Positions 1 to 64,000 of a DNA stretch of 64,000 nucleotides are shown here, in pieces (the first letter of the stretch is position 1; every line of letters begins with the position of its first letter). Origin of the DNA: Streptomyces sp. AM 4-1-1 (GTDB taxonomy: Bacteria; Actinomycetota; Actinomycetes; Streptomycetales; Streptomycetaceae); the NCBI RefSeq assembly GCF_029167625.1, contig NZ_CP119145.1, forward strand, positions 4,092,001 through 4,156,000, in the 5' to 3' direction. The notes under the pieces were generated by a model. The model saw nothing but the letters and a program-made list of their open reading frames with translations. It made no database searches and was not told the DNA's origin. Made by a program: the position numbers and the translations under genes.

Positions 1-3000
1 GGCCGGGGATCAGGAGGAGCTGGTCGCCGGGTTGGAGGCTCTGGTGGCGGGTGAGGACTCGGCCTTGGTGGTGCGGGGTGTGGCTCGTGGCACTGGGTCC
101 ACGGCGTTCTTGTTCTCAGGTCAGGGTGCGCAGCGGTTGGGGATGGGCCGGGAGTTGTGTGAGGCGTTCCCGGTGTTCGCGGAGGCGTTCGACGCGGTAG
201 TCGATGAAGTTGACCTGCTTCTGTTGCGTCCGTTGCGTGGGGTGATGTGGGGTGAGGACGCTGGGCTGTTGGAGCGGACGGAGTTTGCTCAGGCGGCGTT
301 GTTCGCGTTCGAGGTGGCGTTGTTCCGGCTGGTGGAGTCCTGGGGTGTGGTCCCGGATTTCCTGGTGGGGCATTCGGTGGGGGAGATCGCTGCCGCGCAT
401 GTGGCGGGGGTGCTGTCGTTGGGCGATGCCGCCGAACTGGTGATGGCACGTGGTCGGTTGATGCAGGAGTTGCCCGGGGGCGGTTCGATGGTGGCGGTCG
501 AGGCGTCGGAAGCCGAAGTCATTCCCCTGCTCGATGGTGCGGTGGATATCGCCGCCGTCAACGGCCCGCGTTCGGTGGTCGTTTCGGGCGCCGAGGACGC
601 TGTGGCATCCGTGGTGGAGCATTTCGCCGGTCTGGGGCGACGGACGAGCGTGCTGCGGGTGTCGCACGCCTTCCATTCGCCGTTGATGGAACCGATGCTG
701 GCCGACTTCGAGAAGGTGGTCTCGGGTCTGTCGTTCTCCGTTCCGGTGCTGCCTGTGGTGTCGGGTCTGACGGGTGGGGTGTCCGAGGAGATCGGGTCGC
801 CGGGGTACTGGGTACGGCATGTGCGGGAGGCGGTGCGGTTCGCCGACGCCGTCGCGTACACGGCCGCCCATGGCGTGACCTCGTTCGTGGAGATCGGTCC
901 GGACGCGGTACTGGCCGGCATGGGCACTCAGAGTGTGGAGGACGGGCTGTTCGTTCCGGTTCAGCGTCGTAGCCGGTCGGAGGCGCAGACAGCGGTCGGC
1001 GCTCTGGGGCGGCTTCACACGGCCGGTGTACGGGTGGACTGGGCTGGTTTTTATGGGGGTTCGGGTGCTCGGCGGGTGGGTTTGCCGACGTATGCGTTTC
1101 AGCGTGAGCGGTTTTGGCTGGGGTCGGTGTCGGGTGGGGATGTGGTGGGTGTGGGGCAGGTGGTGGTGGAGCATCCGGTGTTGGGTGCGGTGGTGGTGTT
1201 GGCGGATTCGGGTGGGGTGGTGTTGACGGGTCGGTTGTCGGTGGATGGTTTGCCGTGGTTGGTTGATCATGGTGTGTTGGGTTCGGTGTTGTTGCCGGGT
1301 GCGGCGTTTGTGGAGTTGGCTGTTCGTGCGGGTGATGAGGTGGGTTGTGGGTTGGTGGAGGAGTTGACGTTGCGGGCTCCGTTGGTGTTGTCGGGGTCTG
1401 GTGGGGTTGCGGTGCAGGTGGTGGTGGGTGGTGTGGGTGAGGGTGGTCGGCGTTCGTTGCGGGTGTATTCCCGGCGTGAGGGTGCTGGGGTGGGTGAAGC
1501 GTGGGTTTTGCACGCGGAGGGTGTGCTCGCGGAGGCGGGGCCGGTCCCGGAGATGGACCTCACCGAATGGCCCCCGCCCGGAGCCATCGGTACCGAAGTG
1601 GCCGACCTGTACGCCACGTTGGCGACGCGAGGTTACGAGTACGGTCCCGTCTTCCGGGGGCTCAAGGCTGCCTGGCGGCGCGGGGATGACGTGTTCGCGG
1701 AGGTCGTGCTGCCCGAGTCGGCGCACGCGGACGCCGAACGGTTCGGTGTGCACCCTGCCCTCCTCGACGCCACCATGCACGCACTTGGCCTGTCAGGGAT
1801 GGACGCGGCCCCGGGTGGAGACGCCCCGGAGGACGAACGGCCTGCCCTGCCCTTCCACTGGGAAGGAGTGCGACTGCATGCGACGGGTGCCACTGCTCTG
1901 CGCGTACGGCTGTCGGGCTCAGGCGAGGACACCGTCTCGCTGGCCATCGCCGATGCGACCGGAATACCGGTGATGTCGGTGGATGGGCTGACTCTGCGTC
2001 CGGTGTCGGTGGGGCAGTTGTCGGTTGGTGGTTCGGGTGGGTTGTGGGAGGTGGTGTGGCGTCCGGTGTCGGGTGCCGGGGCTGCCATATCTGTCGGGTC
2101 CGCCGTGTCGGGTGCGACGGTGTTCGATGTGGTGGCGGAGTGTGGTGGGGAGGTGTCGGGGTCGGATGTTGTGTCGGGTGTTCGGTTGGTGACGGGTCGG
2201 GTTTTGGGTGTGGTGCAGGAGTGGTTGTCGGGTGCTGGTGGGGATGGGGGTGGTGGTCCGTTGGTGGTGGTGACGCGTGGGGCGGTTGCTGTGGGTGTTG
2301 GTGAGGGTGTGGATGTGTGTCAGGCGCCGGTGTGGGGTCTGGTGCGGGCGGCGCAGGCGGAGAATCCGGGGCGCTTTGTGTTGCTTGATGTGGATGTGGA
2401 TGTGGATGTGGATGTGGATGTGGATGTGGAGGGTGTGGCTGGTGTGGATGTGGCGGGGGTGGTGGCGTTGGGTGAGCCGGAGGTGGCTGTGCGGGGTGGT
2501 GTGGTGTGGGTTCCGCGTCTGGTGGCGGTGGAGGGCTCCGGGGCGGGTACTGCTGACGTGTCGGTGGATGTGTCGTCGGGTGTGGTGTTGGTGACGGGTG
2601 GTACGGGTGGTTTGGGTGGGTTGATTGCTCGGCATTTGGTGGAGGTGTGTGGGGTTCGTCGGTTGGTGTTGACGAGCCGGCGGGGTGGGGGTGCGCCGGG
2701 TGTGGAGGGTTTGGTGGAGGGGTTGGTGGGTGCGGGGGCTGAGGTGGAGGTGGTGGTGTGTGATGTGTCGGATCGGGGGGCGGTGGCTTCGTTGGTGGGG
2801 GGGATCGAGGATTTGGTGGGGGTGGTGCATGCGGCGGGTGCGGGGGACAACGGGTTGGTGGGTTCGATGGATGTGGGCCGGTTGGAGGGGGTGTGGGGTG
2901 CGAAGGCGGATGGTGGCTGGTTTTTGCATGAGTTGACGTTGGGGCGGGAGTTGGCGTTCTTTGTGTTGTTGTCGTCGGCGGGTGGTCTGGTGCTGGCGGC

Positions 3001-4657
3001 GGGGCAGGCGAATTATGCGGCGGCGAATGTGTTTTTGGACGGGTTGGCGGTGTATCGGGCGTCGCTCGGGCTGCCCGCGACGTCTCTCGCTTACGGTCTG
3101 TGGGCGGGTGCGGGGATGGGGCAGTGGTTGGGTGAGGCGGATCTGGAGCGGATGCGGCGTCAGGGGCTGCCGGCGTTGGAGCCGGAGCAGGGTCTGGCGT
3201 TGTTCGACGCGGGGCTGGCCTCGGGCCGGCCTGCGGTCGTCCCGCTCCCCATCGACATCACCGCCCTGCGCTCGCGCACCGACACCGTCCCCGCCCTCCT
3301 CCGCGATCTGGCGGCGACAACACGGCGGCGCAGCGTGGCCACCGCCACCGCCACCGCCACGGAAACGGATCGGGACAGCCTCCTCCGGCGCATCGCTCAG
3401 GCGGACGAGGCCGAGCAGGAAGCCGTCCTCAAGGAGCTGGTGCTCGAACGGGCAGCCGGCCTCCTCGGACACGGCAGTGCCGCCGCACTCGATGCCGAAC
3501 GCGACTTCCTGGAGTCCGGGTTCGACTCGCTGAGCGCGATGGAACTCCGTAACGCCCTGATGAAGGACACCGGACTCCGGCTGCCTCCCATGGTGGTCTT
3601 CGACAGCAAGAGTCCGGCGCGGCTCGCGCACCTTCTGCGCGACGGACTTCGCGCGGTCACCGCCCCGCTCGCCGCCCCGCTCACCCCTCCCGCCTCAGAG
3701 GCGGCCACAACGGCCGTTGACGACAGCACCGACAACACGCATCCCGGTGCGGACGGCCATACCGCAGTCGGCGCGGCCGACGCCGTACCCGAGACCCTGC
3801 GCGACATGTTTCACGCCGCCGTCGTCGCCGGACACGCGGACAAGGGCTTCGCCCTGTTGCAGGCCGCGGCGGGCACCCGCCCCTCATTCGCCTCGGCGGA
3901 CGAGCTGGACCGGCTGCCCTCGGCCGTGCGGCTCTCCGAGTCAGGTGCGGGCCCGCACCTCATCTGCCTGAGTACTCCGATGGCCACCGGAGGTGTGCAC
4001 CAGCACGCGCGGCTCGTCTCCCACCTCCAGGGCAGGCGCAGGATCTCGGCGCTTCCCGTCCCCGGGTTCATCGCGGGGGAGAGCTTGCCGGACTCCTCCG
4101 ACGCGGCACTCCAGGCCCTCGCCCGGAGCGTGCTCCAGGCGGCGGACGGGGAACCGTTCGCACTGCTCGGCTACTCGTCCGGCGGCACCCTCGCCTACTC
4201 CACCGCGGGATACCTGGAGAGGGAACTGGGTGTCACCCCCGCGGCCGTCATCCTCCTCGACACCTTCCAGGTGCACGACGGCGGTGGTGACGGCGTACCG
4301 ATGGGCGATCTGGCCCTCGGCATGTTCGACAAGGAAGCGGTGTTCGGGCGCTTCGACAGCAGCCGGCTGTCGGCGATGGGCCGCTGGGTCGAACTCGTAC
4401 CCCAGCTGCCCCTCGAACCGGTCGAGGCTCCGGTCCTCTTCGTGCAGTGCACGGAGTCCTTCGTACCCGACGGGGACGATTCCTCGCCGGAGTTGATGGA
4501 GGGGCGCGCGGAGCCGTGGGAGGCCGACCACACCCTGCGAACCGTACGGGCCAACCACTTCACCATCGTCGACGACCGGGCGGACGAGACGGCCCACGTC
4601 ATCGAGGAGTGGCTGACATCCGAGGACATGAACCCACCCGCGACCACCCCGTCCTGA
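1..4657 (+). CDS. Type I polyketide synthase, terminal module AT-DH-KR-ACP-TE (5' end outside window)
   Basis: Last extension module and release domain of a modular PKS. The frame is open from base 2, so the KS lies before the window. AT: GHSVG serine motif near 368 and HAFH at 665-676, the malonyl-CoA signature. DH: a histidine motif (DHGVLGSVLLPG) near 1265 and the DATMH aspartate near 1770. KR: GGTGGLGG NADPH loop near 2596, catalytic Ser (LLSSAG) and Tyr (NYAAAN near 3011); the usual LDD loop is GDN, which keeps the central Asp of B-type reductases. ACP: GFDSL near 3518. TE: GYSSG at 4169-4183 with a late His (ANHFT) near 4554. Expected output is one C2 unit with a reduced and dehydrated beta-carbon, then hydrolysis or cyclisation. 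All catalytic residues look intact. Codon use changes abruptly inside the gene (see findings). Confidence 0.96.
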   Translation, partial: AGDQEELVAGLEALVAGEDSALVVRGVARGTGSTAFLFSGQGAQRLGMGRELCEAFPVFAEAFDAVVDEVDLLLLRPLRGVMWGEDAGLLERTEFAQAALFAFEVALFRLVESWGVVPDFLVGHSVGEIAAAHVAGVLSLGDAAELVMARGRLMQELPGGGSMVAVEASEAEVIPLLDGAVDIAAVNGPRSVVVSGAEDAVASVVEHFAGLGRRTSVLRVSHAFHSPLMEPMLADFEKVVSGLSFSVPVLPVVSGLTGGVSEEIGSPGYWVRHVREAVRFADAVAYTAAHGVTSFVEIGPDAVLAGMGTQSVEDGLFVPVQRRSRSEAQTAVGALGRLHTAGVRVDWAGFYGGSGARRVGLPTYAFQRERFWLGSVSGGDVVGVGQVVVEHPVLGAVVVLADSGGVVLTGRLSVDGLPWLVDHGVLGSVLLPGAAFVELAVRAGDEVGCGLVEELTLRAPLVLSGSGGVAVQVVVGGVGEGGRRSLRVYSRREGAGVGEAWVLHAEGVLAEAGPVPEMDLTEWPPPGAIGTEVADLYATLATRGYEYGPVFRGLKAAWRRGDDVFAEVVLPESAHADAERFGVHPALLDATMHALGLSGMDAAPGGDAPEDERPALPFHWEGVRLHATGATALRVRLSGSGEDTVSLAIADATGIPVMSVDGLTLRPVSVGQLSVGGSGGLWEVVWRPVSGAGAAISVGSAVSGATVFDVVAECGGEVSGSDVVSGVRLVTGRVLGVVQEWLSGAGGDGGGGPLVVVTRGAVAVGVGEGVDVCQAPVWGLVRAAQAENPGRFVLLDVDVDVDVDVDVDVEGVAGVDVAGVVALGEPEVAVRGGVVWVPRLVAVEGSGAGTADVSVDVSSGVVLVTGGTGGLGGLIARHLVEVCGVRRLVLTSRRGGGAPGVEGLVEGLVGAGAEVEVVVCDVSDRGAVASLVGGIEDLVGVVHAAGAGDNGLVGSMDVGRLEGVWGAKADGGWFLHELTLGRELAFFVLLSSAGGLVLAAGQANYAAANVFLDGLAVYRASLGLPATSLAYGLWAGAGMGQWLGEADLERMRRQGLPALEPEQGLALFDAGLASGRPAVVPLPIDITALRSRTDTVPALLRDLAATTRRRSVATATATATETDRDSLLRRIAQADEAEQEAVLKELVLERAAGLLGHGSAAALDAERDFLESGFDSLSAMELRNALMKDTGLRLPPMVVFDSKSPARLAHLLRDGLRAVTAPLAAPLTPPASEAATTAVDDSTDNTHPGADGHTAVGAADAVPETLRDMFHAAVVAGHADKGFALLQAAAGTRPSFASADELDRLPSAVRLSESGAGPHLICLSTPMATGGVHQHARLVSHLQGRRRISALPVPGFIAGESLPDSSDAALQALARSVLQAADGEPFALLGYSSGGTLAYSTAGYLERELGVTPAAVILLDTFQVHDGGGDGVPMGDLALGMFDKEAVFGRFDSSRLSAMGRWVELVPQLPLEPVEAPVLFVQCTESFVPDGDDSSPELMEGRAEPWEADHTLRTVRANHFTIVDDRADETAHVIEEWLTSEDMNPPATTPS
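2387..2428 (+). repeat. Hexanucleotide GATGTG x7 inside the PKS reductase region
   Basis: Seven perfect tandem GATGTG units, in frame, encode a (Asp-Val)7 run in the part between DH and the KR NADPH-binding motif. A unit gain or loss would change length by two residues without a frameshift. Confidence 0.95.
3338..3361 (+). repeat. GCCACC x4 microsatellite in the KR-ACP linker
   Basis: Four near-perfect GCCACC units (the last ends in G) encode an Ala-Thr run in the linker between KR and ACP, where length change is likely tolerated. Confidence 0.85.
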
Positions 4658-4725
4658 CCCCCGGCCCCTGATCCCCGGCCCCCGACCTCCGGCCCCCGAT
4701 TTCCTGCGAGACGAGGCGAACCAAC

Positions 4726-5724
4726 GTGAATACGCGACCGAGTTCGAAGGGCACCGTGCCCTTCGGCGAGTACGAGACGTGGTACAGGGTCACGGGCGAC
4801 CTGACATCGGACCGGCCGGTCCTGGTCGTCGTCCACGGCGGCCCCGGGAGCACCCACGACTACCTGCAGAACCTGGCCGGTCTCGCCGAGGACGGCCGAG
4901 CCGTCGTCCACTACGACCAGCTCGGCAACGGCGGCTCCACCCATCTGCCTGACAAGGGGCCGGACTTCTGGACCGTCGACCTGTTCGCGGCCGAGCTCGA
5001 CAACCTTGTGCGCGCCCTGGGCATCGCCGACAACTACGTACTGTTCGGGCAGTCGTGGGGCGGGATGCTCATCACCCGTCACGCGAGCGACCGTCCGGCC
5101 GGGCTGCGCGGTCTGGTCATCGCCAACTCCCCAGCCTCCTACCAGCTTTGGCTACGGGAGGTCGGACTGCTCAGGAGCAGGCTGCCGGATGGCGTCAACG
5201 AGACCCTGCTGCGGCACGAGGCCGCCGGGACGACCGACACCGATGAGTACCACGCGGCGATGCGCCCCTTCTACGAGCGGCACGTCTGCCGACTCAAGCC
5301 GTGGCCGCGCGACTACCTGGCCTCCTTCTACGAGGTCTACAACGACCCCACGGTCTACTACGCGATGAACGGGCCGAGTGAGTTCCATGTGACCGGAACC
5401 CTGCGGGACTGGTCCGTCATCGACCACTGCCCCGATGTCGCCGTGCCCACCCTGCTGATATCCGGGCGCCACGACGAGGCGACCCCGGCGACGGTCCAGC
5501 CCTTCCAGGACCTCATTCCCGACATCCGGTGGGAGATGTTCGAGGAGTCCAGCCATCTGCCGCACCTGGAGGAGCCCGAGCGCTTCACCGAGGTGATGCG
5601 GGCCTTCCTGGACGAGCTGGACCGGGACCCGGCCGTGGCGCCGGACCGGGACCCGGCCGCGCCGTCGCACCGGGACCCGGCCGTGGCATCGGACCGGGAC
5701 CCGGGCCGGGCACTCAGAAGCTGA
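4726..5724 (+). CDS. Alpha/beta hydrolase, proline iminopeptidase (S33) family, VinJ-like
   Basis: Cytosolic serine aminopeptidase fold of 332 residues. The oxyanion segment HGGPG is at about residues 37-41, the nucleophile elbow GQSWGG near 108-113, a late Asp in SGRHDE and the catalytic His in ESSHLPHLEE. The start is GTG with GAGG about 10 bases upstream; it lies 68 bp after the PKS stop, so it is probably cotranscribed. In macrolactam clusters such as vicenistatin, the family member VinJ removes a protecting aminoacyl group from a beta-amino-acid-primed polyketide. That role here is inferred from family and position only. The C-terminus carries an added four-copy octapeptide repeat (RDPAVAPD-like). 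A general peptidase or an editing esterase remains possible. Confidence 0.88.
   Translation: MNTRPSSKGTVPFGEYETWYRVTGDLTSDRPVLVVVHGGPGSTHDYLQNLAGLAEDGRAVVHYDQLGNGGSTHLPDKGPDFWTVDLFAAELDNLVRALGIADNYVLFGQSWGGMLITRHASDRPAGLRGLVIANSPASYQLWLREVGLLRSRLPDGVNETLLRHEAAGTTDTDEYHAAMRPFYERHVCRLKPWPRDYLASFYEVYNDPTVYYAMNGPSEFHVTGTLRDWSVIDHCPDVAVPTLLISGRHDEATPATVQPFQDLIPDIRWEMFEESSHLPHLEEPERFTEVMRAFLDELDRDPAVAPDRDPAAPSHRDPAVASDRDPGRALRS
5620..5710 (+). repeat. 24-bp tandem repeat x~3.8 at the 3' end of the hydrolase gene
   Basis: Units start at 5620, 5644, 5668 and 5692, each beginning (G/C)ACCGGGACCCGG. They encode eight-residue repeats that extend the protein past the hydrolase fold. Confidence 0.9.
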
Positions 5725-5751
5725 ACCCGTCGGTGCCCCGAGGGCGGCCTC

Positions 5752-6711
5752 CTACCGCAGCCCGGTACCCCCGCCATGCCCACCGTGCCCACCGTGCCCG
5801 CCGGGGCCGCCGTGCGCACCATGCCCGCCGTGCCCACCGTCGAGAATGCCTGCCCGCACGAGATTGACGCCCGCCTGGAAGCGGCTGGTCGCGCTCAGCT
5901 CCTCCATGATTTCGGCGATGTGCCTGCGGCAGGTGCGAATGGAGATGCCGAGGCGCCGGGACACCAGCTCGTCCTTGTGCCCCATGGCCAGCAACTGCAC
6001 TATCGACTTCTTCAGATCGTCGATGGCGGGCGGGACGTCCTTGCAGTCCGGCATGAACGGGGTCGCGGTGTTCCACAGGTTCTCGAACGCGCCGCGGACG
6101 AACGAGACGATGGCCGGGTCGCGGGCCGCGGCCACCGTCGCTTCCGGGCCTTCCGGACCCTCCGGCCCTTCCGCCGCCCAGTCCTGAGTCGCCGGCAGGA
6201 GCACGAGTTCCCGGTCACTGGCCACGAGAGGGCCGATGAGTTCGGCGCTTGTGCGTACCTCGGCTCCGTGATGGGTCAGTTCGCGTACGGACGCGCGGGT
6301 CACCAGATCTCCCCGCGCCGCGTGCTGGTACAGCATCCGGACCCGTACATCGCGGTTGAGGAGGCGCAGCGCGATGCTGCGGAGGGTGGGCAGGATGTTG
6401 CAGGGGCGGCTGCCTTTCGGCAGGACGAGCAGCAGCTCCTCGCAACAATGGGCGTCCAGTCCGAGCAGATACGTGTGGAGCGAGCCGCGCTCGGCGACGG
6501 GCCTTATCAGGCCAAGCAGTTGCAGGATGCGTTCGGCTTCGCCTGCTTCCGCGCACGCCGGGCGATGGTCTTCGGCCAGCGCTTCACACCCGCCCAGGTC
6601 CCTGCCGAGATCCCTGCCCAGTTCCCCTTTGTCAGGGAAGCGATAACCAGACGGACTGCGGTCCAGGGTTGTGAATTCACCGTTCGAGTTCTTGTCGCTC
6701 GCCGCCGACAT
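5752..6711 (-). CDS. LuxR-family HTH transcriptional regulator
   Basis: 319 residues. A LuxR-type DNA-binding domain lies near residues 225-285 (GHKDELVSRRLGISIRTCRR, then HIAEIMEELSA). The first ~210 residues match no sensor I can name; the layout resembles actinomycete regulators with a PLD/TrmB-like N-domain. Starts at ATG 6711, preceded by GGGGGT. The C-terminus is a Gly/His-rich tail (about 25 residues after DGGHGGHG) encoded by a degenerate repeat at about 5765-5840; it could bind metal or simply be slippage product. It runs convergently with the PKS-hydrolase unit, so it is probably a pathway regulator with its promoter in the AT-rich gap upstream. Confidence 0.85.
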   Translation of the reverse strand: MSAASDKNSNGEFTTLDRSPSGYRFPDKGELGRDLGRDLGGCEALAEDHRPACAEAGEAERILQLLGLIRPVAERGSLHTYLLGLDAHCCEELLLVLPKGSRPCNILPTLRSIALRLLNRDVRVRMLYQHAARGDLVTRASVRELTHHGAEVRTSAELIGPLVASDRELVLLPATQDWAAEGPEGPEGPEATVAAARDPAIVSFVRGAFENLWNTATPFMPDCKDVPPAIDDLKKSIVQLLAMGHKDELVSRRLGISIRTCRRHIAEIMEELSATSRFQAGVNLVRAGILDGGHGGHGAHGGPGGHGGHGGHGGGTGLR

Positions 6712-7222
6712 TCGCCCACTACCCCCTTGTGCCGTTGATCGTCGGAGTCAAATCTAAGGCATGTGAATTCCGTGTGGTGAACTTCGCATATGAATACTTC
6801 CTTGCGAATTCAATAAATACGGATGGGGTGTGGGGGTTACGACTGGTCGTACGGGACGCGACCCCGCTGGGGTGGGCCGGAGCCGAGTGGGTGTCGGTTC
6901 CGCGGTGCGCGCGGGGTGGTCTGCCTGGTTTTGAGGCGTCCAGCTGGCGGTTCCGCTCGGTGTGTCGAGTGGGGCATATTTGTGTATGCCGAAACTAACT
7001 CTCTTCTTGGCTGAATCAAGACACTAGCTGTGGTGATTGCGAGGGCGTGACATTGATTGCCAATCGTAGACCCAAAGTTTGCTTTCTCTTTGCGATCATT
7101 CGCCTCGGCGGAGAGTCGGTTATTTCGTTCAAGTGGGACTTTTGTGGGGGAGTGGACCCCGGTAATGGGCATCTTTCAGCCACGCCGTGAGCGGCGGATT
7201 CAAGCCAATCGGTCGGTCCCGC
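6712..7222. other. Intergenic region upstream of the LuxR gene, no gene seen
   Basis: 511 bp between two minus-strand regulators. The stretch near 6750-6830 and parts of 6960-7130 are clearly AT-richer than the surroundings, as expected for a promoter. Short frames here (for example 6729-6998) have no family resemblance and poor codon bias. I see no convincing hairpin. Confidence 0.5.
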
Positions 7223-9970
7223 TCAGGCGACCTCGGTCGTCGAGACGGTCAGCTGCAGATCGAAAGGGAGGTCCTGGCGCCGGGTGATGTTGAGCTTGCG
7301 GTAGACCCGGGTGAGGTGCTGCTCGACCGTGCTCACGGTGATGTGGAGGCGCAGCGAGATCTCGCGGTTGGTGTATCCGCTGGCGGCGAGCGTGGCCACC
7401 CGGCGCTCCGAGTCGCTGAGCTTCGTGTCGACGTCCGACCGGAACGAGGAGTGGACGGTGTACCCCGATGCCCCGTCCTCCGGTCCCAGCTCGGGGGCGA
7501 TCTCCGCGCACATCGCCTCGGCGCCGCTCTCGCGCGCCAGGATCAAGGCCCGGCGGGTCATCAGGTCGGCCCGTGCGGGTTCGCCGAGCGTACGCAGCGC
7601 CCGGCCGAGGTCCGCCAGGGCACGTGCCTGCTCGACCCGGTCCCCGGAGCGGGCCAGTTCGTCCACCGCCTGGTTGAGCAGGGACAGTTGCTGCCTGGGA
7701 TCAGCGGTCTCTGCGCGTAGACGTAGCGATATGCCACGGACCCACGGACGTTGGGCGTCCGGGGTGGCCAACTGCTGTTCCACCAGGCGCTCCGCGCGCG
7801 CGGGTTCGCCGAGCCGGATGAGCACTTCCGCCGTGTCCGTGCGCCAGGGCAGCATGGCCGGCCGGTCCACGCCCCACCGGCGGGCCAGCCGGCTCGCCTC
7901 CCTCAGGTCCGCCAAGGCGGCGTCGAGTTGGTGCGTGGCCATGAGGTAGAGGCCCCGGGCGCGGAGGTAGTAGAGCCCGTGGACACTCCTGAAGAGGTTG
8001 TCCGAGAGGGGCTGCTGCAACAGGCGGGCGACGGTGGCGTGATCACCCATCAGCGTGCGGACCCGGATCGCGACCGCGGTCGGCCCGCCGGCGAACGCGC
8101 TGCCGCACCGGTCCGGGAGGTAGGCCAGCGCCCTGTTCGCGTACTCCTCCGCCGGGTGCAGGTCGCCCAGACGCAGCAGTACCTCGGCGAGCTTCGACGA
8201 GAACAGTGCCTGCCAGGTGGGGGCGCCCTGACGCTCCGCCTCCGCGATCAGTTCGCGGCAGCACAGGGCAGCGCGTTCGGGGCGGCGGGAGTGGACCAGG
8301 ACCCGCAGCGCGCGGATGATCGGTTCCAGGGTCGCGTCGGCGAGGACCACGGCCCGCAGGAAGCGCTCGGCCGTGGCGGTCTCCGTCTCGCTCTCCGTCT
8401 CGGGCAACGGCCAGGCATCGCAGCCGACCGGCTCCTCGCCCGCCGGAAGCGGGGGCTCGGACTCCACCGCGTCCCGTACCGCGCCCGTACCCACGCTTGT
8501 TCCCGTACCCACGCCCGCTCCCGTGCGGGCGAAACCGTCGAGGTCGGATTCCCGGTCCACCGAGAGCAGCCGTGCTCGTACCTCGGCCGCTTCGGCGATC
8601 CGGCCCTGTCCGGTCAGGAGCGCGGCCAGGGGGGCCATCCGCTCGGAGGGGAGCCGCCCGGAGCGCAGCACCTCCAGGGGTACGGACAGGTGGTTCTCCG
8701 CCGTCGCCGGATCCACCCGCCAGGTGATGGCCGCCAGCCGGGTCTTGATCGCGGCCCGCTGCTGTTCGTCCTCGCTCAGCTCGTGCGCGAGTTCCAGCAG
8801 GGTGGTCGCCCGGGTGGCATCGTTGTCCAGTACCAGCCGCTCGCCCGCCTTGCTCAGGATGCCCGCGGCCCAAGGGGTGCCGGACAGGCAGCCGCCGTGC
8901 TGGGCCACGGAGAGGAGGTGCCCCGCCACCTGGGTGACCGACTCCCCTTCGGCGTAGAGGAATTCGGCGGTACGCAGATGAAGGCCGGCCAGCGTCGTGG
9001 AGCTGGCCCTGTCCAGCACGGCGCTCTCGGCGCTCGGATGGCGGAAGCGGTGACCGTCCAGAATCCCCGACGCGGCGAGCGAGGCCACGGACTGGGCCGT
9101 GGCGAACGCGGGCTGACCGAGGAGCCGGCCGGCGCGTTCGGGTGTGTAGGAATCCCCCAGCACGGCCAGTACCGCCCCGAGTTCGGGTGCGTGCGGTCCG
9201 CTGCGGCGAAGACAGGTCAGAACGGCCTGACCGAAGATTTCCTCAGGTTCCGGGAGGAGGTGCCCGGCGTCGCCCCGGCCCGGCTGTACGGACCGGTACT
9301 CCTCCAGCAGGGCGCGCAGGAGCAGGGGGTTGCCGCCGCTGATGGCGTGGAGTTCGTCCGCCAACTCGGCGGGCGGGGCGGGCTGCGGCACGTCGGTCAC
9401 GAAGCCGGCCGTGCCCTCGCGGCTGAGCGGCCGCAGGCGGATGCGCTGGACGTTGCGGCTGCGCAGCAGCTCCGTACCGAAGGCGGCGTCCTGACCCGCG
9501 TGATGCAGGGGGCCGGCGAGCAGCAGCAGCATGCTGGTGGTGCGGCTGTGGCGGACGAGGTGCTGGAGATAGCGCAAGGAGGCGTCGTCGGCGTGGTGCA
9601 GGTCGTCGATGCTGAGCATCACGGGGGTCGTGGTGCTCAACTTGGCGAGCGCCGAGCGGAATTCGCGCATCGCCCTGACCTGGGGCTGCCCGTCGGGTGC
9701 GGCGGAGACCTCGGGCAGGGTGCCGGGTGGGGCGTCGTGGGCCAACTGCCGCATCACGCCGAGCGGCAGCTCCTTCTCGGCGAGGGAACCGAAGGCTTGC
9801 AGTACCAGGGCCCCGGCGTCCTCGGCCCATTCGGTGACGGTGTCGACGAGCTCGCTCTTGCCGCAGCCGGCCGCTCCCTCGACAAGGGCGATGCGGGTCT
9901 GTCCGCTGAGGCATTCGTCCAGGGCGACGCGCAGGGCCGCCACTTCCGATTCGCGCTCGATCAGTGCCAC
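7223..9970 (-). CDS. LAL-type LuxR regulator (large ATP-binding activator)
   Basis: 915 residues, the usual LAL size. An N-terminal AAA/STAND ATPase carries Walker A (GAAGCGKS) at about residues 32-40 and Walker B (MLSIDDLHHADD) near 118-129. A long helical TPR-like middle follows. A C-terminal LuxR HTH occupies about residues 848-905 (LSDSERRVATLAASGYTNRE and the following recognition helix). LAL proteins act as pathway-specific activators of modular PKS clusters, so this is the most likely switch for the cluster. The start is GTG 9970 behind GGGGAGA. A perfect dyad lies about 95-115 bp upstream. Confidence 0.93.
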   Translation of the reverse strand: MALIERESEVAALRVALDECLSGQTRIALVEGAAGCGKSELVDTVTEWAEDAGALVLQAFGSLAEKELPLGVMRQLAHDAPPGTLPEVSAAPDGQPQVRAMREFRSALAKLSTTTPVMLSIDDLHHADDASLRYLQHLVRHSRTTSMLLLLAGPLHHAGQDAAFGTELLRSRNVQRIRLRPLSREGTAGFVTDVPQPAPPAELADELHAISGGNPLLLRALLEEYRSVQPGRGDAGHLLPEPEEIFGQAVLTCLRRSGPHAPELGAVLAVLGDSYTPERAGRLLGQPAFATAQSVASLAASGILDGHRFRHPSAESAVLDRASSTTLAGLHLRTAEFLYAEGESVTQVAGHLLSVAQHGGCLSGTPWAAGILSKAGERLVLDNDATRATTLLELAHELSEDEQQRAAIKTRLAAITWRVDPATAENHLSVPLEVLRSGRLPSERMAPLAALLTGQGRIAEAAEVRARLLSVDRESDLDGFARTGAGVGTGTSVGTGAVRDAVESEPPLPAGEEPVGCDAWPLPETESETETATAERFLRAVVLADATLEPIIRALRVLVHSRRPERAALCCRELIAEAERQGAPTWQALFSSKLAEVLLRLGDLHPAEEYANRALAYLPDRCGSAFAGGPTAVAIRVRTLMGDHATVARLLQQPLSDNLFRSVHGLYYLRARGLYLMATHQLDAALADLREASRLARRWGVDRPAMLPWRTDTAEVLIRLGEPARAERLVEQQLATPDAQRPWVRGISLRLRAETADPRQQLSLLNQAVDELARSGDRVEQARALADLGRALRTLGEPARADLMTRRALILARESGAEAMCAEIAPELGPEDGASGYTVHSSFRSDVDTKLSDSERRVATLAASGYTNREISLRLHITVSTVEQHLTRVYRKLNITRRQDLPFDLQLTVSTTEVA

Positions 9971-10061
9971 TCTGTCTCCCCCGATGTCTCACGCCGACCG
10001 TCACTCGTACCGTTCCCGCGCAGGTGGAAGTGAGGGGGAACGTATGTGGCGTACGTGGAAC

Positions 10062-10082
10062 GCGTGTGCGTACGTCACACGC
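10062..10082. promoter_or_regulatory. Perfect 7-bp inverted repeat upstream of the LAL gene
   Basis: Arms GCGTGTG (10062-10068) and CACACGC (10076-10082) flank the spacer CGTACGT. This is a symmetric operator-like site in the LAL promoter; the bound protein is unknown (autoregulation is possible). Confidence 0.55.
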
Positions 10083-10187
10083 CTACGAGTGTGGCCCACA
10101 CCCGGTCGAACCTCTAGTGGCCATAAGCTGCACGCTTCCTCATGCGTCCCACGGCTGGGGCGGCGAGGGTGAACGGGCCCTCTCCCG

Positions 10188-10235
10188 GACTTTTCACCGG
10201 ACTCTTCGCCGGACCCTTCACCGGACTTTTCGGGG
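10188..10235. repeat. 12-bp tandem repeat x4
   Basis: Units at 10188, 10200, 10212 and 10224 follow GGAC(T/C)(T/C)TTC(A/G)CC, with the last one degenerate. Intergenic, function unknown. Confidence 0.85.
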
Positions 10236-10420
10236 GAAGCCGGGCCGGCTCCGGTCGGACCGCGCGGCGACCGGTCTCAGGGTTCCCTCGGCTCGGGGTC
10301 CTCCACCGGAAGGGCGAGGGCGGCGGGACGGAAGGCGGGGCCGCGCACCGGACCGGGACGAGGCCGGGCGGGCCTGGGCAAGGCCGGGTGGACCGGACGA
10401 GTCCGGGCAGGGCCGGGACG

Positions 10421-10605
10421 AGGCCATACGGGATGGAGAGGCCGTGCGGGCCGGGGCAAGGCCATGCGGGACGGAGAGGCCGGGCGGGTCGGACAAGGCC
10501 GGGCGGGCCGGGACGAGGCCATACGGGACGGAGAGGCCGGGCGGGCCGGGGCAAGGCCATGCGGGACGGAGGGGCCGGACAAGGCCGGGCGGGCGATCGG
10601 CCACA
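10421..10605. repeat. 95-bp direct repeat, two copies, each with an internal 38-bp near-duplication
   Basis: The motif AGGCCAT(A/G)CGGGA starts at 10421, 10459, 10516 and 10554. Spacing of 38 bp inside each pair and 95 bp between pairs shows a nested duplication. The copies are nearly identical, the second missing a few bases at its end. Confidence 0.85.
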
Positions 10606-10612
10606 CACGTGA

Positions 10613-10643
10613 ACGCGGAGCCGTTCGGGGAACGGCTCCGCGT
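10613..10643 (-). terminator. Terminator hairpin downstream of the MFS exporter gene
   Basis: Perfect 13-bp stem (arm ACGCGGAGCCGTT) with loop CGGGG, 48 bp past the exporter stop in the direction of transcription. No T-run, as is common in high-GC actinomycetes. Confidence 0.8.
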
Positions 10644-10690
10644 GTCACACCCGCCGAACCCTGCGCCGGCCCGGGTCCTGACGGTCCTGA

Positions 10691-11887
10691 TCAGTTCGTG
10701 CTGGGGCTCGGCTCGGGCCGGGCGGCCACGGCGGGGGTCGTACGCGACCGGTCCATCGCGCCGGAGACCAGGGTCAGCACCAGGGCCAGTCCGGCCATGA
10801 TCGCGCCGAGCCAGTTCGGCGAGGTGTAGCCGAGGCCCGCGTCGATGGTGACACCACCCAGGTACGCGCCGAGGGCGATGCCGACGTTGGACGCCGACAC
10901 GGTCACCACGGCGGCCAGTGTCGGAGCGCCCTCCGCCTTGGAGATGACCCGGGTCATCAGCGGGGGCACCGTGGCGAAGCCCGCGAAACCCACCAGCAGG
11001 AAGGTGATGGCGGCCGGGATCTTGGCGTGCGCGGTGAACACGAACAGGCCCAGCACCACGGCCAGCATCGCCAGCGCCAGGGTCAGCGTCCTGATCAGAC
11101 CGATACGGTCGGACATCTTGCCGCCGAGGGTGTTGCCCACGACCAGCCCCACACCGAAGAGCGCCAGCAGCGGGGTGAGCGCGCTCGACGCGTACCCGGT
11201 GACCTCGGTGAGCATCGGGGCGATGTAGGTGAACGAGGTGAACAGGGCGCCCAGGGACAGCGCGGTCATCAGCAGACCGATGATCACCTGCGGTTTTCGG
11301 AACACACCCAGCTCGCTGCTCAGCTTCGTGTCGGTGGACACCGCGATGGCGGGCACCAGCCTGGCGATGCCGAAGAAACCGACGACCCCGATGCCGACCA
11401 GCATCCAGAAGGTGGACCGCCAGCCCAGGTTCTGCCCGATGAACGTACCGAGCGGAGCGCCGAGCACATTGGCCATGGCACCGCCGGCGAACACCAACGA
11501 CACCGCGCGCCCCATCCTGCTCGCGTCGACCAGCTGGGCCGCGACGACGGAAGCCACGCCCAGGAACGCTCCGTGGCAGACGGAGGTGACGATCCGGCCG
11601 ACCATCAGGAGTCCGTAGCTCGGCGCCAGGGCGGATACCAGGTTGCCCAGGACGAAGATCGCCATCAGCGCGAGCAGCATCCGTTTCCTCGGAATCCGGA
11701 TGGCCGACGCGACGAGGACCGGACCGCCGATCACCACGCCGAGGGCGTATCCGGAGATGAGGCCACCCGCCGTGGTGATGCTGACGCTCACATCCTTCGC
11801 GATATCGGGCAGCAATCCCATGACGACGAACTCCGTCGTCCCGATGCCGAAGCCGCAGAGCGCTAACGCGAACACGGCGATTGGCAT
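10691..11887 (-). CDS. MFS transporter, DHA1/AraJ-like drug efflux family
   Basis: 398 residues with about 12 hydrophobic helices. It begins directly with a membrane helix (MPIAVFALALCGFGIGTTEF), the usual AraJ-type N-terminus, and carries the RIPRKR basic loop after TM2. Start ATG 11887 is chosen because a strong GGAGGAGG site sits just upstream; the open frame runs further to 12100 but the added residues are not transporter-like. Likely role is proton-driven export of the cluster product and self-resistance. It is divergent from the aminolevulinate-synthase operon and closed by its own hairpin. Confidence 0.92.
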   Translation of the reverse strand: MPIAVFALALCGFGIGTTEFVVMGLLPDIAKDVSVSITTAGGLISGYALGVVIGGPVLVASAIRIPRKRMLLALMAIFVLGNLVSALAPSYGLLMVGRIVTSVCHGAFLGVASVVAAQLVDASRMGRAVSLVFAGGAMANVLGAPLGTFIGQNLGWRSTFWMLVGIGVVGFFGIARLVPAIAVSTDTKLSSELGVFRKPQVIIGLLMTALSLGALFTSFTYIAPMLTEVTGYASSALTPLLALFGVGLVVGNTLGGKMSDRIGLIRTLTLALAMLAVVLGLFVFTAHAKIPAAITFLLVGFAGFATVPPLMTRVISKAEGAPTLAAVVTVSASNVGIALGAYLGGVTIDAGLGYTSPNWLGAIMAGLALVLTLVSGAMDRSRTTPAVAARPEPSPSTN

Positions 11888-12552
11888 AATCAACCTCCTC
11901 CAGAAACCCGGACGACGGGACGCATGCGTGCAACCGTCGATAGCGCCGAGTGCACGCCAGGGCGCCTCGGTGTGCACGAATAATCGCATCGCCACGTCGC
12001 CGTTGTCGCTGGTCAGCGAGGTCAGCTTGGTCAATTGCGCGGAGTTGACCGAGTGATCTCGACACAGGTGAGAACGTGGAACGAAACATTGCTGACACAA
12101 TGGAATCGCCGCCGGGCCACGCCGTCGCGGCCGCAGCCGGTCGGACGACGGCGTGTGGTGTGCCGTGGTCGGTGTCAGCGGGTCCTGACCGCATGGTCAG
12201 CGCGCTGTTCACCCCGTGACGGTCACGGGATGTGACAGTGCCTGGTAAGCGCCCGGCTGCGGGCCGACGTGCTCGAAAAACTTACCAATCTGACTCCATG
12301 CTGACTGAGCTGACTGTCTGAATGCTTTCGCCCGGCGCTCGGGTCAGGATAGAAACCATGGCGAACGTGCTGACAAGGCGACCCTGAAGGTTGTACCGGG
12401 GGTCGGGGGCTTCAGGGGGAACCTTTCAGTGAACGCGTTCTGTATTCGCGTGGCCGCTCAAAGGCTCGTCGCACTTCTGCCGGCTTCGGCCGATCTGGAT
12501 TGTTCTCCTCGTCGCACCTCATGATCCCGTAACGACGAGATATGGATGACAC
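11888..12552. promoter_or_regulatory. Divergent promoter region between the MFS gene and the ALAS operon
   Basis: 665 bp without a credible gene. Inverted repeats that could be operators: GGTCAA/TTGACC at 12029-12034 and 12045-12050; CATTG/CAATG at 12087-12091 and 12098-12102; palindrome GAACGCGTTC at 12431-12440. No cognate TetR or MarR gene is adjacent. Confidence 0.55.
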
Positions 12553-13779
12553 ATGCCTGGACAGAGTCTGACGCAATCGCACGCCATGTTGTCCATTTGT
12601 GGCGACGGCATCAAACAGTTGCGCGCCGACGGCCTTTACCGTGCCTACATGCCGACCGCGCACAACGCGGCGGTGCCGGGCAGCACAGCGCGGGAAGGCG
12701 TCGAGGAGGTCGAGGTCTGGTGCAGCAACGACTACCTCGGTCTCAGCCAGCATCCCGAGCTGATCATGACGCAGGTACGGTCCGCCGCCGCGCACGGGGT
12801 GGGCATGGGCGGCTCGCGCAACATCGGCGGTACCAGCACGACACATGTCGCGCTGGAGGAAGCCCTGGCCGACTGGCACGGTACGGAACGGGCGCTGGTG
12901 TTCTCCAGCGGGTACGTCGCGAACTTCGAGACGCTGTCGGTGCTGCTGACCGCCGTGCCGGACATCATCGTCTTCTCCGACGAGAACAACCACCGCTCGC
13001 TCATCGAGGGCATCCGCCGCTCCGGATGCAGACGGCACGTGGTCCCGCACAACGACGTGAAGGCCCTTGAGCGATTACTGGAGGAGAGTCCACCTTCGGC
13101 GCCCAAGCTGATCGTTTTCGAGTCCATCTACTCGATGGACGCCGACCGGTCACCGATCAGCGAGATCTGTGACCTGGCCGACCGCCACGACGCGCTCACC
13201 TACCTCGACGAGACGCACGCGATCGGCGTCAAGGGACCGACCGGCGCGGGGCTGGCCGAGGAACTGGGCGAGACCCGTCCGACCTTCGTCCAGGGAGTGT
13301 TCGGCAAGGCGATCGGCACGGTCGGCGGCTATGTCGCCGGACCCGACGTGGCGTTGGACTACGTGCGCTCCCACGCCCCGGGCTTCATCTTCACCACCGC
13401 GCTGCCGCAGGCGACGATGGACACCACGATGACCGGTCTGCGGCTGGTGCAGAAGGGCGTGGAACTGCGACGGGAACTCGCGGCGAAGTCGGAATCGCTC
13501 AAGCGCCGGCTGCAACGGCTGGGCATCACGGTGGCGGGCACCGAGTCGCACGTCCTGCCGGTGATGGTCCCCGGGCGGACCGCGGCCCAGCGGGTGGCGG
13601 AGCGCATGCTCACCAAGCACGGCATCTACGTGCAGGCGATCAATTTCCCCTCGGTCCCCATGGGCCAGGAGCGGCTTCGGGTCACCGTCGCACCGAACCG
13701 CACCGAGGAACAGATCGAACGATTCGCGAACGCGCTGGCCGAGTGCGTCGCTGCGGAGAAGAGGGAGCAGGCCGTATGA
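12553..13779 (+). CDS. 5-aminolevulinate synthase-like alpha-oxoamine synthase
   Basis: PLP enzyme of 408 residues, typical ALAS length. Recognisable blocks: WCSNDYLGLSQHP, GGSRNIGGT, SDENNHRSLI, FESIYSMDAD, YLDETHAIG, the PLP lysine in FGKAIGTVGGY (about residue 250) and GFIFTTALP. ALAS condenses glycine with succinyl-CoA; in secondary metabolism a dedicated copy feeds the C5N unit (2-amino-3-hydroxycyclopentenone). The acyl-CoA ligase and amide synthetase that complete a C5N unit are not in this window, so another alpha-oxoamine product is possible. First gene of a chain whose members overlap by ATGA or GTGA; it overlaps the dioxygenase start by 4 bp. Confidence 0.93.
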   Translation: MPGQSLTQSHAMLSICGDGIKQLRADGLYRAYMPTAHNAAVPGSTAREGVEEVEVWCSNDYLGLSQHPELIMTQVRSAAAHGVGMGGSRNIGGTSTTHVALEEALADWHGTERALVFSSGYVANFETLSVLLTAVPDIIVFSDENNHRSLIEGIRRSGCRRHVVPHNDVKALERLLEESPPSAPKLIVFESIYSMDADRSPISEICDLADRHDALTYLDETHAIGVKGPTGAGLAEELGETRPTFVQGVFGKAIGTVGGYVAGPDVALDYVRSHAPGFIFTTALPQATMDTTMTGLRLVQKGVELRRELAAKSESLKRRLQRLGITVAGTESHVLPVMVPGRTAAQRVAERMLTKHGIYVQAINFPSVPMGQERLRVTVAPNRTEEQIERFANALAECVAAEKREQAV

Positions 13780-14615
13780 CTCTCAAGCGGATCACCGAAT
13801 TCGTCGGTGCCGAGATCACCGACGTCAACCACTACGACGACCTGGACCGCCCCGAGGTCTTCGACGAGTTCCTGCGCGCGCTGCGCGAGCACGAACTCGT
13901 CGTGGTGCGCGGCTTCGACATGACGCCGCGTCAGCAGGTGGAGCTGGCCGCCCGGATCGGCAAGCCGGTGCCGTTCGTGCTGCAGCGCTACAGGCATCCC
14001 GAGATGCCGGAGATCATGATCTCCTCCAACGAGAAGCGGGACGGCCGGCCGGTCGGTGTGGCCAGGGTGGGCAACTTCTGGCACCAGGACTCGTCGTTCG
14101 TCGCGGACCCGGCCCCGTACACCATGCTGCACGGGGTGAACGTGCCGAGCACCACCGGCCACACCCTGTTCGCCAGCGCGATCGACGTCTACGACCGGAT
14201 GCCGCGGGAGTGGAGGGACCGCATCGAGGACCGGACCGCGTTGCACACCGTGGCGAAGCGGCTGCGGATCAGGGAGGACCACATCGGGCTGTCGGTGGCC
14301 GAACTGAAGGCGTGGATCGAGGAGGAGCACCCGCTGGTCGAACGCCCGCTGGTGGAGACCGACCCGTACACCGGCCGCAAGTTCGTCTACGGGGCGCCGG
14401 AGTACCTGGACTCGGTCACCGGGTTCGACCACAACGAGAACGCGGCGTTCTTCGAGATGCTCGACGGGCTGATCCAGGAGCCGAGCCGGGTCTACGAGCA
14501 CCGGTGGACGACGAACGACCTGATCGTGTGGAAGACCAGGACGACGCTGCACGCGGCGACCGACGTGACACCCGGTGTCGGCAGAACCGTGCACCGCGTG
14601 AGCATAGCGGCATGA
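13776..14615 (+). CDS. TauD/TfdA-family Fe(II)/2-oxoglutarate dioxygenase
   Basis: 279 residues. The iron facial triad is visible as H-x-D in WHQDSSF (about residues 108-110) and the distal His in TTLHAATD (near 260), followed by the 2-oxoglutarate-binding Arg in RTVHRVSI. ATG 13776 overlaps the ALAS stop (ATGA) and the stop overlaps the next start, so it is translationally coupled. Likely hydroxylates or desaturates an amino-acid-like or thioester-bound intermediate; the substrate cannot be read from sequence. Confidence 0.92.
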   Translation: MTLKRITEFVGAEITDVNHYDDLDRPEVFDEFLRALREHELVVVRGFDMTPRQQVELAARIGKPVPFVLQRYRHPEMPEIMISSNEKRDGRPVGVARVGNFWHQDSSFVADPAPYTMLHGVNVPSTTGHTLFASAIDVYDRMPREWRDRIEDRTALHTVAKRLRIREDHIGLSVAELKAWIEEEHPLVERPLVETDPYTGRKFVYGAPEYLDSVTGFDHNENAAFFEMLDGLIQEPSRVYEHRWTTNDLIVWKTRTTLHAATDVTPGVGRTVHRVSIAA

Positions 14616-15604
14616 CCGTGCACGGCTTGGTCGATCTCGAAGTGGCGCTGCCCGGTGGCACGGTCGACATCGGCGAGGTCGCGGCCAGGGCGGGGGTGCC
14701 GTTGGCGGACGCGCTGAGGATCACGCACTGCCGCCGGTTCCCGGCGCTGGGCCCGGGTGAGCGTTCGGTCGACGTGGCCCTGCACGCGGCGCGGACCCTG
14801 CTCAAACGCACCGCTGTGGATGTCGACGGCATCGACCTGGTGCTCTGGGCGGGCTCGGCGGAGTGGGACGTGCCGTTCTGGTCGCCCGCCGCCCACGTGG
14901 CGGGGGAGCTGGGCATCACCGGCGCGCACTGCTTCGAGGTGGCCAACTTCTGCAACGCGGGCAGCACCGCCCTTCAGATCGGCCTGGACCGGCTCGCCCT
15001 CGGGCGGGCCGGGTCCGTGCTGGTGGTGATGGCCGACCGGCTCAGCACCATGCTCGACCAGGACGATCCGATGTCGAAGGAGCTGTTCAACTTCGGCGAC
15101 GCGGCGGCGGTGGCCCTGCTCGGCCCGGACCCCCTGTTCACCGTCCCCGCGTCCCGGATGCGCACCGACCCGGACTGGTCGAGCTACTACCACGGCGAGT
15201 ACCGGGACGACCGGCTCGTGATCCGCCGCGAGGCACACCGCTCCGGTCTGGCGTCGGCCTACGTGGCCAACTTCACCGCGTTGACCGCCGATGTGCTCGA
15301 CGCGCTGGGCAGGACCGTCGACGACGTCGACTGGTTCCTGATCAACCACGGGGACCGGGACATGCACGTACGACTGCTGGGTGAACTCGGCATCCCGGGT
15401 TCGCGCAGTGTCTTCAACTACGACCACCTCGCCCACATGGGAGCGTCCGACACGCTGATCGCGCTGCGCGGTCTGCTCGACGACGACGCGCTGCGGCCGG
15501 GCGATCTGCTGCTGCTGGCGACCAGCGCCATGGGATTCAGCTGGGGGATCACCGCCCTGCGTTACGAGGGTGGCGGCCACGACGGACCGGGAGGCCGGCG
15601 ATGA
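14612..15604 (+). CDS. KAS III-like (FabH/CerJ-type) thiolase-fold enzyme
   Basis: 330 residues. The thiolase-fold triad is visible: Cys in VANFCNAGSTAL (about residue 114), His in LINHGDRDM (near 245) and the second His in FNYDHLAHMGASDT (where FabH has NxGNTS). FabH members make C-C bonds; CerJ/DpsC-type relatives transfer acyl groups. The altered second half of the active site suggests an acyltransferase or starter-unit enzyme rather than housekeeping FabH. ATG 14612 overlaps the dioxygenase stop; a longer upstream frame exists but is not family-like. Confidence 0.86.
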   Translation: MTVHGLVDLEVALPGGTVDIGEVAARAGVPLADALRITHCRRFPALGPGERSVDVALHAARTLLKRTAVDVDGIDLVLWAGSAEWDVPFWSPAAHVAGELGITGAHCFEVANFCNAGSTALQIGLDRLALGRAGSVLVVMADRLSTMLDQDDPMSKELFNFGDAAAVALLGPDPLFTVPASRMRTDPDWSSYYHGEYRDDRLVIRREAHRSGLASAYVANFTALTADVLDALGRTVDDVDWFLINHGDRDMHVRLLGELGIPGSRSVFNYDHLAHMGASDTLIALRGLLDDDALRPGDLLLLATSAMGFSWGITALRYEGGGHDGPGGRR

Positions 15605-16392
15605 AGCACGATCCGTATGGAACCGGGGTACTGAGCAAGGACATCCCCTCGGAGAGCGACCGGCTCGCCGAGCTGGAGCAGGCGCTGGACCCGCTGAGCC
15701 GGGAGGCGATCGAGGCGCTGCCGCTGCCGGTGGACGCACGCTGCCTTGACCTGGCGGCCGGGCGGGGATCGATCTCCTACTGGATGGCGGAACGTTTCTT
15801 CAGGGGGCGCGTCACCGCGGCCGACATCGACCCCAGATATCTGGACGGGACCCGGGCGCCGAATCTGGACGTGGTCACGTTCGACGCCAGGGAGGAGGAG
15901 TTCCCCAAGCACTCGTTCGACCTCGTCTACACCCGGTCGGCCCTCAAGCACATCCCCGAGCGCGAGGAGGTGCTGGCCCGGATGCGTGACTGGGTCAGGC
16001 CGGGAGGATGGATGGTGGTGGTGGACGGCTACTGGTTCCCGTCGGACGAGAGCGCCCACCCCGAGTGGTCGCGGGTGGTCGACGCGGTGGTGCGGCAGAT
16101 GGAGTCCCAGGGCGGACTGATGCGCTGGACACGGCAGTTGCCGTCGCGGATGGTCCGGCTCGGGCTGACCGACATGTCGGTGAAGCTGGCCCCCTCGCTG
16201 AGCGGGTGGGACGGCTGGGGGGCGCAGCACCACGAATGGCTGCGCTCGACCGTGCACCAGATCGGGCCGAGCCTGGTGGAGAAGGCGTTGCTCACCCAGG
16301 AGGAGCTGGACCGGTTCCTGGCCACCCCGGACAGCCCGGAGATGGCCGAGTGGTTCGGACTGGTCGCCGCCGTGGTGGGGCGCGTTCCGTGA
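15601..16392 (+). CDS. SAM-dependent class I methyltransferase
   Basis: 263 residues. Motif I is CLDLAAGRGSISYWMAE (about residues 49-65), the acidic post-I residue is in TAADIDPRYL, followed by FDLVYTRSALKHIPER and WVRPGGWMVVVDGYW. It belongs to the UbiE/MT11-25-like small-molecule group. It overlaps the KAS III stop (ATGA) and the GNAT start (GTGA). O- or N-methylation of the pathway intermediate is inferred; the acceptor is unknown. Confidence 0.9.
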   Translation: MKHDPYGTGVLSKDIPSESDRLAELEQALDPLSREAIEALPLPVDARCLDLAAGRGSISYWMAERFFRGRVTAADIDPRYLDGTRAPNLDVVTFDAREEEFPKHSFDLVYTRSALKHIPEREEVLARMRDWVRPGGWMVVVDGYWFPSDESAHPEWSRVVDAVVRQMESQGGLMRWTRQLPSRMVRLGLTDMSVKLAPSLSGWDGWGAQHHEWLRSTVHQIGPSLVEKALLTQEELDRFLATPDSPEMAEWFGLVAAVVGRVP

Positions 16393-17228
16393 CCACCGTG
16401 AGGCGGTCGGGCGAGATGGTCCTGCTCGGACACGCCGATCTCGACGCCTGTCTCCGTCTGGCGGAGGACCGGGACTGGCCCCCCGAACTGCGGGCGTGGT
16501 CGCTCCTGTTGGAGTTCGGCGAGGTGTACGGGGTGCGCGACGACGCGGGCGGGCTGGCCGCGACCGTGTCGCTGCTGCGCTACGGCCCTCGCCTGGCCAC
16601 CCTCGGCGCCATGCTGGTGGCCAGGAAGCACGCGGGCCAGGGCATGGGCGGGCGGCTGCTGCGGCAGGTGCTCGACCGGGTCACCGCGGACTGTGTCTGG
16701 CTGACCGCCACCCCGCAGGGCGTCCCGCTCTACTCCGGCGCCGGGTTCCGCGCGGTGGGCCGGCAGGTGCGGTTCGAGGGCGTCCCGGACCCGACCGGCC
16801 CGCTGACCTCGCGCACCGCGTCGGTCGCCGACCTGGCCGGCGCGGTGCGGCTGGACGCGAAGGCGTTCGGGGCGGCCCGGCCCAGGGTGCTGGCCTATCT
16901 GCTGGCGGTGGCCGAGGAAGTCCGGGTCGTGGACGGCTGCAACGGGATCGCGGGCTACGGGGCGCGGTGGAACGGCGTCGACGCCGACGTCATCGGCCCG
17001 GTGGTCGCCACGTCGGACAGGGTGGCCACCACCCTGCTGTCCGACCTGGTCGGCGGCGCGGTCCGGCCGGTGCGGGTGGATCTCGATCCGTGCCGGACGG
17101 CGTTGACGTCATGGGCGGTCGGGCACGGCCTGCGCGCGGCGGGCGGCACCGATGTGATGGTGTTCGGCGGTGAACCACCCGGCGAGCGGCACCTGTTGGT
17201 GGCCTCGGCGACCGGGGCCGTCGGCTGA
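16389..17228 (+). CDS. GNAT-family N-acyltransferase (probably two GNAT-like halves)
   Basis: 279 residues. The N-terminal GNAT carries the acetyl-CoA loop in ARKHAGQGMGGRLL (about residues 80-93) and a C-terminal TPQGVPLYSGAGF segment. The second half resembles the degenerate GNAT domain of tandem acetyltransferases. GTG 16389 overlaps the methyltransferase stop; the open frame extends to 16008 but that part is a shadow. Last gene of the coupled five-gene chain. Likely acetylates a pathway amine, possibly as temporary protection given the M20 amidohydrolase nearby (inference). Confidence 0.86.
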   Translation: MTTVRRSGEMVLLGHADLDACLRLAEDRDWPPELRAWSLLLEFGEVYGVRDDAGGLAATVSLLRYGPRLATLGAMLVARKHAGQGMGGRLLRQVLDRVTADCVWLTATPQGVPLYSGAGFRAVGRQVRFEGVPDPTGPLTSRTASVADLAGAVRLDAKAFGAARPRVLAYLLAVAEEVRVVDGCNGIAGYGARWNGVDADVIGPVVATSDRVATTLLSDLVGGAVRPVRVDLDPCRTALTSWAVGHGLRAAGGTDVMVFGGEPPGERHLLVASATGAVG

Positions 17229-17270
17229 TGAGAACGACTCGATCCAGCGGGGCGGATGCGCAGACGCTCA

Positions 17271-17287
17271 ATTACAGTACGCGTAAT
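17271..17287. promoter_or_regulatory. ATTAC/GTAAT dyad upstream of the TPR regulator
   Basis: ATTAC (17271-17275) and GTAAT (17283-17287) around a 7-bp spacer form a small inverted repeat about 60 bp before the regulator start. ATTACGCGT recurs inside the first codons (near 17362). Possible autoregulatory site. Confidence 0.35.
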
Positions 17288-17348
17288 GACCCCATGATGA
17301 CGGGCGTCACTGTCTCGGTGATGGCCGCGAGCGGAGCTGGGGGGCTCA

Positions 17349-18614
17349 TTGTCCACGACCCGATTACGCGTCTTCCTCGACCGGCTCGGTTGGCCGCCGG
17401 AGAGGCTTGCCAGGGAGATCAACCGCAGGTGCGGCGAGGGCACCATCAGCCCCAAGGCCCCGTACCACTGGCTGAAGGGTGCCTATCCGCGCCGCCAGAT
17501 CCCCTGTGCGGTGGCCGAGATCCTGTCCGAGCATCTGCGCGAGCGCATCGACGTGAGCGTGATCTGGCCGGACGGCCTGGCCGAGGCGGCCGCACCGTCG
17601 GTCGCCGAGCCGGAGCCCGTACCGCAGTCCGTCGCGTACGACACCTCGGACTACACGCCCGTGGTGAGGGATTCGTGCGGGTCACTCACCATGGCCAGGG
17701 AGGTGGCGGCGACCAACACGGACGAATCGACGTTCCAGCAGCTCGACCTGGAGCTGCTGGCCATCGGGCAGTCGTACGCGCATGTGCCGCCGGTCTCGCT
17801 GATGCACCGGGCGACCCTGCTGCGCGACCGGGTGGCCGAGTTGCTGCGCGGGCAGCAGCGGCCCAACCAGCGGGTACGGCTGCTGGCGATGGCCGCCCAG
17901 AGCTGTGCGGTGATGGGCTGGATGGCCAGTGACCTCGACGAGCGCAAGGCGGCGCAGAACCACCTCACCGCCGCCTGGGACCTGGCCGACCTCTCCGGCC
18001 AGGCCGGTGCGCGGAGGTGGGTCCGCACCGCGCAGTCCCGGGTGGCCTACGCCATGGGGCACATGGTGGAGTCGGCCGAGATGGCCGCCGACGGCCTGAC
18101 CCACCCCTCGGAGAACTCCGACGCGATGCTGCTGCTCCAGCGGGCCATGGCGCTGGCGGCGGCGAAGATGCCCGGCGAGGCGGAACGGGCTCTGGCCGCG
18201 TGGCGGAGCCTGCGGCCGGTGGCACCGGGGCCTGCAGCGCACCCGATGACGGAGCCGCCACCGGACGTCCAGGCGTGCATGGCGGGCACGGCGCTGGTGC
18301 TGCTGGGACAGGCGTCCGACGCGCTGGACGAGCTGAACCGGGCACTCGAACTCTTCGACGCGTCCCCGCCGGGCAAGCGGTTCCTGTCGGTCGAGATGCT
18401 GGCGCACATCCAGCTCGCCCGCTGTCACGCCGCTCTCGGCCACCCGGATCTGGCCGCGGCCGTCCTCGCCCGGGTGCTGGAACGGGACGAGGACGAGCTG
18501 ACCGTGATCCAACGCACCGCACTGGCCGACGCACGCGCGGAGGTGTCGCGGGTGATCCGCGCCCCCCGGCAGACCGGCGCCCTGGCCGGCCGGATGGCGG
18601 GCACCGCCACCTGA
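17349..18614 (+). CDS. HTH/TPR transcriptional regulator
   Basis: 421 residues. Residues 1-75 (DRLGWPPERLAREINRRCGE, then YHWLKGAYPRRQIPCAVAE) look like the HTH part of actinomycete XRE/TPR regulators. The rest is an alpha-helical TPR-type array (repeated ARxWVRTAQSR, AERALAAWRSL, LDELNRALELF). TTG 17349 is the first usable start: the frame has a stop at 17319 and no ATG/GTG before it; a G-rich stretch precedes it. Probably senses a ligand or protein to control the cluster; no enzyme motif. Confidence 0.8.
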   Translation: MSTTRLRVFLDRLGWPPERLAREINRRCGEGTISPKAPYHWLKGAYPRRQIPCAVAEILSEHLRERIDVSVIWPDGLAEAAAPSVAEPEPVPQSVAYDTSDYTPVVRDSCGSLTMAREVAATNTDESTFQQLDLELLAIGQSYAHVPPVSLMHRATLLRDRVAELLRGQQRPNQRVRLLAMAAQSCAVMGWMASDLDERKAAQNHLTAAWDLADLSGQAGARRWVRTAQSRVAYAMGHMVESAEMAADGLTHPSENSDAMLLLQRAMALAAAKMPGEAERALAAWRSLRPVAPGPAAHPMTEPPPDVQACMAGTALVLLGQASDALDELNRALELFDASPPGKRFLSVEMLAHIQLARCHAALGHPDLAAAVLARVLERDEDELTVIQRTALADARAEVSRVIRAPRQTGALAGRMAGTAT

Positions 18615-18702
18615 CCGGGCGCCGGACCGCCCTTTCCCTCTCCCGACGCCACGCCCCGCGGTGGGCGGGTCGGGACAACCTGTCGTCGAAAGGTCAGCGT
18701 CG

Positions 18703-19935
18703 ATGTTCCCACTCGCACCGGACGAGATCCGTGACCGGACAGTCACCCACGCCGACGCCCTGCTGGAACTGCTCGCCGAGAGCGTCCGCCGACCCAGCGA
18801 GAGCGGCTGGGAGGACAGGGTGGACGGTCTGTACCTGGACTGGTTCGCCGAACACGGCTGGCAGGCCGAACGGTTGCCGCTGGCCGCGTCGGCGACCGAG
18901 AACAGGGCCGAGGAGCGGGCGAACGTACTCGCCTGGTGGCCGCGGCGGCGCGGCCGGCCGGTCGTGGTCCTCAACGGCCACATGGACGTGGTGCCCGCCA
19001 GGCAGGAGGACGGCTGGAGCAGACCACCGTACGACGGGGTCCGCGCCGACGGGCTGGTGCACGGGCGCGGTTCGATCGACATGAAGGGCGGCATCGCGTC
19101 CGGTCTGCTGGCGCTGACCGCCCTGGCCGACGCCGGGTTCGACCCGCCCTTCGACATCGCGGTGCAGCTCGTGGCCGGTGAGGAAACCACCGGCATAGGC
19201 ACCAGGACCCTGCTGGAGGGCTTCCCCCGGCCGGCGGCGGCACTGGTCCTGGAACCCACCGACTGTGTGATCGTGCCGGTGAGCACGGGCCTGCAGTTCT
19301 TCACCGTGGACGTCGCCGGGCGTTCCGCGCACACGTCGGCGCCGTGGCGCGGGGTGGACGCGTTCGACCGGCTGTTACGGGTGCGCGCGGCCCTGCTCGA
19401 CCTGGCCGAGCGCCGGGGCGCGGCCTACCGGCACCCGCTGTTCGCCGATGTGCCCACGGCGATCCCGTTCGCCATCGGCACGGTGACGGCGGGCCATTGG
19501 CGGGCGGCGGTGCCCGCGTCGGCCACCATGTCCGGCCGGATCGGGGTGCGCCCGGGTGAGTCCCTGGAGGCGGTGCGCGCCGAATTCCTCGCCGCGGTGG
19601 CGGCGGCGCCTGCGGACGACCCGTCGCTGCCCGCACCGGAGGTGCGCTGGGACCACGGCCTGCTCGGCTGGGAGACCGCCCAGGACCACCCGCTGATCAA
19701 GGCACTGGCCGCCGCCCGGGAGACGGTGCTCGGCGAACCCCGGTTCACCGGCTTCACGGCGGGGTCGGACGCCGCCTACTTCGGCGCCGCGGGGGTCCCG
19801 ACCGCCGTGTTCGGACCCGGTCAGGTGTCCAGGGCACACGGGCCGGACGAGTCGGTGGCCGAGGCGGATGTCGTCGCCGCGGCCGACGTGCTCGCCCTCG
19901 CCCTCACCCGACTGGACACGGAGAGCCTGCGATGA
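18703..19935 (+). CDS. M20-family zinc amidohydrolase/peptidase (ArgE/DapE-like)
   Basis: 410 residues. Metal ligands are visible: His/Asp in LNGHMDVVPA, the bridging Asp in GRGSIDMKGG, the catalytic Glu pair in AGEETTGIG and a late HGPDE. The lid dimerisation domain lies in the middle (SAHTSAPWRGVDAF). Family reactions are N-deacylation or dipeptide hydrolysis. ATG 18703 has GAAAGG upstream. It overlaps the next hydrolase (ATGA). In this cluster it could remove an N-acyl group installed earlier; a general peptidase cannot be excluded. Confidence 0.9.
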   Translation: MFPLAPDEIRDRTVTHADALLELLAESVRRPSESGWEDRVDGLYLDWFAEHGWQAERLPLAASATENRAEERANVLAWWPRRRGRPVVVLNGHMDVVPARQEDGWSRPPYDGVRADGLVHGRGSIDMKGGIASGLLALTALADAGFDPPFDIAVQLVAGEETTGIGTRTLLEGFPRPAAALVLEPTDCVIVPVSTGLQFFTVDVAGRSAHTSAPWRGVDAFDRLLRVRAALLDLAERRGAAYRHPLFADVPTAIPFAIGTVTAGHWRAAVPASATMSGRIGVRPGESLEAVRAEFLAAVAAAPADDPSLPAPEVRWDHGLLGWETAQDHPLIKALAAARETVLGEPRFTGFTAGSDAAYFGAAGVPTAVFGPGQVSRAHGPDESVAEADVVAAADVLALALTRLDTESLR

Positions 19936-20666
19936 CGACGGTGTTACTGGTGCACGGCGCCTGGCACGGGGCGTGGTGCTGGGACCTGGTGACCCCACTG
20001 CTGCGTGACGGCGGGGTGACACCGGTGGCGGTGGAGCTGCCCTTCACCAGCCTCGCCGACGACGTGGCCGTGGTGCGCGCCGCCGTGGCGGAGGCCGGGG
20101 AGCCGGTGGTACTGGTCGGACACAGCTACGGCGGTTCCGTGGTCAGCGCGGCGTCCGCCGCGCCCGGTGTGGCGGCGGTGCTGTACGTGACGGCGAAGGT
20201 CGTGGGCACCGGCGAACCGCAGGACCTCACCGGCGGCGCGCTGCCGGAGGGCCACGAGTCGGTGCTCACCCCGGAGTTGGTCGCCGCCATCCGGTTCGCC
20301 GAGGACCGCACCACGGTGTCGGCGGACGACGCGAAGGCGCTGTTCTACCACGACTGCCCGGCCGGCCTGGCGGAGACAGGGGCGAACCGGCTGCGGCCGG
20401 TGCACCTGCCGTGCGCCACCGGCACCCCCGACGACACCAACTGGTCGGCTCTGCCCACGAGTTACCTACTGTGCACCGAGGACCGCGCCATCCCGTACGC
20501 GGTACAGGCCGCCTACGCGTCGCGCCTCGACGGGGAAACGGTGACGCTGTCCTCGGGCCACTCCCCCTTCTACAGCCACCCGGCCGAGCTGAGCGATCAC
20601 ATTCTCCGCATGGCCGCGTCCGTCGGGGCATCCTCCGCCGGTGCGCGGGACGCGGAGGCGACCTGA
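19932..20666 (+). CDS. Alpha/beta hydrolase (EstC/salicylate-esterase-like)
   Basis: 244 residues. The N-terminus is VLLVHGAWHGAWCWDLVTPLL, the nucleophile elbow GHSYGG sits at about residues 64-69, the Asp is in CTEDRAIPY and the His in SSGHSPFYSHP. This matches plant MES/EstC-type esterases without a lid. Overlaps the M20 stop by ATGA. Likely acts on the cluster product or a late ester intermediate; it is the last gene before the tRNA-Pro fragment. Confidence 0.88.
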   Translation: MTTVLLVHGAWHGAWCWDLVTPLLRDGGVTPVAVELPFTSLADDVAVVRAAVAEAGEPVVLVGHSYGGSVVSAASAAPGVAAVLYVTAKVVGTGEPQDLTGGALPEGHESVLTPELVAAIRFAEDRTTVSADDAKALFYHDCPAGLAETGANRLRPVHLPCATGTPDDTNWSALPTSYLLCTEDRAIPYAVQAAYASRLDGETVTLSSGHSPFYSHPAELSDHILRMAASVGASSAGARDAEAT

Positions 20667-20748
20667 CCGTCAACACGTGTGGAAGGGCGGGCGGGTTGAC
20701 GGGCGCACGGGCGCACGGCGGGCGGGGGATGATCCAGGAACCCGACCC

Positions 20749-20804
20749 GCACCGCGGATCACGCACCGCGGATCACGCACCGCAGATCACGCGCCGCGGA
20801 TCAG
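20749..20804. repeat. 14-bp tandem repeat x4
   Basis: Units at 20749, 20763, 20777 and 20791 of GCACCGCGGATCAC with one or two changes. It lies just before the decayed tRNA-Pro fragment. Confidence 0.9.
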
Positions 20805-20827
20805 GACCTCGACCCGGTACGTGAGCT

Positions 20828-20870
20828 GTCGGGGCGGCGGGCTCCGAACCCACGACCGCTTCGTTCCGAA
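20828..20870 (-). other. Decayed tRNA-Pro 3' fragment, putative old attachment site
   Basis: Read on the minus strand this runs from an anticodon loop (TTCGGAACGAAG) through a T-arm (GTCGTGGGTTCGGAGCCC) to the acceptor end (GCCGCCCCGAC). It matches the fragment at 27085-27127 over 43 bp with about seven mismatches, two or more of them in the T-loop. There is no 5' half, so it is not a functional tRNA. Best read as a diverged att site. Confidence 0.65.
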
Positions 20871-20920
20871 CGCGGGGTGCGTGCCCCGGCCGGCATGGCA
20901 CCGGTCGGGGCACGGTGGGT

Positions 20921-22315
20921 TCAGGACCCGCAGCAGCCGCCGGACGCCGTGTCGTCAGCGGCTGCGACCGGCGGAGAGATGCCGGTGCCGATCCGCACGA
21001 GGGCGGGGGCCGCAGCACAGCAGCCACCTTCGTCGGCCCGGCCGGCGGCCGGATCGTCGAAGAGTCCGGCGCCACCGCAGACCCCGGTCTCGGGGAGGGC
21101 GAGTTCGACCCGGTCGGCGGACTCGGTGTCACCGGCGATGGCGGCGGTGACGGAGCGGACCTGCTCGTAACCGGTCATGGCCAGGAAGGTCGGGGCCCGG
21201 CCGTAGGACTTCATGCCGACCAGGTACACGCCCTGCTCGGGATGGGACAGTTCGCGGTGCCCGTGCGGGGGGACGGTGCCGCAGGAATGCTGGTTCGGGT
21301 CGATGAGCGGGGCGAGCCCCACCGGCGCCTGCAAGCGCTCGTCCAAGGCGAGGCGGAGCTCGGACAGGAAGGACAGGTCGGGGCGCAGACCCGTCAGGAC
21401 GATGACCTCGTCCACCGGATCGAGGCGCCGGCCGTCCTCACCGACCAGGACCAGGCGGCCGTCGTCGGTGGGCTCGATGACTTCGGTGCGGAATCCGGTG
21501 ACGGCGTCGGCGTGTCCGTCGTCGACGGCGGCCTCGGCCGCCAGACCCAGCGCGCCGCGGGCGGGGAGTTGGTCGGCGCTTCCGCCGCCGAAGGTGGAGC
21601 CGCTGATGCCGCGGCGCAGTATCCACACCGCGTGCGTGCCGGACTCGTCCTTCGCGATGTCGGCGAGGGCGGCCAGGGCGGTGAACGCGGAGGCTCCGGA
21701 GCCGATGACAGCGGTACGCCCGCCCGCGTAACGGGCGCGGACCGCCGGGTCCTTGAGGTCGGGGACGCGGTAGGAGACGCGGGCGGACGCGGTGTGTTCG
21801 CCCAGGGCGGGGAGCCCGTCGGCACCGATGGGGCCGGGGATGGACCAGGTGCCGGACGCGTCGATCACGGCCCGGCCGAGAACCCGCTCCTCGGCGCCGT
21901 CGGCGAGCGCGACGCGGACGGTGAAGGGCTGCCGCTCCCGGTCCGCGTCGACGATCCGGTCACGGCCGAGGCGGGAGACGCCGGTGACGGTGGCGCCGCA
22001 CCGGACCTTGTCCCCGAGGGCGGCGGCGAGTGGCTGGAGGTACCGCTCGGCCCAGTCGCCTCCCGTCGGGTGGACGTCCGCTTCGGGCCTGGTCCAGCCG
22101 GTCGGTGCCAGCAGCTTCTCGGCGGCCGGGTCGATGAGTTCGCCCCAGGTGGAGAACAGCCGCACGTGCGACCAGTCGCGCACCGCGGTGGCGGCCGTGG
22201 GCCCGGCTTCCAGGACCAGGGGTTCGATGCCCCGCCCGACCAGGTGGGCGGCGGCCGCCAGCCCGGCGGGGCCGGCGCCGATGACGACGACCGGAAGGTC
22301 TGCGGTGGTGGTCAT
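20921..22315 (-). CDS. FAD/NAD(P)-dependent oxidoreductase, ArsO-like arsenic-island flavoprotein
   Basis: 464 residues. N-terminal FAD-binding motif VVVIGAGPAGLAAAAHL (about residues 9-25); second nucleotide-binding motif TAVIGSGASAFTAL near 195; late VYLVGMKSYGRAPTFL. The C-terminus is cysteine-rich, with GVCGGAG, GGCCAAAP and a terminal GGCCGS, consistent with thiol binding of arsenic or metal. In actinomycete ars operons such flavoproteins are annotated as ArsO or a monooxygenase; the exact reaction is not settled. ATG 22315 follows GGAGG, and the upstream frame to 22420 is promoter. Divergent from arsR. Confidence 0.82.
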   Translation of the reverse strand: MTTTADLPVVVIGAGPAGLAAAAHLVGRGIEPLVLEAGPTAATAVRDWSHVRLFSTWGELIDPAAEKLLAPTGWTRPEADVHPTGGDWAERYLQPLAAALGDKVRCGATVTGVSRLGRDRIVDADRERQPFTVRVALADGAEERVLGRAVIDASGTWSIPGPIGADGLPALGEHTASARVSYRVPDLKDPAVRARYAGGRTAVIGSGASAFTALAALADIAKDESGTHAVWILRRGISGSTFGGGSADQLPARGALGLAAEAAVDDGHADAVTGFRTEVIEPTDDGRLVLVGEDGRRLDPVDEVIVLTGLRPDLSFLSELRLALDERLQAPVGLAPLIDPNQHSCGTVPPHGHRELSHPEQGVYLVGMKSYGRAPTFLAMTGYEQVRSVTAAIAGDTESADRVELALPETGVCGGAGLFDDPAAGRADEGGCCAAAPALVRIGTGISPPVAAADDTASGGCCGS

Positions 22316-22420
22316 GACGGTGATGTCCTCCCGGATGAGCGACCGCGACCGGCCACTGTTTCGATTGCTGTCTATATGCGGACCTTGCCACCCGGTATCG
22401 ATGGGTGTCAACATAGACAT
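22316..22420. promoter_or_regulatory. Divergent arsO/arsR promoter with inverted repeat
   Basis: TGTCTATATG (near 22368-22377) and ACATAGACA (near 22411-22419) form an imperfect inverted repeat across the divergent promoters. This is the expected position for an ArsR operator. Confidence 0.5.
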
Positions 22421-22786
22421 ATGTCGAAGTCAGAGGTTGCCGGGCCGCCGGTCCTGGACGCGGGAGTCGTGGTGCCGTGCTGCCCGCCGATCACCGCGGG
22501 AGAGCTGTCGCGGGACGACGCGGAGAGGATGGCCGTGATGTTCAAGGCGCTGTCCGACCCGGTGCGGCTGCGCCTGTTCTCCAAGGTCGCCTCACACCCC
22601 GGCGGCGAGGCGTGCGTGTGCGACATCTCCGACGTCGGCGTCTCCCAGCCGACCGTGTCGCACCACCTGAAGAAGCTGCGCGAGGCCGGGCTGCTGACCT
22701 CCGAGCGGCGCGGGACCTGGGTCTACTACCAGGTCGCCCCGTCCGTCGTGGCGGCCATGTCCGCCATGCTCGACGTGCGCCCCTGA
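22421..22786 (+). CDS. arsR: ArsR-family arsenic-responsive repressor
   Basis: 121 residues. Winged helix with FKALSDPVRLRLFSKV, recognition helix QPTVSHHLKKLREAGLL and wing RRGTWVYYQV. The As(III)-binding CxC is in GGEACVCDISD (about residues 65-67), and an extra CC pair lies in VPCCPP near 20-21. Release from DNA on arsenite or antimonite binding is the family behaviour. ATG 22421 sits within the intergenic dyad. Divergent from the flavoprotein; it probably controls both promoters. Confidence 0.92.
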   Translation: MSKSEVAGPPVLDAGVVVPCCPPITAGELSRDDAERMAVMFKALSDPVRLRLFSKVASHPGGEACVCDISDVGVSQPTVSHHLKKLREAGLLTSERRGTWVYYQVAPSVVAAMSAMLDVRP

Positions 22787-22875
22787 ACCCCCGGTCCGGC
22801 GCCCGCACGCCGGGAGCCCTGGCACGGGCGGATGCCGACGGCAGGGCTGTTCGTACCCGCGGCGCGGCGGCCGAG

Positions 22876-22962
22876 GCGGCGCGTCAGGTGTCCCTTCCGT
22901 GCCGCGGAGCGTCAGACGTCCCTCTCCGTGGCGCGGGGCGTCAGGCGTTCCGTCCTGGGGTG
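22876..22962. repeat. ~32-bp imperfect direct repeats between arsR and arsB
   Basis: GCGTCAG(G/A)(T/C)GTCCCT-like blocks followed by CCGTG(C/G)CGCGG recur two to three times between the convergent arsR and ACR3 genes. No hairpin terminator was clear. Confidence 0.5.
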
Positions 22963-24068
22963 GTGAGGGCCGCGGGGCCGAACTTCCCGCGCCAGGCCAG
23001 CGCCACGTACACCAGCCCGATCAGGACGGGGACCTCGATGAGCGGGCCGACCACGCCGGAGAGCGCCTGGCCGGAGGTGACGCCGAAGGTGGCGATGGCG
23101 ACGGCGATGGCCAGCTCGAAGTTGTTGCCCGCCGCGGTGAGGGCCAGGGTCGCGGTGCGGTCGTAGGCGAGACCGAGTGCCTTGCCGAGCAGGAAGCTGC
23201 CGAAGAACATGATCGCGAAGTAGCCGAGCAGCGGCAGCGCGATACGTACGACGTCCAGCGGCTGTGAGGTGATTGTCTTCCCCTGCAACGCGAACAGGAC
23301 GATGATCGTGAACAGCAGCCCGTACAGCGCCCACGGGCCGATCCTCGGCAGGAACCTCGCCTCGTAGGACTCGCGGCCCATCCTCCTCTCGCCGATGCGG
23401 CGGGTGAGGAAACCGGCGAGCAGCGGGACGCCGAGGAAGACGATGACGTTGAGGGCGATGTGCCACACGGGCACGTCGAGACCCTGTCCGTCGCCCAGGC
23501 CGAGCCACCGGGGCAGCAGATCGAGGTAGAACCAGCCCAGCACACCGAAGACCAGGACCTGGAAGACCGAGTTCAGGGCGACGAGAACGGCGGCGGCTTC
23601 GCGGTCACCGCAGGCGAGGTCGTTCCAGATGATGACCATGGCGATGCAGCGGGCGAGCCCGACGACGATCAGACCGGTGCGGTACTCGGGCAGGTCGGGC
23701 AGGAAGATCCACGCCAGGGCGAACATGACGGCGGGGCCGACGATCCAGTTGATGACCAGCGAGGACACCATCAGCCTGCGGTCGCCGGTGACGGTGCCGA
23801 GCTTGTCGTAGCGGACCTTGGCCAGCACCGGATACATCATCACCAGCAGACCGAACGCGATCGGCAGGGAAACGCCGCCGACCTCGATCTTCGCCAGCGC
23901 GTCGTTCATCCCGGGGATCAGCCGGCCCAGCCCCAGGCCGACGGCCATGGCGAGCAGAATCCACACCGCGAGGTAGCGGTCGAGGGTGGAGAGCTTCCCG
24001 ACGATCGAGTCGCCCCCGCCCCCGCCCGCATCGGCTGCGGTATCCGCCGCGGTGTGCTCGGCGGTCAC
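22941..24068 (-). CDS. arsB: ACR3-family arsenite efflux permease
   Basis: 375 residues, about ten membrane helices from residue 30 onward. The ACR3 hallmark GLARCIAMVIIWNDLACGD (conserved Cys in TM4) and the late GNNFELAIAVAIA are both present. It exports As(OH)3/arsenite. GTG 24068 overlaps the stop of the upstream arsR (GTGA), so the two are coupled; the longer frame to 24185 is arsR in another frame. The Gly-rich N-terminus is cytosolic. Confidence 0.93.
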   Translation of the reverse strand: MTAEHTAADTAADAGGGGGDSIVGKLSTLDRYLAVWILLAMAVGLGLGRLIPGMNDALAKIEVGGVSLPIAFGLLVMMYPVLAKVRYDKLGTVTGDRRLMVSSLVINWIVGPAVMFALAWIFLPDLPEYRTGLIVVGLARCIAMVIIWNDLACGDREAAAVLVALNSVFQVLVFGVLGWFYLDLLPRWLGLGDGQGLDVPVWHIALNVIVFLGVPLLAGFLTRRIGERRMGRESYEARFLPRIGPWALYGLLFTIIVLFALQGKTITSQPLDVVRIALPLLGYFAIMFFGSFLLGKALGLAYDRTATLALTAAGNNFELAIAVAIATFGVTSGQALSGVVGPLIEVPVLIGLVYVALAWRGKFGPAALTTPGRNA

Positions 24069-24373
24069 GGACAGGCCCTCTTGTTCCCGACGGCGGTACG
24101 GGCGGACTCGGCCAGCGCCGCGAACTGCGCCGAGAGCCCGGCGAGGACCTCCGGGCGCAGCTTGTAGTAGGTGAAGCGGCCACACGGCTCGGTCTCCACC
24201 ACGCCGGCCTCCCGGAGGACCTTCATGTGGTTGGACAGGTTGGTCTGCTTCGCGCCGGTCTCCTCGACCAGGTGCGTCGTGCAGAGCGTCTCGCGCGCCA
24301 GCAGGGTCACGATCCGGAGGCGGAGCGGATCGCCCAGCACCCGAATCAGATCAGTATCGACTGAAGTCAGCAT
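24065..24373 (-). CDS. Second ArsR-family repressor
   Basis: 102 residues: VLGDPLRLRIVTLLARE, recognition helix QTNLSNHMKVLREAGVV and wing GRFTYYKLRP. It lacks the CxC site; candidate ligand cysteines are TLCTTH, EPCGR and the terminal ACP. First gene of the arsR-ACR3 pair. Its promoter faces the broken arsC and contains repeated CACTGAT/CATCAG-type half sites at about 24374-24405. Confidence 0.9.
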   Translation of the reverse strand: MLTSVDTDLIRVLGDPLRLRIVTLLARETLCTTHLVEETGAKQTNLSNHMKVLREAGVVETEPCGRFTYYKLRPEVLAGLSAQFAALAESARTAVGNKRACP

Positions 24374-24416
24374 GCACTGATACTTTCACATCAGCGTCCA
24401 CTGATGCCAGTGCGAA

Positions 24417-24612
24417 GTGAAGTCATTGCCAACTGATCCCGCCGTGCGACCAGGGAGAACGATCAACACGGCCGAGTCCACCGGCAAGCCGTCCGTCCTG
24501 TTCATCTGCGTCCACAACGCCGGCCGCTCGCAGATGGCGGCCGCCTGGCTGACCCACCTGGCCGGGGATCGCGTCGAGGTCCGCTCCGCAAGCCCGGCCG
24601 CCCGATCCGTAC
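24417..24612 (+). pseudogene. Truncated arsenate reductase (ArsC, LMW-PTP type)
   Basis: Encodes the ArsC start KPSVLFICVHNAGRSQMAAA (P-loop CxxxxxR) and continues to VEVRSASPAA, then loses all similarity where the family continues for about 75 more residues. The P-loop Cys and Arg are present but the rest of the enzyme is gone. Divergent from arsR-ACR3, the normal position for arsC. The breakpoint lies near 24600. Confidence 0.8.
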
Positions 24613-24804
24613 ATCGACCAGGACGGGCTTTCGAAAAACGTGACCAGGGGGGATACGCGCCACAATCCTCACCTGCTTCGGGCCGTGCGGTCAGGGACCG
24701 CCGGGGGCAGGGGTGCGCTCCGAAGCGTAGACCCACCCTCGATACGTCGGACGGCTACCTCCGCGAACCGGACACAGCCGGGCGACGCCCGGAATCAAGT
24801 ACCG

Positions 24805-24909
24805 GGCCCGGCAGGCGACCTCCATCGTCGGGTCGAAGACGTTGGCCTGGTCGAGAATCACCGTGGCACCCTTTCCCAGCAGCCGGCCGAGGCTGCGCAT
24901 GTTCACCAT
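24805..24909 (-). pseudogene. Fragment of a cupin/JmjC-like protein
   Basis: A short minus-strand frame reads NMRSLGRLLGKGATVILDQA, then NVFDPTMEVACRA. This resembles the segment before the metal site of bacterial JmjC/ROX-type cupins. The HxD metal site that should follow is absent, so only a relic remains. Family assignment is tentative. Confidence 0.45.
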
Positions 24910-24944
24910 GGGATGCTCTGGCCCCGAGGGCTCACGCTGTCGGT

Positions 24945-25716
24945 GAAGTAGACGGCCGGGTGTACTTCCTCGGCTTCCCCTCGCACACGGTTCTGGCACG
25001 AGTGGCCGACGACGTCCTGCCGAGACTCACGGTCTCCACGAAGGTGGGTTACTTCCCCGGGCCGGAACGCTCGGAGCATTCATTCCCTGGAACCGGTACG
25101 GCTGTACGAGGCCGTGGAGCAAGCCGCCCAGGACCTTGGGCGAGAGCCTGACCTGGTGTTCCTCCACAACCCCGAACACTCCCTCCGCGACAACGGCGGC
25201 CATGGTCGGGACGCACTCGCCCAGGCATGTACGGCCCAGGACGATGCCGCCTCGAAGGGGCTGTGCGGTGCCTGGGGCGTCTCCTCCTGGGACCCGTACC
25301 CACTGATCGGCCTGGTCGATTCGACTACACCGAGGCCGTCGATCCTCATGGCGAGAGCCGGGCTGCTGGTCGGTGTCAGAACGCTCGACGCCGTAGATGC
25401 CCTCACAGCGGCTTGGGGCTTGGGCAGTGGCAGCGTGTGGGGCATGAGCCCCTTCGGAGGAAGCACGGGCGATCCGGTGTGGGACCGAGTCGATCCTCGG
25501 ATGTTCCTCCGGAACGGTGACGGGTTTTCCCGCACCCAGGCGGCTTTCCGGGCTGCCTACCGCCTCCCCCGGGCGGTCGGCACCCTGGCCGTCGGCACGG
25601 ACGAGCCCGCTCATCTGGCGGAACTGCTCGATGCCCTCGCCGCCGAAGCCGACGAGGAGACGATCCACGAGTACCGCGCCCTCCTCCGGAAGTGTTCCAG
25701 CGGTCAGCCCGCCTGA
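24945..25716 (+). pseudogene. Frameshifted aldo/keto reductase-like gene
   Basis: GRVYFLGFPSHTVLARVADD and LTVSTKVGYFPGP in one frame continue as LEPVRLYEAVEQAAQDLGRE, then LVFLHNPEHS and WGVSSWDP, in another. The shift coincides with a direct CATT-CATT duplication at about 25079-25086; removing four bases restores one frame. The 5' end also lacks the usual AKR N-terminus. The 3' end overlaps the convergent phosphotransferase gene by 13 bp. Moderately sure of the family, surer that it is broken. Confidence 0.65.
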
Positions 25717-26561
25717 AGCTCCGCGATGACCTGCCGCGCCATGTGCCGGGCGGGTTCGCTGCGGGGGTCCTCCGGATGGGCGTCCGGTCCGAGGATCTTC
25801 GAGGCCGCCAAGAGCGTCATCAGCTTGCCGTCCCGGCTCTCGAAGTCGTGCCGCCGCTCGCTCCATACGCGGTCGGCGAGCGCCGGGACGGCGAGGGAGG
25901 CGGCCCACAGGGTGGCGGCGTCGAGGCCCTGGGGGGCGTTTCCCCAGTCCTCCCAGTCGAAGAGGGAGAAGACGGGTGCGCTCATGTTGGCCCAATTCAG
26001 GTCGGCGTGGGCCGGCACCCACCGCTCGACGGTCGTGTCGATCTCCTCGGGGAACACGCCGCGGATCGACTCGGTGACCAGGTCCCGCGTGATCGTGATG
26101 GTGTCCGGGGTGGCCACTCGCCGGGTGCTGTTCCGTGCGAGCGCGTCCAGGGAGGCTCCGAAGGCCCGCCACCACTCCTCGGACAGTGCGGGCTCTTCGC
26201 TCAACACGGCTGTCCCGACCGGCTCGCCGGGAAGGAGCCCGGTCTCGTCGGCCCGCCACATCACCGGCTCGTCCGCGTCCCGCCAGACCACACATCCCTG
26301 CCAGGCCGGCTGGGCGACCCCTTCCAGCCGGGCGGCGCTCTCCGTACCGTTCCACCCCTGGTCGGTGATCTTTTCAAGGGGGCGCCGCTCCACCCGCACC
26401 CAGGTATCGCGCTCGGTCCGGACGCCGACCGACCGGCGCTTGCGCACCACCGTGTCCGTGTCCAAGCGCGTCTGAAGGGAACGCTCGACGTGATCAAGCA
26501 GCTCGTCGACCGGCTCGACTCGGAGGTCAACAGCGCGAACAGCGGAGACCGAGTGCGTCAT
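25704..26561 (-). CDS. Aminoglycoside-phosphotransferase (APH)-fold kinase
   Basis: 285 residues. The Brenner motif HADLNWANM (about residues 183-191) and the metal motif LFDWEDWG (about 196-203) mark the APH/choline-kinase fold. Starts at ATG 26561. Such orphan APH-family kinases are common in Streptomyces; the substrate is unknown and antibiotic resistance should not be assumed. It looks intact between pseudogenes. Confidence 0.85.
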   Translation of the reverse strand: MTHSVSAVRAVDLRVEPVDELLDHVERSLQTRLDTDTVVRKRRSVGVRTERDTWVRVERRPLEKITDQGWNGTESAARLEGVAQPAWQGCVVWRDADEPVMWRADETGLLPGEPVGTAVLSEEPALSEEWWRAFGASLDALARNSTRRVATPDTITITRDLVTESIRGVFPEEIDTTVERWVPAHADLNWANMSAPVFSLFDWEDWGNAPQGLDAATLWAASLAVPALADRVWSERRHDFESRDGKLMTLLAASKILGPDAHPEDPRSEPARHMARQVIAELQAG

Positions 26562-27084
26562 GCGGGGACCGTAGCAGCGAGGCGAGGTGCCGCAGAGGCA
26601 TATGAGCCAAGGACGAGCGGTTACCGGCCTCTGTCAGTGCGGTTCGAGCACGCTGATGGCCTCCTTCCTGTGTGGTGGAGGAGGCCATCAGAGGTCGGCC
26701 TGTCGGCGCGGAACGGGCCGTGTCGTCGGGCTCAGCAGTGCAGCAGGGCCGGGCACGGCCGGGGGCTTGGGCGTCAGCCTTGCCGTCGTGGTGGTGCGTG
26801 CCTGGGCGGCGAGGGACCACTCGATTGGATCAAGGCCAAGCGCCCGCGGGGAATCGAAGAGCGCTTTGCGGGCGAGTCTGTTGCGCCCGTGGATCACAGA
26901 CACCTTGCGAGGGTCTGTGCCCGCCCTCGGCCACACCGTCTGCCATGTCTACCTCACCACTCATGGTCGAGGGAACCTGTTGGCGTCGACGCTAGCCGGA
27001 GACCCCGACAGTCGGGGCGGGTCCGTTCGGGAGCCGCCTCCCGTACTTGGCTCACAAGATGGCCCCTGACCTGGTCTTACAGCT
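26562..27084. other. Gene-free stretch between the phosphotransferase and the tRNA-Pro fragment
   Basis: 523 bp without an intact gene. It contains a TIR-like fragment (26790-26906, minus). The rest shows no family resemblance and mixed codon bias, as in decayed DNA. Confidence 0.55.
26790..26906 (-). pseudogene. Fragment of a TIR-like nucleotide-binding domain protein
   Basis: The minus-strand frame reads KVSVIHGRNRLARKALFD and then RALGLDPIEWSLA. This is the N-terminal signature of the TIR-like family (Pfam PF10137 from memory; normally VIHGRNE.ARKA.F.FLRALGL.PIEW). Nothing family-like follows. In CBASS/Pycsar-type effectors this domain is a NADase, so it may be the relic of another defence gene. 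Confidence 0.6.
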
Positions 27085-27127
27085 GTCGGGGTGGCGGGAT
27101 TTGAACCCACGACCTCTTCGTCCCGAA
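27085..27127 (-). other. tRNA-Pro(CGG) 3' fragment, putative attachment site
   Basis: On the minus strand: anticodon loop TTCGGGA in stem CTTCG-type context, then variable and T-arm GTCGTGGGTTCAAATCCC and acceptor GCCACCCCGAC. The T-loop is canonical (TTCAAAT). Sequence upstream does not form a D-arm or 5' acceptor strand, so this is only the 3' 43 bp, the usual att core of actinomycete integrative elements. A direct repeat TGGCTCCCAGATGGCTCCCA lies at 27232-27251. Confidence 0.78.
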
Positions 27128-27300
27128 TGAGGGTCGGTTACTGATCTTGCCAGTGCGGATGGTGTTTGCCCTGGTCAGGGCATCGGTCTGTCGTGGTCTC
27201 GGGCGGTCTCGAAGGGGACTGGGGAGCGGGTTGGCTCCCAGATGGCTCCCAGGAATGGGCAGCGTGAGCGGGACCGAGCCAGGTCGGGCACCGTGTTCTG

Positions 27301-28569
27301 CTACGGGATACCCAGGTCGTCTACCAACAGGTCCAGCGTCGCCTCCTCGTGGAGCGCCACCCCGAGCGCTGCCATGGCAGGGGCGAGACCGGCGTCCCAC
27401 ACCGCGCTGACGGGCTCACCGACCAGCGGCAGTGGGGGGATTCCCTCGGCCTGGCTGCGCGTAGCCAGGTGTTCATAGTCGTCAGCGCCCATGCGCCAAG
27501 GTCGGGCTCCGTAACGGCGCATGATCCGGTTCGCCAGAGCGATGCCCGGCCAGTCGAAGTCGCCGTGGTAGGCGAAGCGGCAGTCGCCCGAGGCGAGGGC
27601 GTCGAGAAGGGTGAGGACCACCGTCGCGGCGCTGCCGGAGGTGCAGACCAGGGCCTGCGAACAGCCCGCGTCCGCTGCGGCCTCCACCACACGGGGGTTC
27701 TCGCAGATGTGGACGACGGAGTCGGCTGGCAGGCGAAGTGGCACGTCACGGAGGTCCCGGGACGTCAGGTGGGTCTCCGCACGGTGGTCGGCTCGCTCCC
27801 GCAGGGACCTCGCGCGCCAGTCCTCGCCGAGGGGCCGGAGGCCGTACGTCAGCACTGTGCTGGAGACCTCGTCCGGGGTGACCGCGACCAGCCGCCACAG
27901 TGCCCGTCGGCCGACCGCGTCACCGGGAAGATCCGTGTCGTGGGCCAGCGTGATACCGCGCTGGACGAGGCGAGCGAGCCAGGTGCCGTCGTCGAGCCCG
28001 TGCGCCGAACCTGTTACCGAAGCGGCCAGCTCGCCGCGGCCCCGTGTGCCCGTACGGTGTGGGTCGAGCAGCACGCCGAGCACCTGGACGGCCTGCTGAA
28101 GCGTGCGTACGGCCGTTTCCGGTGCCACACCTTTCGGGACGCCTGTGCGGCGCAGCACATCCGACCACTGTTCCACCCACGCCAGCCCGGCCAGCGGCGA
28201 CGCGTCGAGGGACGAGGCGAGCGCGGCCCAGACGCGCTGACGCTCTGCCGCGTTCTCCTCGCGGGCCGCGCGGCGGTCGACGAGCGGAGGGCCGAGTTCC
28301 TCCAGGACCTGCCTGAGCCCGAGCCCCGCGGCCGAGGCCCGCAGGCGTTCGTCGAGCACGTCGAGCCTCACCGTCACCGCCGTACCGGTGAGGGGCTTGC
28401 CCAGCAGGAGCGACAGGTCGTTCCGCTCCTGGGAACTCACCGCCGTCAGCCGGAGGGAGCCGGTGGACCGCACCCCGTTGCTCTCCAGCCGTTTGCGTGC
28501 CGCGCTCCAGAGCCGGACGAGGCCGGGACCTGCCAGCCAGTCGCGCGTGGCGGGCGGAAGGGCGCTCAT
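27301..28569 (-). CDS. jetD: Wadjet JetD-like Toprim nuclease subunit (TIGR02679/DUF2399)
   Basis: 422 residues. The N-terminal half is DUF3323-like. The C-terminal DUF2399 carries Toprim-type residues: Glu in VVHICENPRVVE (about residue 300) and DxD in YHGDFDWPGI (about 345-350). In Wadjet, JetD cleaves the plasmid after the SMC complex has extruded it. ATG 28569 overlaps the JetC stop (ATGA); the longer frame to 28683 is JetC sequence in another frame. Last gene of the four-gene operon, ending about 170 bp from the tRNA-Pro fragment. Confidence 0.9.
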   Translation of the reverse strand: MSALPPATRDWLAGPGLVRLWSAARKRLESNGVRSTGSLRLTAVSSQERNDLSLLLGKPLTGTAVTVRLDVLDERLRASAAGLGLRQVLEELGPPLVDRRAAREENAAERQRVWAALASSLDASPLAGLAWVEQWSDVLRRTGVPKGVAPETAVRTLQQAVQVLGVLLDPHRTGTRGRGELAASVTGSAHGLDDGTWLARLVQRGITLAHDTDLPGDAVGRRALWRLVAVTPDEVSSTVLTYGLRPLGEDWRARSLRERADHRAETHLTSRDLRDVPLRLPADSVVHICENPRVVEAAADAGCSQALVCTSGSAATVVLTLLDALASGDCRFAYHGDFDWPGIALANRIMRRYGARPWRMGADDYEHLATRSQAEGIPPLPLVGEPVSAVWDAGLAPAMAALGVALHEEATLDLLVDDLGIP

Positions 28570-31500
28570 CCCGATGCCGGCCGCCGGTGGCGACCGTTCC
28601 ATGTGTAGTGCAACGTGGCCACTCCGCGTACGTGGGGGTCGCGCAGGCACTCGTAGATGTGCAGGGAAGGGACTTCGGCCCAATTGCCCATCAGCCGCTC
28701 GCTCGTGAGGACGAAGTCGAGGTCCAGATCGACCAGGATGCGGCCCAGCCGTCCATGCGTGGGTTCGTCGACCTTGGCGAAGGCGTCGTCCAGGAGGATC
28801 AGCCGGGGCGCGTGCGGGGCCGCGTCGGCGAGGCTGGTGAAGTGGGCGGCAGCGGCGGCGAAGAGCACGAGGTAGGAGAGCACGCGCTGCTCGCCCTGGC
28901 TCAGGCCGGTGCGGCCGGTCAGCTTCCTTCTGCGCCCGGGGGCGGCGTCCTCGACCACGAAGGTGTGGAAGGTGAACCAGGTGCGGTAGTCGAGTGCGGT
29001 GCGGAGGTGGGCGGTGTATCCGGCGGACGGGTCGGCGCGGCGGGCTTCCTCGATGCGGCGTTGCAGTACGTCGCGCAGTTGCTCGGTCTGCTCGCGTGTC
29101 CGGAGGCTCGACGGGCTGCGCAGCAGTTCGACGGCCACCCGCACGTCGGCCTCGGCGTCGTCGTTGAGCTTCCAGAGGAGTTCCACACCGAGGCCGTGCG
29201 AGGTCCGTACGGTCTTCAGCGTGTCATTGAGTGCCGCGACCATGTTGGCCGCCGTGATGACCTGCGCGGAGAGGTGGTCGCCGAGCTCGCCGGTCAGGAA
29301 GCGCTGGAACACGTCGCTCTCGCGTTCGGTGAGCCGCCCTCGTGCCTCGGCGGCCTCCACGGCGATCCGCTCGCCCACGACCGCGACGTCGTGCGAACCG
29401 TGGTCGTCGAGCAGGCGACACACCTTGATGCCGTCGTGTTCGTCGAGCTGTGCGTCGTAGCCGCCCGCCAGTTGATCACGCAGCGTTGTGTGCCGTTTGA
29501 GGAGAAGGCCGTCGGACACCTCTTCCTGGTGACGGCCGAGACTCCGATCCACCGCTTCCGCCAGCGTTCGCAGTGAGCGCAGGCGGTCGCGTGCGCTGGT
29601 GCCCGAGTCGTCCTGTAGCTGATCGGGGAGGGCCGTACGATCCAGTCCCACTCCGATGACGATCTCCTGGCGGCTGAGAGCGCCGCGCAGTGCGCGGCCG
29701 GTCTCGATCACGGCTGCTTCCTGGTCCGCCAGTTCCTCGCGCAGACGCTCCTCCTTCTCTTCAGCTCGTACACGCTGGTCGCGCAGACCGTTGTGGTCGC
29801 GCTCCCTCGACGGGATGGCACCCACGGCATGGGCGATACGGCCCTTGGCCGCCTGTTCGTCGGCGAGGATCTTCTCCTCGGACGATCCGACGGCGGTTTC
29901 CCGGGTCCGCAGATCCTGCTGCGCGGCGAGGAGTTGCCGGTGGTGGAGCCGGTAGCCCTCTTCCGCCTCCGTCCGCTTCTCGCGGGCCGCCGCGTACCGC
30001 CGGTCGTCCGCCTGGCTTCCGCCGAGCCGGGCGACCGTACCGTTGACCGCCCTGCGCAGGTGGCCGACGCCGGTGAGCAGCGAGGCCAGGGCGGTGCGCA
30101 CGCGGTCCAGTGCGACGGTGTCGGTGGGCAGGTCGTGGGCGGTCGCGGTGGCGTCCGCCTCGGAGCGCGTCGAAACGGCCAGGGCGCGGGCCTCCTCCGC
30201 CTGGCGTGCCGCCTCGGCCGTCTTGGCGGACAGCGCTCGTGCCGCCCTTTCCTCCGAGGCATGGGTGCTCCAGGCGTCGGAGAGCCGCTGCGCCCGAGGG
30301 AAATCGCGTTCCGCTTGCGCGAGGGCCCGTCGCCGGGAATCGGCTGCGGCGAGCTCGGTACGGGCTTCGGCCAGCTGCCGTTCCGTCTGCCCGAGCTGGT
30401 CTTCCAGCTCGGCCAGTGCCCGTCGCCGGGTCTCGGCCCGCACCGCTGCGCCCACGTACTCGGCGGCGCTTTTGTGGTGCTGCCCGCGGAGGGCTCCCAG
30501 TCGCCAGCTACCGTCGAAATGAACCGTACTCGCGGTTGCCGTCCCCCCGTCCGTCGTCCTCGTGGCCAGTGCGAGCGCGATGGCTGACAGCAAGTGCTCC
30601 ACCTGGTCGGATGTGATGCCACTGTCCGGCTGCGTGACCGGTCGCAGCGCCGAGGCGAGGGTCTGTGCCACCGGCAGCGGGTCGTGGGCCGGAGCCGGGT
30701 CGAGAAGGGTGTCGCCGGAGAGCGGGTCGAGAAGGGCGCCGCCCGTGCTGACCCACGCGTCGAGAAGGCCACTCGCCTCCAACGCCGCCTCCAGACCGGC
30801 CCGTTCGGCAAAGTTCAGGTGCTCGGCGAAGTCCACCAACCGGTAGAACGGTGCCCCGTTGGCAGGGTTTCGCCCCGCGCTTCGGTGGTACGGGGCCGGA
30901 GGCTCCGGGTCCGTACGGCGTTCCCAAGCTCGCCTCTCCTCCGCCAGGCGGTCCATCTCCTCACCGAGCCGGCCGACGCCGACCGCCAGGGTGTCGCGAT
31001 GCCGGGTGAGGGCGTCCGCGTACGGCTCAAGAGCCAGATGTGCCGTCTGCCGCGCGACGGTGTCGATGCCGGCCGGCAGCGTGCGGGAGGAGAACGCCGC
31101 GGCGGAGTCGGCCGCGCGGACCACTTCGGAGAGGACGGTGTCCAGCGGCGGGCACTCGGGCCCCGCTGCGGCCCGCGTCTCGCGCACCCACGCGGCGACC
31201 TCGTCAGCGTACTCCCGGCTCTCCTCAGCGACCTTCTGCCGGCTGACTTCGAGACGGTCAGCAGCCTCCTCCACCTCGCCCTCCAGCCGTTCCCGCACCT
31301 CGTCGGCCCGCACCGCGCCGCCTCGCGCCTCGTCGGCCAGCGCGAAGAGACGGGTCACGTCCTGGACGGTCCGCTGCCGGTTCCGTACGACGGTCTCGGC
31401 GGCCCCCAGTTGCTGCTGCCAGGACCGCAGTCCGGCCTCCGCCGTCGCCAGGTCCACCCGCACCACAGGTCGGTGCCGTACGGTCGGCGATTCCCCGTCC

Positions 31501-32828
31501 GGGCCGGTCAGCTCCGTCCGTGTCGACGGGGAACGCACGGTGTGCGGCAGAGCGACCGCCTCGCCGAGATGTGCGGCGGGAAGTACCGCCCGCTCCGCCT
31601 GGACCAGTAGCTCCCGGTGCTCCGTGGCCAGTTCGGTGAGCCGGGCGCCCAACTCCTGGCCGCCCTCGTCCAGCCGTTCGGCCGCGCTCTCCTCCGCCTC
31701 GTGCGCGCCGCGCAACGCGGCGAATGCGGTCATGGCCGCAGTGTGCAGGGCTTCCACCGTGCTGCGGCGCTCCGACAGCTCGCGCAGGCTGCGGTAGGCG
31801 TGGCTGTCGTGCAGGGCGGCGAGTTCCGTCCGGGCGGACTCCTCCTCCTCGCGGAGTGTCCTCAGCCCCTCCTCCGATTCCTTCTCACGTTCCCTCAGGA
31901 CGCTCGTCTGCTGGGCGGCGTCCCCGGCGTTCCGGCGGCGCTCGGCGAGCGTGTCCAGTTCCTGGCTCACGTCCCGCGCCGCGGTGCGCAGGACTCCGGC
32001 GAGGTAGTGGCGGTAGTCGGAGAGGAAGGTGCGCAAGGCCGCGTCGGTGCGTTCCAGGCGGCCCAGTTCGGCCCGCACGGTGTCAAGATCGTGGAGGTTG
32101 CGCGCCACCTTCTCGACCACGTCCTCGTCGAGTCCGGGCAGGGTCTCGCCCAGCAGGACGGCGAGACCGCCGTGCTCGATGCGGTCCCCGACCGTGGGCC
32201 GCCGCAGCCGGTGCAGGAGCTGGGTGAGGTTGCGGTAGCGCGTCGCGTCCGTGATCCCGAAGAGGTCCCGGGCCACGCGGGCCCGGTGTTCGACCGGTCG
32301 GTCCGTCGTGTTGCCGGAGCCGACGATCTCCTTGAGCCGGTCGACGGCAAGGGGTTTGCCCGCCTCGACGAGGTGCAGGTCCTCGCCGACGCGCAGCGGG
32401 GTGATGAAGAAGGTCGGCACCGCCTTCTGCGCTGACTTCGAGGCGCGGATCGCGGCGCCGACTGTCAGACAGCGGTGGTCGCCTGCCTCGTCGGTACCTC
32501 GGAATTCCACCCACAGATAACCGAGGCGGTTGGTCTGCTCGAAGCCGTCCAGCATCAGCCAGGCGAGCGTCGTCCGCCCGGTGCCGGTGGCATCGAGGGC
32601 CCGGGAGTCGCCGTCTAGGAGGTACGGGAGCAGCATCTCCAGGGCCTTGGACTTGCCCGCCCCGTTCTTGCCGCGCAGCAGCAGCCGCCCGTCGCCGAAG
32701 GCGAACTCCTGCTCGTCGTACTGCCAGACGTTCTGGATGCCCGCCCGGTGCAGCCGGAAGCGCGTACGCGCCGCCTGCGTGTGACCTGAACGTGGAAGGG
32801 GGACGAGACCACGAGCATCGGCGGTCAT
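28566..32828 (-). CDS. jetC: Wadjet JetC-like SMC ATPase (TIGR02680)
   Basis: 1420 residues. Walker A GKNGAGKS at 53-60; long coiled-coil arms (Glu/Arg/Ala heptads over about 230-480 and 790-1120) with a hinge region between; ABC signature LSQGEQRVLSY at about 1309-1319; Walker B LILLDDAFAKVDE near 1344-1356. This is the MukB/SbcC-like motor that extrudes DNA loops. It overlaps both neighbours by ATGA, giving stoichiometric coupling. Confidence 0.95.
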   Translation of the reverse strand: MTADARGLVPLPRSGHTQAARTRFRLHRAGIQNVWQYDEQEFAFGDGRLLLRGKNGAGKSKALEMLLPYLLDGDSRALDATGTGRTTLAWLMLDGFEQTNRLGYLWVEFRGTDEAGDHRCLTVGAAIRASKSAQKAVPTFFITPLRVGEDLHLVEAGKPLAVDRLKEIVGSGNTTDRPVEHRARVARDLFGITDATRYRNLTQLLHRLRRPTVGDRIEHGGLAVLLGETLPGLDEDVVEKVARNLHDLDTVRAELGRLERTDAALRTFLSDYRHYLAGVLRTAARDVSQELDTLAERRRNAGDAAQQTSVLREREKESEEGLRTLREEEESARTELAALHDSHAYRSLRELSERRSTVEALHTAAMTAFAALRGAHEAEESAAERLDEGGQELGARLTELATEHRELLVQAERAVLPAAHLGEAVALPHTVRSPSTRTELTGPDGESPTVRHRPVVRVDLATAEAGLRSWQQQLGAAETVVRNRQRTVQDVTRLFALADEARGGAVRADEVRERLEGEVEEAADRLEVSRQKVAEESREYADEVAAWVRETRAAAGPECPPLDTVLSEVVRAADSAAAFSSRTLPAGIDTVARQTAHLALEPYADALTRHRDTLAVGVGRLGEEMDRLAEERRAWERRTDPEPPAPYHRSAGRNPANGAPFYRLVDFAEHLNFAERAGLEAALEASGLLDAWVSTGGALLDPLSGDTLLDPAPAHDPLPVAQTLASALRPVTQPDSGITSDQVEHLLSAIALALATRTTDGGTATASTVHFDGSWRLGALRGQHHKSAAEYVGAAVRAETRRRALAELEDQLGQTERQLAEARTELAAADSRRRALAQAERDFPRAQRLSDAWSTHASEERAARALSAKTAEAARQAEEARALAVSTRSEADATATAHDLPTDTVALDRVRTALASLLTGVGHLRRAVNGTVARLGGSQADDRRYAAAREKRTEAEEGYRLHHRQLLAAQQDLRTRETAVGSSEEKILADEQAAKGRIAHAVGAIPSRERDHNGLRDQRVRAEEKEERLREELADQEAAVIETGRALRGALSRQEIVIGVGLDRTALPDQLQDDSGTSARDRLRSLRTLAEAVDRSLGRHQEEVSDGLLLKRHTTLRDQLAGGYDAQLDEHDGIKVCRLLDDHGSHDVAVVGERIAVEAAEARGRLTERESDVFQRFLTGELGDHLSAQVITAANMVAALNDTLKTVRTSHGLGVELLWKLNDDAEADVRVAVELLRSPSSLRTREQTEQLRDVLQRRIEEARRADPSAGYTAHLRTALDYRTWFTFHTFVVEDAAPGRRRKLTGRTGLSQGEQRVLSYLVLFAAAAAHFTSLADAAPHAPRLILLDDAFAKVDEPTHGRLGRILVDLDLDFVLTSERLMGNWAEVPSLHIYECLRDPHVRGVATLHYTWNGRHRRPASG

Positions 32829-34153
32829 AGCGGCAACTCCTGCTGTGCGTCGGTGGATTTGTTCCGTCCGCCCGTCGTCGGCACGGTGACCTGGGTGGCG
32901 TAACGGGCCGCTGGGGCGAGCAGGACCCAGCCCTCGCCGCCGCTGGGGCGGGCCGCCCGGACGTCGGTGACCTGGCGTCCCTCCGGCAGCTCGTCGGCGT
33001 ACTCCTCCGGCAGCCCCGCTCCCTCGGATCGCAGCGGGCCGGCCGGGGCGATCAAGCGCATGCGGGAGAGCAGGTCCAGCACGGCTTCGCGCAGGGCGTC
33101 GGGGTCTTCCAGGTAACCGCGCTGCCAGTTGCTGCGCTGCCCGTACTCGGTGATCAGCTCGGCCAGCAGCTCATCCACCACACCGTCCGGAACGGCGACC
33201 CCGACGACGAGGACACCCCCGGTCGCGGGATGTCCGGGTTCAGCCGGGCGGAGCCGCTTCACCAGCCTCTCCACCAAGAGCAACGCCGCCTGGGCGACCG
33301 TCCCCGTCCCCGGCAGGTGGAGATCGGTCAGCTCCTCCTCGGGGTCGACCAGGGCCACTCCCTCGGCCCGGATCTCCGTCTCCAGGCCCAGCAGTTCGAG
33401 GAACGCCTGGGCCTCCCGGCGCTGGCGGGTGCGGAGCCAGTCACGTTCGGTGTCGGTCAGTTCGTCGAGGTGAACGACAGGGGTCTCGACGAGCATCCGG
33501 CGCACATAGGTGCGCGGCCCTCCGAACCCCGGGTCCGCCGCCCGCCTGACCAGGTCGGCGCCGTCCCGCGACTGGGCGAGCGGTCCGGCCACGATGACAC
33601 GGGCGAGCTCCCGGTCGACCGTGATCAGCGCCTCCCCGTCGGCCTCCTGGGCGATGACGCCCACGTGGCCGTGGGTCTCGATCAGGACGCCCCACTCGAC
33701 CAGCTGCCGTAGCGCCGCGACCAGCGTCCGCTTCCCGGCCGCTCGTCCGGTCTCCTCCAGCTCGATGTCCGCGTCGGCCGCCGCGGCCCCGATGTCGGCG
33801 ACGAGCTGCGACAGCAGTACCTGCTCCGGCGCGGTGACCAGCACCGACAGGGCCAGAGCCAGACACGCGTAGGTGTGCGGGGTGAAGGGCGTGCCGGTGG
33901 ATCGTACGAGCCGGTGCCCCGACCGGGCTCCGAGCCCGGCCTTGAACAGCCGGGCGTAGGAGCTGTCGACCAGGAGGCGGTAGCCGAGCACTTGCTGGAA
34001 CCGGCCGCCCAGCCAATCGGCGTGCCTGCGGACCAGCGGAAAGAGGTCGGCGTGCGGGCCGTCCGATGTGACCAGCGGGTGTGCGAGCAACAGCCGTGCC
34101 GCGGTGCGGCGTTCGGTGGCCAGAGCCACGTCGTGGGCGGAGGGAAGTGTCAT
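32825..34153 (-). CDS. jetB: Wadjet JetB-like subunit (TIGR02678/DUF2398)
   Basis: 442 residues, matching the DUF2398 pattern (winged-helix MukE-like kite protein). Recognisable stretches are RRHADWLGGRFQQVLGYRL and the RLVRSTGTPFTPHTYACLAL segment. It bridges kleisin and SMC head. ATG 34153 lies 7 bp after the JetA stop with GGGAGATGA before it; the stop overlaps JetC. Confidence 0.92.
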   Translation of the reverse strand: MTLPSAHDVALATERRTAARLLLAHPLVTSDGPHADLFPLVRRHADWLGGRFQQVLGYRLLVDSSYARLFKAGLGARSGHRLVRSTGTPFTPHTYACLALALSVLVTAPEQVLLSQLVADIGAAAADADIELEETGRAAGKRTLVAALRQLVEWGVLIETHGHVGVIAQEADGEALITVDRELARVIVAGPLAQSRDGADLVRRAADPGFGGPRTYVRRMLVETPVVHLDELTDTERDWLRTRQRREAQAFLELLGLETEIRAEGVALVDPEEELTDLHLPGTGTVAQAALLLVERLVKRLRPAEPGHPATGGVLVVGVAVPDGVVDELLAELITEYGQRSNWQRGYLEDPDALREAVLDLLSRMRLIAPAGPLRSEGAGLPEEYADELPEGRQVTDVRAARPSGGEGWVLLAPAARYATQVTVPTTGGRNKSTDAQQELPL

Positions 34154-34160
34154 GGCGCGC

Positions 34161-35843
34161 TCATCTCCCGCTGCCGCCGACGGACGCGCCGTGCGACCGC
34201 GTGGGAAGCGCCTCGCTCCCGGTCGGCTCCGCTCCGCCGACCGAGCCGGCCGTCCTGTGGACCGTCGGCTCCAGGTCGTCCAGCAGCAAATCCCCGTCGG
34301 CCGAGCGCAGAAGCGTGCGCGCTCCCGCCGTACGGTGCACCGTGAGCCGGATGCCCAGATCGACGTCCTCGCTCCACGCCGCGTCCAGCCCGAAGCCCCG
34401 CTCCTCCTGCCCGTCCTCCGCGGTCCGCTGCCTGAGCTGGGCGTTCCCGAGCGCCGTGGCCAGCAGCTCCAGGAGCAGGCTGAGCGCCGCCGACGTGAGC
34501 CGTACGTCGTCGAAGCGGCCGGACGCGCTGCACAGCTCGTCCGCGGCGGCGCTTCTCTCGGCGGCCCGCTGACGCGCCGCCTCCCGCAGTCGTTCCTTCT
34601 GCGCGGAATGGTCCTCCACCGATGCTGTCCGGCCCCGCTGGGCGCGGCTGCCCCTCTCGCGCAGTGCGACCGGCACCTCGACCACCGGGCCGGTCCACCA
34701 GCTGGTGTAGGCGGGCACCACCTCGTCGGAGGCGGGCGGTATGCCCAGGTGGCGGGCGCCGTACAGCCCGAAGGCGGCGACGGCGATGTCGTGCGCGTCC
34801 TGCGGCGCGGCCTCGTCGAACCACCGGGCCAGCCGCAGCAGGTCCCGGCGCCGCGACATCTCGCCGGTGGCCGAGCGCAGCATCCGCTTGGCGTTGGCCA
34901 GCAGCGACTGAAGCGCCCGCAGGGTGGCGTCGCGCAGCTGGTCTACCTGGCTGCCCTGCCCGTCGGTGTCCCTGAACCAGCCCCGCAGCCCCTCCCAGTC
35001 CGCGAGCTCGCGACCCCGGCTGCGCTGCACGCGGGTCTCCGTACGGCTCTCGCTCCGTGTCGGCAGCCCGGCGAGCCCCTGCGCGTGAGCGTCCAACTGC
35101 TCCAGCAGGCCCGGGAGGTGGGGCCAGAGTGAGTCCAGGGCCGCCGAGATGCGGGGGGCGCGGAAGGACACGTCCTCCGTGATCGCCTCGACATAGTCCA
35201 GGAGGAGTTCCTTGAAGCCCTGGTACTCGCCGCCGTCCAGGTCGTACCGGGCGAGCACCTGGCCGAGATAGGCGTAGAAGTCCCGGACGGAGTCGGCGAA
35301 TCCGGTGAACTGCACGAACAACGTGCTGATCCGCTCCAGCCCGTCCTGCGGGGCGATGCCGCCCGGCTCTGCCACCAGCTCGGCCAGCTCCCGCAGCCCC
35401 CGCTCGACCAGGGCCAACAGTTCGTTGCTCACCTCGCGGGCGGCGTCGGCCTCGGCCAGCACCCCGTCGGCGTCCCGTTGGACGCGCTCGCCCAGCCGCG
35501 ACAGCTGGTAACGGGCCCGCGAACGCTGGTACTCCGTGATGCTGGACGCCTTCACCGTGTGGCTGCCCCGCAGCAGGTTCCCCCACTTCACCAGCTGTTC
35601 CAGCCGCACGGTGAGGGGGTCGGCGTCGAGCCCCGAGGCGGGCCCGCCGCCCTCACGCAGCTTCGCCATCACGTCCGGGACGGCCAGATCGGCCAGGAGG
35701 GTGCCGCAGAAGACCCGCATGATCGCGAGGTACTCCAGCCGCTCCGGCGCGCTGAGGTACGCGTACGCGTCGAGGCGGCGGCGCGTCTCGTCGGCGTCGG
35801 GTGCCGAGGGCGCGTTGCCGGGTTCCGGCGGTGTGCCGGGCAT
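34161..35843 (-). CDS. jetA: Wadjet JetA-like kleisin subunit (TIGR02677/DUF2397)
   Basis: 560 residues of the DUF2397 family, the kleisin (MukF-like) partner. Visible segments are YAYLSAPERLEYLAIMRVF at the start and FVQFTGFADSVRDFYAYLGQ in the middle. I choose ATG 35843 (MPGTPPEPG) because GGAGG lies 5-6 bases before it; ATG 35855, four codons upstream, overlaps that site. First gene of jetABCD. Confidence 0.9.
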   Translation of the reverse strand: MPGTPPEPGNAPSAPDADETRRRLDAYAYLSAPERLEYLAIMRVFCGTLLADLAVPDVMAKLREGGGPASGLDADPLTVRLEQLVKWGNLLRGSHTVKASSITEYQRSRARYQLSRLGERVQRDADGVLAEADAAREVSNELLALVERGLRELAELVAEPGGIAPQDGLERISTLFVQFTGFADSVRDFYAYLGQVLARYDLDGGEYQGFKELLLDYVEAITEDVSFRAPRISAALDSLWPHLPGLLEQLDAHAQGLAGLPTRSESRTETRVQRSRGRELADWEGLRGWFRDTDGQGSQVDQLRDATLRALQSLLANAKRMLRSATGEMSRRRDLLRLARWFDEAAPQDAHDIAVAAFGLYGARHLGIPPASDEVVPAYTSWWTGPVVEVPVALRERGSRAQRGRTASVEDHSAQKERLREAARQRAAERSAAADELCSASGRFDDVRLTSAALSLLLELLATALGNAQLRQRTAEDGQEERGFGLDAAWSEDVDLGIRLTVHRTAGARTLLRSADGDLLLDDLEPTVHRTAGSVGGAEPTGSEALPTRSHGASVGGSGR

Positions 35844-36131
35844 GGAGTCCTCCATGTTCGCGAGGTTACGTGGAGGGGGTGACAGACGGTGTGGGGTGGC
35901 TGGAACTGGTCGCGGGGCCACCGATGCAGTGCTCGGGTGAGGGCGTGGTTCGCTCCGGACCGGTGGGCAGCGGCGATGCGACAGCAGGGTGCCCGTGCGA
36001 CGACGGCGAGCAGGCGCGCGGTGCCGCGGTTCCGCAGTGGGGCGTGTAGACGCCGACGTGGCGGGCGAGCCGGTTGCGGGAGGAACTGACGCCCGCCCCG
36101 TCGTCCCCAGGGGCCGGCGCCGTCACCCGGG

Positions 36132-36920
36132 CTACTGCGACAGCAACCAGTCCCGGGCGTCGCTCAGGAACTCGCCCATGGCGCCCATCGACTCCGGCGC
36201 CTTCTCGAACTGGATCGACAGGTTGACCTCGTACAGCTTGTACGCGGCTTCGGTTTCCCGTCCGGCGGAGTTCGCGGCGGCCAGCGCCCGGACGGCACGG
36301 TCACGATCGCCGAGCTCCATCGCCTCCACGACCTCGGGCCAGAGGGTGTCGCCGATGTGGTCGACGAGAGCCATGAGGTGGGCTCCGGCTCGTGCGGCCC
36401 GCTCCTTGACCGCTTTCAGCTCGGCCTCGGCCCGGTGCTGCTCCCTGTGGGTGTCCCGCTCGTTCTCGTCGTCCCAGACATGATCGCCCCAGATCTCCTG
36501 CCACTGCTCCTCGGCTCGGACCAGCGCGGCTTCGAAGACGCGGTCCAGGTCGCCCTGCGTGAGTCGAGGGTGGTCCCAGGAGTCGTCGGCGAAGGATGCG
36601 AGGGGCAGGGTGAGATCCGGAATGGCCCCGTCGTCCCGCAGGGCGGTGAGAAGGAGAACGGCGTCGATCGCGGGAAGAACGGTCTCCACGTCCACGAGTC
36701 CCCGAACGGACGCGGCGGATTGTTCGACGGCCATGTAGTCGTGTTCGGCGATCTGGTCGTCGAGAGATCCGTGGAGTTCGAGAAGTTCCCCGCCGACCTC
36801 CTGGACGGTGTCCATACGGAAGGAGATCTCCGTGTCGAGCCGTTCCACGATGCTTCGCAGTTCGCGGCTTTCCGCTGCTGCTTCTTCGAGTTTCGCCACG
36901 GTGTTGGCCAGATCGCCCAT
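36132..36920 (-). CDS. Coiled-coil protein of unknown function beside the DISARM-like locus
   Basis: 262 residues, acidic. An N-terminal coiled coil (AKLEEAAAESRELRSIVERL) is followed by a helical alpha-solenoid-like body (ALVRAEEQWQEIWGDHVWDD). No enzyme motif, signal peptide or membrane helix. ATG 36920 follows GGAGA. It sits between jetA (288 bp downstream, same strand) and the divergent kinase-helicase gene (292-bp shared promoter). It could be a kinase substrate, a sensor or a Wadjet accessory; I cannot assign a function. Confidence 0.75.
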   Translation of the reverse strand: MGDLANTVAKLEEAAAESRELRSIVERLDTEISFRMDTVQEVGGELLELHGSLDDQIAEHDYMAVEQSAASVRGLVDVETVLPAIDAVLLLTALRDDGAIPDLTLPLASFADDSWDHPRLTQGDLDRVFEAALVRAEEQWQEIWGDHVWDDENERDTHREQHRAEAELKAVKERAARAGAHLMALVDHIGDTLWPEVVEAMELGDRDRAVRALAAANSAGRETEAAYKLYEVNLSIQFEKAPESMGAMGEFLSDARDWLLSQ

Positions 36921-37212
36921 GTTCTGTCTCCATTTCGGCTGCGATGATCTGCTTGCCCGGCCTACCCAACGCCTTCGTCGGCCCGGAGCGACATGCATGG
37001 GGCCGTTCCCGACCGGGGCACGCCGTCACCCGAAGCGCTCAGCGGTCACGCTACCACGAGAAGCGTGTTGACGATGTAAACGCATTAAAGTTTTGCTTCT
37101 ACGTCCCGCTCCGTGTACGTTTGCCCTCGGGGTGCCGTCTGTCACGATGGACGCCCCCGCCACACGGGGAAGCAACAGGCCCTCTCGCGGGGCCGTACGG
37201 GGAGGCAGCGGG
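36921..37212. promoter_or_regulatory. Divergent promoter of the coiled-coil and kinase-helicase genes
   Basis: 292 bp with a marked AT-rich core at 37060-37105. TTGACG at 37068-37073 is a -35 candidate for the rightward gene. GTTGAC-N6-AACG at 37067-37082 has the same layout as the 17-bp block shared by two other island promoters, with a different N6. GCGT/ACGC arms flank it. Confidence 0.5.
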
Positions 37213-40200
37213 ATGAGCGAGGACGCCGGGATGATCGCGGGGCGGTTCCGCCTGCTGGGCCCCCTGGACTCCGGGAACATGGGTGAGGTGCACCGGGCCG
37301 AGGACCTGCGCGAGGCCGAGGACTCTCCCGCGCGTACCGTCGCCCTCAAGCTCATCCGCCGCCGTCGTTCGGGTGCGCTCGTGCAGACCCAGGCCGACCC
37401 GCACGCGGTGGAGAGGTTCGCGCGCGAAGTGCACATCATGCACCTGCTGAACCATCCGAACCTGCCCCGCACCATCGACGGCGGGGTGGACGAGACCAAC
37501 GACGATCTTCCGTTCCTTGCCATGGAGTTCCTGGACGGTCACACCCTCGACGTCCTGATCGATGACGAGGGGCAGATCCCGGTCTCCTGGGCCGCCGCCC
37601 TCGGGGTGCAGATGGCGGCGGCCCTGGCCGCCGCTCACGCCGCCGACGTGGTCCATCGCGACCTCAAGCCCCGCAACGTCATGCTCACCCGTGGCGGCGT
37701 GGTCAAGGTTCTGGATTTCGGCATCGGGCGCATCGTCGACGATCCCGACGGAACCAAACTGACCAGCACGGGCATGACGATCGGTACGGCGCGCTATATG
37801 GCGCCGGAGCAGTTCGAGGCCAGTCTCGTCACCCGTGCCGCCGACCTGTACGCCCTCGGCTGCGTGCTGCACGAGATGCTTCTGGGTGTCCCGCCCTTCG
37901 TCGGCAACACGCCCTTCGACTTCCGCGACAAGCACTGCAATCAGGCGCCCGCGCCGGTGAGGTCCGTCCGTCCGGAGGTGCCGGAGGCGCTGGCCCGCCT
38001 CGTGGACCACCTCCTCGCCAAGAATCCGGCTGACCGCCCGGCCGACGCCGTCGCGGTGCGGGACGCCCTGCTGCCGTACGTGAAGGAAGAAGCCTCCCTC
38101 CCCGTGTGGCAGGACTTCGACCCCGTGAAGCGGCTGCTCCGGCCGGCCGGACAGGCTGCCACGGAGGCCGGGCTTCAGCTCGCCGACCCAGCGGTACCGG
38201 AGACCGCGAAGCGCCCTCTGTCCGGCTCCGCCATGGATGTCTTTGGCGTACACGCCAAGCTCATCGAGGACTACCGCTCGTTCACCGAGGCGGGCACGGT
38301 CATCCGCGACGAGCGCGTGAAGGACTTCGTCAAGAAGGACCTCGACGCCAAGTCCCAGTGGCCCAACCCCTGGCTGTCGCTCAACCCCTTCTTCGCCGCC
38401 GCCGGCACGGTCGCCGAACTGGCCGCCCAGCAGGTCCTCCACGACGAGTGCGCGAGGATCTTCCAGGCGGGCAAGTCCGAGGGCACCACCGTGTGCGACG
38501 GCCGCCCGCTCACCCTGCACCGGCACCAGCGTGCGGCGATCGACGCGGCGGCGGCCGGCGTCTCCTACGTCCTGACCACGGGAACAGGGTCGGGGAAGTC
38601 CCTCGCCTACATGGTCCCGATCGTCAACCAGGTGCTCAAGGAGCGGCAGGCAGCCGGCCCCGACGCACCCAAGCGCGTGCGGGCGATCATCGTTTACCCG
38701 ATGAACGCCCTCGCCAACAGCCAGCTCAAGGAGTTGGAGAAGTACCTGCGCCACGGGTACGGCGAGGGCGCCGAGCCCGTCACCTTCGCCCGCTACACCG
38801 GCCAGGAGGACGACGAGACCCGGCGGAAGATCCGCAAGAACCCGCCGGACATCCTGCTCACCAACTACGTGATGCTGGAGCTGATGCTCACCCGGCCCGA
38901 CGACCGGGACAGCCTCGTCGCCATGGCCGAGGGGCTGAGGTTCCTCGTCTTCGATGAACTGCACACCTACCGCGGCCGCCAGGGCGCGGACGTTGCGCTC
39001 CTCATCCGCCGTGTGCGTGACGCCTGCCGCGCCGAGGACGTGCAGTGCATCGGCACCTCCGCCACCATGTCCACCGAGGGCAGCCTGGAACAGCAGAAGG
39101 CCGCGGTGGCCGACATGGCCTCCAAGCTCTTCGGCACTGTGGTCGGCCCCGAGCACGTCATCGGTGAGACGCTCGTCCGGGCCACGGGCGAGGCCCCGGC
39201 CACGGTGACCGCCGAGCGGCTCGCCCGCACCGCGCCCAGCGCCTACGCGGACCTCGTCACCGATCCCCTCGCCCGCTGGATCGAGACGTACTTCGGTCTC
39301 GCGGCCGACGAGGCGACAGGACTGCTCGTACGGCAGAAGCCCCGGAGGATCGAGGACGCGGCCACCGAACTGCACCGGCTGAGCGGTGTCGCGGAGGAGG
39401 ACTGCGCGGCCGCCCTGCGGGACACCCTGGAGGCCGGCTCGCAGGCGTACCACCCGGTCACCGAGCGCCCCCTGTTCGCCTTCCGGCTGCACCAGTTCCT
39501 GTCCAAGGGCGACACCGTCTACGTCACCCTGGAGAGCAAGGCCGACCGGCATGTCACCCGTGACTACCAGCGGGTGCGACCCGGCACCGACGGGCACGCC
39601 CTGATGCCGCTCGCCTTCTGCCGCGAGTGCGGTCAGGACTACCTCACCGTGTGGCGTACCGAGAAGGACGGCGAGATCCGCTACGAGCCGCGCCGCGACG
39701 CCGTCGCCACCGGCGGGCGGGCGGGTGACGGCTATCTCTACATCGACACCGACCGTTTCCCCGGCTCCTCTCCCTGGCCGCCGACCTCGGAGGAGGCCAT
39801 AGCGGACCGCAGGCTGCCCGAGTCCTGGCTGGAGATCGACGACCGGGGGCAGGAGGTCGTCAAGAAGTCCTACCGGGACCGGCTGCCCCGAGCCGTCACC
39901 GTCGACCCGTACGGAAACGAGGGCAGGGGCGAACTGCACGCCGCCTTCATCCCCGCGCCCTTCCTGTTCTGCCCGCAGTGCTCCATCTCCTACGAGCAGA
40001 CCCGCGGCAAGGACTTCGCGAAGCTGGCGACCCTGGACCAGGAGGGCCGTTCCTCGGCGACGTCGCTGATCTCCGCATCCGTCGTCCGCTCCCTGGACAG
40101 CGTGCCGGAGGCGGCCCTGCCCAAGGAGGCCCGCAAGCTCCTCACGTTCGTCGACAACCGCCAGGACGCCTCCCTCCAGGCCGGACATTTCAACGACTTC

Positions 40201-43200
40201 GTCCAGGTCACCGAGTTGCGCGGGGCGCTGTACCGGGCGGCGCTGGACGCCGGTCAGGAGGGCATCCCGCACGAGGAGCTGGCCACGCGGGTCGCCAACG
40301 CGCTGGCCCTCCATCCGGCCGTGTACACGGGCGAGAGCGACCTGCCGCCGCGCCTGGCGGCAGCCGCCGCGAAGACCCTGCGGGAGGTGATCGCCTTCCG
40401 CCTCTACCTCGACCTGGAACGCGGCTGGCGCGTGACCATGCCGAACCTGGAGCAGACCGGCCTCCTGGAGATCGACTACGCGGACCTCCCGTGGCTGGCC
40501 GAGCGGGACGACCGCTGGGAGCGGGCGCATCCGGCGCTGCGCCAGGCGGACGCCCCGCTGCGCACCGAGATCATGAAGGTACTGCTGGACGAGATGCGCC
40601 GGTCGCTCGCCATCGACGTGCAGTACTTCCGCGACGACTTCGACTCCCTCCAGAGCGCCAGCGAGGAGCGGCTCGTCGACCCCTGGCGGCTCGGCAAGAG
40701 CGACAGCCCCAAGGTCGCCACCGCCTACCCGCAGCCCTCCAAGCCCGGAATGGACCGCGCGGGACTGTTCCTCTCGGCCCGCGGCAAGTACGGCAAGTAC
40801 CTCCGGCGTACACACCGGGGGTTCCGCGACGACCTGGACAACGCCGGACTCCAGACGGTCATCGCGGACCTGCTCAAGGTCCTCCGCGACGCAGGAATCG
40901 TGACCGAGGTGTCCCTCGCCCCACAGAAGGCGGGCCACTTCCGCCGGTCCTCGCCGACCGCCACGGGCTACCGGGTGACCGCCGCCGCCATCATCTGGCG
41001 CGCCGGCACCGGGGAGACCGGCGCGCACGACCCGCTCACGCGTACGTACGCCAGTGGCGAGGGCCCCCGCGTCAACACCTTCTTCCGGCAGCTCTACCGC
41101 GAGGCGGCCGACGGTCTCTCCGGGCTCCTCGCCCGGGAGCACACCGCACAGGTCGACCCCCGGGACCGGCAGCGCCGGGAGGAGGACTTCAGCAAGGCCG
41201 ACCTGAAGCTGCTCTACTGCTCCCCGACGATGGAACTGGGCGTCGACATCTCCTCGCTCAACGCCGTCATGATGCGCAACGTCCCGCCCACCCCCGCCAA
41301 CTACGCCCAGCGCAGCGGCCGGGCCGGGCGGAGCGGGCAGCCCGCTCTCGTCACCACGTACTGCGCCACCGGCAACAGCCACGACCAGTACTACTTCCGC
41401 CGCTCGCACCGGATGGTCGCCGGAGCCGTCGCCCCGCCGCGTCTGGACCTGGCCAACGAGGACCTGGTCCGTTCGCACCTCCAGGCCATCTGGCTCGCCG
41501 AGGCCGGTCTCGTCCTGGGCCGGGCCGTCCCGCAGGTCCTCGACATCGCCCACGACGAGACCTCCGGCACCCCCGCTCCCGCCCTCGCCCTCCTCGACGA
41601 CATCCGGGCCGCCTCCCACGACCCCGGTGCCCAGGCCCGTACGGTGGCCGCCGCGCGGCGCGTCCTCGGCCCGCTGCTGCCCCGGTTCGGCGAGACGACC
41701 TGGTGGGACGAGCGGTGGATCGAGGAGGCCGTGGCCAAGGCCCCGCGCAGCTTCGACCGGGCCTTCGACCGCTGGCGCGAGCTGTACCGCACCGCCCTCC
41801 TCGACCAGTACGTGCAGAACAGGAGGGTTCTCGACCACAGCCTGACCGAAGGCGACCGCAGGCGCGCCTTCCGCCGCCGTACGCAGGCCGAGACCCAGCT
41901 CAACCTGCTCAAGAACGAGAGTGCGGACAACCGTTCCGTCCTCTCCGACTTCAACCCCTACCGCTACCTGGCGTCCGAGGGGTTCCTGCCCGGCTACTCC
42001 TTCCCCCGGCTGCCGCTGGCCGCCTATATCCCCAGCCCCGGAGGCCGCCACGGCGACGGGGACTACCTCCAGCGCCCCCGCTTCCTCGCGATCCGCGAGT
42101 TCGGCCCCGGCGCGCTCATCTACCACGAGGGCGCCCGCTACCAGGTCACCCGCATCCAGCTCCCGCCGGACTCCACCGGCGACATCTCCACCGGCGAGGC
42201 GCGTCGCTGCGCCCACTGCGGCTACCTGGACGACCCCGAACAGCGCCGGGACACCTGCGAGATGTGTGACAAGCCACTGGGCGCGCCCACCTACGGCCTC
42301 CTGCACCTGCACACCGTCTTCACCCAGCGCCGCGAGCGGATCTCCTCCGACGAGGAGGAGCGCCGCCGGGCGGGCTACCGGCTGGAGACGTCGTACCGCT
42401 TCCGGCGGCACGGCTCCCGCACGGGGCGCCAGGACGCGCGCGCGGCGGACGCCGCCGGAGGGCTCGCCACACTCACCTACGGCGACTCCGCCACGGTCCG
42501 GATCACCAACGTCGGCAGGCTCCGCGCCAAGGACAACGAGCCGCCCGGTTACTGGCTCGACCCGGCTGACGGACGGTGGCTGAACGAGCGCGACGCCTCC
42601 GACGCGTCGGGCGACTCCAGCGAGATGCCCGTCGTCGACGCGAACGGCAAGGAGAAGCGCCGCAAGAAGAGGGTCATCCCGTTCGTCGAGGACCGCCGCA
42701 ACATCCTGGTCCTCACTCTGGACGAGCCGCTGCCCGAGCAGGTCGCCCTGACCCTCATGTACGCCCTGGAGCGCGGCATCGAGACCGCCTTCGAGCTGGA
42801 GGACTCCGAGCTGACCAGCGAGCTGCTGCCACCGGCCGACGGCTCGCGCGACCGGCTGCTGTTCACCGAGGCGGCGGAGGGCGGCGCCGGTGTCCTGCGC
42901 CGTCTCCAGGCCGAACCGGACGCCCTCGCGGAGGCCGCCCGGCAGGCTCTGGCCCTCTGCCACTTCGACGAGCTCGGCGTGGACGAGGCCGGGCCGGGCT
43001 CCGAGCGCCCCTGCGCGCGAGGCTGCTACGACTGCCTGCTCACCTACGGCAACCAGCTGCACCACGGCGCGATCAACCGCCACGACGTGGCCGACCTGCT
43101 GGTGCGGCTCGCGTCCGCCGTGGCGACGAGAGAGAAGCGCGGGGAGAGCACCACGGAGCAGCACCTCAGGCTCACGACCGCCACCAGCACCGCCTCGGCC

Positions 43201-43551
43201 ACCGGCTCCGCCGCCCCCACACCGGCCGCCGAGCCCGGCAGCGGTCCGGGCGGTGCCCTGACCCCGGTCGAAAGGCAGTTCCTGGACTGGCTCAGGGACC
43301 ACGGTCTGCGGCTTCCCGACGAGGCGGCGGTCACCGTCCCGGAGGCGCACGCCCGCCCCGACTTCGTCTACCGGATGCCCGGGGTCAGGCTCGCCGTCTT
43401 CGTCGGGGGCGAGGACGACCCGGCCCGGGACGAGGATGCCGAGGACCGGCTCTTCCTCGCCCGCTGGGACGTGATCCGCTTCCCGGAGGGGGGAGACTGG
43501 GAAGCCATCGCGGCCGAGCACGCCCGCTACTTCGGCCGGGGCTCGTCCTGA
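37213..43551 (+). CDS. Ser/Thr kinase - DExH helicase - DUF1998 (MZB) fusion with nuclease-like C-terminus
   Basis: 2112 residues. Residues ~7-285 are a Hanks-type kinase: Gly loop LGPLDSGNMGEVH, VALK lysine near 46, HRDLKPRN near 148-155, DFG near 168, APEQF. Residues ~430-1420 are a superfamily 2 helicase: Walker A GTGSGKS near 457, DELH near 581, SAT in GTSATMS and motif VI QRSGRAGRSGQ near 1365. Paired cysteines (CRECGQ, FCPQCS, CAHC...CEMC near 1665-1686) and ARGCYDC near 1933 mark the DUF1998/MrfA zinc domain. The tail (~2030-2105: RPDFVY, VRLAVFVGG, WDVIRFP) resembles a DUF559/Vsr-type nuclease fold. ATG 37213 follows GGAGG. Related helicases: MrfA, DrmB, DruE. First gene of a three-gene rightward set. 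Confidence 0.9.
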   Translation: MSEDAGMIAGRFRLLGPLDSGNMGEVHRAEDLREAEDSPARTVALKLIRRRRSGALVQTQADPHAVERFAREVHIMHLLNHPNLPRTIDGGVDETNDDLPFLAMEFLDGHTLDVLIDDEGQIPVSWAAALGVQMAAALAAAHAADVVHRDLKPRNVMLTRGGVVKVLDFGIGRIVDDPDGTKLTSTGMTIGTARYMAPEQFEASLVTRAADLYALGCVLHEMLLGVPPFVGNTPFDFRDKHCNQAPAPVRSVRPEVPEALARLVDHLLAKNPADRPADAVAVRDALLPYVKEEASLPVWQDFDPVKRLLRPAGQAATEAGLQLADPAVPETAKRPLSGSAMDVFGVHAKLIEDYRSFTEAGTVIRDERVKDFVKKDLDAKSQWPNPWLSLNPFFAAAGTVAELAAQQVLHDECARIFQAGKSEGTTVCDGRPLTLHRHQRAAIDAAAAGVSYVLTTGTGSGKSLAYMVPIVNQVLKERQAAGPDAPKRVRAIIVYPMNALANSQLKELEKYLRHGYGEGAEPVTFARYTGQEDDETRRKIRKNPPDILLTNYVMLELMLTRPDDRDSLVAMAEGLRFLVFDELHTYRGRQGADVALLIRRVRDACRAEDVQCIGTSATMSTEGSLEQQKAAVADMASKLFGTVVGPEHVIGETLVRATGEAPATVTAERLARTAPSAYADLVTDPLARWIETYFGLAADEATGLLVRQKPRRIEDAATELHRLSGVAEEDCAAALRDTLEAGSQAYHPVTERPLFAFRLHQFLSKGDTVYVTLESKADRHVTRDYQRVRPGTDGHALMPLAFCRECGQDYLTVWRTEKDGEIRYEPRRDAVATGGRAGDGYLYIDTDRFPGSSPWPPTSEEAIADRRLPESWLEIDDRGQEVVKKSYRDRLPRAVTVDPYGNEGRGELHAAFIPAPFLFCPQCSISYEQTRGKDFAKLATLDQEGRSSATSLISASVVRSLDSVPEAALPKEARKLLTFVDNRQDASLQAGHFNDFVQVTELRGALYRAALDAGQEGIPHEELATRVANALALHPAVYTGESDLPPRLAAAAAKTLREVIAFRLYLDLERGWRVTMPNLEQTGLLEIDYADLPWLAERDDRWERAHPALRQADAPLRTEIMKVLLDEMRRSLAIDVQYFRDDFDSLQSASEERLVDPWRLGKSDSPKVATAYPQPSKPGMDRAGLFLSARGKYGKYLRRTHRGFRDDLDNAGLQTVIADLLKVLRDAGIVTEVSLAPQKAGHFRRSSPTATGYRVTAAAIIWRAGTGETGAHDPLTRTYASGEGPRVNTFFRQLYREAADGLSGLLAREHTAQVDPRDRQRREEDFSKADLKLLYCSPTMELGVDISSLNAVMMRNVPPTPANYAQRSGRAGRSGQPALVTTYCATGNSHDQYYFRRSHRMVAGAVAPPRLDLANEDLVRSHLQAIWLAEAGLVLGRAVPQVLDIAHDETSGTPAPALALLDDIRAASHDPGAQARTVAAARRVLGPLLPRFGETTWWDERWIEEAVAKAPRSFDRAFDRWRELYRTALLDQYVQNRRVLDHSLTEGDRRRAFRRRTQAETQLNLLKNESADNRSVLSDFNPYRYLASEGFLPGYSFPRLPLAAYIPSPGGRHGDGDYLQRPRFLAIREFGPGALIYHEGARYQVTRIQLPPDSTGDISTGEARRCAHCGYLDDPEQRRDTCEMCDKPLGAPTYGLLHLHTVFTQRRERISSDEEERRRAGYRLETSYRFRRHGSRTGRQDARAADAAGGLATLTYGDSATVRITNVGRLRAKDNEPPGYWLDPADGRWLNERDASDASGDSSEMPVVDANGKEKRRKKRVIPFVEDRRNILVLTLDEPLPEQVALTLMYALERGIETAFELEDSELTSELLPPADGSRDRLLFTEAAEGGAGVLRRLQAEPDALAEAARQALALCHFDELGVDEAGPGSERPCARGCYDCLLTYGNQLHHGAINRHDVADLLVRLASAVATREKRGESTTEQHLRLTTATSTASATGSAAPTPAAEPGSGPGGALTPVERQFLDWLRDHGLRLPDEAAVTVPEAHARPDFVYRMPGVRLAVFVGGEDDPARDEDAEDRLFLARWDVIRFPEGGDWEAIAAEHARYFGRGSS

Positions 43552-43680
43552 CCCGCCCGCGCCCGGTCGCGGCTCCCGCGACCCGCACCGCCCCCCCCCG
43601 TGCCGCTTCCGACCACCCCGCCCGCACCGATCAACCCTCCCGGCCCGCGACCCGGCCGGGACCGCCCGGAGGAAGACCCG

Positions 43681-46602
43681 ATGACGCGCACCTACACCCC
43701 CGGCTCGCTGGTCACCGCCCGTGGCCGGGAGTGGGTCGTTCTCCCGGAGAGCGAGCCCGACCTGCTCGTGCTGCGGCCACTGGGCGGGTCCGACGACGGC
43801 ATCTCCGCCGTCTTCCCCTCGTTCGAGGAGGTGCGCGACGCGCAGTTCGCGCCCCCCTCACCAGCCGACCTCGGCGACCAGCGGGCGGCCGGGCTGCTGC
43901 GCTCCGCCCTGCGCATCGGCTTCCGCTCCGGTGCCGGGCCCTTCCGCTCCCTCGCGGGTATCGCCGTCGAACCCCGCGCCTACCAGCTCGTGCCCCTGCT
44001 GATGGCGCTGCGGCAGCAGACCGTACGGATGCTGATCTCCGACGACGTCGGCATCGGCAAGACCGTCGAGGCGGGCCTGATCGCGAAGGAACTCCTCACC
44101 CAGGGCGAGGCCAGGGGCCTGGCCGTCCTCTGCTCGCCCGCGCTGGCCGAGCAGTGGCAGGAGGAGCTGCGCACCAAGTTCGGCATCGACGCCGAACTCG
44201 TCCTCGCCTCCACCGTCTCCCGCCTGGAACGCGGACTGGACTTCGGCCAGTCCCTCTTCGACCGCTACCCGCACGTCATCATCTCCACCGACTTCATCAA
44301 GTCCACCCGCCACCGCGACGACTTCGTGCGCCACTGCCCCGACCTCGTCATCGTCGACGAAGCCCACACGTGCGTGGCCGCCGACGACACCGTCTCCACC
44401 CAGAACCAGCTTCGTTACGAGCTCCTGCGCCGTATCGCCGAGGACACCCAGCGCCACCTGCTCCTGGTCACCGCGACCCCGCACAGCGGCAAGGAGTCCG
44501 GCTTCCGCAACCTGCTCGGCCTGGTCCGGCCGGAGCTGGCCGACGTGGACCTGGAGACGGACCGCGGCCGGCGGCTGCTCGCCCAGCACTTCGTGCAGCG
44601 CAAGCGCGCCGACGTACGCCAGTACCTGACCAAGGAGAGCGGGCTCGCCGACGACAGCCTCACCGAGAAGACCGTCTTCCCCTCCGACCGCGAGTCCAAG
44701 GACGAGAAGTACAAGCTGTCGCCCGCCTACCGCGCGCTGCTCGACGACGCCATCGCCTACGCGAGCGAACGCGTCCAGGCCGCCGGTGAACAGGGCCGGC
44801 GCGAGGCCCGTATCGCCTGGTGGTCGGCGATCGCCCTGCTGCGCTCGCTGGTCTCCTCGCCCCGGGCCGCCGCCCAGACCCTCTCGACCCGGTCGGCCGC
44901 GGCCGTAGCCGCCAGCGCGGAGGAGGCCGACCGGCTCGCCGCCCCCCTGACCCGCGACTCCGCCGACAGCGACGCCCTCGAAGGGCTCGACGCCGCCCCC
45001 GGTGCGGAGACCGAGGGCGCCGGGGCCCGGCTCGCGGACCTCGCCGAGCGCGCCGCCGCCCTGGAGGGCCCGGAGGAGGACCTCAAGCTCGCCGCCCTCG
45101 TCCGGCATCTCAAGGCCCTCCTCAAGGACGGCTACCACCCGATCGTCTTCTGCCGGTACATCCCCACCGCCGAATACGTGGCGGAGCACCTGGCGAAGAA
45201 GCTCGGCTCGAAGACGGTGGTCAAGGCCGTCACCGGCAGCCTCTCCCCGCAGCAGCGCCTGGGCCGGATCGAGGAACTGGCCGCGCTCGCCGGCGACGAC
45301 CCGGCGGCCCGCCGGGTCCTCGTCGCCACCGACTGCCTCTCCGAGGGCGTCAACCTCCAGCACCACTTCGACGCCGTCGTCCACTACGACCTGGCCTGGA
45401 ACCCCACCCGCCACGACCAGCGCGAAGGCCGGGTGGACCGGTACGGGCAGAAGCGCGACAAGGTCCGCGTCATCACCCTGTACGGCATCGACAACGGCAT
45501 CGACGGCAAGGTCCTGGAAGTCCTCATCGCCAAGCACCGCCAGATCCGCAAGGACCTCGGCATCTCCGTCTCCGTCCCCGACGAGGCGTCCTCCGGAGTC
45601 ACCGACGCCATCGTCGAATGGCTCCTCCTGCGCGGCCGGCAGCCCGAACAGGAAGGGCTGTTCGGCGTCGAGGAGCTGAAGACCGTGGACGAGCGGGCTG
45701 CCGAGCTGGAGAGCCGGTGGGTCTCCGCCGCCGAACGCGAGACCGCCTCCCGCTCCCGGTTCGCCCAGCGCGCCATCCACCCCGAGGAGGTCGCCCGCGA
45801 GGTGGCCGCCGTCCGCGACGCCCTGGGCCGGGCGGACGAGGTGACCGGCTTCGTCCGCCACGCGCTGGAGGCGTTCGAAGCCCATGTCGTCGAAGCGGAC
45901 GACGGCACGGGCGACTTCACCGCCGAGGTCAGCGGTGTGCCCGCCGGGCTGCGCGACGCCCTCGCCCCGGTGGCCGGCGCCGACGCCGTCGAGTCCGGGC
46001 GGCCCGTTCCGTTCCGGACCACGGCGGCCGTGGCCCGGGGCGAGGCCGCCCTCGTCCGCACGGACCCCGTGGTCGGGGCCGTCGCGGCGCACGTCCTCAA
46101 CACGGCCCTCGACGCGAAGGTCCCCGGCCGCCGGCCCGCCCGGCGCTGCGGTGTGGTCTCCACGGCCGCCGTAACCGCCCCCACCACGCTCCTTCTGCTC
46201 CGCTACCGCTTCCACCTCACCCTGCCCTCCCGCCAGGGCACCCGCAGGATGGTCGCCGAGGACGCGCGCCTCCTCGCCTACGAGGGTTCGGCGAAGAACC
46301 CCCGTTGGCTGCCCGAGGACGAGGCGCTCGCCCTGCTCACGGCGAAGGCCGCCGAGAGCACCGACGACTACTTCCAGGAACGCACGATGAGCCGAACCTT
46401 GGGGCAACTGGGCGCCGTTCAGGACCACATGGACGCCTACGGTGATCGCCTGGCCGAGGAGCTGCACGAGTCCCACCGCCGGGTCCGGCGCGCCTCTGAC
46501 GAGATCGTGCAGGGCCTCAAGGTGACCGCCCAGCAGCCCGCCGACATCCTCGGCGTCTACGTCTACCTGCCCCCGATCACCGCAGACGGAGAGGCCGCCT
46601 GA
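43681..46602 (+). CDS. SNF2/HepA-type helicase, DrmD-like
   Basis: 973 residues. SNF2 motifs: DVGIGKTVEAGL (Walker A near 122-130), DEAH in IVDEAHTCV near 226, LLVTATPHSG, motif V TDCLSEGVNLQ and motif VI RHDQREGRVDRYGQ near 578. The sequence type (HepA-like with long C-domain) is that of DrmD in class 1 DISARM. ATG 43681 has GGAGGAAG seven bases upstream; it lies 129 bp after the kinase-helicase stop. The stop overlaps the methylase start by one base (TGATG). Confidence 0.9.
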   Translation: MTRTYTPGSLVTARGREWVVLPESEPDLLVLRPLGGSDDGISAVFPSFEEVRDAQFAPPSPADLGDQRAAGLLRSALRIGFRSGAGPFRSLAGIAVEPRAYQLVPLLMALRQQTVRMLISDDVGIGKTVEAGLIAKELLTQGEARGLAVLCSPALAEQWQEELRTKFGIDAELVLASTVSRLERGLDFGQSLFDRYPHVIISTDFIKSTRHRDDFVRHCPDLVIVDEAHTCVAADDTVSTQNQLRYELLRRIAEDTQRHLLLVTATPHSGKESGFRNLLGLVRPELADVDLETDRGRRLLAQHFVQRKRADVRQYLTKESGLADDSLTEKTVFPSDRESKDEKYKLSPAYRALLDDAIAYASERVQAAGEQGRREARIAWWSAIALLRSLVSSPRAAAQTLSTRSAAAVAASAEEADRLAAPLTRDSADSDALEGLDAAPGAETEGAGARLADLAERAAALEGPEEDLKLAALVRHLKALLKDGYHPIVFCRYIPTAEYVAEHLAKKLGSKTVVKAVTGSLSPQQRLGRIEELAALAGDDPAARRVLVATDCLSEGVNLQHHFDAVVHYDLAWNPTRHDQREGRVDRYGQKRDKVRVITLYGIDNGIDGKVLEVLIAKHRQIRKDLGISVSVPDEASSGVTDAIVEWLLLRGRQPEQEGLFGVEELKTVDERAAELESRWVSAAERETASRSRFAQRAIHPEEVAREVAAVRDALGRADEVTGFVRHALEAFEAHVVEADDGTGDFTAEVSGVPAGLRDALAPVAGADAVESGRPVPFRTTAAVARGEAALVRTDPVVGAVAAHVLNTALDAKVPGRRPARRCGVVSTAAVTAPTTLLLLRYRFHLTLPSRQGTRRMVAEDARLLAYEGSAKNPRWLPEDEALALLTAKAAESTDDYFQERTMSRTLGQLGAVQDHMDAYGDRLAEELHESHRRVRRASDEIVQGLKVTAQQPADILGVYVYLPPITADGEAA

Positions 46603-49600
46603 TGTCCGCCACCACCCGCAACCAGGTCTTCTCCGCCGTTCACACCGTCGGCGGCCTGCTCCCCGCCGACATGCTCGTCCGTATCTCGGAGAGCAAGGAG
46701 GGCAAGGACGTCCCCGGGTCCGGCCCCGCCGACTACCACGTCATCGGCCCCCGCCGGTCGGTCCGCGACGAGGCGGAACGCCACTGGGACTACCTCAAGT
46801 CGATCTGGCGCGAGCTCCGCGACAAGCTCCCCGTCAGCCCCGAGGCCGATCTGCCGGCGGACCCGACCGGCCTCGCGATCGGCCAGTGGCTCGAACCGCT
46901 CTTCACCGAGCTGGGGTTCGGCCGCCTGACGACGGTGGCCCCCGGGGAGTACCGGGCCGACAGCGACCCGGAGCGTGTCTTCCCCGTCAGCCACCGCTGG
47001 CACCATGTGCCCGTCCACCTGGCCGCCTGGAACTCCGTGCTGGACAGGCGCCCCGGAGCCATCGGCACCGTACCCCCGCACTCCCTGGTCCAGGAGTGCC
47101 TGAACCGCCGGGACGCCCACCTCTGGGGCGTACTCACCAACGGCCGCCAGCTCCGCCTGCTGCGGGACTCCAACGCCCTGGCCACCGCCTCGTACGTCGA
47201 GTTCGACCTCGAAGCGATCTTCGACGGCGAACTGTTCAGCGAGTTCGTCCTGCTCTACCGGCTGCTGCACGTCTCCCGCTTCGAGACCGGGGAGAAGGGC
47301 GCCCCCTCCGCGTGCTGGCTGGAGAAGTGGCGTACGGAGGCCATCGCCTCGGGCACCCGGGCACTGGACCACCACCGCGACGGCGTCCAGCGGGCCATCA
47401 CCGCACTCGGCACCGGTTTCCTGCGCCACCCGGACAACACCGCCCTGCGCGAGAACCTGGACGCCGACCGCTTCCACGCGTCCCTGCTCCGCCTCGCCTA
47501 CCGGATGATCTTCCTCTTCGTCGCCGAGGACCGCGACGCCCTGCACAGCCCGGACGCGAGTGCCGAGACCCGCAAGCGTTACGCCACATACTTCGGCTCC
47601 GCCCGCCTCCGCCGCCTCGCCCTGCGCAGGCAGGGGACGGCCCACGCCGACCAGTACGCGGTCCTCCGCATCGTCCTGGACGCGCTCGGCCGCGAGGACG
47701 GCCGCCCCGAACTGGGCCTCCCGGGCCTCGGCGGCCTCTTCGACGACACCGAGGCCGACGCCCCGCTGCGCGACTGCGTCCTGACCAACGCCTCCCTGTT
47801 CGAAGCGGTACGCCACCTCGCGCGCGTCCGGGACGAGAAGACGGCCCGCTGGCGGCCGGTCGACTACCGCAACATGGGCTCGGAGGAACTGGGCTCCATC
47901 TACGAGTCCCTGCTCGAACTGGTCCCCAAGCACAGCGCCACCGACCGCTCCTTCGAACTGGTCAACCGCCTCGGCAACGACCGCAAGAAGACCGGCTCCT
48001 ACTACACGCCGGCCTCCCTCATCGAGACCCTGCTCGACTCCACCCTCGACCCGGTGATAGACGACGCCCAGAAGCGCGGCGAGCGTGCGGCGGCGGAGGC
48101 GGGCGAGCCGGACCCGAGGGAGGCGATCATCCGCGAACTGCTGTCGCTGACGGTCTGCGACCCGGCCTGCGGCTCGGGTCACTTCCTGGTCGCGGCGGCC
48201 CGCCGCATCGCCAAGCGGGTGGCCGCGGTGGATGAGAACAATCCCGAGCCGCCCCCCGTGGCCGTACGCAGTGCGCTGCACAAGGTCGTCGCCCGCTGCC
48301 TCTACGGGGTGGACCTCAACCCGATGGCGGTCGAACTGGCCAAGGTGTCCCTGTGGTTGGAGGCCCTGGAGCCGGGAAAGGCTTTGGGCTTCCTGGACGC
48401 GCACATCAAGCACGGCAACGGCCTGGTCGGCACGACGCCGAGCCTGATGCTGGACGGCATCCCGAACAAGGCGTTCAAGGCGGTGGAGGGGGACGACGAC
48501 AAGTTCGCCCGATTCCTGGAGAAGCGGAACGACCAGGAACGCAAGGGCCAGCGCGGGCTGTTCGACGTGGAGCTCGACCCGAAGGTCTCCAACACCGCGT
48601 TCGCCTCGGGCCTGCGGAGCATCATCGCGGCCCCCTCCGATGAACTGCGCGAGGTGCGCGCCCAGCAGGCGGCGTACGAGGACTGGCGCGGGCAGGAGGA
48701 GTACGTCCACGCCCGCCACCTGGCCGACGCCTGGTGCGCCGCGTTCATGTGGCGGAAGACGAAGGACGCCCCTCCACCGGTCACCCACGAGGTCTTCCAG
48801 TCCCTGCGGGACCCGGAGGGCAGCGCGGCGCCGGAGGCCACGCACAAGGAGATTCGGAAGCTGCGGGACCGGTACCGCTTCTTCCACTGGCACCTGGAGT
48901 TCCCAGAGGTGTTCACGGTCCCGGAGAAGGCGGCGCAGGAGGGGAAGGCGGGTGCCTCGGGGGAGGGGGAGCCCGCGGAGGGGGTGGACCCGGCTACGGG
49001 GTGGTCGGGTGGGTTCTCTTGTGTGGTGGGGAATCCGCCGTGGGACAAGGTCGACTTCGAGGACAAGAAGTACTTCAGCGTGGTCGAGCCGTCGATCGCG
49101 GCCATCGCGGGCACGGCCCGGCGTACGAAGATCGCGGAGTGGGAGGCCGAGAACGAGCGGGCCGGGAACCCGGAGGCGGGACGGCGGTACCGGCTCGCGC
49201 GGCGGATGGTGAAGTCGACGTTCCTGTTCGCGGGGGCGTCGGGGGCGTTTCCGTTGTGTGGGAAGGGATTGACGATCAAGGGCGTCAACTCCCTCCAGAC
49301 GGACCAGCTGTTCGCTGAGCAGTTCGCGACGATCGCGGCGCCCAGAAGCCGTTTCGGCTGCATCGTACCGACGGCCATCGCGACGGGGGCAGGCTCTCAG
49401 TACCTGTTCAGCGACTTGACCCGGCGGGGCGCGGTGGCGGCGCTGTACGACTTCGAGAACCGGAAGCCGCTGTTCGTGGGGGTGGACTCCCGCTACAAGT
49501 TCTGCGTGCTGGCGTTGGTCGGCCGGGAGCTGCGGGAGCCTGCGGCGCGGTACGCGTTCTTCCTGGAGGACCCGTCGGACCTGGGTGACGCGGAGCGTGT

Positions 49601-50795
49601 GTTCGCGTTGAGCCCCGAAGAGATCACGCTCATCAACCCGAACACGGGGACGCTGCCGATTTTCCGGACGCGGCGGGATGCGGATCTTACGGTGGGGATC
49701 TACCGGCGGGTTCCGGTGTTGTGGAATGAGGGGGAGAAGGGGGGCAACCCGTGGGGTGTTGTCTTCAAGAACCTCTTCAACATGTCTGACGACTCAGATT
49801 TGTTTCGCACCCGGGAGGACTTGGAGCGGGACGGCTGGGAGCTGCACGGCAACGTGTTCTCGCGCGACGGCAAGCGGATGCTTCCCTTGTACGAGGGGAA
49901 GATGGCTCACCATTTCGACCATCGGTGGAACAGCTACTACGGCACGGGTAGCGAGGACCGTCGCCGGCTCAGCTTGGATGAGAAGCAGGACGCCGGTGTG
50001 GCCGCGATGCCGCGGTACTGGATCGCAGAGGAGGGATCCATCTCGACTGAGCGCAAAGGCAAGCCTGTCGATGTGCCAGGTGTCGCCGTGCGTTTGGAGG
50101 AACTCGGCTGGGAGAACCAGTGGCTCTACGGGTGGCGGGATGTGTGCCGCACTACTGATGAACGCACGGCCATCGCTGCGTTGTTGCCGATGAGCTCGGT
50201 GGGCCACACCTATCCTCTGATGATGCCTGGCGTTTCTGCCGAGCTCGTGGCGGTTCTTGCGGCGGTGCAGAGTTCTCTGGTTTTCGACTTCGTGAGTCGC
50301 CAGAAGATCGGCGGTATCCACATGGCGCTGATGACGTGGAAGCAGCTTCCCGTGCCGCCGCCAGGCGATATGGAGCGCCATGCGGCGTTCGTTGTCGCAC
50401 GTTGCAGAGAGCTTGTCTTCACAGCCGAGGACATGATTCCCCTCGCTCAGGACCTGGGAGATGACGGAGCCCCCTTCCTCTGGGACGAGTCCCGCCGCGC
50501 TCAGATCCGTGCCGAACTCGACGCCTACTTCTTCCATCTCTACGGCATCAGCCGCGACGACACGGATTACATCCTGGAGACCTTCCAGTCGGAGACCGGC
50601 GGCCTCAAGAACAACGAGATCGCCAAGTACGGCCACTACCGCACCAAGGATCTCGTTCTCGCCGAGTACGACCGCATGGCTGCCGCCGGTATGAGCCTTG
50701 CCGCGCCTCTCGTGGATGGGGAGAGCTACACCTCCACGCTCACCCCGCCGCCGGGCCAGGGTCCGCGTCACCCGGCCGAGCTGGCGGCTGGCTGA
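46602..50795 (+). CDS. Large N6-adenine DNA methyltransferase, DrmMI/Eco57I-like
   Basis: 1397 residues. SAM motif I VCDPACGSGHFLVAAARRI at about 518-536; motif IV VVGNPPWDKV at about 808-817; target-recognition and helical C-domains after ~1000 (AYFFHLYGISRDDTDYILET). The size and partner helicase match DrmMI of class 1 DISARM; a stand-alone type IIG-like enzyme or PglX relative is the alternative. Translationally coupled to the SNF2 gene. GC and codon bias shift slightly towards the 3' end (49700-50700 is less GC-rich), possibly because the specificity region was exchanged. Confidence 0.9.
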   Translation: MSATTRNQVFSAVHTVGGLLPADMLVRISESKEGKDVPGSGPADYHVIGPRRSVRDEAERHWDYLKSIWRELRDKLPVSPEADLPADPTGLAIGQWLEPLFTELGFGRLTTVAPGEYRADSDPERVFPVSHRWHHVPVHLAAWNSVLDRRPGAIGTVPPHSLVQECLNRRDAHLWGVLTNGRQLRLLRDSNALATASYVEFDLEAIFDGELFSEFVLLYRLLHVSRFETGEKGAPSACWLEKWRTEAIASGTRALDHHRDGVQRAITALGTGFLRHPDNTALRENLDADRFHASLLRLAYRMIFLFVAEDRDALHSPDASAETRKRYATYFGSARLRRLALRRQGTAHADQYAVLRIVLDALGREDGRPELGLPGLGGLFDDTEADAPLRDCVLTNASLFEAVRHLARVRDEKTARWRPVDYRNMGSEELGSIYESLLELVPKHSATDRSFELVNRLGNDRKKTGSYYTPASLIETLLDSTLDPVIDDAQKRGERAAAEAGEPDPREAIIRELLSLTVCDPACGSGHFLVAAARRIAKRVAAVDENNPEPPPVAVRSALHKVVARCLYGVDLNPMAVELAKVSLWLEALEPGKALGFLDAHIKHGNGLVGTTPSLMLDGIPNKAFKAVEGDDDKFARFLEKRNDQERKGQRGLFDVELDPKVSNTAFASGLRSIIAAPSDELREVRAQQAAYEDWRGQEEYVHARHLADAWCAAFMWRKTKDAPPPVTHEVFQSLRDPEGSAAPEATHKEIRKLRDRYRFFHWHLEFPEVFTVPEKAAQEGKAGASGEGEPAEGVDPATGWSGGFSCVVGNPPWDKVDFEDKKYFSVVEPSIAAIAGTARRTKIAEWEAENERAGNPEAGRRYRLARRMVKSTFLFAGASGAFPLCGKGLTIKGVNSLQTDQLFAEQFATIAAPRSRFGCIVPTAIATGAGSQYLFSDLTRRGAVAALYDFENRKPLFVGVDSRYKFCVLALVGRELREPAARYAFFLEDPSDLGDAERVFALSPEEITLINPNTGTLPIFRTRRDADLTVGIYRRVPVLWNEGEKGGNPWGVVFKNLFNMSDDSDLFRTREDLERDGWELHGNVFSRDGKRMLPLYEGKMAHHFDHRWNSYYGTGSEDRRRLSLDEKQDAGVAAMPRYWIAEEGSISTERKGKPVDVPGVAVRLEELGWENQWLYGWRDVCRTTDERTAIAALLPMSSVGHTYPLMMPGVSAELVAVLAAVQSSLVFDFVSRQKIGGIHMALMTWKQLPVPPPGDMERHAAFVVARCRELVFTAEDMIPLAQDLGDDGAPFLWDESRRAQIRAELDAYFFHLYGISRDDTDYILETFQSETGGLKNNEIAKYGHYRTKDLVLAEYDRMAAAGMSLAAPLVDGESYTSTLTPPPGQGPRHPAELAAG

Positions 50796-50811
50796 AGCGG
50801 AAAGCAGTTTC

Positions 50812-50847
50812 GGGCGGGGGCAGGGGGCGCGCCTTCTGTCCCCGCCC
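50812..50847. terminator. Bidirectional terminator hairpin between convergent genes
   Basis: Arms GGGCGGGGGCAG (50812-50823) and CTGTCCCCGCCC (50836-50847) pair over 12 bp with one G-T pair. It lies between the methylase stop and the DUF397 gene stop, and could serve both. Confidence 0.75.
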
Positions 50848-50854
50848 CGGGCTG

Positions 50855-51061
50855 TCACAGCAGGTGGTCGGCCTTGCCCGCCTTGATGTCCTGGATGAGC
50901 GCGCGCAGTGCCTCGCGGCTGTCCGTGAGGTAGGAGTCCTCCTGGCCGGCCACGGCGATGTACGCGTTGCCGTCTGCGTCGGTCCCTATGCGGAAGCAGT
51001 TCGAGCTTTCTGCGCAGTAGGGGGCTTCCCAGGCGATGTCCGGCACGTTGAAATCTCCCAT
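50855..51061 (-). CDS. DUF397 small protein
   Basis: 68 residues: WEAPYCAESSNCFRIG, then AYIAVAGQEDSYLTDSREAL, the DUF397 pattern. DUF397 proteins are paired with XRE/DUF5753 regulators in WhiJ- and AbaA-like loci and modulate the DNA-binding partner. ATG 51061 overlaps the regulator stop by one base (TGATG). Confidence 0.9.
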   Translation of the reverse strand: MGDFNVPDIAWEAPYCAESSNCFRIGTDADGNAYIAVAGQEDSYLTDSREALRALIQDIKAGKADHLL

Positions 51062-51909
51062 CAAGCGTTCGCAAGGGTGAGTATGAAGTCCCGTGACTTG
51101 CCGGGGTCGAAGGACACCGCCTGCATCCAGTCCAGCTGCGCACGGTACTTGTCGAGCTGAGCGGGTGCGTGAGTGAACCCGGGGCCGTGCGCCGAATCGA
51201 GTTGGACCGTGTCCAGCTGGGGCACCACGCCCGTCGCATACATGAGGGCTTGACCAGCGCCCGGAAACGCACCGGAGGAGAACGGCACGACTCTCACTTC
51301 CACGTTGCGGAGCTCGCTCATCTCGCACAAATGATGCAACTGGGCGCGCATGACCTTCATTCCGCCGAACTCGATTCGCAGGGCCGCCTCGTGGATGTAG
51401 GCGGTGTACGAGATCGGGGTGGGGCGGTGCAGGACCTGCTGCCGCTGCATGCGCATGGCGACCCGCAGTTCGATCTCATGCTCTGACAGGGGCGGCAGGG
51501 CTGCGCTGCCAACGGCTCTGACGTATCCGTCGGTCTGGAGGAGCCCTGGTGCGTGCAGGAAGGCGCCGGCTCGCACTGCTGATGCGTGCCACTCCATCTC
51601 GGTGATGTCGAGTAGCCCAGCTGGCAACTGACCTCGGTAGGTCTCCCACCAGTCTTTAGGGCGGGGCTTGGCCATGGCGACCAGCGCTTCGACGTACTGC
51701 TCGTCGTTGCAACCGTAGTTGGTGGCGAGGGTACGCACCCGCTCAGGGGTGACTGCCCGAACACCTGCTTCCATATTCGAGATTTTCGCTCTGTCCAGCC
51801 CGAGTAGCCGAGCGGCGTAGTCGGTGCTCTCGCCCGCGTCGTTCCTCATTCTTCGCAGCTCAGCCCCGAGACGCTTCTGGCGCTCGCTGGGGACACTCCG
51901 TGGTGGCAT
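51061..51909 (-). CDS. XRE-family regulator with DUF5753 (WhiJ/Scr1-like)
   Basis: 282 residues. HTH at about residues 12-70 (LGAELRRMRNDAGESTDYAA, ISNMEAGVRAVTPERV) and DUF5753 from ~100 (WHASAVRAGAFLHAPGLLQT, YIHEAALRIEFGG). ATG 51909 follows GGGGAGA; the longer frame to 51996 runs through the operator palindrome. Pairs with DUF397 and a HATPase upstream, a common Streptomyces switch. It may control the split ATPase genes or the island. Confidence 0.92.
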   Translation of the reverse strand: MPPRSVPSERQKRLGAELRRMRNDAGESTDYAARLLGLDRAKISNMEAGVRAVTPERVRTLATNYGCNDEQYVEALVAMAKPRPKDWWETYRGQLPAGLLDITEMEWHASAVRAGAFLHAPGLLQTDGYVRAVGSAALPPLSEHEIELRVAMRMQRQQVLHRPTPISYTAYIHEAALRIEFGGMKVMRAQLHHLCEMSELRNVEVRVVPFSSGAFPGAGQALMYATGVVPQLDTVQLDSAHGPGFTHAPAQLDKYRAQLDWMQAVSFDPGKSRDFILTLANA

Positions 51910-52251
51910 GCCGTGATTCTCCCCGGATCGAACCGTGTGGGGTGCACCGGGTGGTGCGATAGGTGGCAAAGTCCTTGAGCGGGTGGCAATTGCCACCCCA
52001 CTGCCCTGCCTTAAGTCACGCGACGCTCACGCAAGGTGAACGAGAAGAGCATCGCGCGAGCCTGCCCGCGTCCTCCTGCCCTGGGAGGGGTGTGCTCGCG
52101 CCAGGGAGACGGGCCACTGCCTCGCTGCGTCGTCGAACCGTTCCGACCTGACTCGACCCACCCCGCACGCATCGGGGTCGTACCTCCGTAGTCGCATCAC
52201 CTCGTCAACGACGCTTTCGCGTCCCGGTGTTCACAGCCGAATGGAGTCGCC
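51910..52251. promoter_or_regulatory. Divergent promoter with XRE operator palindrome
   Basis: 342 bp between the XRE gene and the HATPase gene. Perfect palindrome GGGTGGCAATTGCCACCC at 51981-51998, with a further half site GGTGGCAA at 51962-51969. It is centred just upstream of the XRE start, the layout expected for autoregulation. The remainder shows no gene. Confidence 0.75.
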
Positions 52252-52668
52252 ATGTCCGAAAGCCTGCCCACGGTGCCCGCGAAGTCCTCCACCGCCCTCC
52301 CTGTCGATCCCCTCCCCGTCCGGCCCGCGCCTCCCACGGCCGCGTGCCGCCCGAACGGTGAACTCCCCCTCGCGGCAAGGCGGTCCGCTCTGCCCGCCTA
52401 CGCCTTCGGCTCCCCGTACGCCCTCCAGGTCGCGTCGCGGATCACCCAGTGCCCGCCGCCCCCGCCGGACCTCCGGGAGCCCTCGCCGTCCCACTTCGTC
52501 TACGGACTGACGCTGCCCTCGGCCGGTGCGACGCCGCTGATCGCGGCCGAGACGGCGGACGCCGTGCTCGACGTGCATGAGGTCGAGGACGAGCTGGTCG
52601 GGCCGGCGCTTGAGCTGGTCCGTGAACTCGCCGTCCACGCATGCCGGTTCACGGGGCCGGGGAGATGA
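52252..52668 (+). CDS. RsbW-like HATPase, N-terminal part (split gene)
   Basis: 138 residues. A disordered Pro/Ala-rich start is followed by LVGPALELVRELAVHACRFTGPG, which fits the N-box helix of HATPase_c anti-sigma-type proteins. It ends where the ATP-lid half should continue. The stop overlaps the next ATG (ATGA at 52665-52668). ATG 52252 follows GGAG. HATPases of this kind accompany XRE/DUF397 pairs. Confidence 0.65.
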   Translation: MSESLPTVPAKSSTALPVDPLPVRPAPPTAACRPNGELPLAARRSALPAYAFGSPYALQVASRITQCPPPPPDLREPSPSHFVYGLTLPSAGATPLIAAETADAVLDVHEVEDELVGPALELVRELAVHACRFTGPGR

Positions 52669-52940
52669 TCCACCTCGTGCTGCGGCGCTCCGGCGGTGTC
52701 CTCCAGGTGGTCGCGCACGACACGCACGCCCCGCACCTCCACTCGCGCCTGGCCCGGCAGTGCGCCGAGCGTCGCCGGGTGTCGCTGACGGGGGCACGGG
52801 AGTTGGCGGAGGGGTGGGGCGGCGAGTGCGGGTTCGCCGCCGCGCACCCGCCCGCGACGGGCGTGTGCACCTGGGTGGCGATCGGTGCGGGCCTGACCGA
52901 CGCGTCAGGCCCGGGCGGTGTCCAGGAGGGGGCTGCCTGA
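52665..52940 (+). CDS. RsbW-like HATPase, C-terminal part (split gene)
   Basis: 91 residues: MIHLVLRRSGGVLQVVAHDT (G1-box beta strand, Asp) and RRVSLTGARELAEGWGGECG (the end of the HATPase fold). The split falls in the run GGGGCCGGGG: one base less there would join it in frame with the preceding ORF. This is either a frameshift (mutation or sequence error) or a coupled two-part protein. Confidence 0.6.
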   Translation: MIHLVLRRSGGVLQVVAHDTHAPHLHSRLARQCAERRRVSLTGARELAEGWGGECGFAAAHPPATGVCTWVAIGAGLTDASGPGGVQEGAA

Positions 52941-53015
52941 CGGTTCCGGCTACCGGGTGCTCGCGCCATCGGCGCCTGGGGGCGGGGTGAGGGGCGGTGG
53001 AGTCGAGCGGATGTT

Positions 53016-53049
53016 CCATGGGCGTCAACGTGAACGATATTGCCCATGG
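53016..53049. promoter_or_regulatory. 8-bp perfect dyad upstream of the ATPase operon promoter
   Basis: CCATGGGC (53016-53023) and GCCCATGG (53042-53049) with an 18-bp spacer, ending 10 bp before the -35 candidate. Possible operator; it could instead terminate the HATPase transcript. Confidence 0.45.
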
Positions 53050-53058
53050 TGAATGTCT

Positions 53059-53088
53059 GTTGACATCGCCAACGTGTGTACGTGATGA
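53059..53088 (+). promoter_or_regulatory. Promoter with the shared 17-bp island block
   Basis: GTTGACATCGCCAACGT at 53059-53075 contains a consensus -35 (TTGACA, 53060-53065) and a GTTG/CAAC dyad. A weak -10 (TGATGA) follows 17 bp later. The same 17 bases occur on the minus strand at 61834-61850 before the methylase. ATG of the ATPase is 64 bp further on. Confidence 0.65.
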
Positions 53089-53151
53089 TTCTGGAGTGAA
53101 CGGTCCGGCGATCCCGCTGCGACCGCTGACCACTCCTGTGAGGAACACGCC

Positions 53152-55599
53152 ATGCGCCACAAGACCCCCCTGCGCCAGCTGATCGCCCAGCGCATCGACA
53201 GCGCGGAGCCGTCCGAGCTGTCGCCCGAGGCCGCCGCCCTGCTGCGCGACACGCTCCCGGACCCGGACCCGGCTCCGGAGGAGGCCGGGCGGGCCGGTCC
53301 CGTCTATCTCCGGTCCATCACGGCGGCCGGCTGGCGGGGTGTCGGCCCCGAGGCGACGCTCGATCTCCCCCATGGCCCCGGCCTCACCGTGGTCACGGGT
53401 GCCAACGGCACCGGGAAGTCGAGCTTCGCGGAGGCCGCCGAGATCGCGCTCACCGGGTTCAACGCCCGCTGGGACGGCAGCAACGGCGGTAAGCCCCGGA
53501 CGAAGGTCTGGCGGAGTGGATGGTGCAACCTGCACGAGGCCACGGCGCCCCAGGTCGCAGTGAGCCTCACCCTGGACGACTCCGCCGAGCCGGTAACGGT
53601 ACGCCGGACCTGGTACGGAGTGGAGGTCGAGGAGGCGCGCACGACGGTGATCCGGGAGGACGGCACCGAGCTGAAGCTGGACGAGTGCGTGAACGCCGAC
53701 ATGCTCGACGTCTACCGGCCCTTCCTGCCCTACAGCGAGCTGGGCTCGATGGTGGACGGCACGATGAGCGATCTGTACCGCAAGATTTCCACGTTCATCG
53801 GGCTCGGCAGGCTCGGAGAGATGGACGTCCGGCTCGCGGACCGGGTCAAGGAGTGCAAGGACATCGAGGCGAGGCCCCGCCCGCTGAAGGCCGCGGCGGT
53901 CGAGGCGTTGACCGGTCTGAACGACCGGCGTGCCGTCGACGCGATGGCGGCTCTCGGCGGGCGCGTCCCCGATGTCGACGCCGTACGGTCCCTGCTCGAC
54001 CAGGACGCGGTCGCCGACCAGGGCGACGCGGCCCGGCTCCGGGCACGCGCCTCCCTGACCGGACCCGATGAGTCGGAGGTCGTCGGGGCGCTGGCCCGGC
54101 TGAGGGAGGCCATCGCGGCCTTGGAGGACGTACGGCACTCCGACGCGGAGGACGCGCGCCGCCTGGCCGCCCTGCTGGAGGCCGCCTTCGAGCAGCGTCG
54201 CCGGTCGGGGAGTCCGCACTGCCCGGTCTGTGGCACCGAGGACCGTCTCGACCAGGCGTGGGCCGAGGCGACCCGGGCCGAGATCGAGCGGCTTCAGGCG
54301 GAGGCGGCCGAGGCCGATGCCGTACGCCGTACTCTCAGCGGCGCCAAGCGCGCCGTGCACGACCTGGTGCAGCCCGTTCCCGACCTGCTGCGGACGGAGG
54401 ATTCCGAGCTGGCGGAGCTGTGGCGCGAGTGGTCGCTCTGCCGGAGCCTCACGGACCCCGCCGAACTGGCCGAGTGCGTCGGACGCCTCGCGCCCAGGCT
54501 GGCGGCTGCCTGCCGCCAGTCCGGAGAGGAGGCGGCGCGTCGGCTGACCGACCGTGACACCGCCTGGCGGCCCGCGGCCGTGCGGCTCGCGGAGTGGGCC
54601 GAGGCGGCCGAGGAGGCGGCGGACGCGACCGGGCGGCGCAAGACGGCCGAGGCGGCCCGCAAGTGGTTCAGGAAGCTGACGGACGAGCTGCGGGCCGAGC
54701 GGATGCGCCACTTCAGCAAGCAGTCCCAGGAGGTCTGGACGAAGCTGTGCGAGAGCAGCAACGTCTCCCTCGGCCCCGTCGACCTGACCGGAACGGCCAA
54801 GCAGGGCGGAGTGGAGCTCGACGTCTCGGTCGACGACCACGAGGCGGCCGCGTACAGCGTGATGAGCCAGGGCGAACTGCACTCGCTCGCCCTCTCGTTG
54901 TTCATCCCCCGGGCCACGCACGAGGCCAGTCCGTTCGGCTTCCTCGTCATCGACGACCCGGTACAGTCGATGGACACCCAGAAGGTGGAGGGTCTTGCCA
55001 CCGTCCTCAGCGAGTGCGCCCGGTACCGCCAGGTCGTCGTCTTCACCCACGACACCCGCCTCGAACAGGCCATCACGCACCTCGGGATCGAGGCGACGGT
55101 CCACCGCATCTCCCGCGAGGAGAAGTCGCGCGTGACCGTCGAGCGGACGATGGACCCCTTCCTGCAGGCGATCGGCGAGGCCAAGGACGTCTCCAAGGAC
55201 CCGTCCGTGCCCCAGGTCGTGGCCGACCGGGTCATCCCGGCGATGTGCCGCGCCGCCCTGGAGGCCGCATGCGTGGAGACCGCCCGCCGCACTGTGCGGG
55301 ACGAGCGGGGGAACCGCCTGAGCCTCGCGGAGTTCGAGGAGCGGGTGCCGGCCCGGGGAAGCACCAAGCAGTACGTGGCGTTCGCGCTTCTGGGGGACCG
55401 CTCTGGAAGGCCCAAGGCAGCGGTTGAAGTGCTGCACAGCGGAGGTTGGGACCTGATCGAGAAGCTGAACGAGGGCTCTCACGGGGGCCTGGCGACCGTT
55501 ACGGAGCGCGGGAGGCTGGTGGAGCGTACGGAACGACTGGCAGAGGCCGTCCGGCGCTTCGGCCGGGGCACCGTCGGCCCGCAGGGCGGTGCCCGATGA
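53152..55599 (+). CDS. SMC/RecF-like AAA ATPase with CxxC hook
   Basis: 815 residues. Walker A GANGTGKSSF at about 82-91 after an AGWRGVGP strand; coiled-coil-like middle with a CPVCGTEDRL zinc-hook-like CxxC near 358-361; signature VMSQGELHSLALSLF near 570; Walker B FLVIDDPVQSMD near 597-608; H-loop VVVFTHD. The tail after ~650 has no clear nuclease motif. Resembles the RloC/RecF-like ATPases of defence islands. ATG 53152 follows GAGGAA. Overlaps its small partner by ATGA, so the two probably act together. Confidence 0.86.
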   Translation: MRHKTPLRQLIAQRIDSAEPSELSPEAAALLRDTLPDPDPAPEEAGRAGPVYLRSITAAGWRGVGPEATLDLPHGPGLTVVTGANGTGKSSFAEAAEIALTGFNARWDGSNGGKPRTKVWRSGWCNLHEATAPQVAVSLTLDDSAEPVTVRRTWYGVEVEEARTTVIREDGTELKLDECVNADMLDVYRPFLPYSELGSMVDGTMSDLYRKISTFIGLGRLGEMDVRLADRVKECKDIEARPRPLKAAAVEALTGLNDRRAVDAMAALGGRVPDVDAVRSLLDQDAVADQGDAARLRARASLTGPDESEVVGALARLREAIAALEDVRHSDAEDARRLAALLEAAFEQRRRSGSPHCPVCGTEDRLDQAWAEATRAEIERLQAEAAEADAVRRTLSGAKRAVHDLVQPVPDLLRTEDSELAELWREWSLCRSLTDPAELAECVGRLAPRLAAACRQSGEEAARRLTDRDTAWRPAAVRLAEWAEAAEEAADATGRRKTAEAARKWFRKLTDELRAERMRHFSKQSQEVWTKLCESSNVSLGPVDLTGTAKQGGVELDVSVDDHEAAAYSVMSQGELHSLALSLFIPRATHEASPFGFLVIDDPVQSMDTQKVEGLATVLSECARYRQVVVFTHDTRLEQAITHLGIEATVHRISREEKSRVTVERTMDPFLQAIGEAKDVSKDPSVPQVVADRVIPAMCRAALEAACVETARRTVRDERGNRLSLAEFEERVPARGSTKQYVAFALLGDRSGRPKAAVEVLHSGGWDLIEKLNEGSHGGLATVTERGRLVERTERLAEAVRRFGRGTVGPQGGAR

Positions 55600-56129
55600 C
55601 GGACGACACCGCGCGGGCGGACGTGAACGCCGCCCGGTCCCTCCTGCGCCCCGCCGCCGGCACGATGACCTCGCTCGGCCCCGGAGTGCGGGCCCGTGCC
55701 GCGGCCCTGCTGCTGCGCCAGGCCCTCGAACGCGGCCTGGACGACTTCTGGCTGGGCGTGACCCCGGACATGACGCGCGTGGGGAAGCACCGCATCCTGT
55801 GCCTGGGGCCGTACACCGGCCGGGAGACCGCCAGGCGGTGCTACCTCACCTGGTCCGCGCTCAGCACGGCCTGCCACTACCGGGTGAACGAACTGCCCCC
55901 GGCGCCGCTGGAGATCCAGAGCCGCCTGCTGGAGGTGGAGGCTCTGCTGGCCGCGCTGGGCAGGGGACCGGCGGTCCCGTACGCCGTGCCGTCCCCGCTC
56001 TCGGCTCCGGAGGAAGCGGAGGGGCCGTCGGCCACCTCCGTGACGGCCCCGGCGGCGGTCCGTTCCGTTCCGAAGCCCGGCCCGCCGCCGGGGCGGCAGG
56101 CCGCGCCCCCGTTCGCCGCCGGCCCGTGA
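55596..56129 (+). CDS. Small partner of the SMC-like ATPase, unknown function
   Basis: 177 residues. Helical N-terminal 130 residues (ARAAALLLRQALERGLDDFW, then KHRILCLGPYTG) and a disordered Pro/Ala-rich tail. No catalytic motif recognised. ATG overlaps the ATPase stop (ATGA), indicating a two-gene unit. It could be an effector or adaptor. Confidence 0.75.
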   Translation: MTDDTARADVNAARSLLRPAAGTMTSLGPGVRARAAALLLRQALERGLDDFWLGVTPDMTRVGKHRILCLGPYTGRETARRCYLTWSALSTACHYRVNELPPAPLEIQSRLLEVEALLAALGRGPAVPYAVPSPLSAPEEAEGPSATSVTAPAAVRSVPKPGPPPGRQAAPPFAAGP

Positions 56130-56185
56130 GCGTCCGTGACGTTGCGCCGTCCGCACGCCTCACGGCCGTCGGCGGACGGCGCCCC

Positions 56186-56806
56186 TCAGAACCGTACGGG
56201 CATCCGCAGGACCGGCTTCGGCAGCCACCCGATGTGCCGCAGCGTCGGCACGACCCGGCTGAGCAGGTAGAAGACGACGGGCGAGCGCTCGTCCTCCTCG
56301 GGGAAGAAGAGAGCGTGCTGAACGGCGACGGTGTCCTGCGGCTCGTCCAGATCGACGCGGACGGGGTCCGCGAGGACGAAGGCCGTGTCCAGTTCCACAC
56401 CGGGCCGACTGGTCAGCTCCCGTAACGCGTCCAGGCCGCACACCTCGGCGAAACCGGCGGTGGTGAACGTCTTCTTGACGGTCGGGCGGTCCCCGGGGAC
56501 CGCGACCCACCCCATGACGCGGAGCTCTCCGCTCCCCGCACCCGTGCCCTGGACCCCGGCGCGGCGACGGTTGTGGAGGTTGGCCAGCGGCGCGGGCATC
56601 TCCGGCACCACGGCGGGCTGGTACAGGACGAGATCGCGTTCGCCGTTCTCCCACCGGGTGTCGTGGACCGTGAGATCCGGGCGGCCCTCCAGCTTCACCT
56701 TCCACACGGCCGCCGTACCTCCGCACCGCTCACCGGAACAGGTGGCCGCGACGCCTTTCGGCACCAGGCCGTCCCGGCGCAGAACGAACTGATCCATGAT
56801 GGTCAT
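56186..56806 (-). CDS. Hypothetical protein, opposite strand
   Basis: 206 residues: MTIMDQFVLRRDGL, CSGERCGGTAAVWKVKLEG, a DLVLYQPAVVPEMP segment and a late VVFYLLSRVVPTLRHIGWLP. Beta-rich with a CxxxxC pair that might bind metal. ATG 56806 has GAGGGG upstream; a long open frame to 57619 is a shadow of mcrB. I do not recognise the family. It stands alone between two rightward units. Confidence 0.6.
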   Translation of the reverse strand: MTIMDQFVLRRDGLVPKGVAATCSGERCGGTAAVWKVKLEGRPDLTVHDTRWENGERDLVLYQPAVVPEMPAPLANLHNRRRAGVQGTGAGSGELRVMGWVAVPGDRPTVKKTFTTAGFAEVCGLDALRELTSRPGVELDTAFVLADPVRVDLDEPQDTVAVQHALFFPEEDERSPVVFYLLSRVVPTLRHIGWLPKPVLRMPVRF

Positions 56807-56942
56807 GAAGACCACGCCCCTCCCCTGTGAGGTAGCGCACACCACGCCCCCCTGTGTGGAGATTATGCGATGAACCAGTAAGGAAAGTACGGGTGCGGGA
56901 AAAGGTGGCGATGCGTTTTTCGCCCGGAACGGGAAGAGGACG

Positions 56943-58871
56943 ATGAGCAACATGGGGGAAGTGCCGAGCGGCCCGGACCGGACGCCAGAGTTCCTGCTCC
57001 GGCTACCCGGCGCGGGCGGTGTCGACCACGCCCGGGGCGTCCTGCTGGATGCCGTCGGGACCAACGGGAGCCGGAAGTTCCGTATCCTGGCCGGCTCACC
57101 CGCCCGAGACCGTGAGATGCCGTCCTTCAAGAAGCACTTCAGCGCCACGGCCCGGGTACGAGCCCTGCTGAAGCAGACGGGCGTCCTGCGCCCGTCTACC
57201 CGATGGCCCGGCTGGCTGGAGGCGGCCGAGGACATCGACTGCGGCTCACCCTCCTTCGCGGCCGGTGTCCTGGTGGGATCACCGCGCAACGGGTGGATCG
57301 ACTGGAAGACCGAGGACGACGTGCCGCTCTCGGACTTCATGGAGGGCGTCTGGTCCGGCCCCGCCCGGTCCTGGCTGATACGCGGCAACAACGTCTCCGG
57401 GGTCGACCTCGTCCAGAAACTCTGGCTGCCCGAGGGACGTGTCTCCCTCGCCGCCTCCCGGCTGCGGCAGGGAGTCGACCAGGGCGTCAGCAAGGAACGG
57501 CTGCGCGCCCTGGTCGAGGAGGACTGGGGCACCACCGCCACGTACAGCCAGAAACTCGAACTGGTCGAGGAACTGCACGCCTTCCTGTCCCGGATGAAGT
57601 CCGGAGACACCGTGTGCACCCTCTCCGGCGGGCGGTTCTACGTCGGGCAGATCTCCGGGGCGGCCGAGCAGACGGCGTCCGAGAACGGTTTGTCGAACCT
57701 CCGGCGGCCCGCGGAGTGGCAGAGCACCGGCCACCCCTACGACACCCTGCCGGAGGAGATCCAGCAGCGGCTCGCCGCCCAGCACGACGTCGTCGACCTG
57801 ACGGCGGTGCAGGCGCACATCGACGGGCTCGGCCGCTCCGACGAGGAGCTGGAGGACGAGGCCGTCGAGTCGGAGAGCGGCCCCGGCGGCACGACACCCG
57901 CTCTCGCCGCCCGCCGCGAGCTGGAACTGCCCGTCCCGGACCAGGCCCTCGCCGACGAACTGCTGACCCACGACGTGGACTGGCTCCAGGAGGTCCGCGA
58001 ACTGCTCCGGGACGAGAAGCAGCTGATCCTCTACGGGCCGCCGGGCACGGGCAAGACGTACACCGCCATCAAGCTCGCCGAACACCTCAGCGGCGGGGCC
58101 GAGCGCGTCAAGCTCGTCCAGTTCCACCCGTCCTACTCCTACGAGGACTTCTTCGAGGGCTTCCGGCCCCGCGAGCACCCGAAGACGGGCGAGGTCGCCT
58201 TCCGGCTCACCCCCGGCCCCCTGCGCGACCTGGCCGACCTGGCCACCCGCGAGGGCAGCCACCACATCCCGCACTTCCTGATCATCGACGAGATCAACCG
58301 GGCCAACCTGGCCAAGGTCTTCGGCGAGCTGTACTTCCTCCTGGAGTACCGCAACAGGTCGGTGCGGCTCACCTACTCCGGCGACGACTTCCCCCTCCCG
58401 CCCAACCTGTTCGTCATCGGCACGATGAACACCGCCGACCGTTCGATCGCCCTAGTCGACGCTGCCATGCGCCGCCGCTTCGCCTTCGTCGAACTGTCAC
58501 CCCGCACCGAACCGACCCGCGGCCTGTTGCGGCGCTGGCTGGAGCGGCAGGGGCTCGGCAGCCGTGCGGCGGACCTCCTGGACGCCCTCAACGCACGCAT
58601 CGACGATGAGGACTTCCTCATCGGTCCCTCGTACCTGATGAAGAAGAGCGTGCACCGGGAAGGCGGCCTGGACCGGACCTGGCGGACCAAGATCCTGCCG
58701 CTCCTGGAGGAGCACCACTACGGGGAGTCCCTCGACATCGTGAAGCGGTACGGACTCGACGCCCTGTCCCGCTCCCTCGGCGACGGCGACGGCGACGGCG
58801 GGGGCAGGGACGGGGGAGGAGGCGGCTTGGGAGCGGGCGGCGACGGCGGCACGGGCGCGGCGACTCCGTGA
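56943..58871 (+). CDS. mcrB: McrB-like AAA+ GTPase of a type IV restriction system
   Basis: 642 residues. The N-terminal ~330 residues (presumed DNA-recognition part) do not match a domain I know. The AAA+ core has Walker A YGPPGTGKTYT (~362-372), the McrB-typical QFHPSYSYEDFFEGFRP, Walker B LIIDEINRANLAKVFGE (~444-460) and MNTADRSIALVDAAMRRRF (~494-512). The tail is Gly/Asp low complexity. McrB translocates DNA on GTP hydrolysis after sensing modified bases. ATG 56943 follows GAAGAGGA; its stop overlaps mcrC (GTGA). Confidence 0.92.
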   Translation: MSNMGEVPSGPDRTPEFLLRLPGAGGVDHARGVLLDAVGTNGSRKFRILAGSPARDREMPSFKKHFSATARVRALLKQTGVLRPSTRWPGWLEAAEDIDCGSPSFAAGVLVGSPRNGWIDWKTEDDVPLSDFMEGVWSGPARSWLIRGNNVSGVDLVQKLWLPEGRVSLAASRLRQGVDQGVSKERLRALVEEDWGTTATYSQKLELVEELHAFLSRMKSGDTVCTLSGGRFYVGQISGAAEQTASENGLSNLRRPAEWQSTGHPYDTLPEEIQQRLAAQHDVVDLTAVQAHIDGLGRSDEELEDEAVESESGPGGTTPALAARRELELPVPDQALADELLTHDVDWLQEVRELLRDEKQLILYGPPGTGKTYTAIKLAEHLSGGAERVKLVQFHPSYSYEDFFEGFRPREHPKTGEVAFRLTPGPLRDLADLATREGSHHIPHFLIIDEINRANLAKVFGELYFLLEYRNRSVRLTYSGDDFPLPPNLFVIGTMNTADRSIALVDAAMRRRFAFVELSPRTEPTRGLLRRWLERQGLGSRAADLLDALNARIDDEDFLIGPSYLMKKSVHREGGLDRTWRTKILPLLEEHHYGESLDIVKRYGLDALSRSLGDGDGDGGGRDGGGGGLGAGGDGGTGAATP

Positions 58872-60157
58872 CGACCGTCGAGCTGGACGAGCACGGGGCC
58901 GCCGTCAGCGTGTCGCTCCCCGACGAGGTGGGCCGGGCGCTCGCCGCCGCCCGCATCGTGGAGGCGGCACCGGACCCGTACCGCCCCGGGGCCTGGCGGC
59001 TGCGCGCCGGAGGCAAGGTCGGAGCGGTGGCTCTGAAGTCGGCGGGGCGGGAACCGATGATCCTGCGCATCGCGCCCAAGGTGCCGGTGCGAAGGCTGTT
59101 CTTCCTCATCGGCTACGCCGCCGACCCCCGGGTCCACCGGGACGGTGAGGTGGACGTGACCGAACACGAGGAGATCGTTCCGGCACTGGCCCAGGGGTTC
59201 GAGCGGGCCCTCGAACGCGCGCTGCGCCAAGGAGTGCTCCAGGGCTACCGTCACACCGAGGAGGCATCACCCGTCGTCCGCGGGCGCGTCCGGGAGGCCG
59301 ACCAGGTCAACCGCCATCACGGGCAGTCCTTCCCCGTCGAGATCGCCTACGACGACTACGGCACTGACATTGCGGAGAACCGCCTCCTGAGGGGCGCGGT
59401 GGAGCGGCTGCTCCCCTTGCATCGCGTCCCCGGCGACGTACGCCGCCGGCTCCGCCACCACCGGGCCCGCCTGCTGGACGCCGAACCGCTGGGGCGAGGA
59501 GCGCGGGACCTGCCGCGGTGGCGGCCGAGCCGGCTCAACCACCGCTACCTGCCCGCGCTGAGGCTGGCCGAGACGATCCTGCGCGGGGCGTCGGTGGAGC
59601 ACGGCACGGGTGGGGCCTCGGTCGACGGGTACCTCATCGACACACACAAGATCTTCGAGGACTTCGTCTGCGTCGCCCTGCGTGAGGCGCTGGCGCGGTA
59701 CGGCGGACGCACGGCCCTCCAGGCCCGCGGGGTGTACCTGGACGACGCCGGGGAGATCAGCATGCGCCCCGACCTGGTCTGGTACGGCGAGGACCGGACT
59801 CCTCGGGCCGTGGCGGACGCCAAGTACAAGGCGGAGAAGCCGGAAGGATTCCCGGACGCCGACCTCTACCAGATGCTCGCCTACTGCACGGCGCTCGGTC
59901 TCCGGGAGGGCCACCTGGTCTACGCGCGGGGGTACGAGCCGACCGTGACGCACCAGGTGCGCCACTCCAAGATCCGCATCCACCAGCACGCGCTGACCCT
60001 GGACCGCCCCCCGGGGGAGCTGCTCGCCGAGATCGCCGCCCTCGCCCGCGCGATGACCTGCGGCACGTCCGGCACCGCGTCCGGAGCCACGTCCGGCATC
60101 ACTGCCCGGACGGACACCGGTGACGTCGCCGTCAGGCGGAATCCTCGGGAGGCGTGA
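58868..60157 (+). CDS. mcrC: McrC-like PD-(D/E)XK nuclease subunit
   Basis: 429 residues. The N-terminal McrB-binding part (APKVPVRRLFFLIGYA) is followed by RGRVREADQ and the catalytic core ISMRPDLVWYGEDR...DAKYKAEK at about 297-322 (PD-D-x-K). It cuts DNA as part of the McrBC complex. GTG 58868 overlaps the mcrB stop. Its last 26 bp overlap the convergent methylase gene. Confidence 0.92.
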   Translation: MTTVELDEHGAAVSVSLPDEVGRALAAARIVEAAPDPYRPGAWRLRAGGKVGAVALKSAGREPMILRIAPKVPVRRLFFLIGYAADPRVHRDGEVDVTEHEEIVPALAQGFERALERALRQGVLQGYRHTEEASPVVRGRVREADQVNRHHGQSFPVEIAYDDYGTDIAENRLLRGAVERLLPLHRVPGDVRRRLRHHRARLLDAEPLGRGARDLPRWRPSRLNHRYLPALRLAETILRGASVEHGTGGASVDGYLIDTHKIFEDFVCVALREALARYGGRTALQARGVYLDDAGEISMRPDLVWYGEDRTPRAVADAKYKAEKPEGFPDADLYQMLAYCTALGLREGHLVYARGYEPTVTHQVRHSKIRIHQHALTLDRPPGELLAEIAALARAMTCGTSGTASGATSGITARTDTGDVAVRRNPREA

Positions 60158-61790
60158 GTGCTCCGCTGGTGAGACCGTCACGGGCGAGCGCACCCGCCTG
60201 CTCCGTGAGCCGGGCGACCTCGGCCACGTACTCCTCGAACTCCCGCAGCGCGCGGAAGGCGGCACCGTAGCGGCGCTGCTCCTCCACGGCCATCCGCGGC
60301 ACGCGCGCTCCCTTCGCGTCGAGGCGGAAGGAGCCGCTGCTGCTGGTCGAGCGGCGGTTGTTGGACGCGCTGCGCAGGAAGCCCCGCAGATAGCCGGTGT
60401 CCAACTGGTCGCTCGTCGAACGGGGTTCGCCGTCGGCCAGGTCGACGAGTCCGGCGCGGGAGAGGTCGGCCATGCTGACGGTCGCACCGTCCAGCGTTCC
60501 CGGCCCCTCGCCCGCCGAGAGCGCCGGCAGTAGAGTGCTCAACCGCTCCAGCCGCTCCTCGATCCTCTGCCGCAGAGCGTGGTACTCGGCCGGCAGATCC
60601 TCGCGCGCCGCGTCCACATGGGCGCTCGGGGTGAGGTCGACGGCGTCGTTGAGCAGATCGATGAGGGGTACGTCGACCGCTTGCCCGGCCGCCGGTTCCA
60701 TCGGACCGTCAGGCGCGTTGGAGGTCAGATCCACCATGCGCACGGACTCCGAGCCACCGGACGCGTGGGCCGGGCGGCGCAGTATCCACAGATGGACGGG
60801 TTGTGCGTGGGAGGCCACCATCCCGGGTGGCAGGGCCACGACCTCCGTGAGGATGCCCCGACGCACCATCTCTGCCCTGATACGGCGTCCGGCCTTCCGG
60901 TAGGCCACGGAGGCCGGCATGACGGCGACGACTCTGCCGCCGGGCGCGGTGTGGGCGTAGCAGTGCTGGAGCCAGGCCAGGTCCCCCTCCGCCTTCGAGG
61001 GCGTGCCCAGCTCCCACCGGGAGTCGAGGAGCAGTTCCTCTCGGCCCCAGTCCGGACCGGCGGTCGGGGGGTCACACAGGACCAGGTCGGCGCGGAGGTC
61101 CGGCCAGTGGTCGTGTCGCAGGGAGTCCCCTGTCTCGATCACGGTGTCCTGCTGCCCGGCCAGCTCGGCCCGTGCCCCTGCCAGCCCGGCCGCCGCCGGA
61201 TCGATGTCCTGGCCGCGTCGTATCGGCCCCTCGGTGGACCCGACGGACAGGAGAAGCGTCCCGATGCCGCATGCGGGGTCGAGGACGACGGAGCCACCGG
61301 GCACCGGGCCCGCGAAGTGGCTGACCGCTTTGACCAGGCGCAACGAAGTGACCTGGTCGGATCCGACGCGTCGTGAGGAGTCGCGGAACCGTTCCACCAG
61401 CTGCTCGACGACCTGGGCCGACGATTCCTGGTCGGCCAGCCGGGTGGCCAGGCCGACCAGGGTCTCGTCCAGCCCGTCGGCGTCGCCACGGGCCAGCATC
61501 CGGGCGACGCCGGCGACCCCCGTGATGATGTCGTCGCCGAAGGCGCCACGTAGCGCTTGCCAGAGGCGGACATCGTCCGAGACGTCGGTGCCCTTCTGCT
61601 GCCGGGCGAGCCAGGAACGGACCTCGGAGAGAGAGAAGAGCGGAGTGCTCGCCCCGGCATCGGCAGGCGCGGGAAAGTCGCTGTACCGCCGTCGCCAGTT
61701 GGAGACGGCGGCCCGGGTCACCCCCGCCAGCCTGGCGATCTCTGCTCCGGTGATCAGCGATTCGGCGGCTGGTGGAGTTGATTCCTTCAT
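60132..61790 (-). CDS. N6-adenine methylase-like protein with N-terminal HTH (HsdM-like)
   Basis: 552 residues. N-terminal MerR/HTH-like segment (ITGAEIARLAGVTRAAVSNW, ~13-32); SAM motif I VLDPACGIGTLLLSVG near 172-187; motif IV is VLCDPPTAGPDWG near 237-249, with Thr where the family has Phe/Tyr/Trp; C-terminal coiled coil (~420-470 and ~500-545). Resembles HsdM fused to a HTH; no HsdS or HsdR is adjacent. ATG 61790 follows GGAG; the frame to 61973 is not used. With McrBC and the nuclease upstream it may form one modification-sensing module. Motif IV change could abolish methylation. Confidence 0.83.
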   Translation of the reverse strand: MKESTPPAAESLITGAEIARLAGVTRAAVSNWRRRYSDFPAPADAGASTPLFSLSEVRSWLARQQKGTDVSDDVRLWQALRGAFGDDIITGVAGVARMLARGDADGLDETLVGLATRLADQESSAQVVEQLVERFRDSSRRVGSDQVTSLRLVKAVSHFAGPVPGGSVVLDPACGIGTLLLSVGSTEGPIRRGQDIDPAAAGLAGARAELAGQQDTVIETGDSLRHDHWPDLRADLVLCDPPTAGPDWGREELLLDSRWELGTPSKAEGDLAWLQHCYAHTAPGGRVVAVMPASVAYRKAGRRIRAEMVRRGILTEVVALPPGMVASHAQPVHLWILRRPAHASGGSESVRMVDLTSNAPDGPMEPAAGQAVDVPLIDLLNDAVDLTPSAHVDAAREDLPAEYHALRQRIEERLERLSTLLPALSAGEGPGTLDGATVSMADLSRAGLVDLADGEPRSTSDQLDTGYLRGFLRSASNNRRSTSSSGSFRLDAKGARVPRMAVEEQRRYGAAFRALREFEEYVAEVARLTEQAGALARDGLTSGALTPPEDSA

Positions 61791-61819
61791 GACTCCACCG
61801 TACACGCAGTTCGCCTGAC

Positions 61820-61858
61820 ATTCGAGAGTTGATACGTTGGCGATGTCAACAAGTATCA
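61820..61858 (-). promoter_or_regulatory. Methylase promoter with shared 17-bp block and TGATAC/GTATCA dyad
   Basis: Read on the minus strand, GTTGACATCGCCAACGT (61850 to 61834) holds TTGACA as -35, with TCGAAT (61825-61820) as -10 candidate at 18 bp. TGATAC (61830-61835) and GTATCA (61853-61858) flank it. The stop codon TGA of the upstream nuclease gene lies inside TTGACA. Confidence 0.65.
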
Positions 61859-62577
61859 TTTGCGTCCGATGGGAGCCGGGCGCTCGATCTCGCTGGCGAA
61901 TCGCCATCGAGATCCCCTCGTGGCGGAGTGGGCCGCGTTGTTCGACAGCGATCATCTGGAGCTTGATACCCATGGTGCCGCCGCGAGCCTCCGGCGCAGG
62001 CTGAGACAGCTTCCGGGAGGCCGACGAAACCGGCCTTCAACGGTTTGAGGCTCTCAAGGCTGGCCAAAGTGATGGTCTTCTGAAGCCGACAACGCTCGTC
62101 CAAGACGTGAGTGGGCAGGACATAGAAGGTCCACTGGCCCAGGTCCAGAGGATCTAGGGTCTGCTTCTCCCGGTGATGCAGAAGGCAGAACACGTACACG
62201 TCCGCGCTGCGCAGTACATCGGCTGAAGTGATGTCGGTCCGGGCGTCCCAACCGGAGGCGGGCGCGATACCGAAGGAGACTCTCGATGTCTGCGACTGTG
62301 CCCACGACTGTAGGTAGGCCGTCGACTTCACCTCGATACGCCAGTTCTGGGGCGTACGGATGTCAACCGCGTCCCATTCGGTACGGGTACCCGTGGCAGC
62401 GCCCAGCGCGGTGGCCACGAGGTACTCGGCCAGCACGCCTCGCATGGTGTTGCTGGTCAGGTCGGAGCACGCCCAACTCCAGAAGTCGGCGAGCTTGCCC
62501 ACCGTCCTGCCGTTGGCGTGTATCAACTCATCGCCGCTGCGACGCGCGATGACCATCGGCCCAAGCTCGGTTCCCAC
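61846..62577 (-). CDS. Putative PD-(D/E)XK nuclease-like protein
   Basis: 243 residues. GVLAEYLVATALG (Glu of motif I), TEWDAVDIRTP and WRIEVKSTAYLQSW give the E-(x)n-D-(x)n-ExK arrangement of restriction-type nucleases (about residues 47-95). The C-terminal 40 residues are basic and low in complexity. GTG 62577 is preceded by GGAGGA. Tandem with the methylase, 55 bp apart, so they may be cotranscribed as a restriction-modification-like pair. Confidence 0.75.
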   Translation of the reverse strand: MGTELGPMVIARRSGDELIHANGRTVGKLADFWSWACSDLTSNTMRGVLAEYLVATALGAATGTRTEWDAVDIRTPQNWRIEVKSTAYLQSWAQSQTSRVSFGIAPASGWDARTDITSADVLRSADVYVFCLLHHREKQTLDPLDLGQWTFYVLPTHVLDERCRLQKTITLASLESLKPLKAGFVGLPEAVSACAGGSRRHHGYQAPDDRCRTTRPTPPRGDLDGDSPARSSARLPSDANDTC

Positions 62578-62645
62578 ACAGTCCTCCGAACTATCAAGCA
62601 GGTACAGAGTTAAGCCTGCCAGTAGTGCACGCCCTTGTGGCGCTC

Positions 62646-63680
62646 TCAGTAACCGCCCTCTGGGCAGCAGAGAAGCGGAGCATCACCGCGATCATGCTTC
62701 TTCTCCAACCCCATTCGATCAAGACCTGCCCCCCTCGGAGTCGCGCTCATGATCGAGGTCTGAATCCAGTCCGCTGTCGCGGAGATCCCCTCATCGAGTG
62801 TCATGGGTGCCACTCTCGGGAAGAGCGCTTGCAGACGGACGCTATCGGCCTGGGAGTGGGCGACATCGCCAATGCGCGCGGGCATGTGCTGTCGTTTGAC
62901 GACGTGCCCAATGGCTGCCTCGATCTCCTGGACCAGATCCAGCAGCGAAGTCCGGCTCCCGAAAGCCAGGTTCACCGGCCGGGGGCCCACCACGCGGCGC
63001 AGGAGGGCGTCGGTGAGGATGCGGCACACGGTGCCCACGTACGTGAAGTCGCGGGTCTGGGTGCCGTCGCCGTAGACGGTTACGGGCTCGCCGGCGAGGG
63101 TGGCACTGATCCACTTCGGGATGACGGCGGCGTAGGCGTGGTCGGCGCGCTGGCCCGGGCCGTAGACGTTGAAGAAGCGGAAGGGGAGGACCGGCAGGCC
63201 GAAGCTGTGATGGTAGGCGCTCAGGTACGCCTCCGTCGTGAGCTTGGTGACCGCGTACGGGCTCATCGGGGCGGTGGCGAGGTCCTCGTGCTTCGGCAGG
63301 TGAGGGTTGAAGCCGTAGACGGAGGACGAGGAAGCGGCGATCACGTGCGGGCCCCCGGCGCGGCGGGCTGCTTCGAGGACCTGGAGGGTGCCGGTCGCGT
63401 TGGCGTGGTGGCTGGCCAGGGGGTCCTGTAAGGAGCGCGGTACGGAGGGAAGCGCGGCCAGGTGGACGACGGCGTCGGCGCCGTGGAACACCTGGTCGAG
63501 CAGAGAGGCGTCCTGGACGTCTCCCTCGAAGAAGTCGACGTCGAGGCCGCCGAGATTCGCCTTGTCCCCGGTGGAGAGGTTGTCGACGACTCGGAGTCGG
63601 GTGACCTGAGGCTGCCCAGTCAGGGCACGGACAAGGTTGCCGCCGATGAACCCGGCACCGCCGGTGATGACGATCTGCAT
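62646..63680 (-). CDS. NAD-dependent NDP-sugar epimerase/dehydratase (SDR)
   Basis: 344 residues. GGAGFIGGNLVRAL at the start (NAD loop), SSSSVYG, the YxxxK in SPYAVTKLTTEAYL (about 143-147), RFFNVYGPGQ and GDGTQTRDFTYV. Typical of UDP-glucose/GlcNAc 4-epimerases (WbpP/GalE-like). The last ~25 residues run past the usual end. ATG 63680 lies 11 bp after the next gene's stop, so the pair is an operon for nucleotide-sugar conversion. Confidence 0.92.
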   Translation of the reverse strand: MQIVITGGAGFIGGNLVRALTGQPQVTRLRVVDNLSTGDKANLGGLDVDFFEGDVQDASLLDQVFHGADAVVHLAALPSVPRSLQDPLASHHANATGTLQVLEAARRAGGPHVIAASSSSVYGFNPHLPKHEDLATAPMSPYAVTKLTTEAYLSAYHHSFGLPVLPFRFFNVYGPGQRADHAYAAVIPKWISATLAGEPVTVYGDGTQTRDFTYVGTVCRILTDALLRRVVGPRPVNLAFGSRTSLLDLVQEIEAAIGHVVKRQHMPARIGDVAHSQADSVRLQALFPRVAPMTLDEGISATADWIQTSIMSATPRGAGLDRMGLEKKHDRGDAPLLCCPEGGY

Positions 63681-63691
63681 GGGGTTGCCCT

Positions 63692-64000
63692 TCAGAGAGA
63701 GTCGACGTGGGCGCCGGCGCCGGCGAGCCGACGGCGGCAGTCGAGGATGTACGGGGCGTGCGCGCTGATCAGGGGGTAGTCGAAGGCGTCGTGGTCGGCG
63801 AGGAGGACGACGGCGTCGGCTGCCGCGAGGCGGGCTGGGGTCACATCGACCTGCTGGAGGCTCGCCAAGCCGACGGCGCGGGGATGGGCTTCGTCCAGGA
63901 CGTGGGGGTCGGCGGCCTGGACCTCGGCGCCCATGCCGGTGAGGAGTTCGGCGATGCGAGTGGCCGGTGTCTCCCGGGCGTCCCCGGTGTTGGCCTTGTA
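63692..64000 (-). CDS. UDP-glucose/GDP-mannose dehydrogenase family, C-terminal end (runs off window)
   Basis: The frame is open to the window edge. YKANTGDARETPATRIAELL is the start of the C-terminal UDP-binding domain, followed by VQAADPHV and a late DCRRRL. About 102 codons are seen of an expected ~430; the catalytic Cys domain lies outside. It oxidises a UDP-hexose to the uronate, probably supplying the epimerase downstream. Confidence 0.88.
   Translation of the reverse strand, partial: YKANTGDARETPATRIAELLTGMGAEVQAADPHVLDEAHPRAVGLASLQQVDVTPARLAAADAVVLLADHDAFDYPLISAHAPYILDCRRRLAGAGAHVDSL

What the first reader, a model, noticed from the sequence alone, without database searches (positions are those of the whole stretch)
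37213..50795. DISARM-like three-gene locus without separate DrmA, DrmB or DrmC
DrmD-like SNF2 helicase and DrmMI-like methylase follow directly after the kinase-helicase fusion, with the last two translationally coupled. Class 1 DISARM has drmD-drmMI-drmA-drmB-drmC. Here the fusion may replace DrmA/DrmB and its tail the DrmC nuclease. It may be an undescribed DISARM subtype or a separate restriction system.
Basis: partly seen in the sequence, partly recalled or inferred. Interest (0 to 1): 0.88.

Follow-up and report, generated by a model that had tools for sequence, protein, structure and literature searches.

The report
Kinase-fused ARMADA phage-defence operon in Streptomyces
This three-gene cluster is a phage-defence system of the recently named ARMADA type I kind, but with a protein kinase joined to its DNA helicase and a DNA-cutting domain whose active site looks lost, which suggests that signalling by phosphorylation has joined or replaced DNA cutting.

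Summary
The system is not DISARM. Gene order (YprA helicase, RapA/SNF2 helicase, PglX-like methylase), one-chain helicase plus DUF1998, and a Vsr-like tail match ARMADA type I (Bell et al. 2025 preprint, PMC12458937). All 62 loci with at least 7.5 kb behind the helicase, window included, carry both partners.

New against that paper's main text, which lacks the word 'kinase' (supplements not seen), is the N-terminal Ser/Thr kinase. The tree reads as one fusion within Actinomycetota. Its catalytic K, D, N and DFG residues stand in 145 of 145 fused proteins. In the sister clade 4 of 5 loci have a separate kinase gene divergently beside the helicase. In 61 related genomes, 8 of 8 same-genus loci have a kinase, 6 fused and 2 divergent.

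Within the fused clade the Vsr-like domain lost its D-D-H residues about twice; the window's copy lacks two of three.

Likely mechanism: a methylation-guided DNA-sensing helicase complex licensed by phosphorylation, as with PglW in Streptomyces Pgl. The identity is firm; the mechanism is inferred.

The parts
37213..43551 (+). Kinase-YprA helicase-Vsr-like fusion protein (2112 aa), ARMADA type I YprA (ArmC-like)
37225..38097 (+). Ser/Thr protein kinase domain (PknB-like); VAxK, HRDxKxxN, DFG, APE all present
38521..39072 (+). RecA1 / DEAD domain (TGTGSGKS, DELH, GTSAT)
39169..41112 (+). About 650-residue insertion between RecA1 and RecA2 (helical, beta-rich and CxxC parts), of the kind described for ARMADA/Druantia YprA proteins
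   Evidence: description in PMC12458937
41122..41337 (+). RecA2 / Helicase_C (QRSGRAGR)
42754..43038 (+). MZB / DUF1998 zinc-binding domain
43261..43536 (+). C-terminal Vsr-like domain with eroded active site (PD kept, second D is G, H absent; PDFVYRMPGVRLAVFVGG at 43357-43410); no Pfam match
43681..46602 (+). RapA/SNF2-type (BrxHII-like) helicase, ArmA-like; start ATG 43681 behind GGAGGAA
46602..50795 (+). PglX-like N6-adenine methyltransferase, ArmB-like (DPACGSG, NPPW); TGATG overlap with the gene before
37068..37081 (+). TTGACGATGTAAAC, candidate operator/promoter element about 130 nt upstream of the start codon (weak evidence)

Best explanation
A kinase-equipped ARMADA type I antiphage operon. 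Shown by sequence: architecture, operon, conserved kinase catalytic residues, eroded nuclease active site, and grouping of all three genes by the fused state. Inferred steps: (1) the PglX-like methylase marks host DNA; (2) the RapA-like and YprA helicases load on and move along unmarked or replicating phage DNA; (3) DNA engagement releases the N-terminal kinase, which phosphorylates itself and its partners (methylase, SNF2 helicase) and so licenses restriction, as proposed for PglW in Streptomyces Pgl; (4) in this lineage the helicase's own Vsr-like domain no longer cuts DNA and serves at most as a DNA-binding or structural part, so the block to phage replication comes from the kinase-switched helicase/methylase machinery. 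Identity as a kinase-fused ARMADA type I system: about 0.95. The kinase as a switch of the complex rather than a killer effector: about 0.5.
For: Operon content and order match ARMADA I. The helicase part is 52% identical to the unfused Nocardioides one over its full length. Both partner genes in 62 of 62 adequate loci, window included. Kinase K, D, N, DFG in 145 of 145 sequences (27 loci and 118 database proteins, some perhaps the same gene). Fused helicases need 4 label changes on the tree, read as one gain and three losses; fused kinases form one clade (98*). SNF2 and methylase genes of fused loci also group, 2 changes each. Separate, co-inherited divergent kinase in 4 of 5 loci of the sister clade. 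Same-genus loci with a kinase 8 of 8, or 7 of 7 without the window's genome. Patchy distribution, 9 of 61 genomes, in a defence island with Wadjet II and McrBC. Precedent: PglW K677A abolishes phage resistance (PMC4365076); ARMADA II defends in E. coli (PMC12458937).
Against: No activity was measured. ARMADA defence has been shown only for type II. The kinase's target is unknown. The kinase is not universal: of 16 named Streptomyces loci 12 are fused, 2 have the divergent gene and 2 have none (L049, L050), and the sister-clade locus L080 has none. Inside the fused clade P0101, P0117 and L050 lack it (for the first two only the protein record was seen), so it is dispensable in some. The eroded domain is still under purifying selection (dN/dS 0.15-0.73 in 8 pairs), so it may keep a role, even an unusual catalytic one. 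Intact nuclease residues in 15 of 42 fused rows show that the kinase did not simply replace the nuclease.
Confidence: 0.5

Rival explanations
1. The kinase is itself the effector: once the helicase binds phage DNA, it phosphorylates host targets and stops growth or translation (abortive infection), having taken over from the lost nuclease.
For: The D-D-H state changed about twice within the fused clade while kinase residues are invariant. PADLOC's PD-T4-6 kinase models score 276.5 bits on this domain; that PD-T4-6 is a stand-alone defence kinase is recalled.
Against: The kinase coexists with intact D-D-H residues in 15 of 42 fused rows and in the 4 divergent-kinase loci. E. coli ARMADA II is described as non-abortive (PMC12458937). 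Nuclease residues are also lost without a kinase (12 of 60), and the independent-pairs test has no power (4 pairs).
Confidence: 0.25
2. The kinase only tunes the system (keeps it off outside infection, or answers host signals), and defence is by the helicases, with the Vsr-like domain or a recruited nuclease still cutting.
Against: Second D and H are both missing in the window's copy; the three-gene operon holds no other predicted nuclease.
Confidence: 0.18
3. An undescribed subtype of DISARM.
For: The SNF2 and methylase genes are homologous to drmD and drmMI (DrmD 309.9 bits; DrmMI 201.4 bits); helicase and DUF1998 modules correspond to DrmA and DrmB.
Against: One-chain YprA, Vsr-like tail instead of PLD, no drmC, DrmD below the NCBIfam cut-off and in a separate clade. 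Four annotated DISARM loci show drmD, methylase, drmA in that order, some with IS elements between.
Confidence: 0.03
4. A decaying or non-defensive locus in which the kinase-helicase serves DNA repair or regulation.
For: MrfA, the closest solved relative of the helicase core, is a DNA-repair helicase (recalled). The nuclease site is eroded.
Against: All helicase, methylase and kinase motifs looked for are intact; dN/dS over 13 pairs is 0.03-0.37 in the helicase parts and 0.13-0.36 in the kinase; patchy occurrence and defence-island context.
Confidence: 0.04

Closest known systems
ARMADA type I (Bell et al. 2025 preprint, PMC12458937)
   Same: [quoted passage not shown] abundant in Actinomycetota according to the paper
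   Different: N-terminal Ser/Thr kinase, not mentioned in that paper's main text (the word 'kinase' occurs 0 times); nuclease residues lost in the window and in most close Streptomyces relatives
ARMADA type II (E. coli ArmABCD)
   Same: Homologous helicase, SNF2 and methylase set; shown to defend against phages
   Different: Type II has SNF2 and methylase first and a fourth RelE-GajB-like gene; absent here
DISARM class 1
   Same: Homologous SNF2 helicase, methylase and helicase/DUF1998 modules
   Different: No split DrmA/DrmB, no PLD nuclease DrmC; SNF2 only 28-29% identical
BREX type 2 / Pgl (PglW, PglX) of Streptomyces
   Same: A Ser/Thr kinase on a large multidomain protein works with a PglX methylase; kinase activity is essential there (PMC4365076)
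   Different: PglW has NERD and tandem kinase domains (PMC12839542) and is not described with a YprA helicase; no PglZ or PglY among the neighbours scanned; PglW model 45.1 bits against a cut-off of 990
Druantia III DruE
   Same: Helicase part homologous (PADLOC DruE3 351.8 bits), large inserted domains
   Different: No DruH partner seen; here the helicase is partnered by SNF2 helicase and methylase

Membership tests
ARMADA type I | YprA-like helicase with the DUF1998 canopy on one chain | tested here: met
   [not shown]
ARMADA type I | Gene order YprA, BrxHII/RapA-like helicase, PglX-like methylase | tested here: met
   both partners in 62 of 62 adequate loci, window included
ARMADA type I | No RelE-GajB-like fourth gene (which would make it type II) | tested here: met
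   Next gene is a DUF5753/HTH regulator on the other strand
ARMADA type I | C-terminal Vsr-type domain present (fold) | tested here: met
   [not shown]
ARMADA type I (trait described as typical, not what names the class) | Predicted ACTIVE Vsr nuclease | tested here: not met
   Second D is G and H absent in the window; the H-bearing motif is kept in 3 of 121 close sequences (query and 120 hits), D-D-H in 15 of 42 fused and 48 of 60 unfused tree rows
ARMADA type I | BrxA-like helical insertion after RecA1 | tested here: inconclusive
   A 650-residue insertion with helices is present; its likeness to BrxA was not searched on its own
ARMADA type I | Falls in the type I clade of the published YprA tree | not tested
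   The published representatives were not fetched; only sequence relatives found here were used
DISARM class 1 | Separate drmA and drmB genes | tested here: not met
   Single fused chain; the genome's DrmA/DrmB pair lies about 1.85 Mb away in another cluster
DISARM class 1 | PLD nuclease drmC in the operon | tested here: not met
   None among the flanking genes scanned; the genome's only PLDc_2 match is at C1:3173697
DISARM class 1 | DrmD equivalog score | tested here: not met
   309.9 bits against a cut-off of 610; separate clade
BREX type 2 (Pgl) | PglW equivalog | tested here: not met
   45.1 bits against a cut-off of 990
Druantia III | DruE with DruH partner | tested here: not met
   DruE3 351.8 bits, best stretch residues 435-1070. 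No DruH among the rows shown for genes 2 and 3 and the 10 neighbours; lists are cut at 25 rows, but a true DruH would rank first

The most novel reading that the evidence does not exclude
A bacterial DNA-sensing helicase-kinase: in Actinomycetota an ARMADA restriction helicase recruited a Ser/Thr kinase, as a neighbour or as a fusion, beside a working nuclease; in Streptomyces the nuclease was then inactivated about twice while the kinase stayed fully conserved at its catalytic residues. Foreign-DNA recognition is thus read out by protein phosphorylation instead of DNA cleavage.
Probability: 0.28. Interest if true: 0.82.

Novelty: new variant of a known kind. Interest (0 to 1): 0.62.

Why it matters
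Kinase-bearing forms make up most ARMADA loci seen in Streptomyces here (14 of 16 named loci; 8 of 8 same-genus loci of the 61-genome sample), yet databases mostly name the protein just 'protein kinase', and PADLOC's best model for its SNF2 partner is labelled DpdE. Two signals point to phosphorylation as part of how a DNA-targeting immune system works: conserved catalytic residues in every fused kinase examined, and a separately encoded kinase beside the helicase in most of the sister clade. The repeated loss of the nuclease site makes an open question testable: whether such helicases can defend without cutting DNA themselves.

Tried and rejected
DISARM subtype: rejected by the DrmD score, the SNF2 and methylase trees, and the lack of drmA, drmB and drmC. 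Completion by genes elsewhere: the genome's DrmA/DrmB pair sits in a cluster with Vsr, cytosine methylases and UvrD/SF2 helicases about 1.85 Mb away. Origin of fused and divergent kinases from one kinase: neither shown nor rejected (p-AU 0.117). Correlation of kinase gain with nuclease loss: no power, 4 pairs. Raised dN/dS as a mark of nuclease decay: not usable, because this domain has the highest value of the folded domains in 12 of 13 pairs, the five intact pairs included. Conserved operator upstream: the 14-mer is shared by few loci. BrxA, MarR and OB sub-domains: not resolved by whole-model searches.

Rows dropped: 5 of 89 loci (L033, L052, L060, L072, L090) for short coverage before the tree and nuclease counts. 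Only 18 of 120 homologous proteins entered the tree. Divergent or duplicate own-genome kinases and some fused ones were left out of the second kinase tree. In L141 the methylase match covers only residues 263-648. FastTree warned of long-branch joins among distant unfused rows, and change counts alone cannot tell gain from loss.
Full report
OBSERVATION. Gene 1 (37213-43551) encodes a Ser/Thr kinase, a superfamily 2 helicase with MZB/DUF1998, and a C-terminal tail without a Pfam match. Gene 2 (43681-46602) is a RapA/SNF2-type helicase and gene 3 (46602-50795) an N6-adenine methylase, coupled through TGATG. The helicase and methylase motifs looked for are all present.

NOT DISARM. The SNF2 protein reaches 309.9 bits with NCBI's DrmD model, whose cut-off is 610. 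It is 28-29% identical to four DrmDs from loci that show drmD, methylase and drmA in order. The best PADLOC model, at 1727.4 bits, is labelled DpdE but evidently represents this family. The genome's other DUF1998 matches are a 999-aa frame at C1:4.22 Mb, not examined further, and a DrmB at C1:2.276 Mb. That DrmB sits beside DrmA in its own cluster, about 1.85 Mb away.

THE KINASE IS THE NEW PART. Of the best 120 relatives in the protein database 118 carry a kinase domain (7992 proteins passed 1e-20, 120 listed). In the 89 loci examined (window, 8 plasmid records, 80 genome contigs) 27 are fused, all Actinomycetota except one MAG labelled Melainabacteria that branches inside Pseudonocardiales. 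Of the 16 named Streptomyces genome contigs 12 are fused, 2 have a divergent kinase and 2 have none. On a FastTree of 102 helicases built without the nuclease columns the fused state needs 4 changes, read as one gain on a starred branch (99) and three losses (P0101, P0117, L050). Kinases of fused proteins form one clade (98*), and the SNF2 and methylase genes of fused loci group likewise, 2 changes each. The catalytic Lys, Asp, Asn and DFG are unchanged in 145 of 145 fused kinases. In the sister clade, four of five loci (L075, L076, L139, L141; not L080) have a separate kinase gene lying divergently next to an unfused helicase, and its tree order mirrors the helicases'. It is 37-38% identical to the window's kinase (measured in L075 and L076); a single origin of the two is neither shown nor excluded (p-AU 0.117). 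In 61 related genomes, the window's included, 9 hold 12 loci: 8 fused, 2 with the divergent kinase, 2 with none. All 8 same-genus loci have a kinase, 7 of 7 without the window.

THE NUCLEASE IS GOING. Unfused relatives mostly keep PD...FVDGPxHD: 48 of 60. Fused ones keep it in 15 of 42, mostly outside Streptomyces. Within the fused clade the state changed at least twice, read as two losses. Among 121 close sequences (the query and 120 hits) the H-bearing motif survives in 3, and the second D is G in 9 (the window among them) and E in 1. Against simple decay: dN/dS of this domain is 0.15-0.73 in eight eroded pairs and 0.22-0.62 in five intact ones, always below 1. It is the highest of the folded domains in 12 of 13 pairs, intact ones included, so it does not by itself mark erosion. 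Against replacement by the kinase: nuclease residues are also lost without a kinase (12 of 60), and too few independent pairs exist to test the link.

MECHANISM. ARMADA type II blocks phages without killing the cell, and needs the ATPase sites of ArmA and ArmC, the Walker A site of ArmD and the NPPW motif of the methylase (PMC12458937). In Streptomyces Pgl, the kinase of PglW is essential and is thought to pass a signal to the PglX methylase (PMC4365076; abstract and section 8 read). By analogy I propose that DNA engagement by the helicase switches on the fused kinase, which licenses the methylase/SNF2 machinery. In this lineage output through the helicase's own nuclease is unlikely. The kinase as an effector on host targets is the main rival. 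None of this was tested here.

PRINT. No paper describing a kinase-bearing YprA or ARMADA defence system was seen in the listings, nor in the passages read of PMC12904381, PMC13192584, PMC12839542 (abstract and passages) and PMC13316683. The library holds open-licence papers only, and supplements of the ARMADA paper could not be opened, so kinase fusions might be listed there.

Noticed in passing
27301-35921: Wadjet type II genes on the minus strand directly upstream: JetA2 736 bits, JetB2 404.9 bits, an SbcC-like 1420-aa ATPase, and a further ORF at 27301-28683 that was not scanned.
   Followed up: partly
53152-61973: More defence-type genes downstream: an SMC/LmuB-like ATPase (53152-55599), an AAA plus McrC pair (56943-60157) and an N6 methylase (60132-61973), so the window is a defence island.
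   Followed up: partly
L008 and L006 (G000:C1:2255600-2284900): Another cluster of the same genome has, reading the translations, a Vsr endonuclease and two cytosine methylases; further along lie an SF2 helicase, a UvrD/GajB-like helicase, DrmA (831 bits) and DrmB (239 bits).
   Followed up: partly
37068-37081: TTGACGATGTAAAC lies about 130 nt upstream of the start codon; copies with 0-2 mismatches stand upstream of the L037, L042, L050 and L073 helicase genes. Possibly a shared operator or promoter.
   Followed up: partly
PADLOC model PDLC02853: This model, named DpdE, scores 1727 bits on the ARMADA SNF2 gene, far above the other DrmD and DpdE models listed: probably a mislabelled ARMADA component in PADLOC-DB 2.0.0.
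   Followed up: no
L010 (Nocardioides plasmid pNOCA01): A plasmid typed as conjugative carries drmA-drmB, a cytosine methylase, an unfused ARMADA I operon and an AAA/McrC pair in a row.
   Followed up: no
32-4657: The first 4 kb of the window have a strong strand bias (GC skew 0.29-0.31, AT skew -0.35 to -0.39) under a long open frame of 1541 aa.
   Followed up: no
kinase versus helicase trees: The L009/L085 group lies outside the main Streptomyces group in the helicase tree but inside it in the kinase tree, which hints that the kinase part has been exchanged between fused proteins.
   Followed up: no
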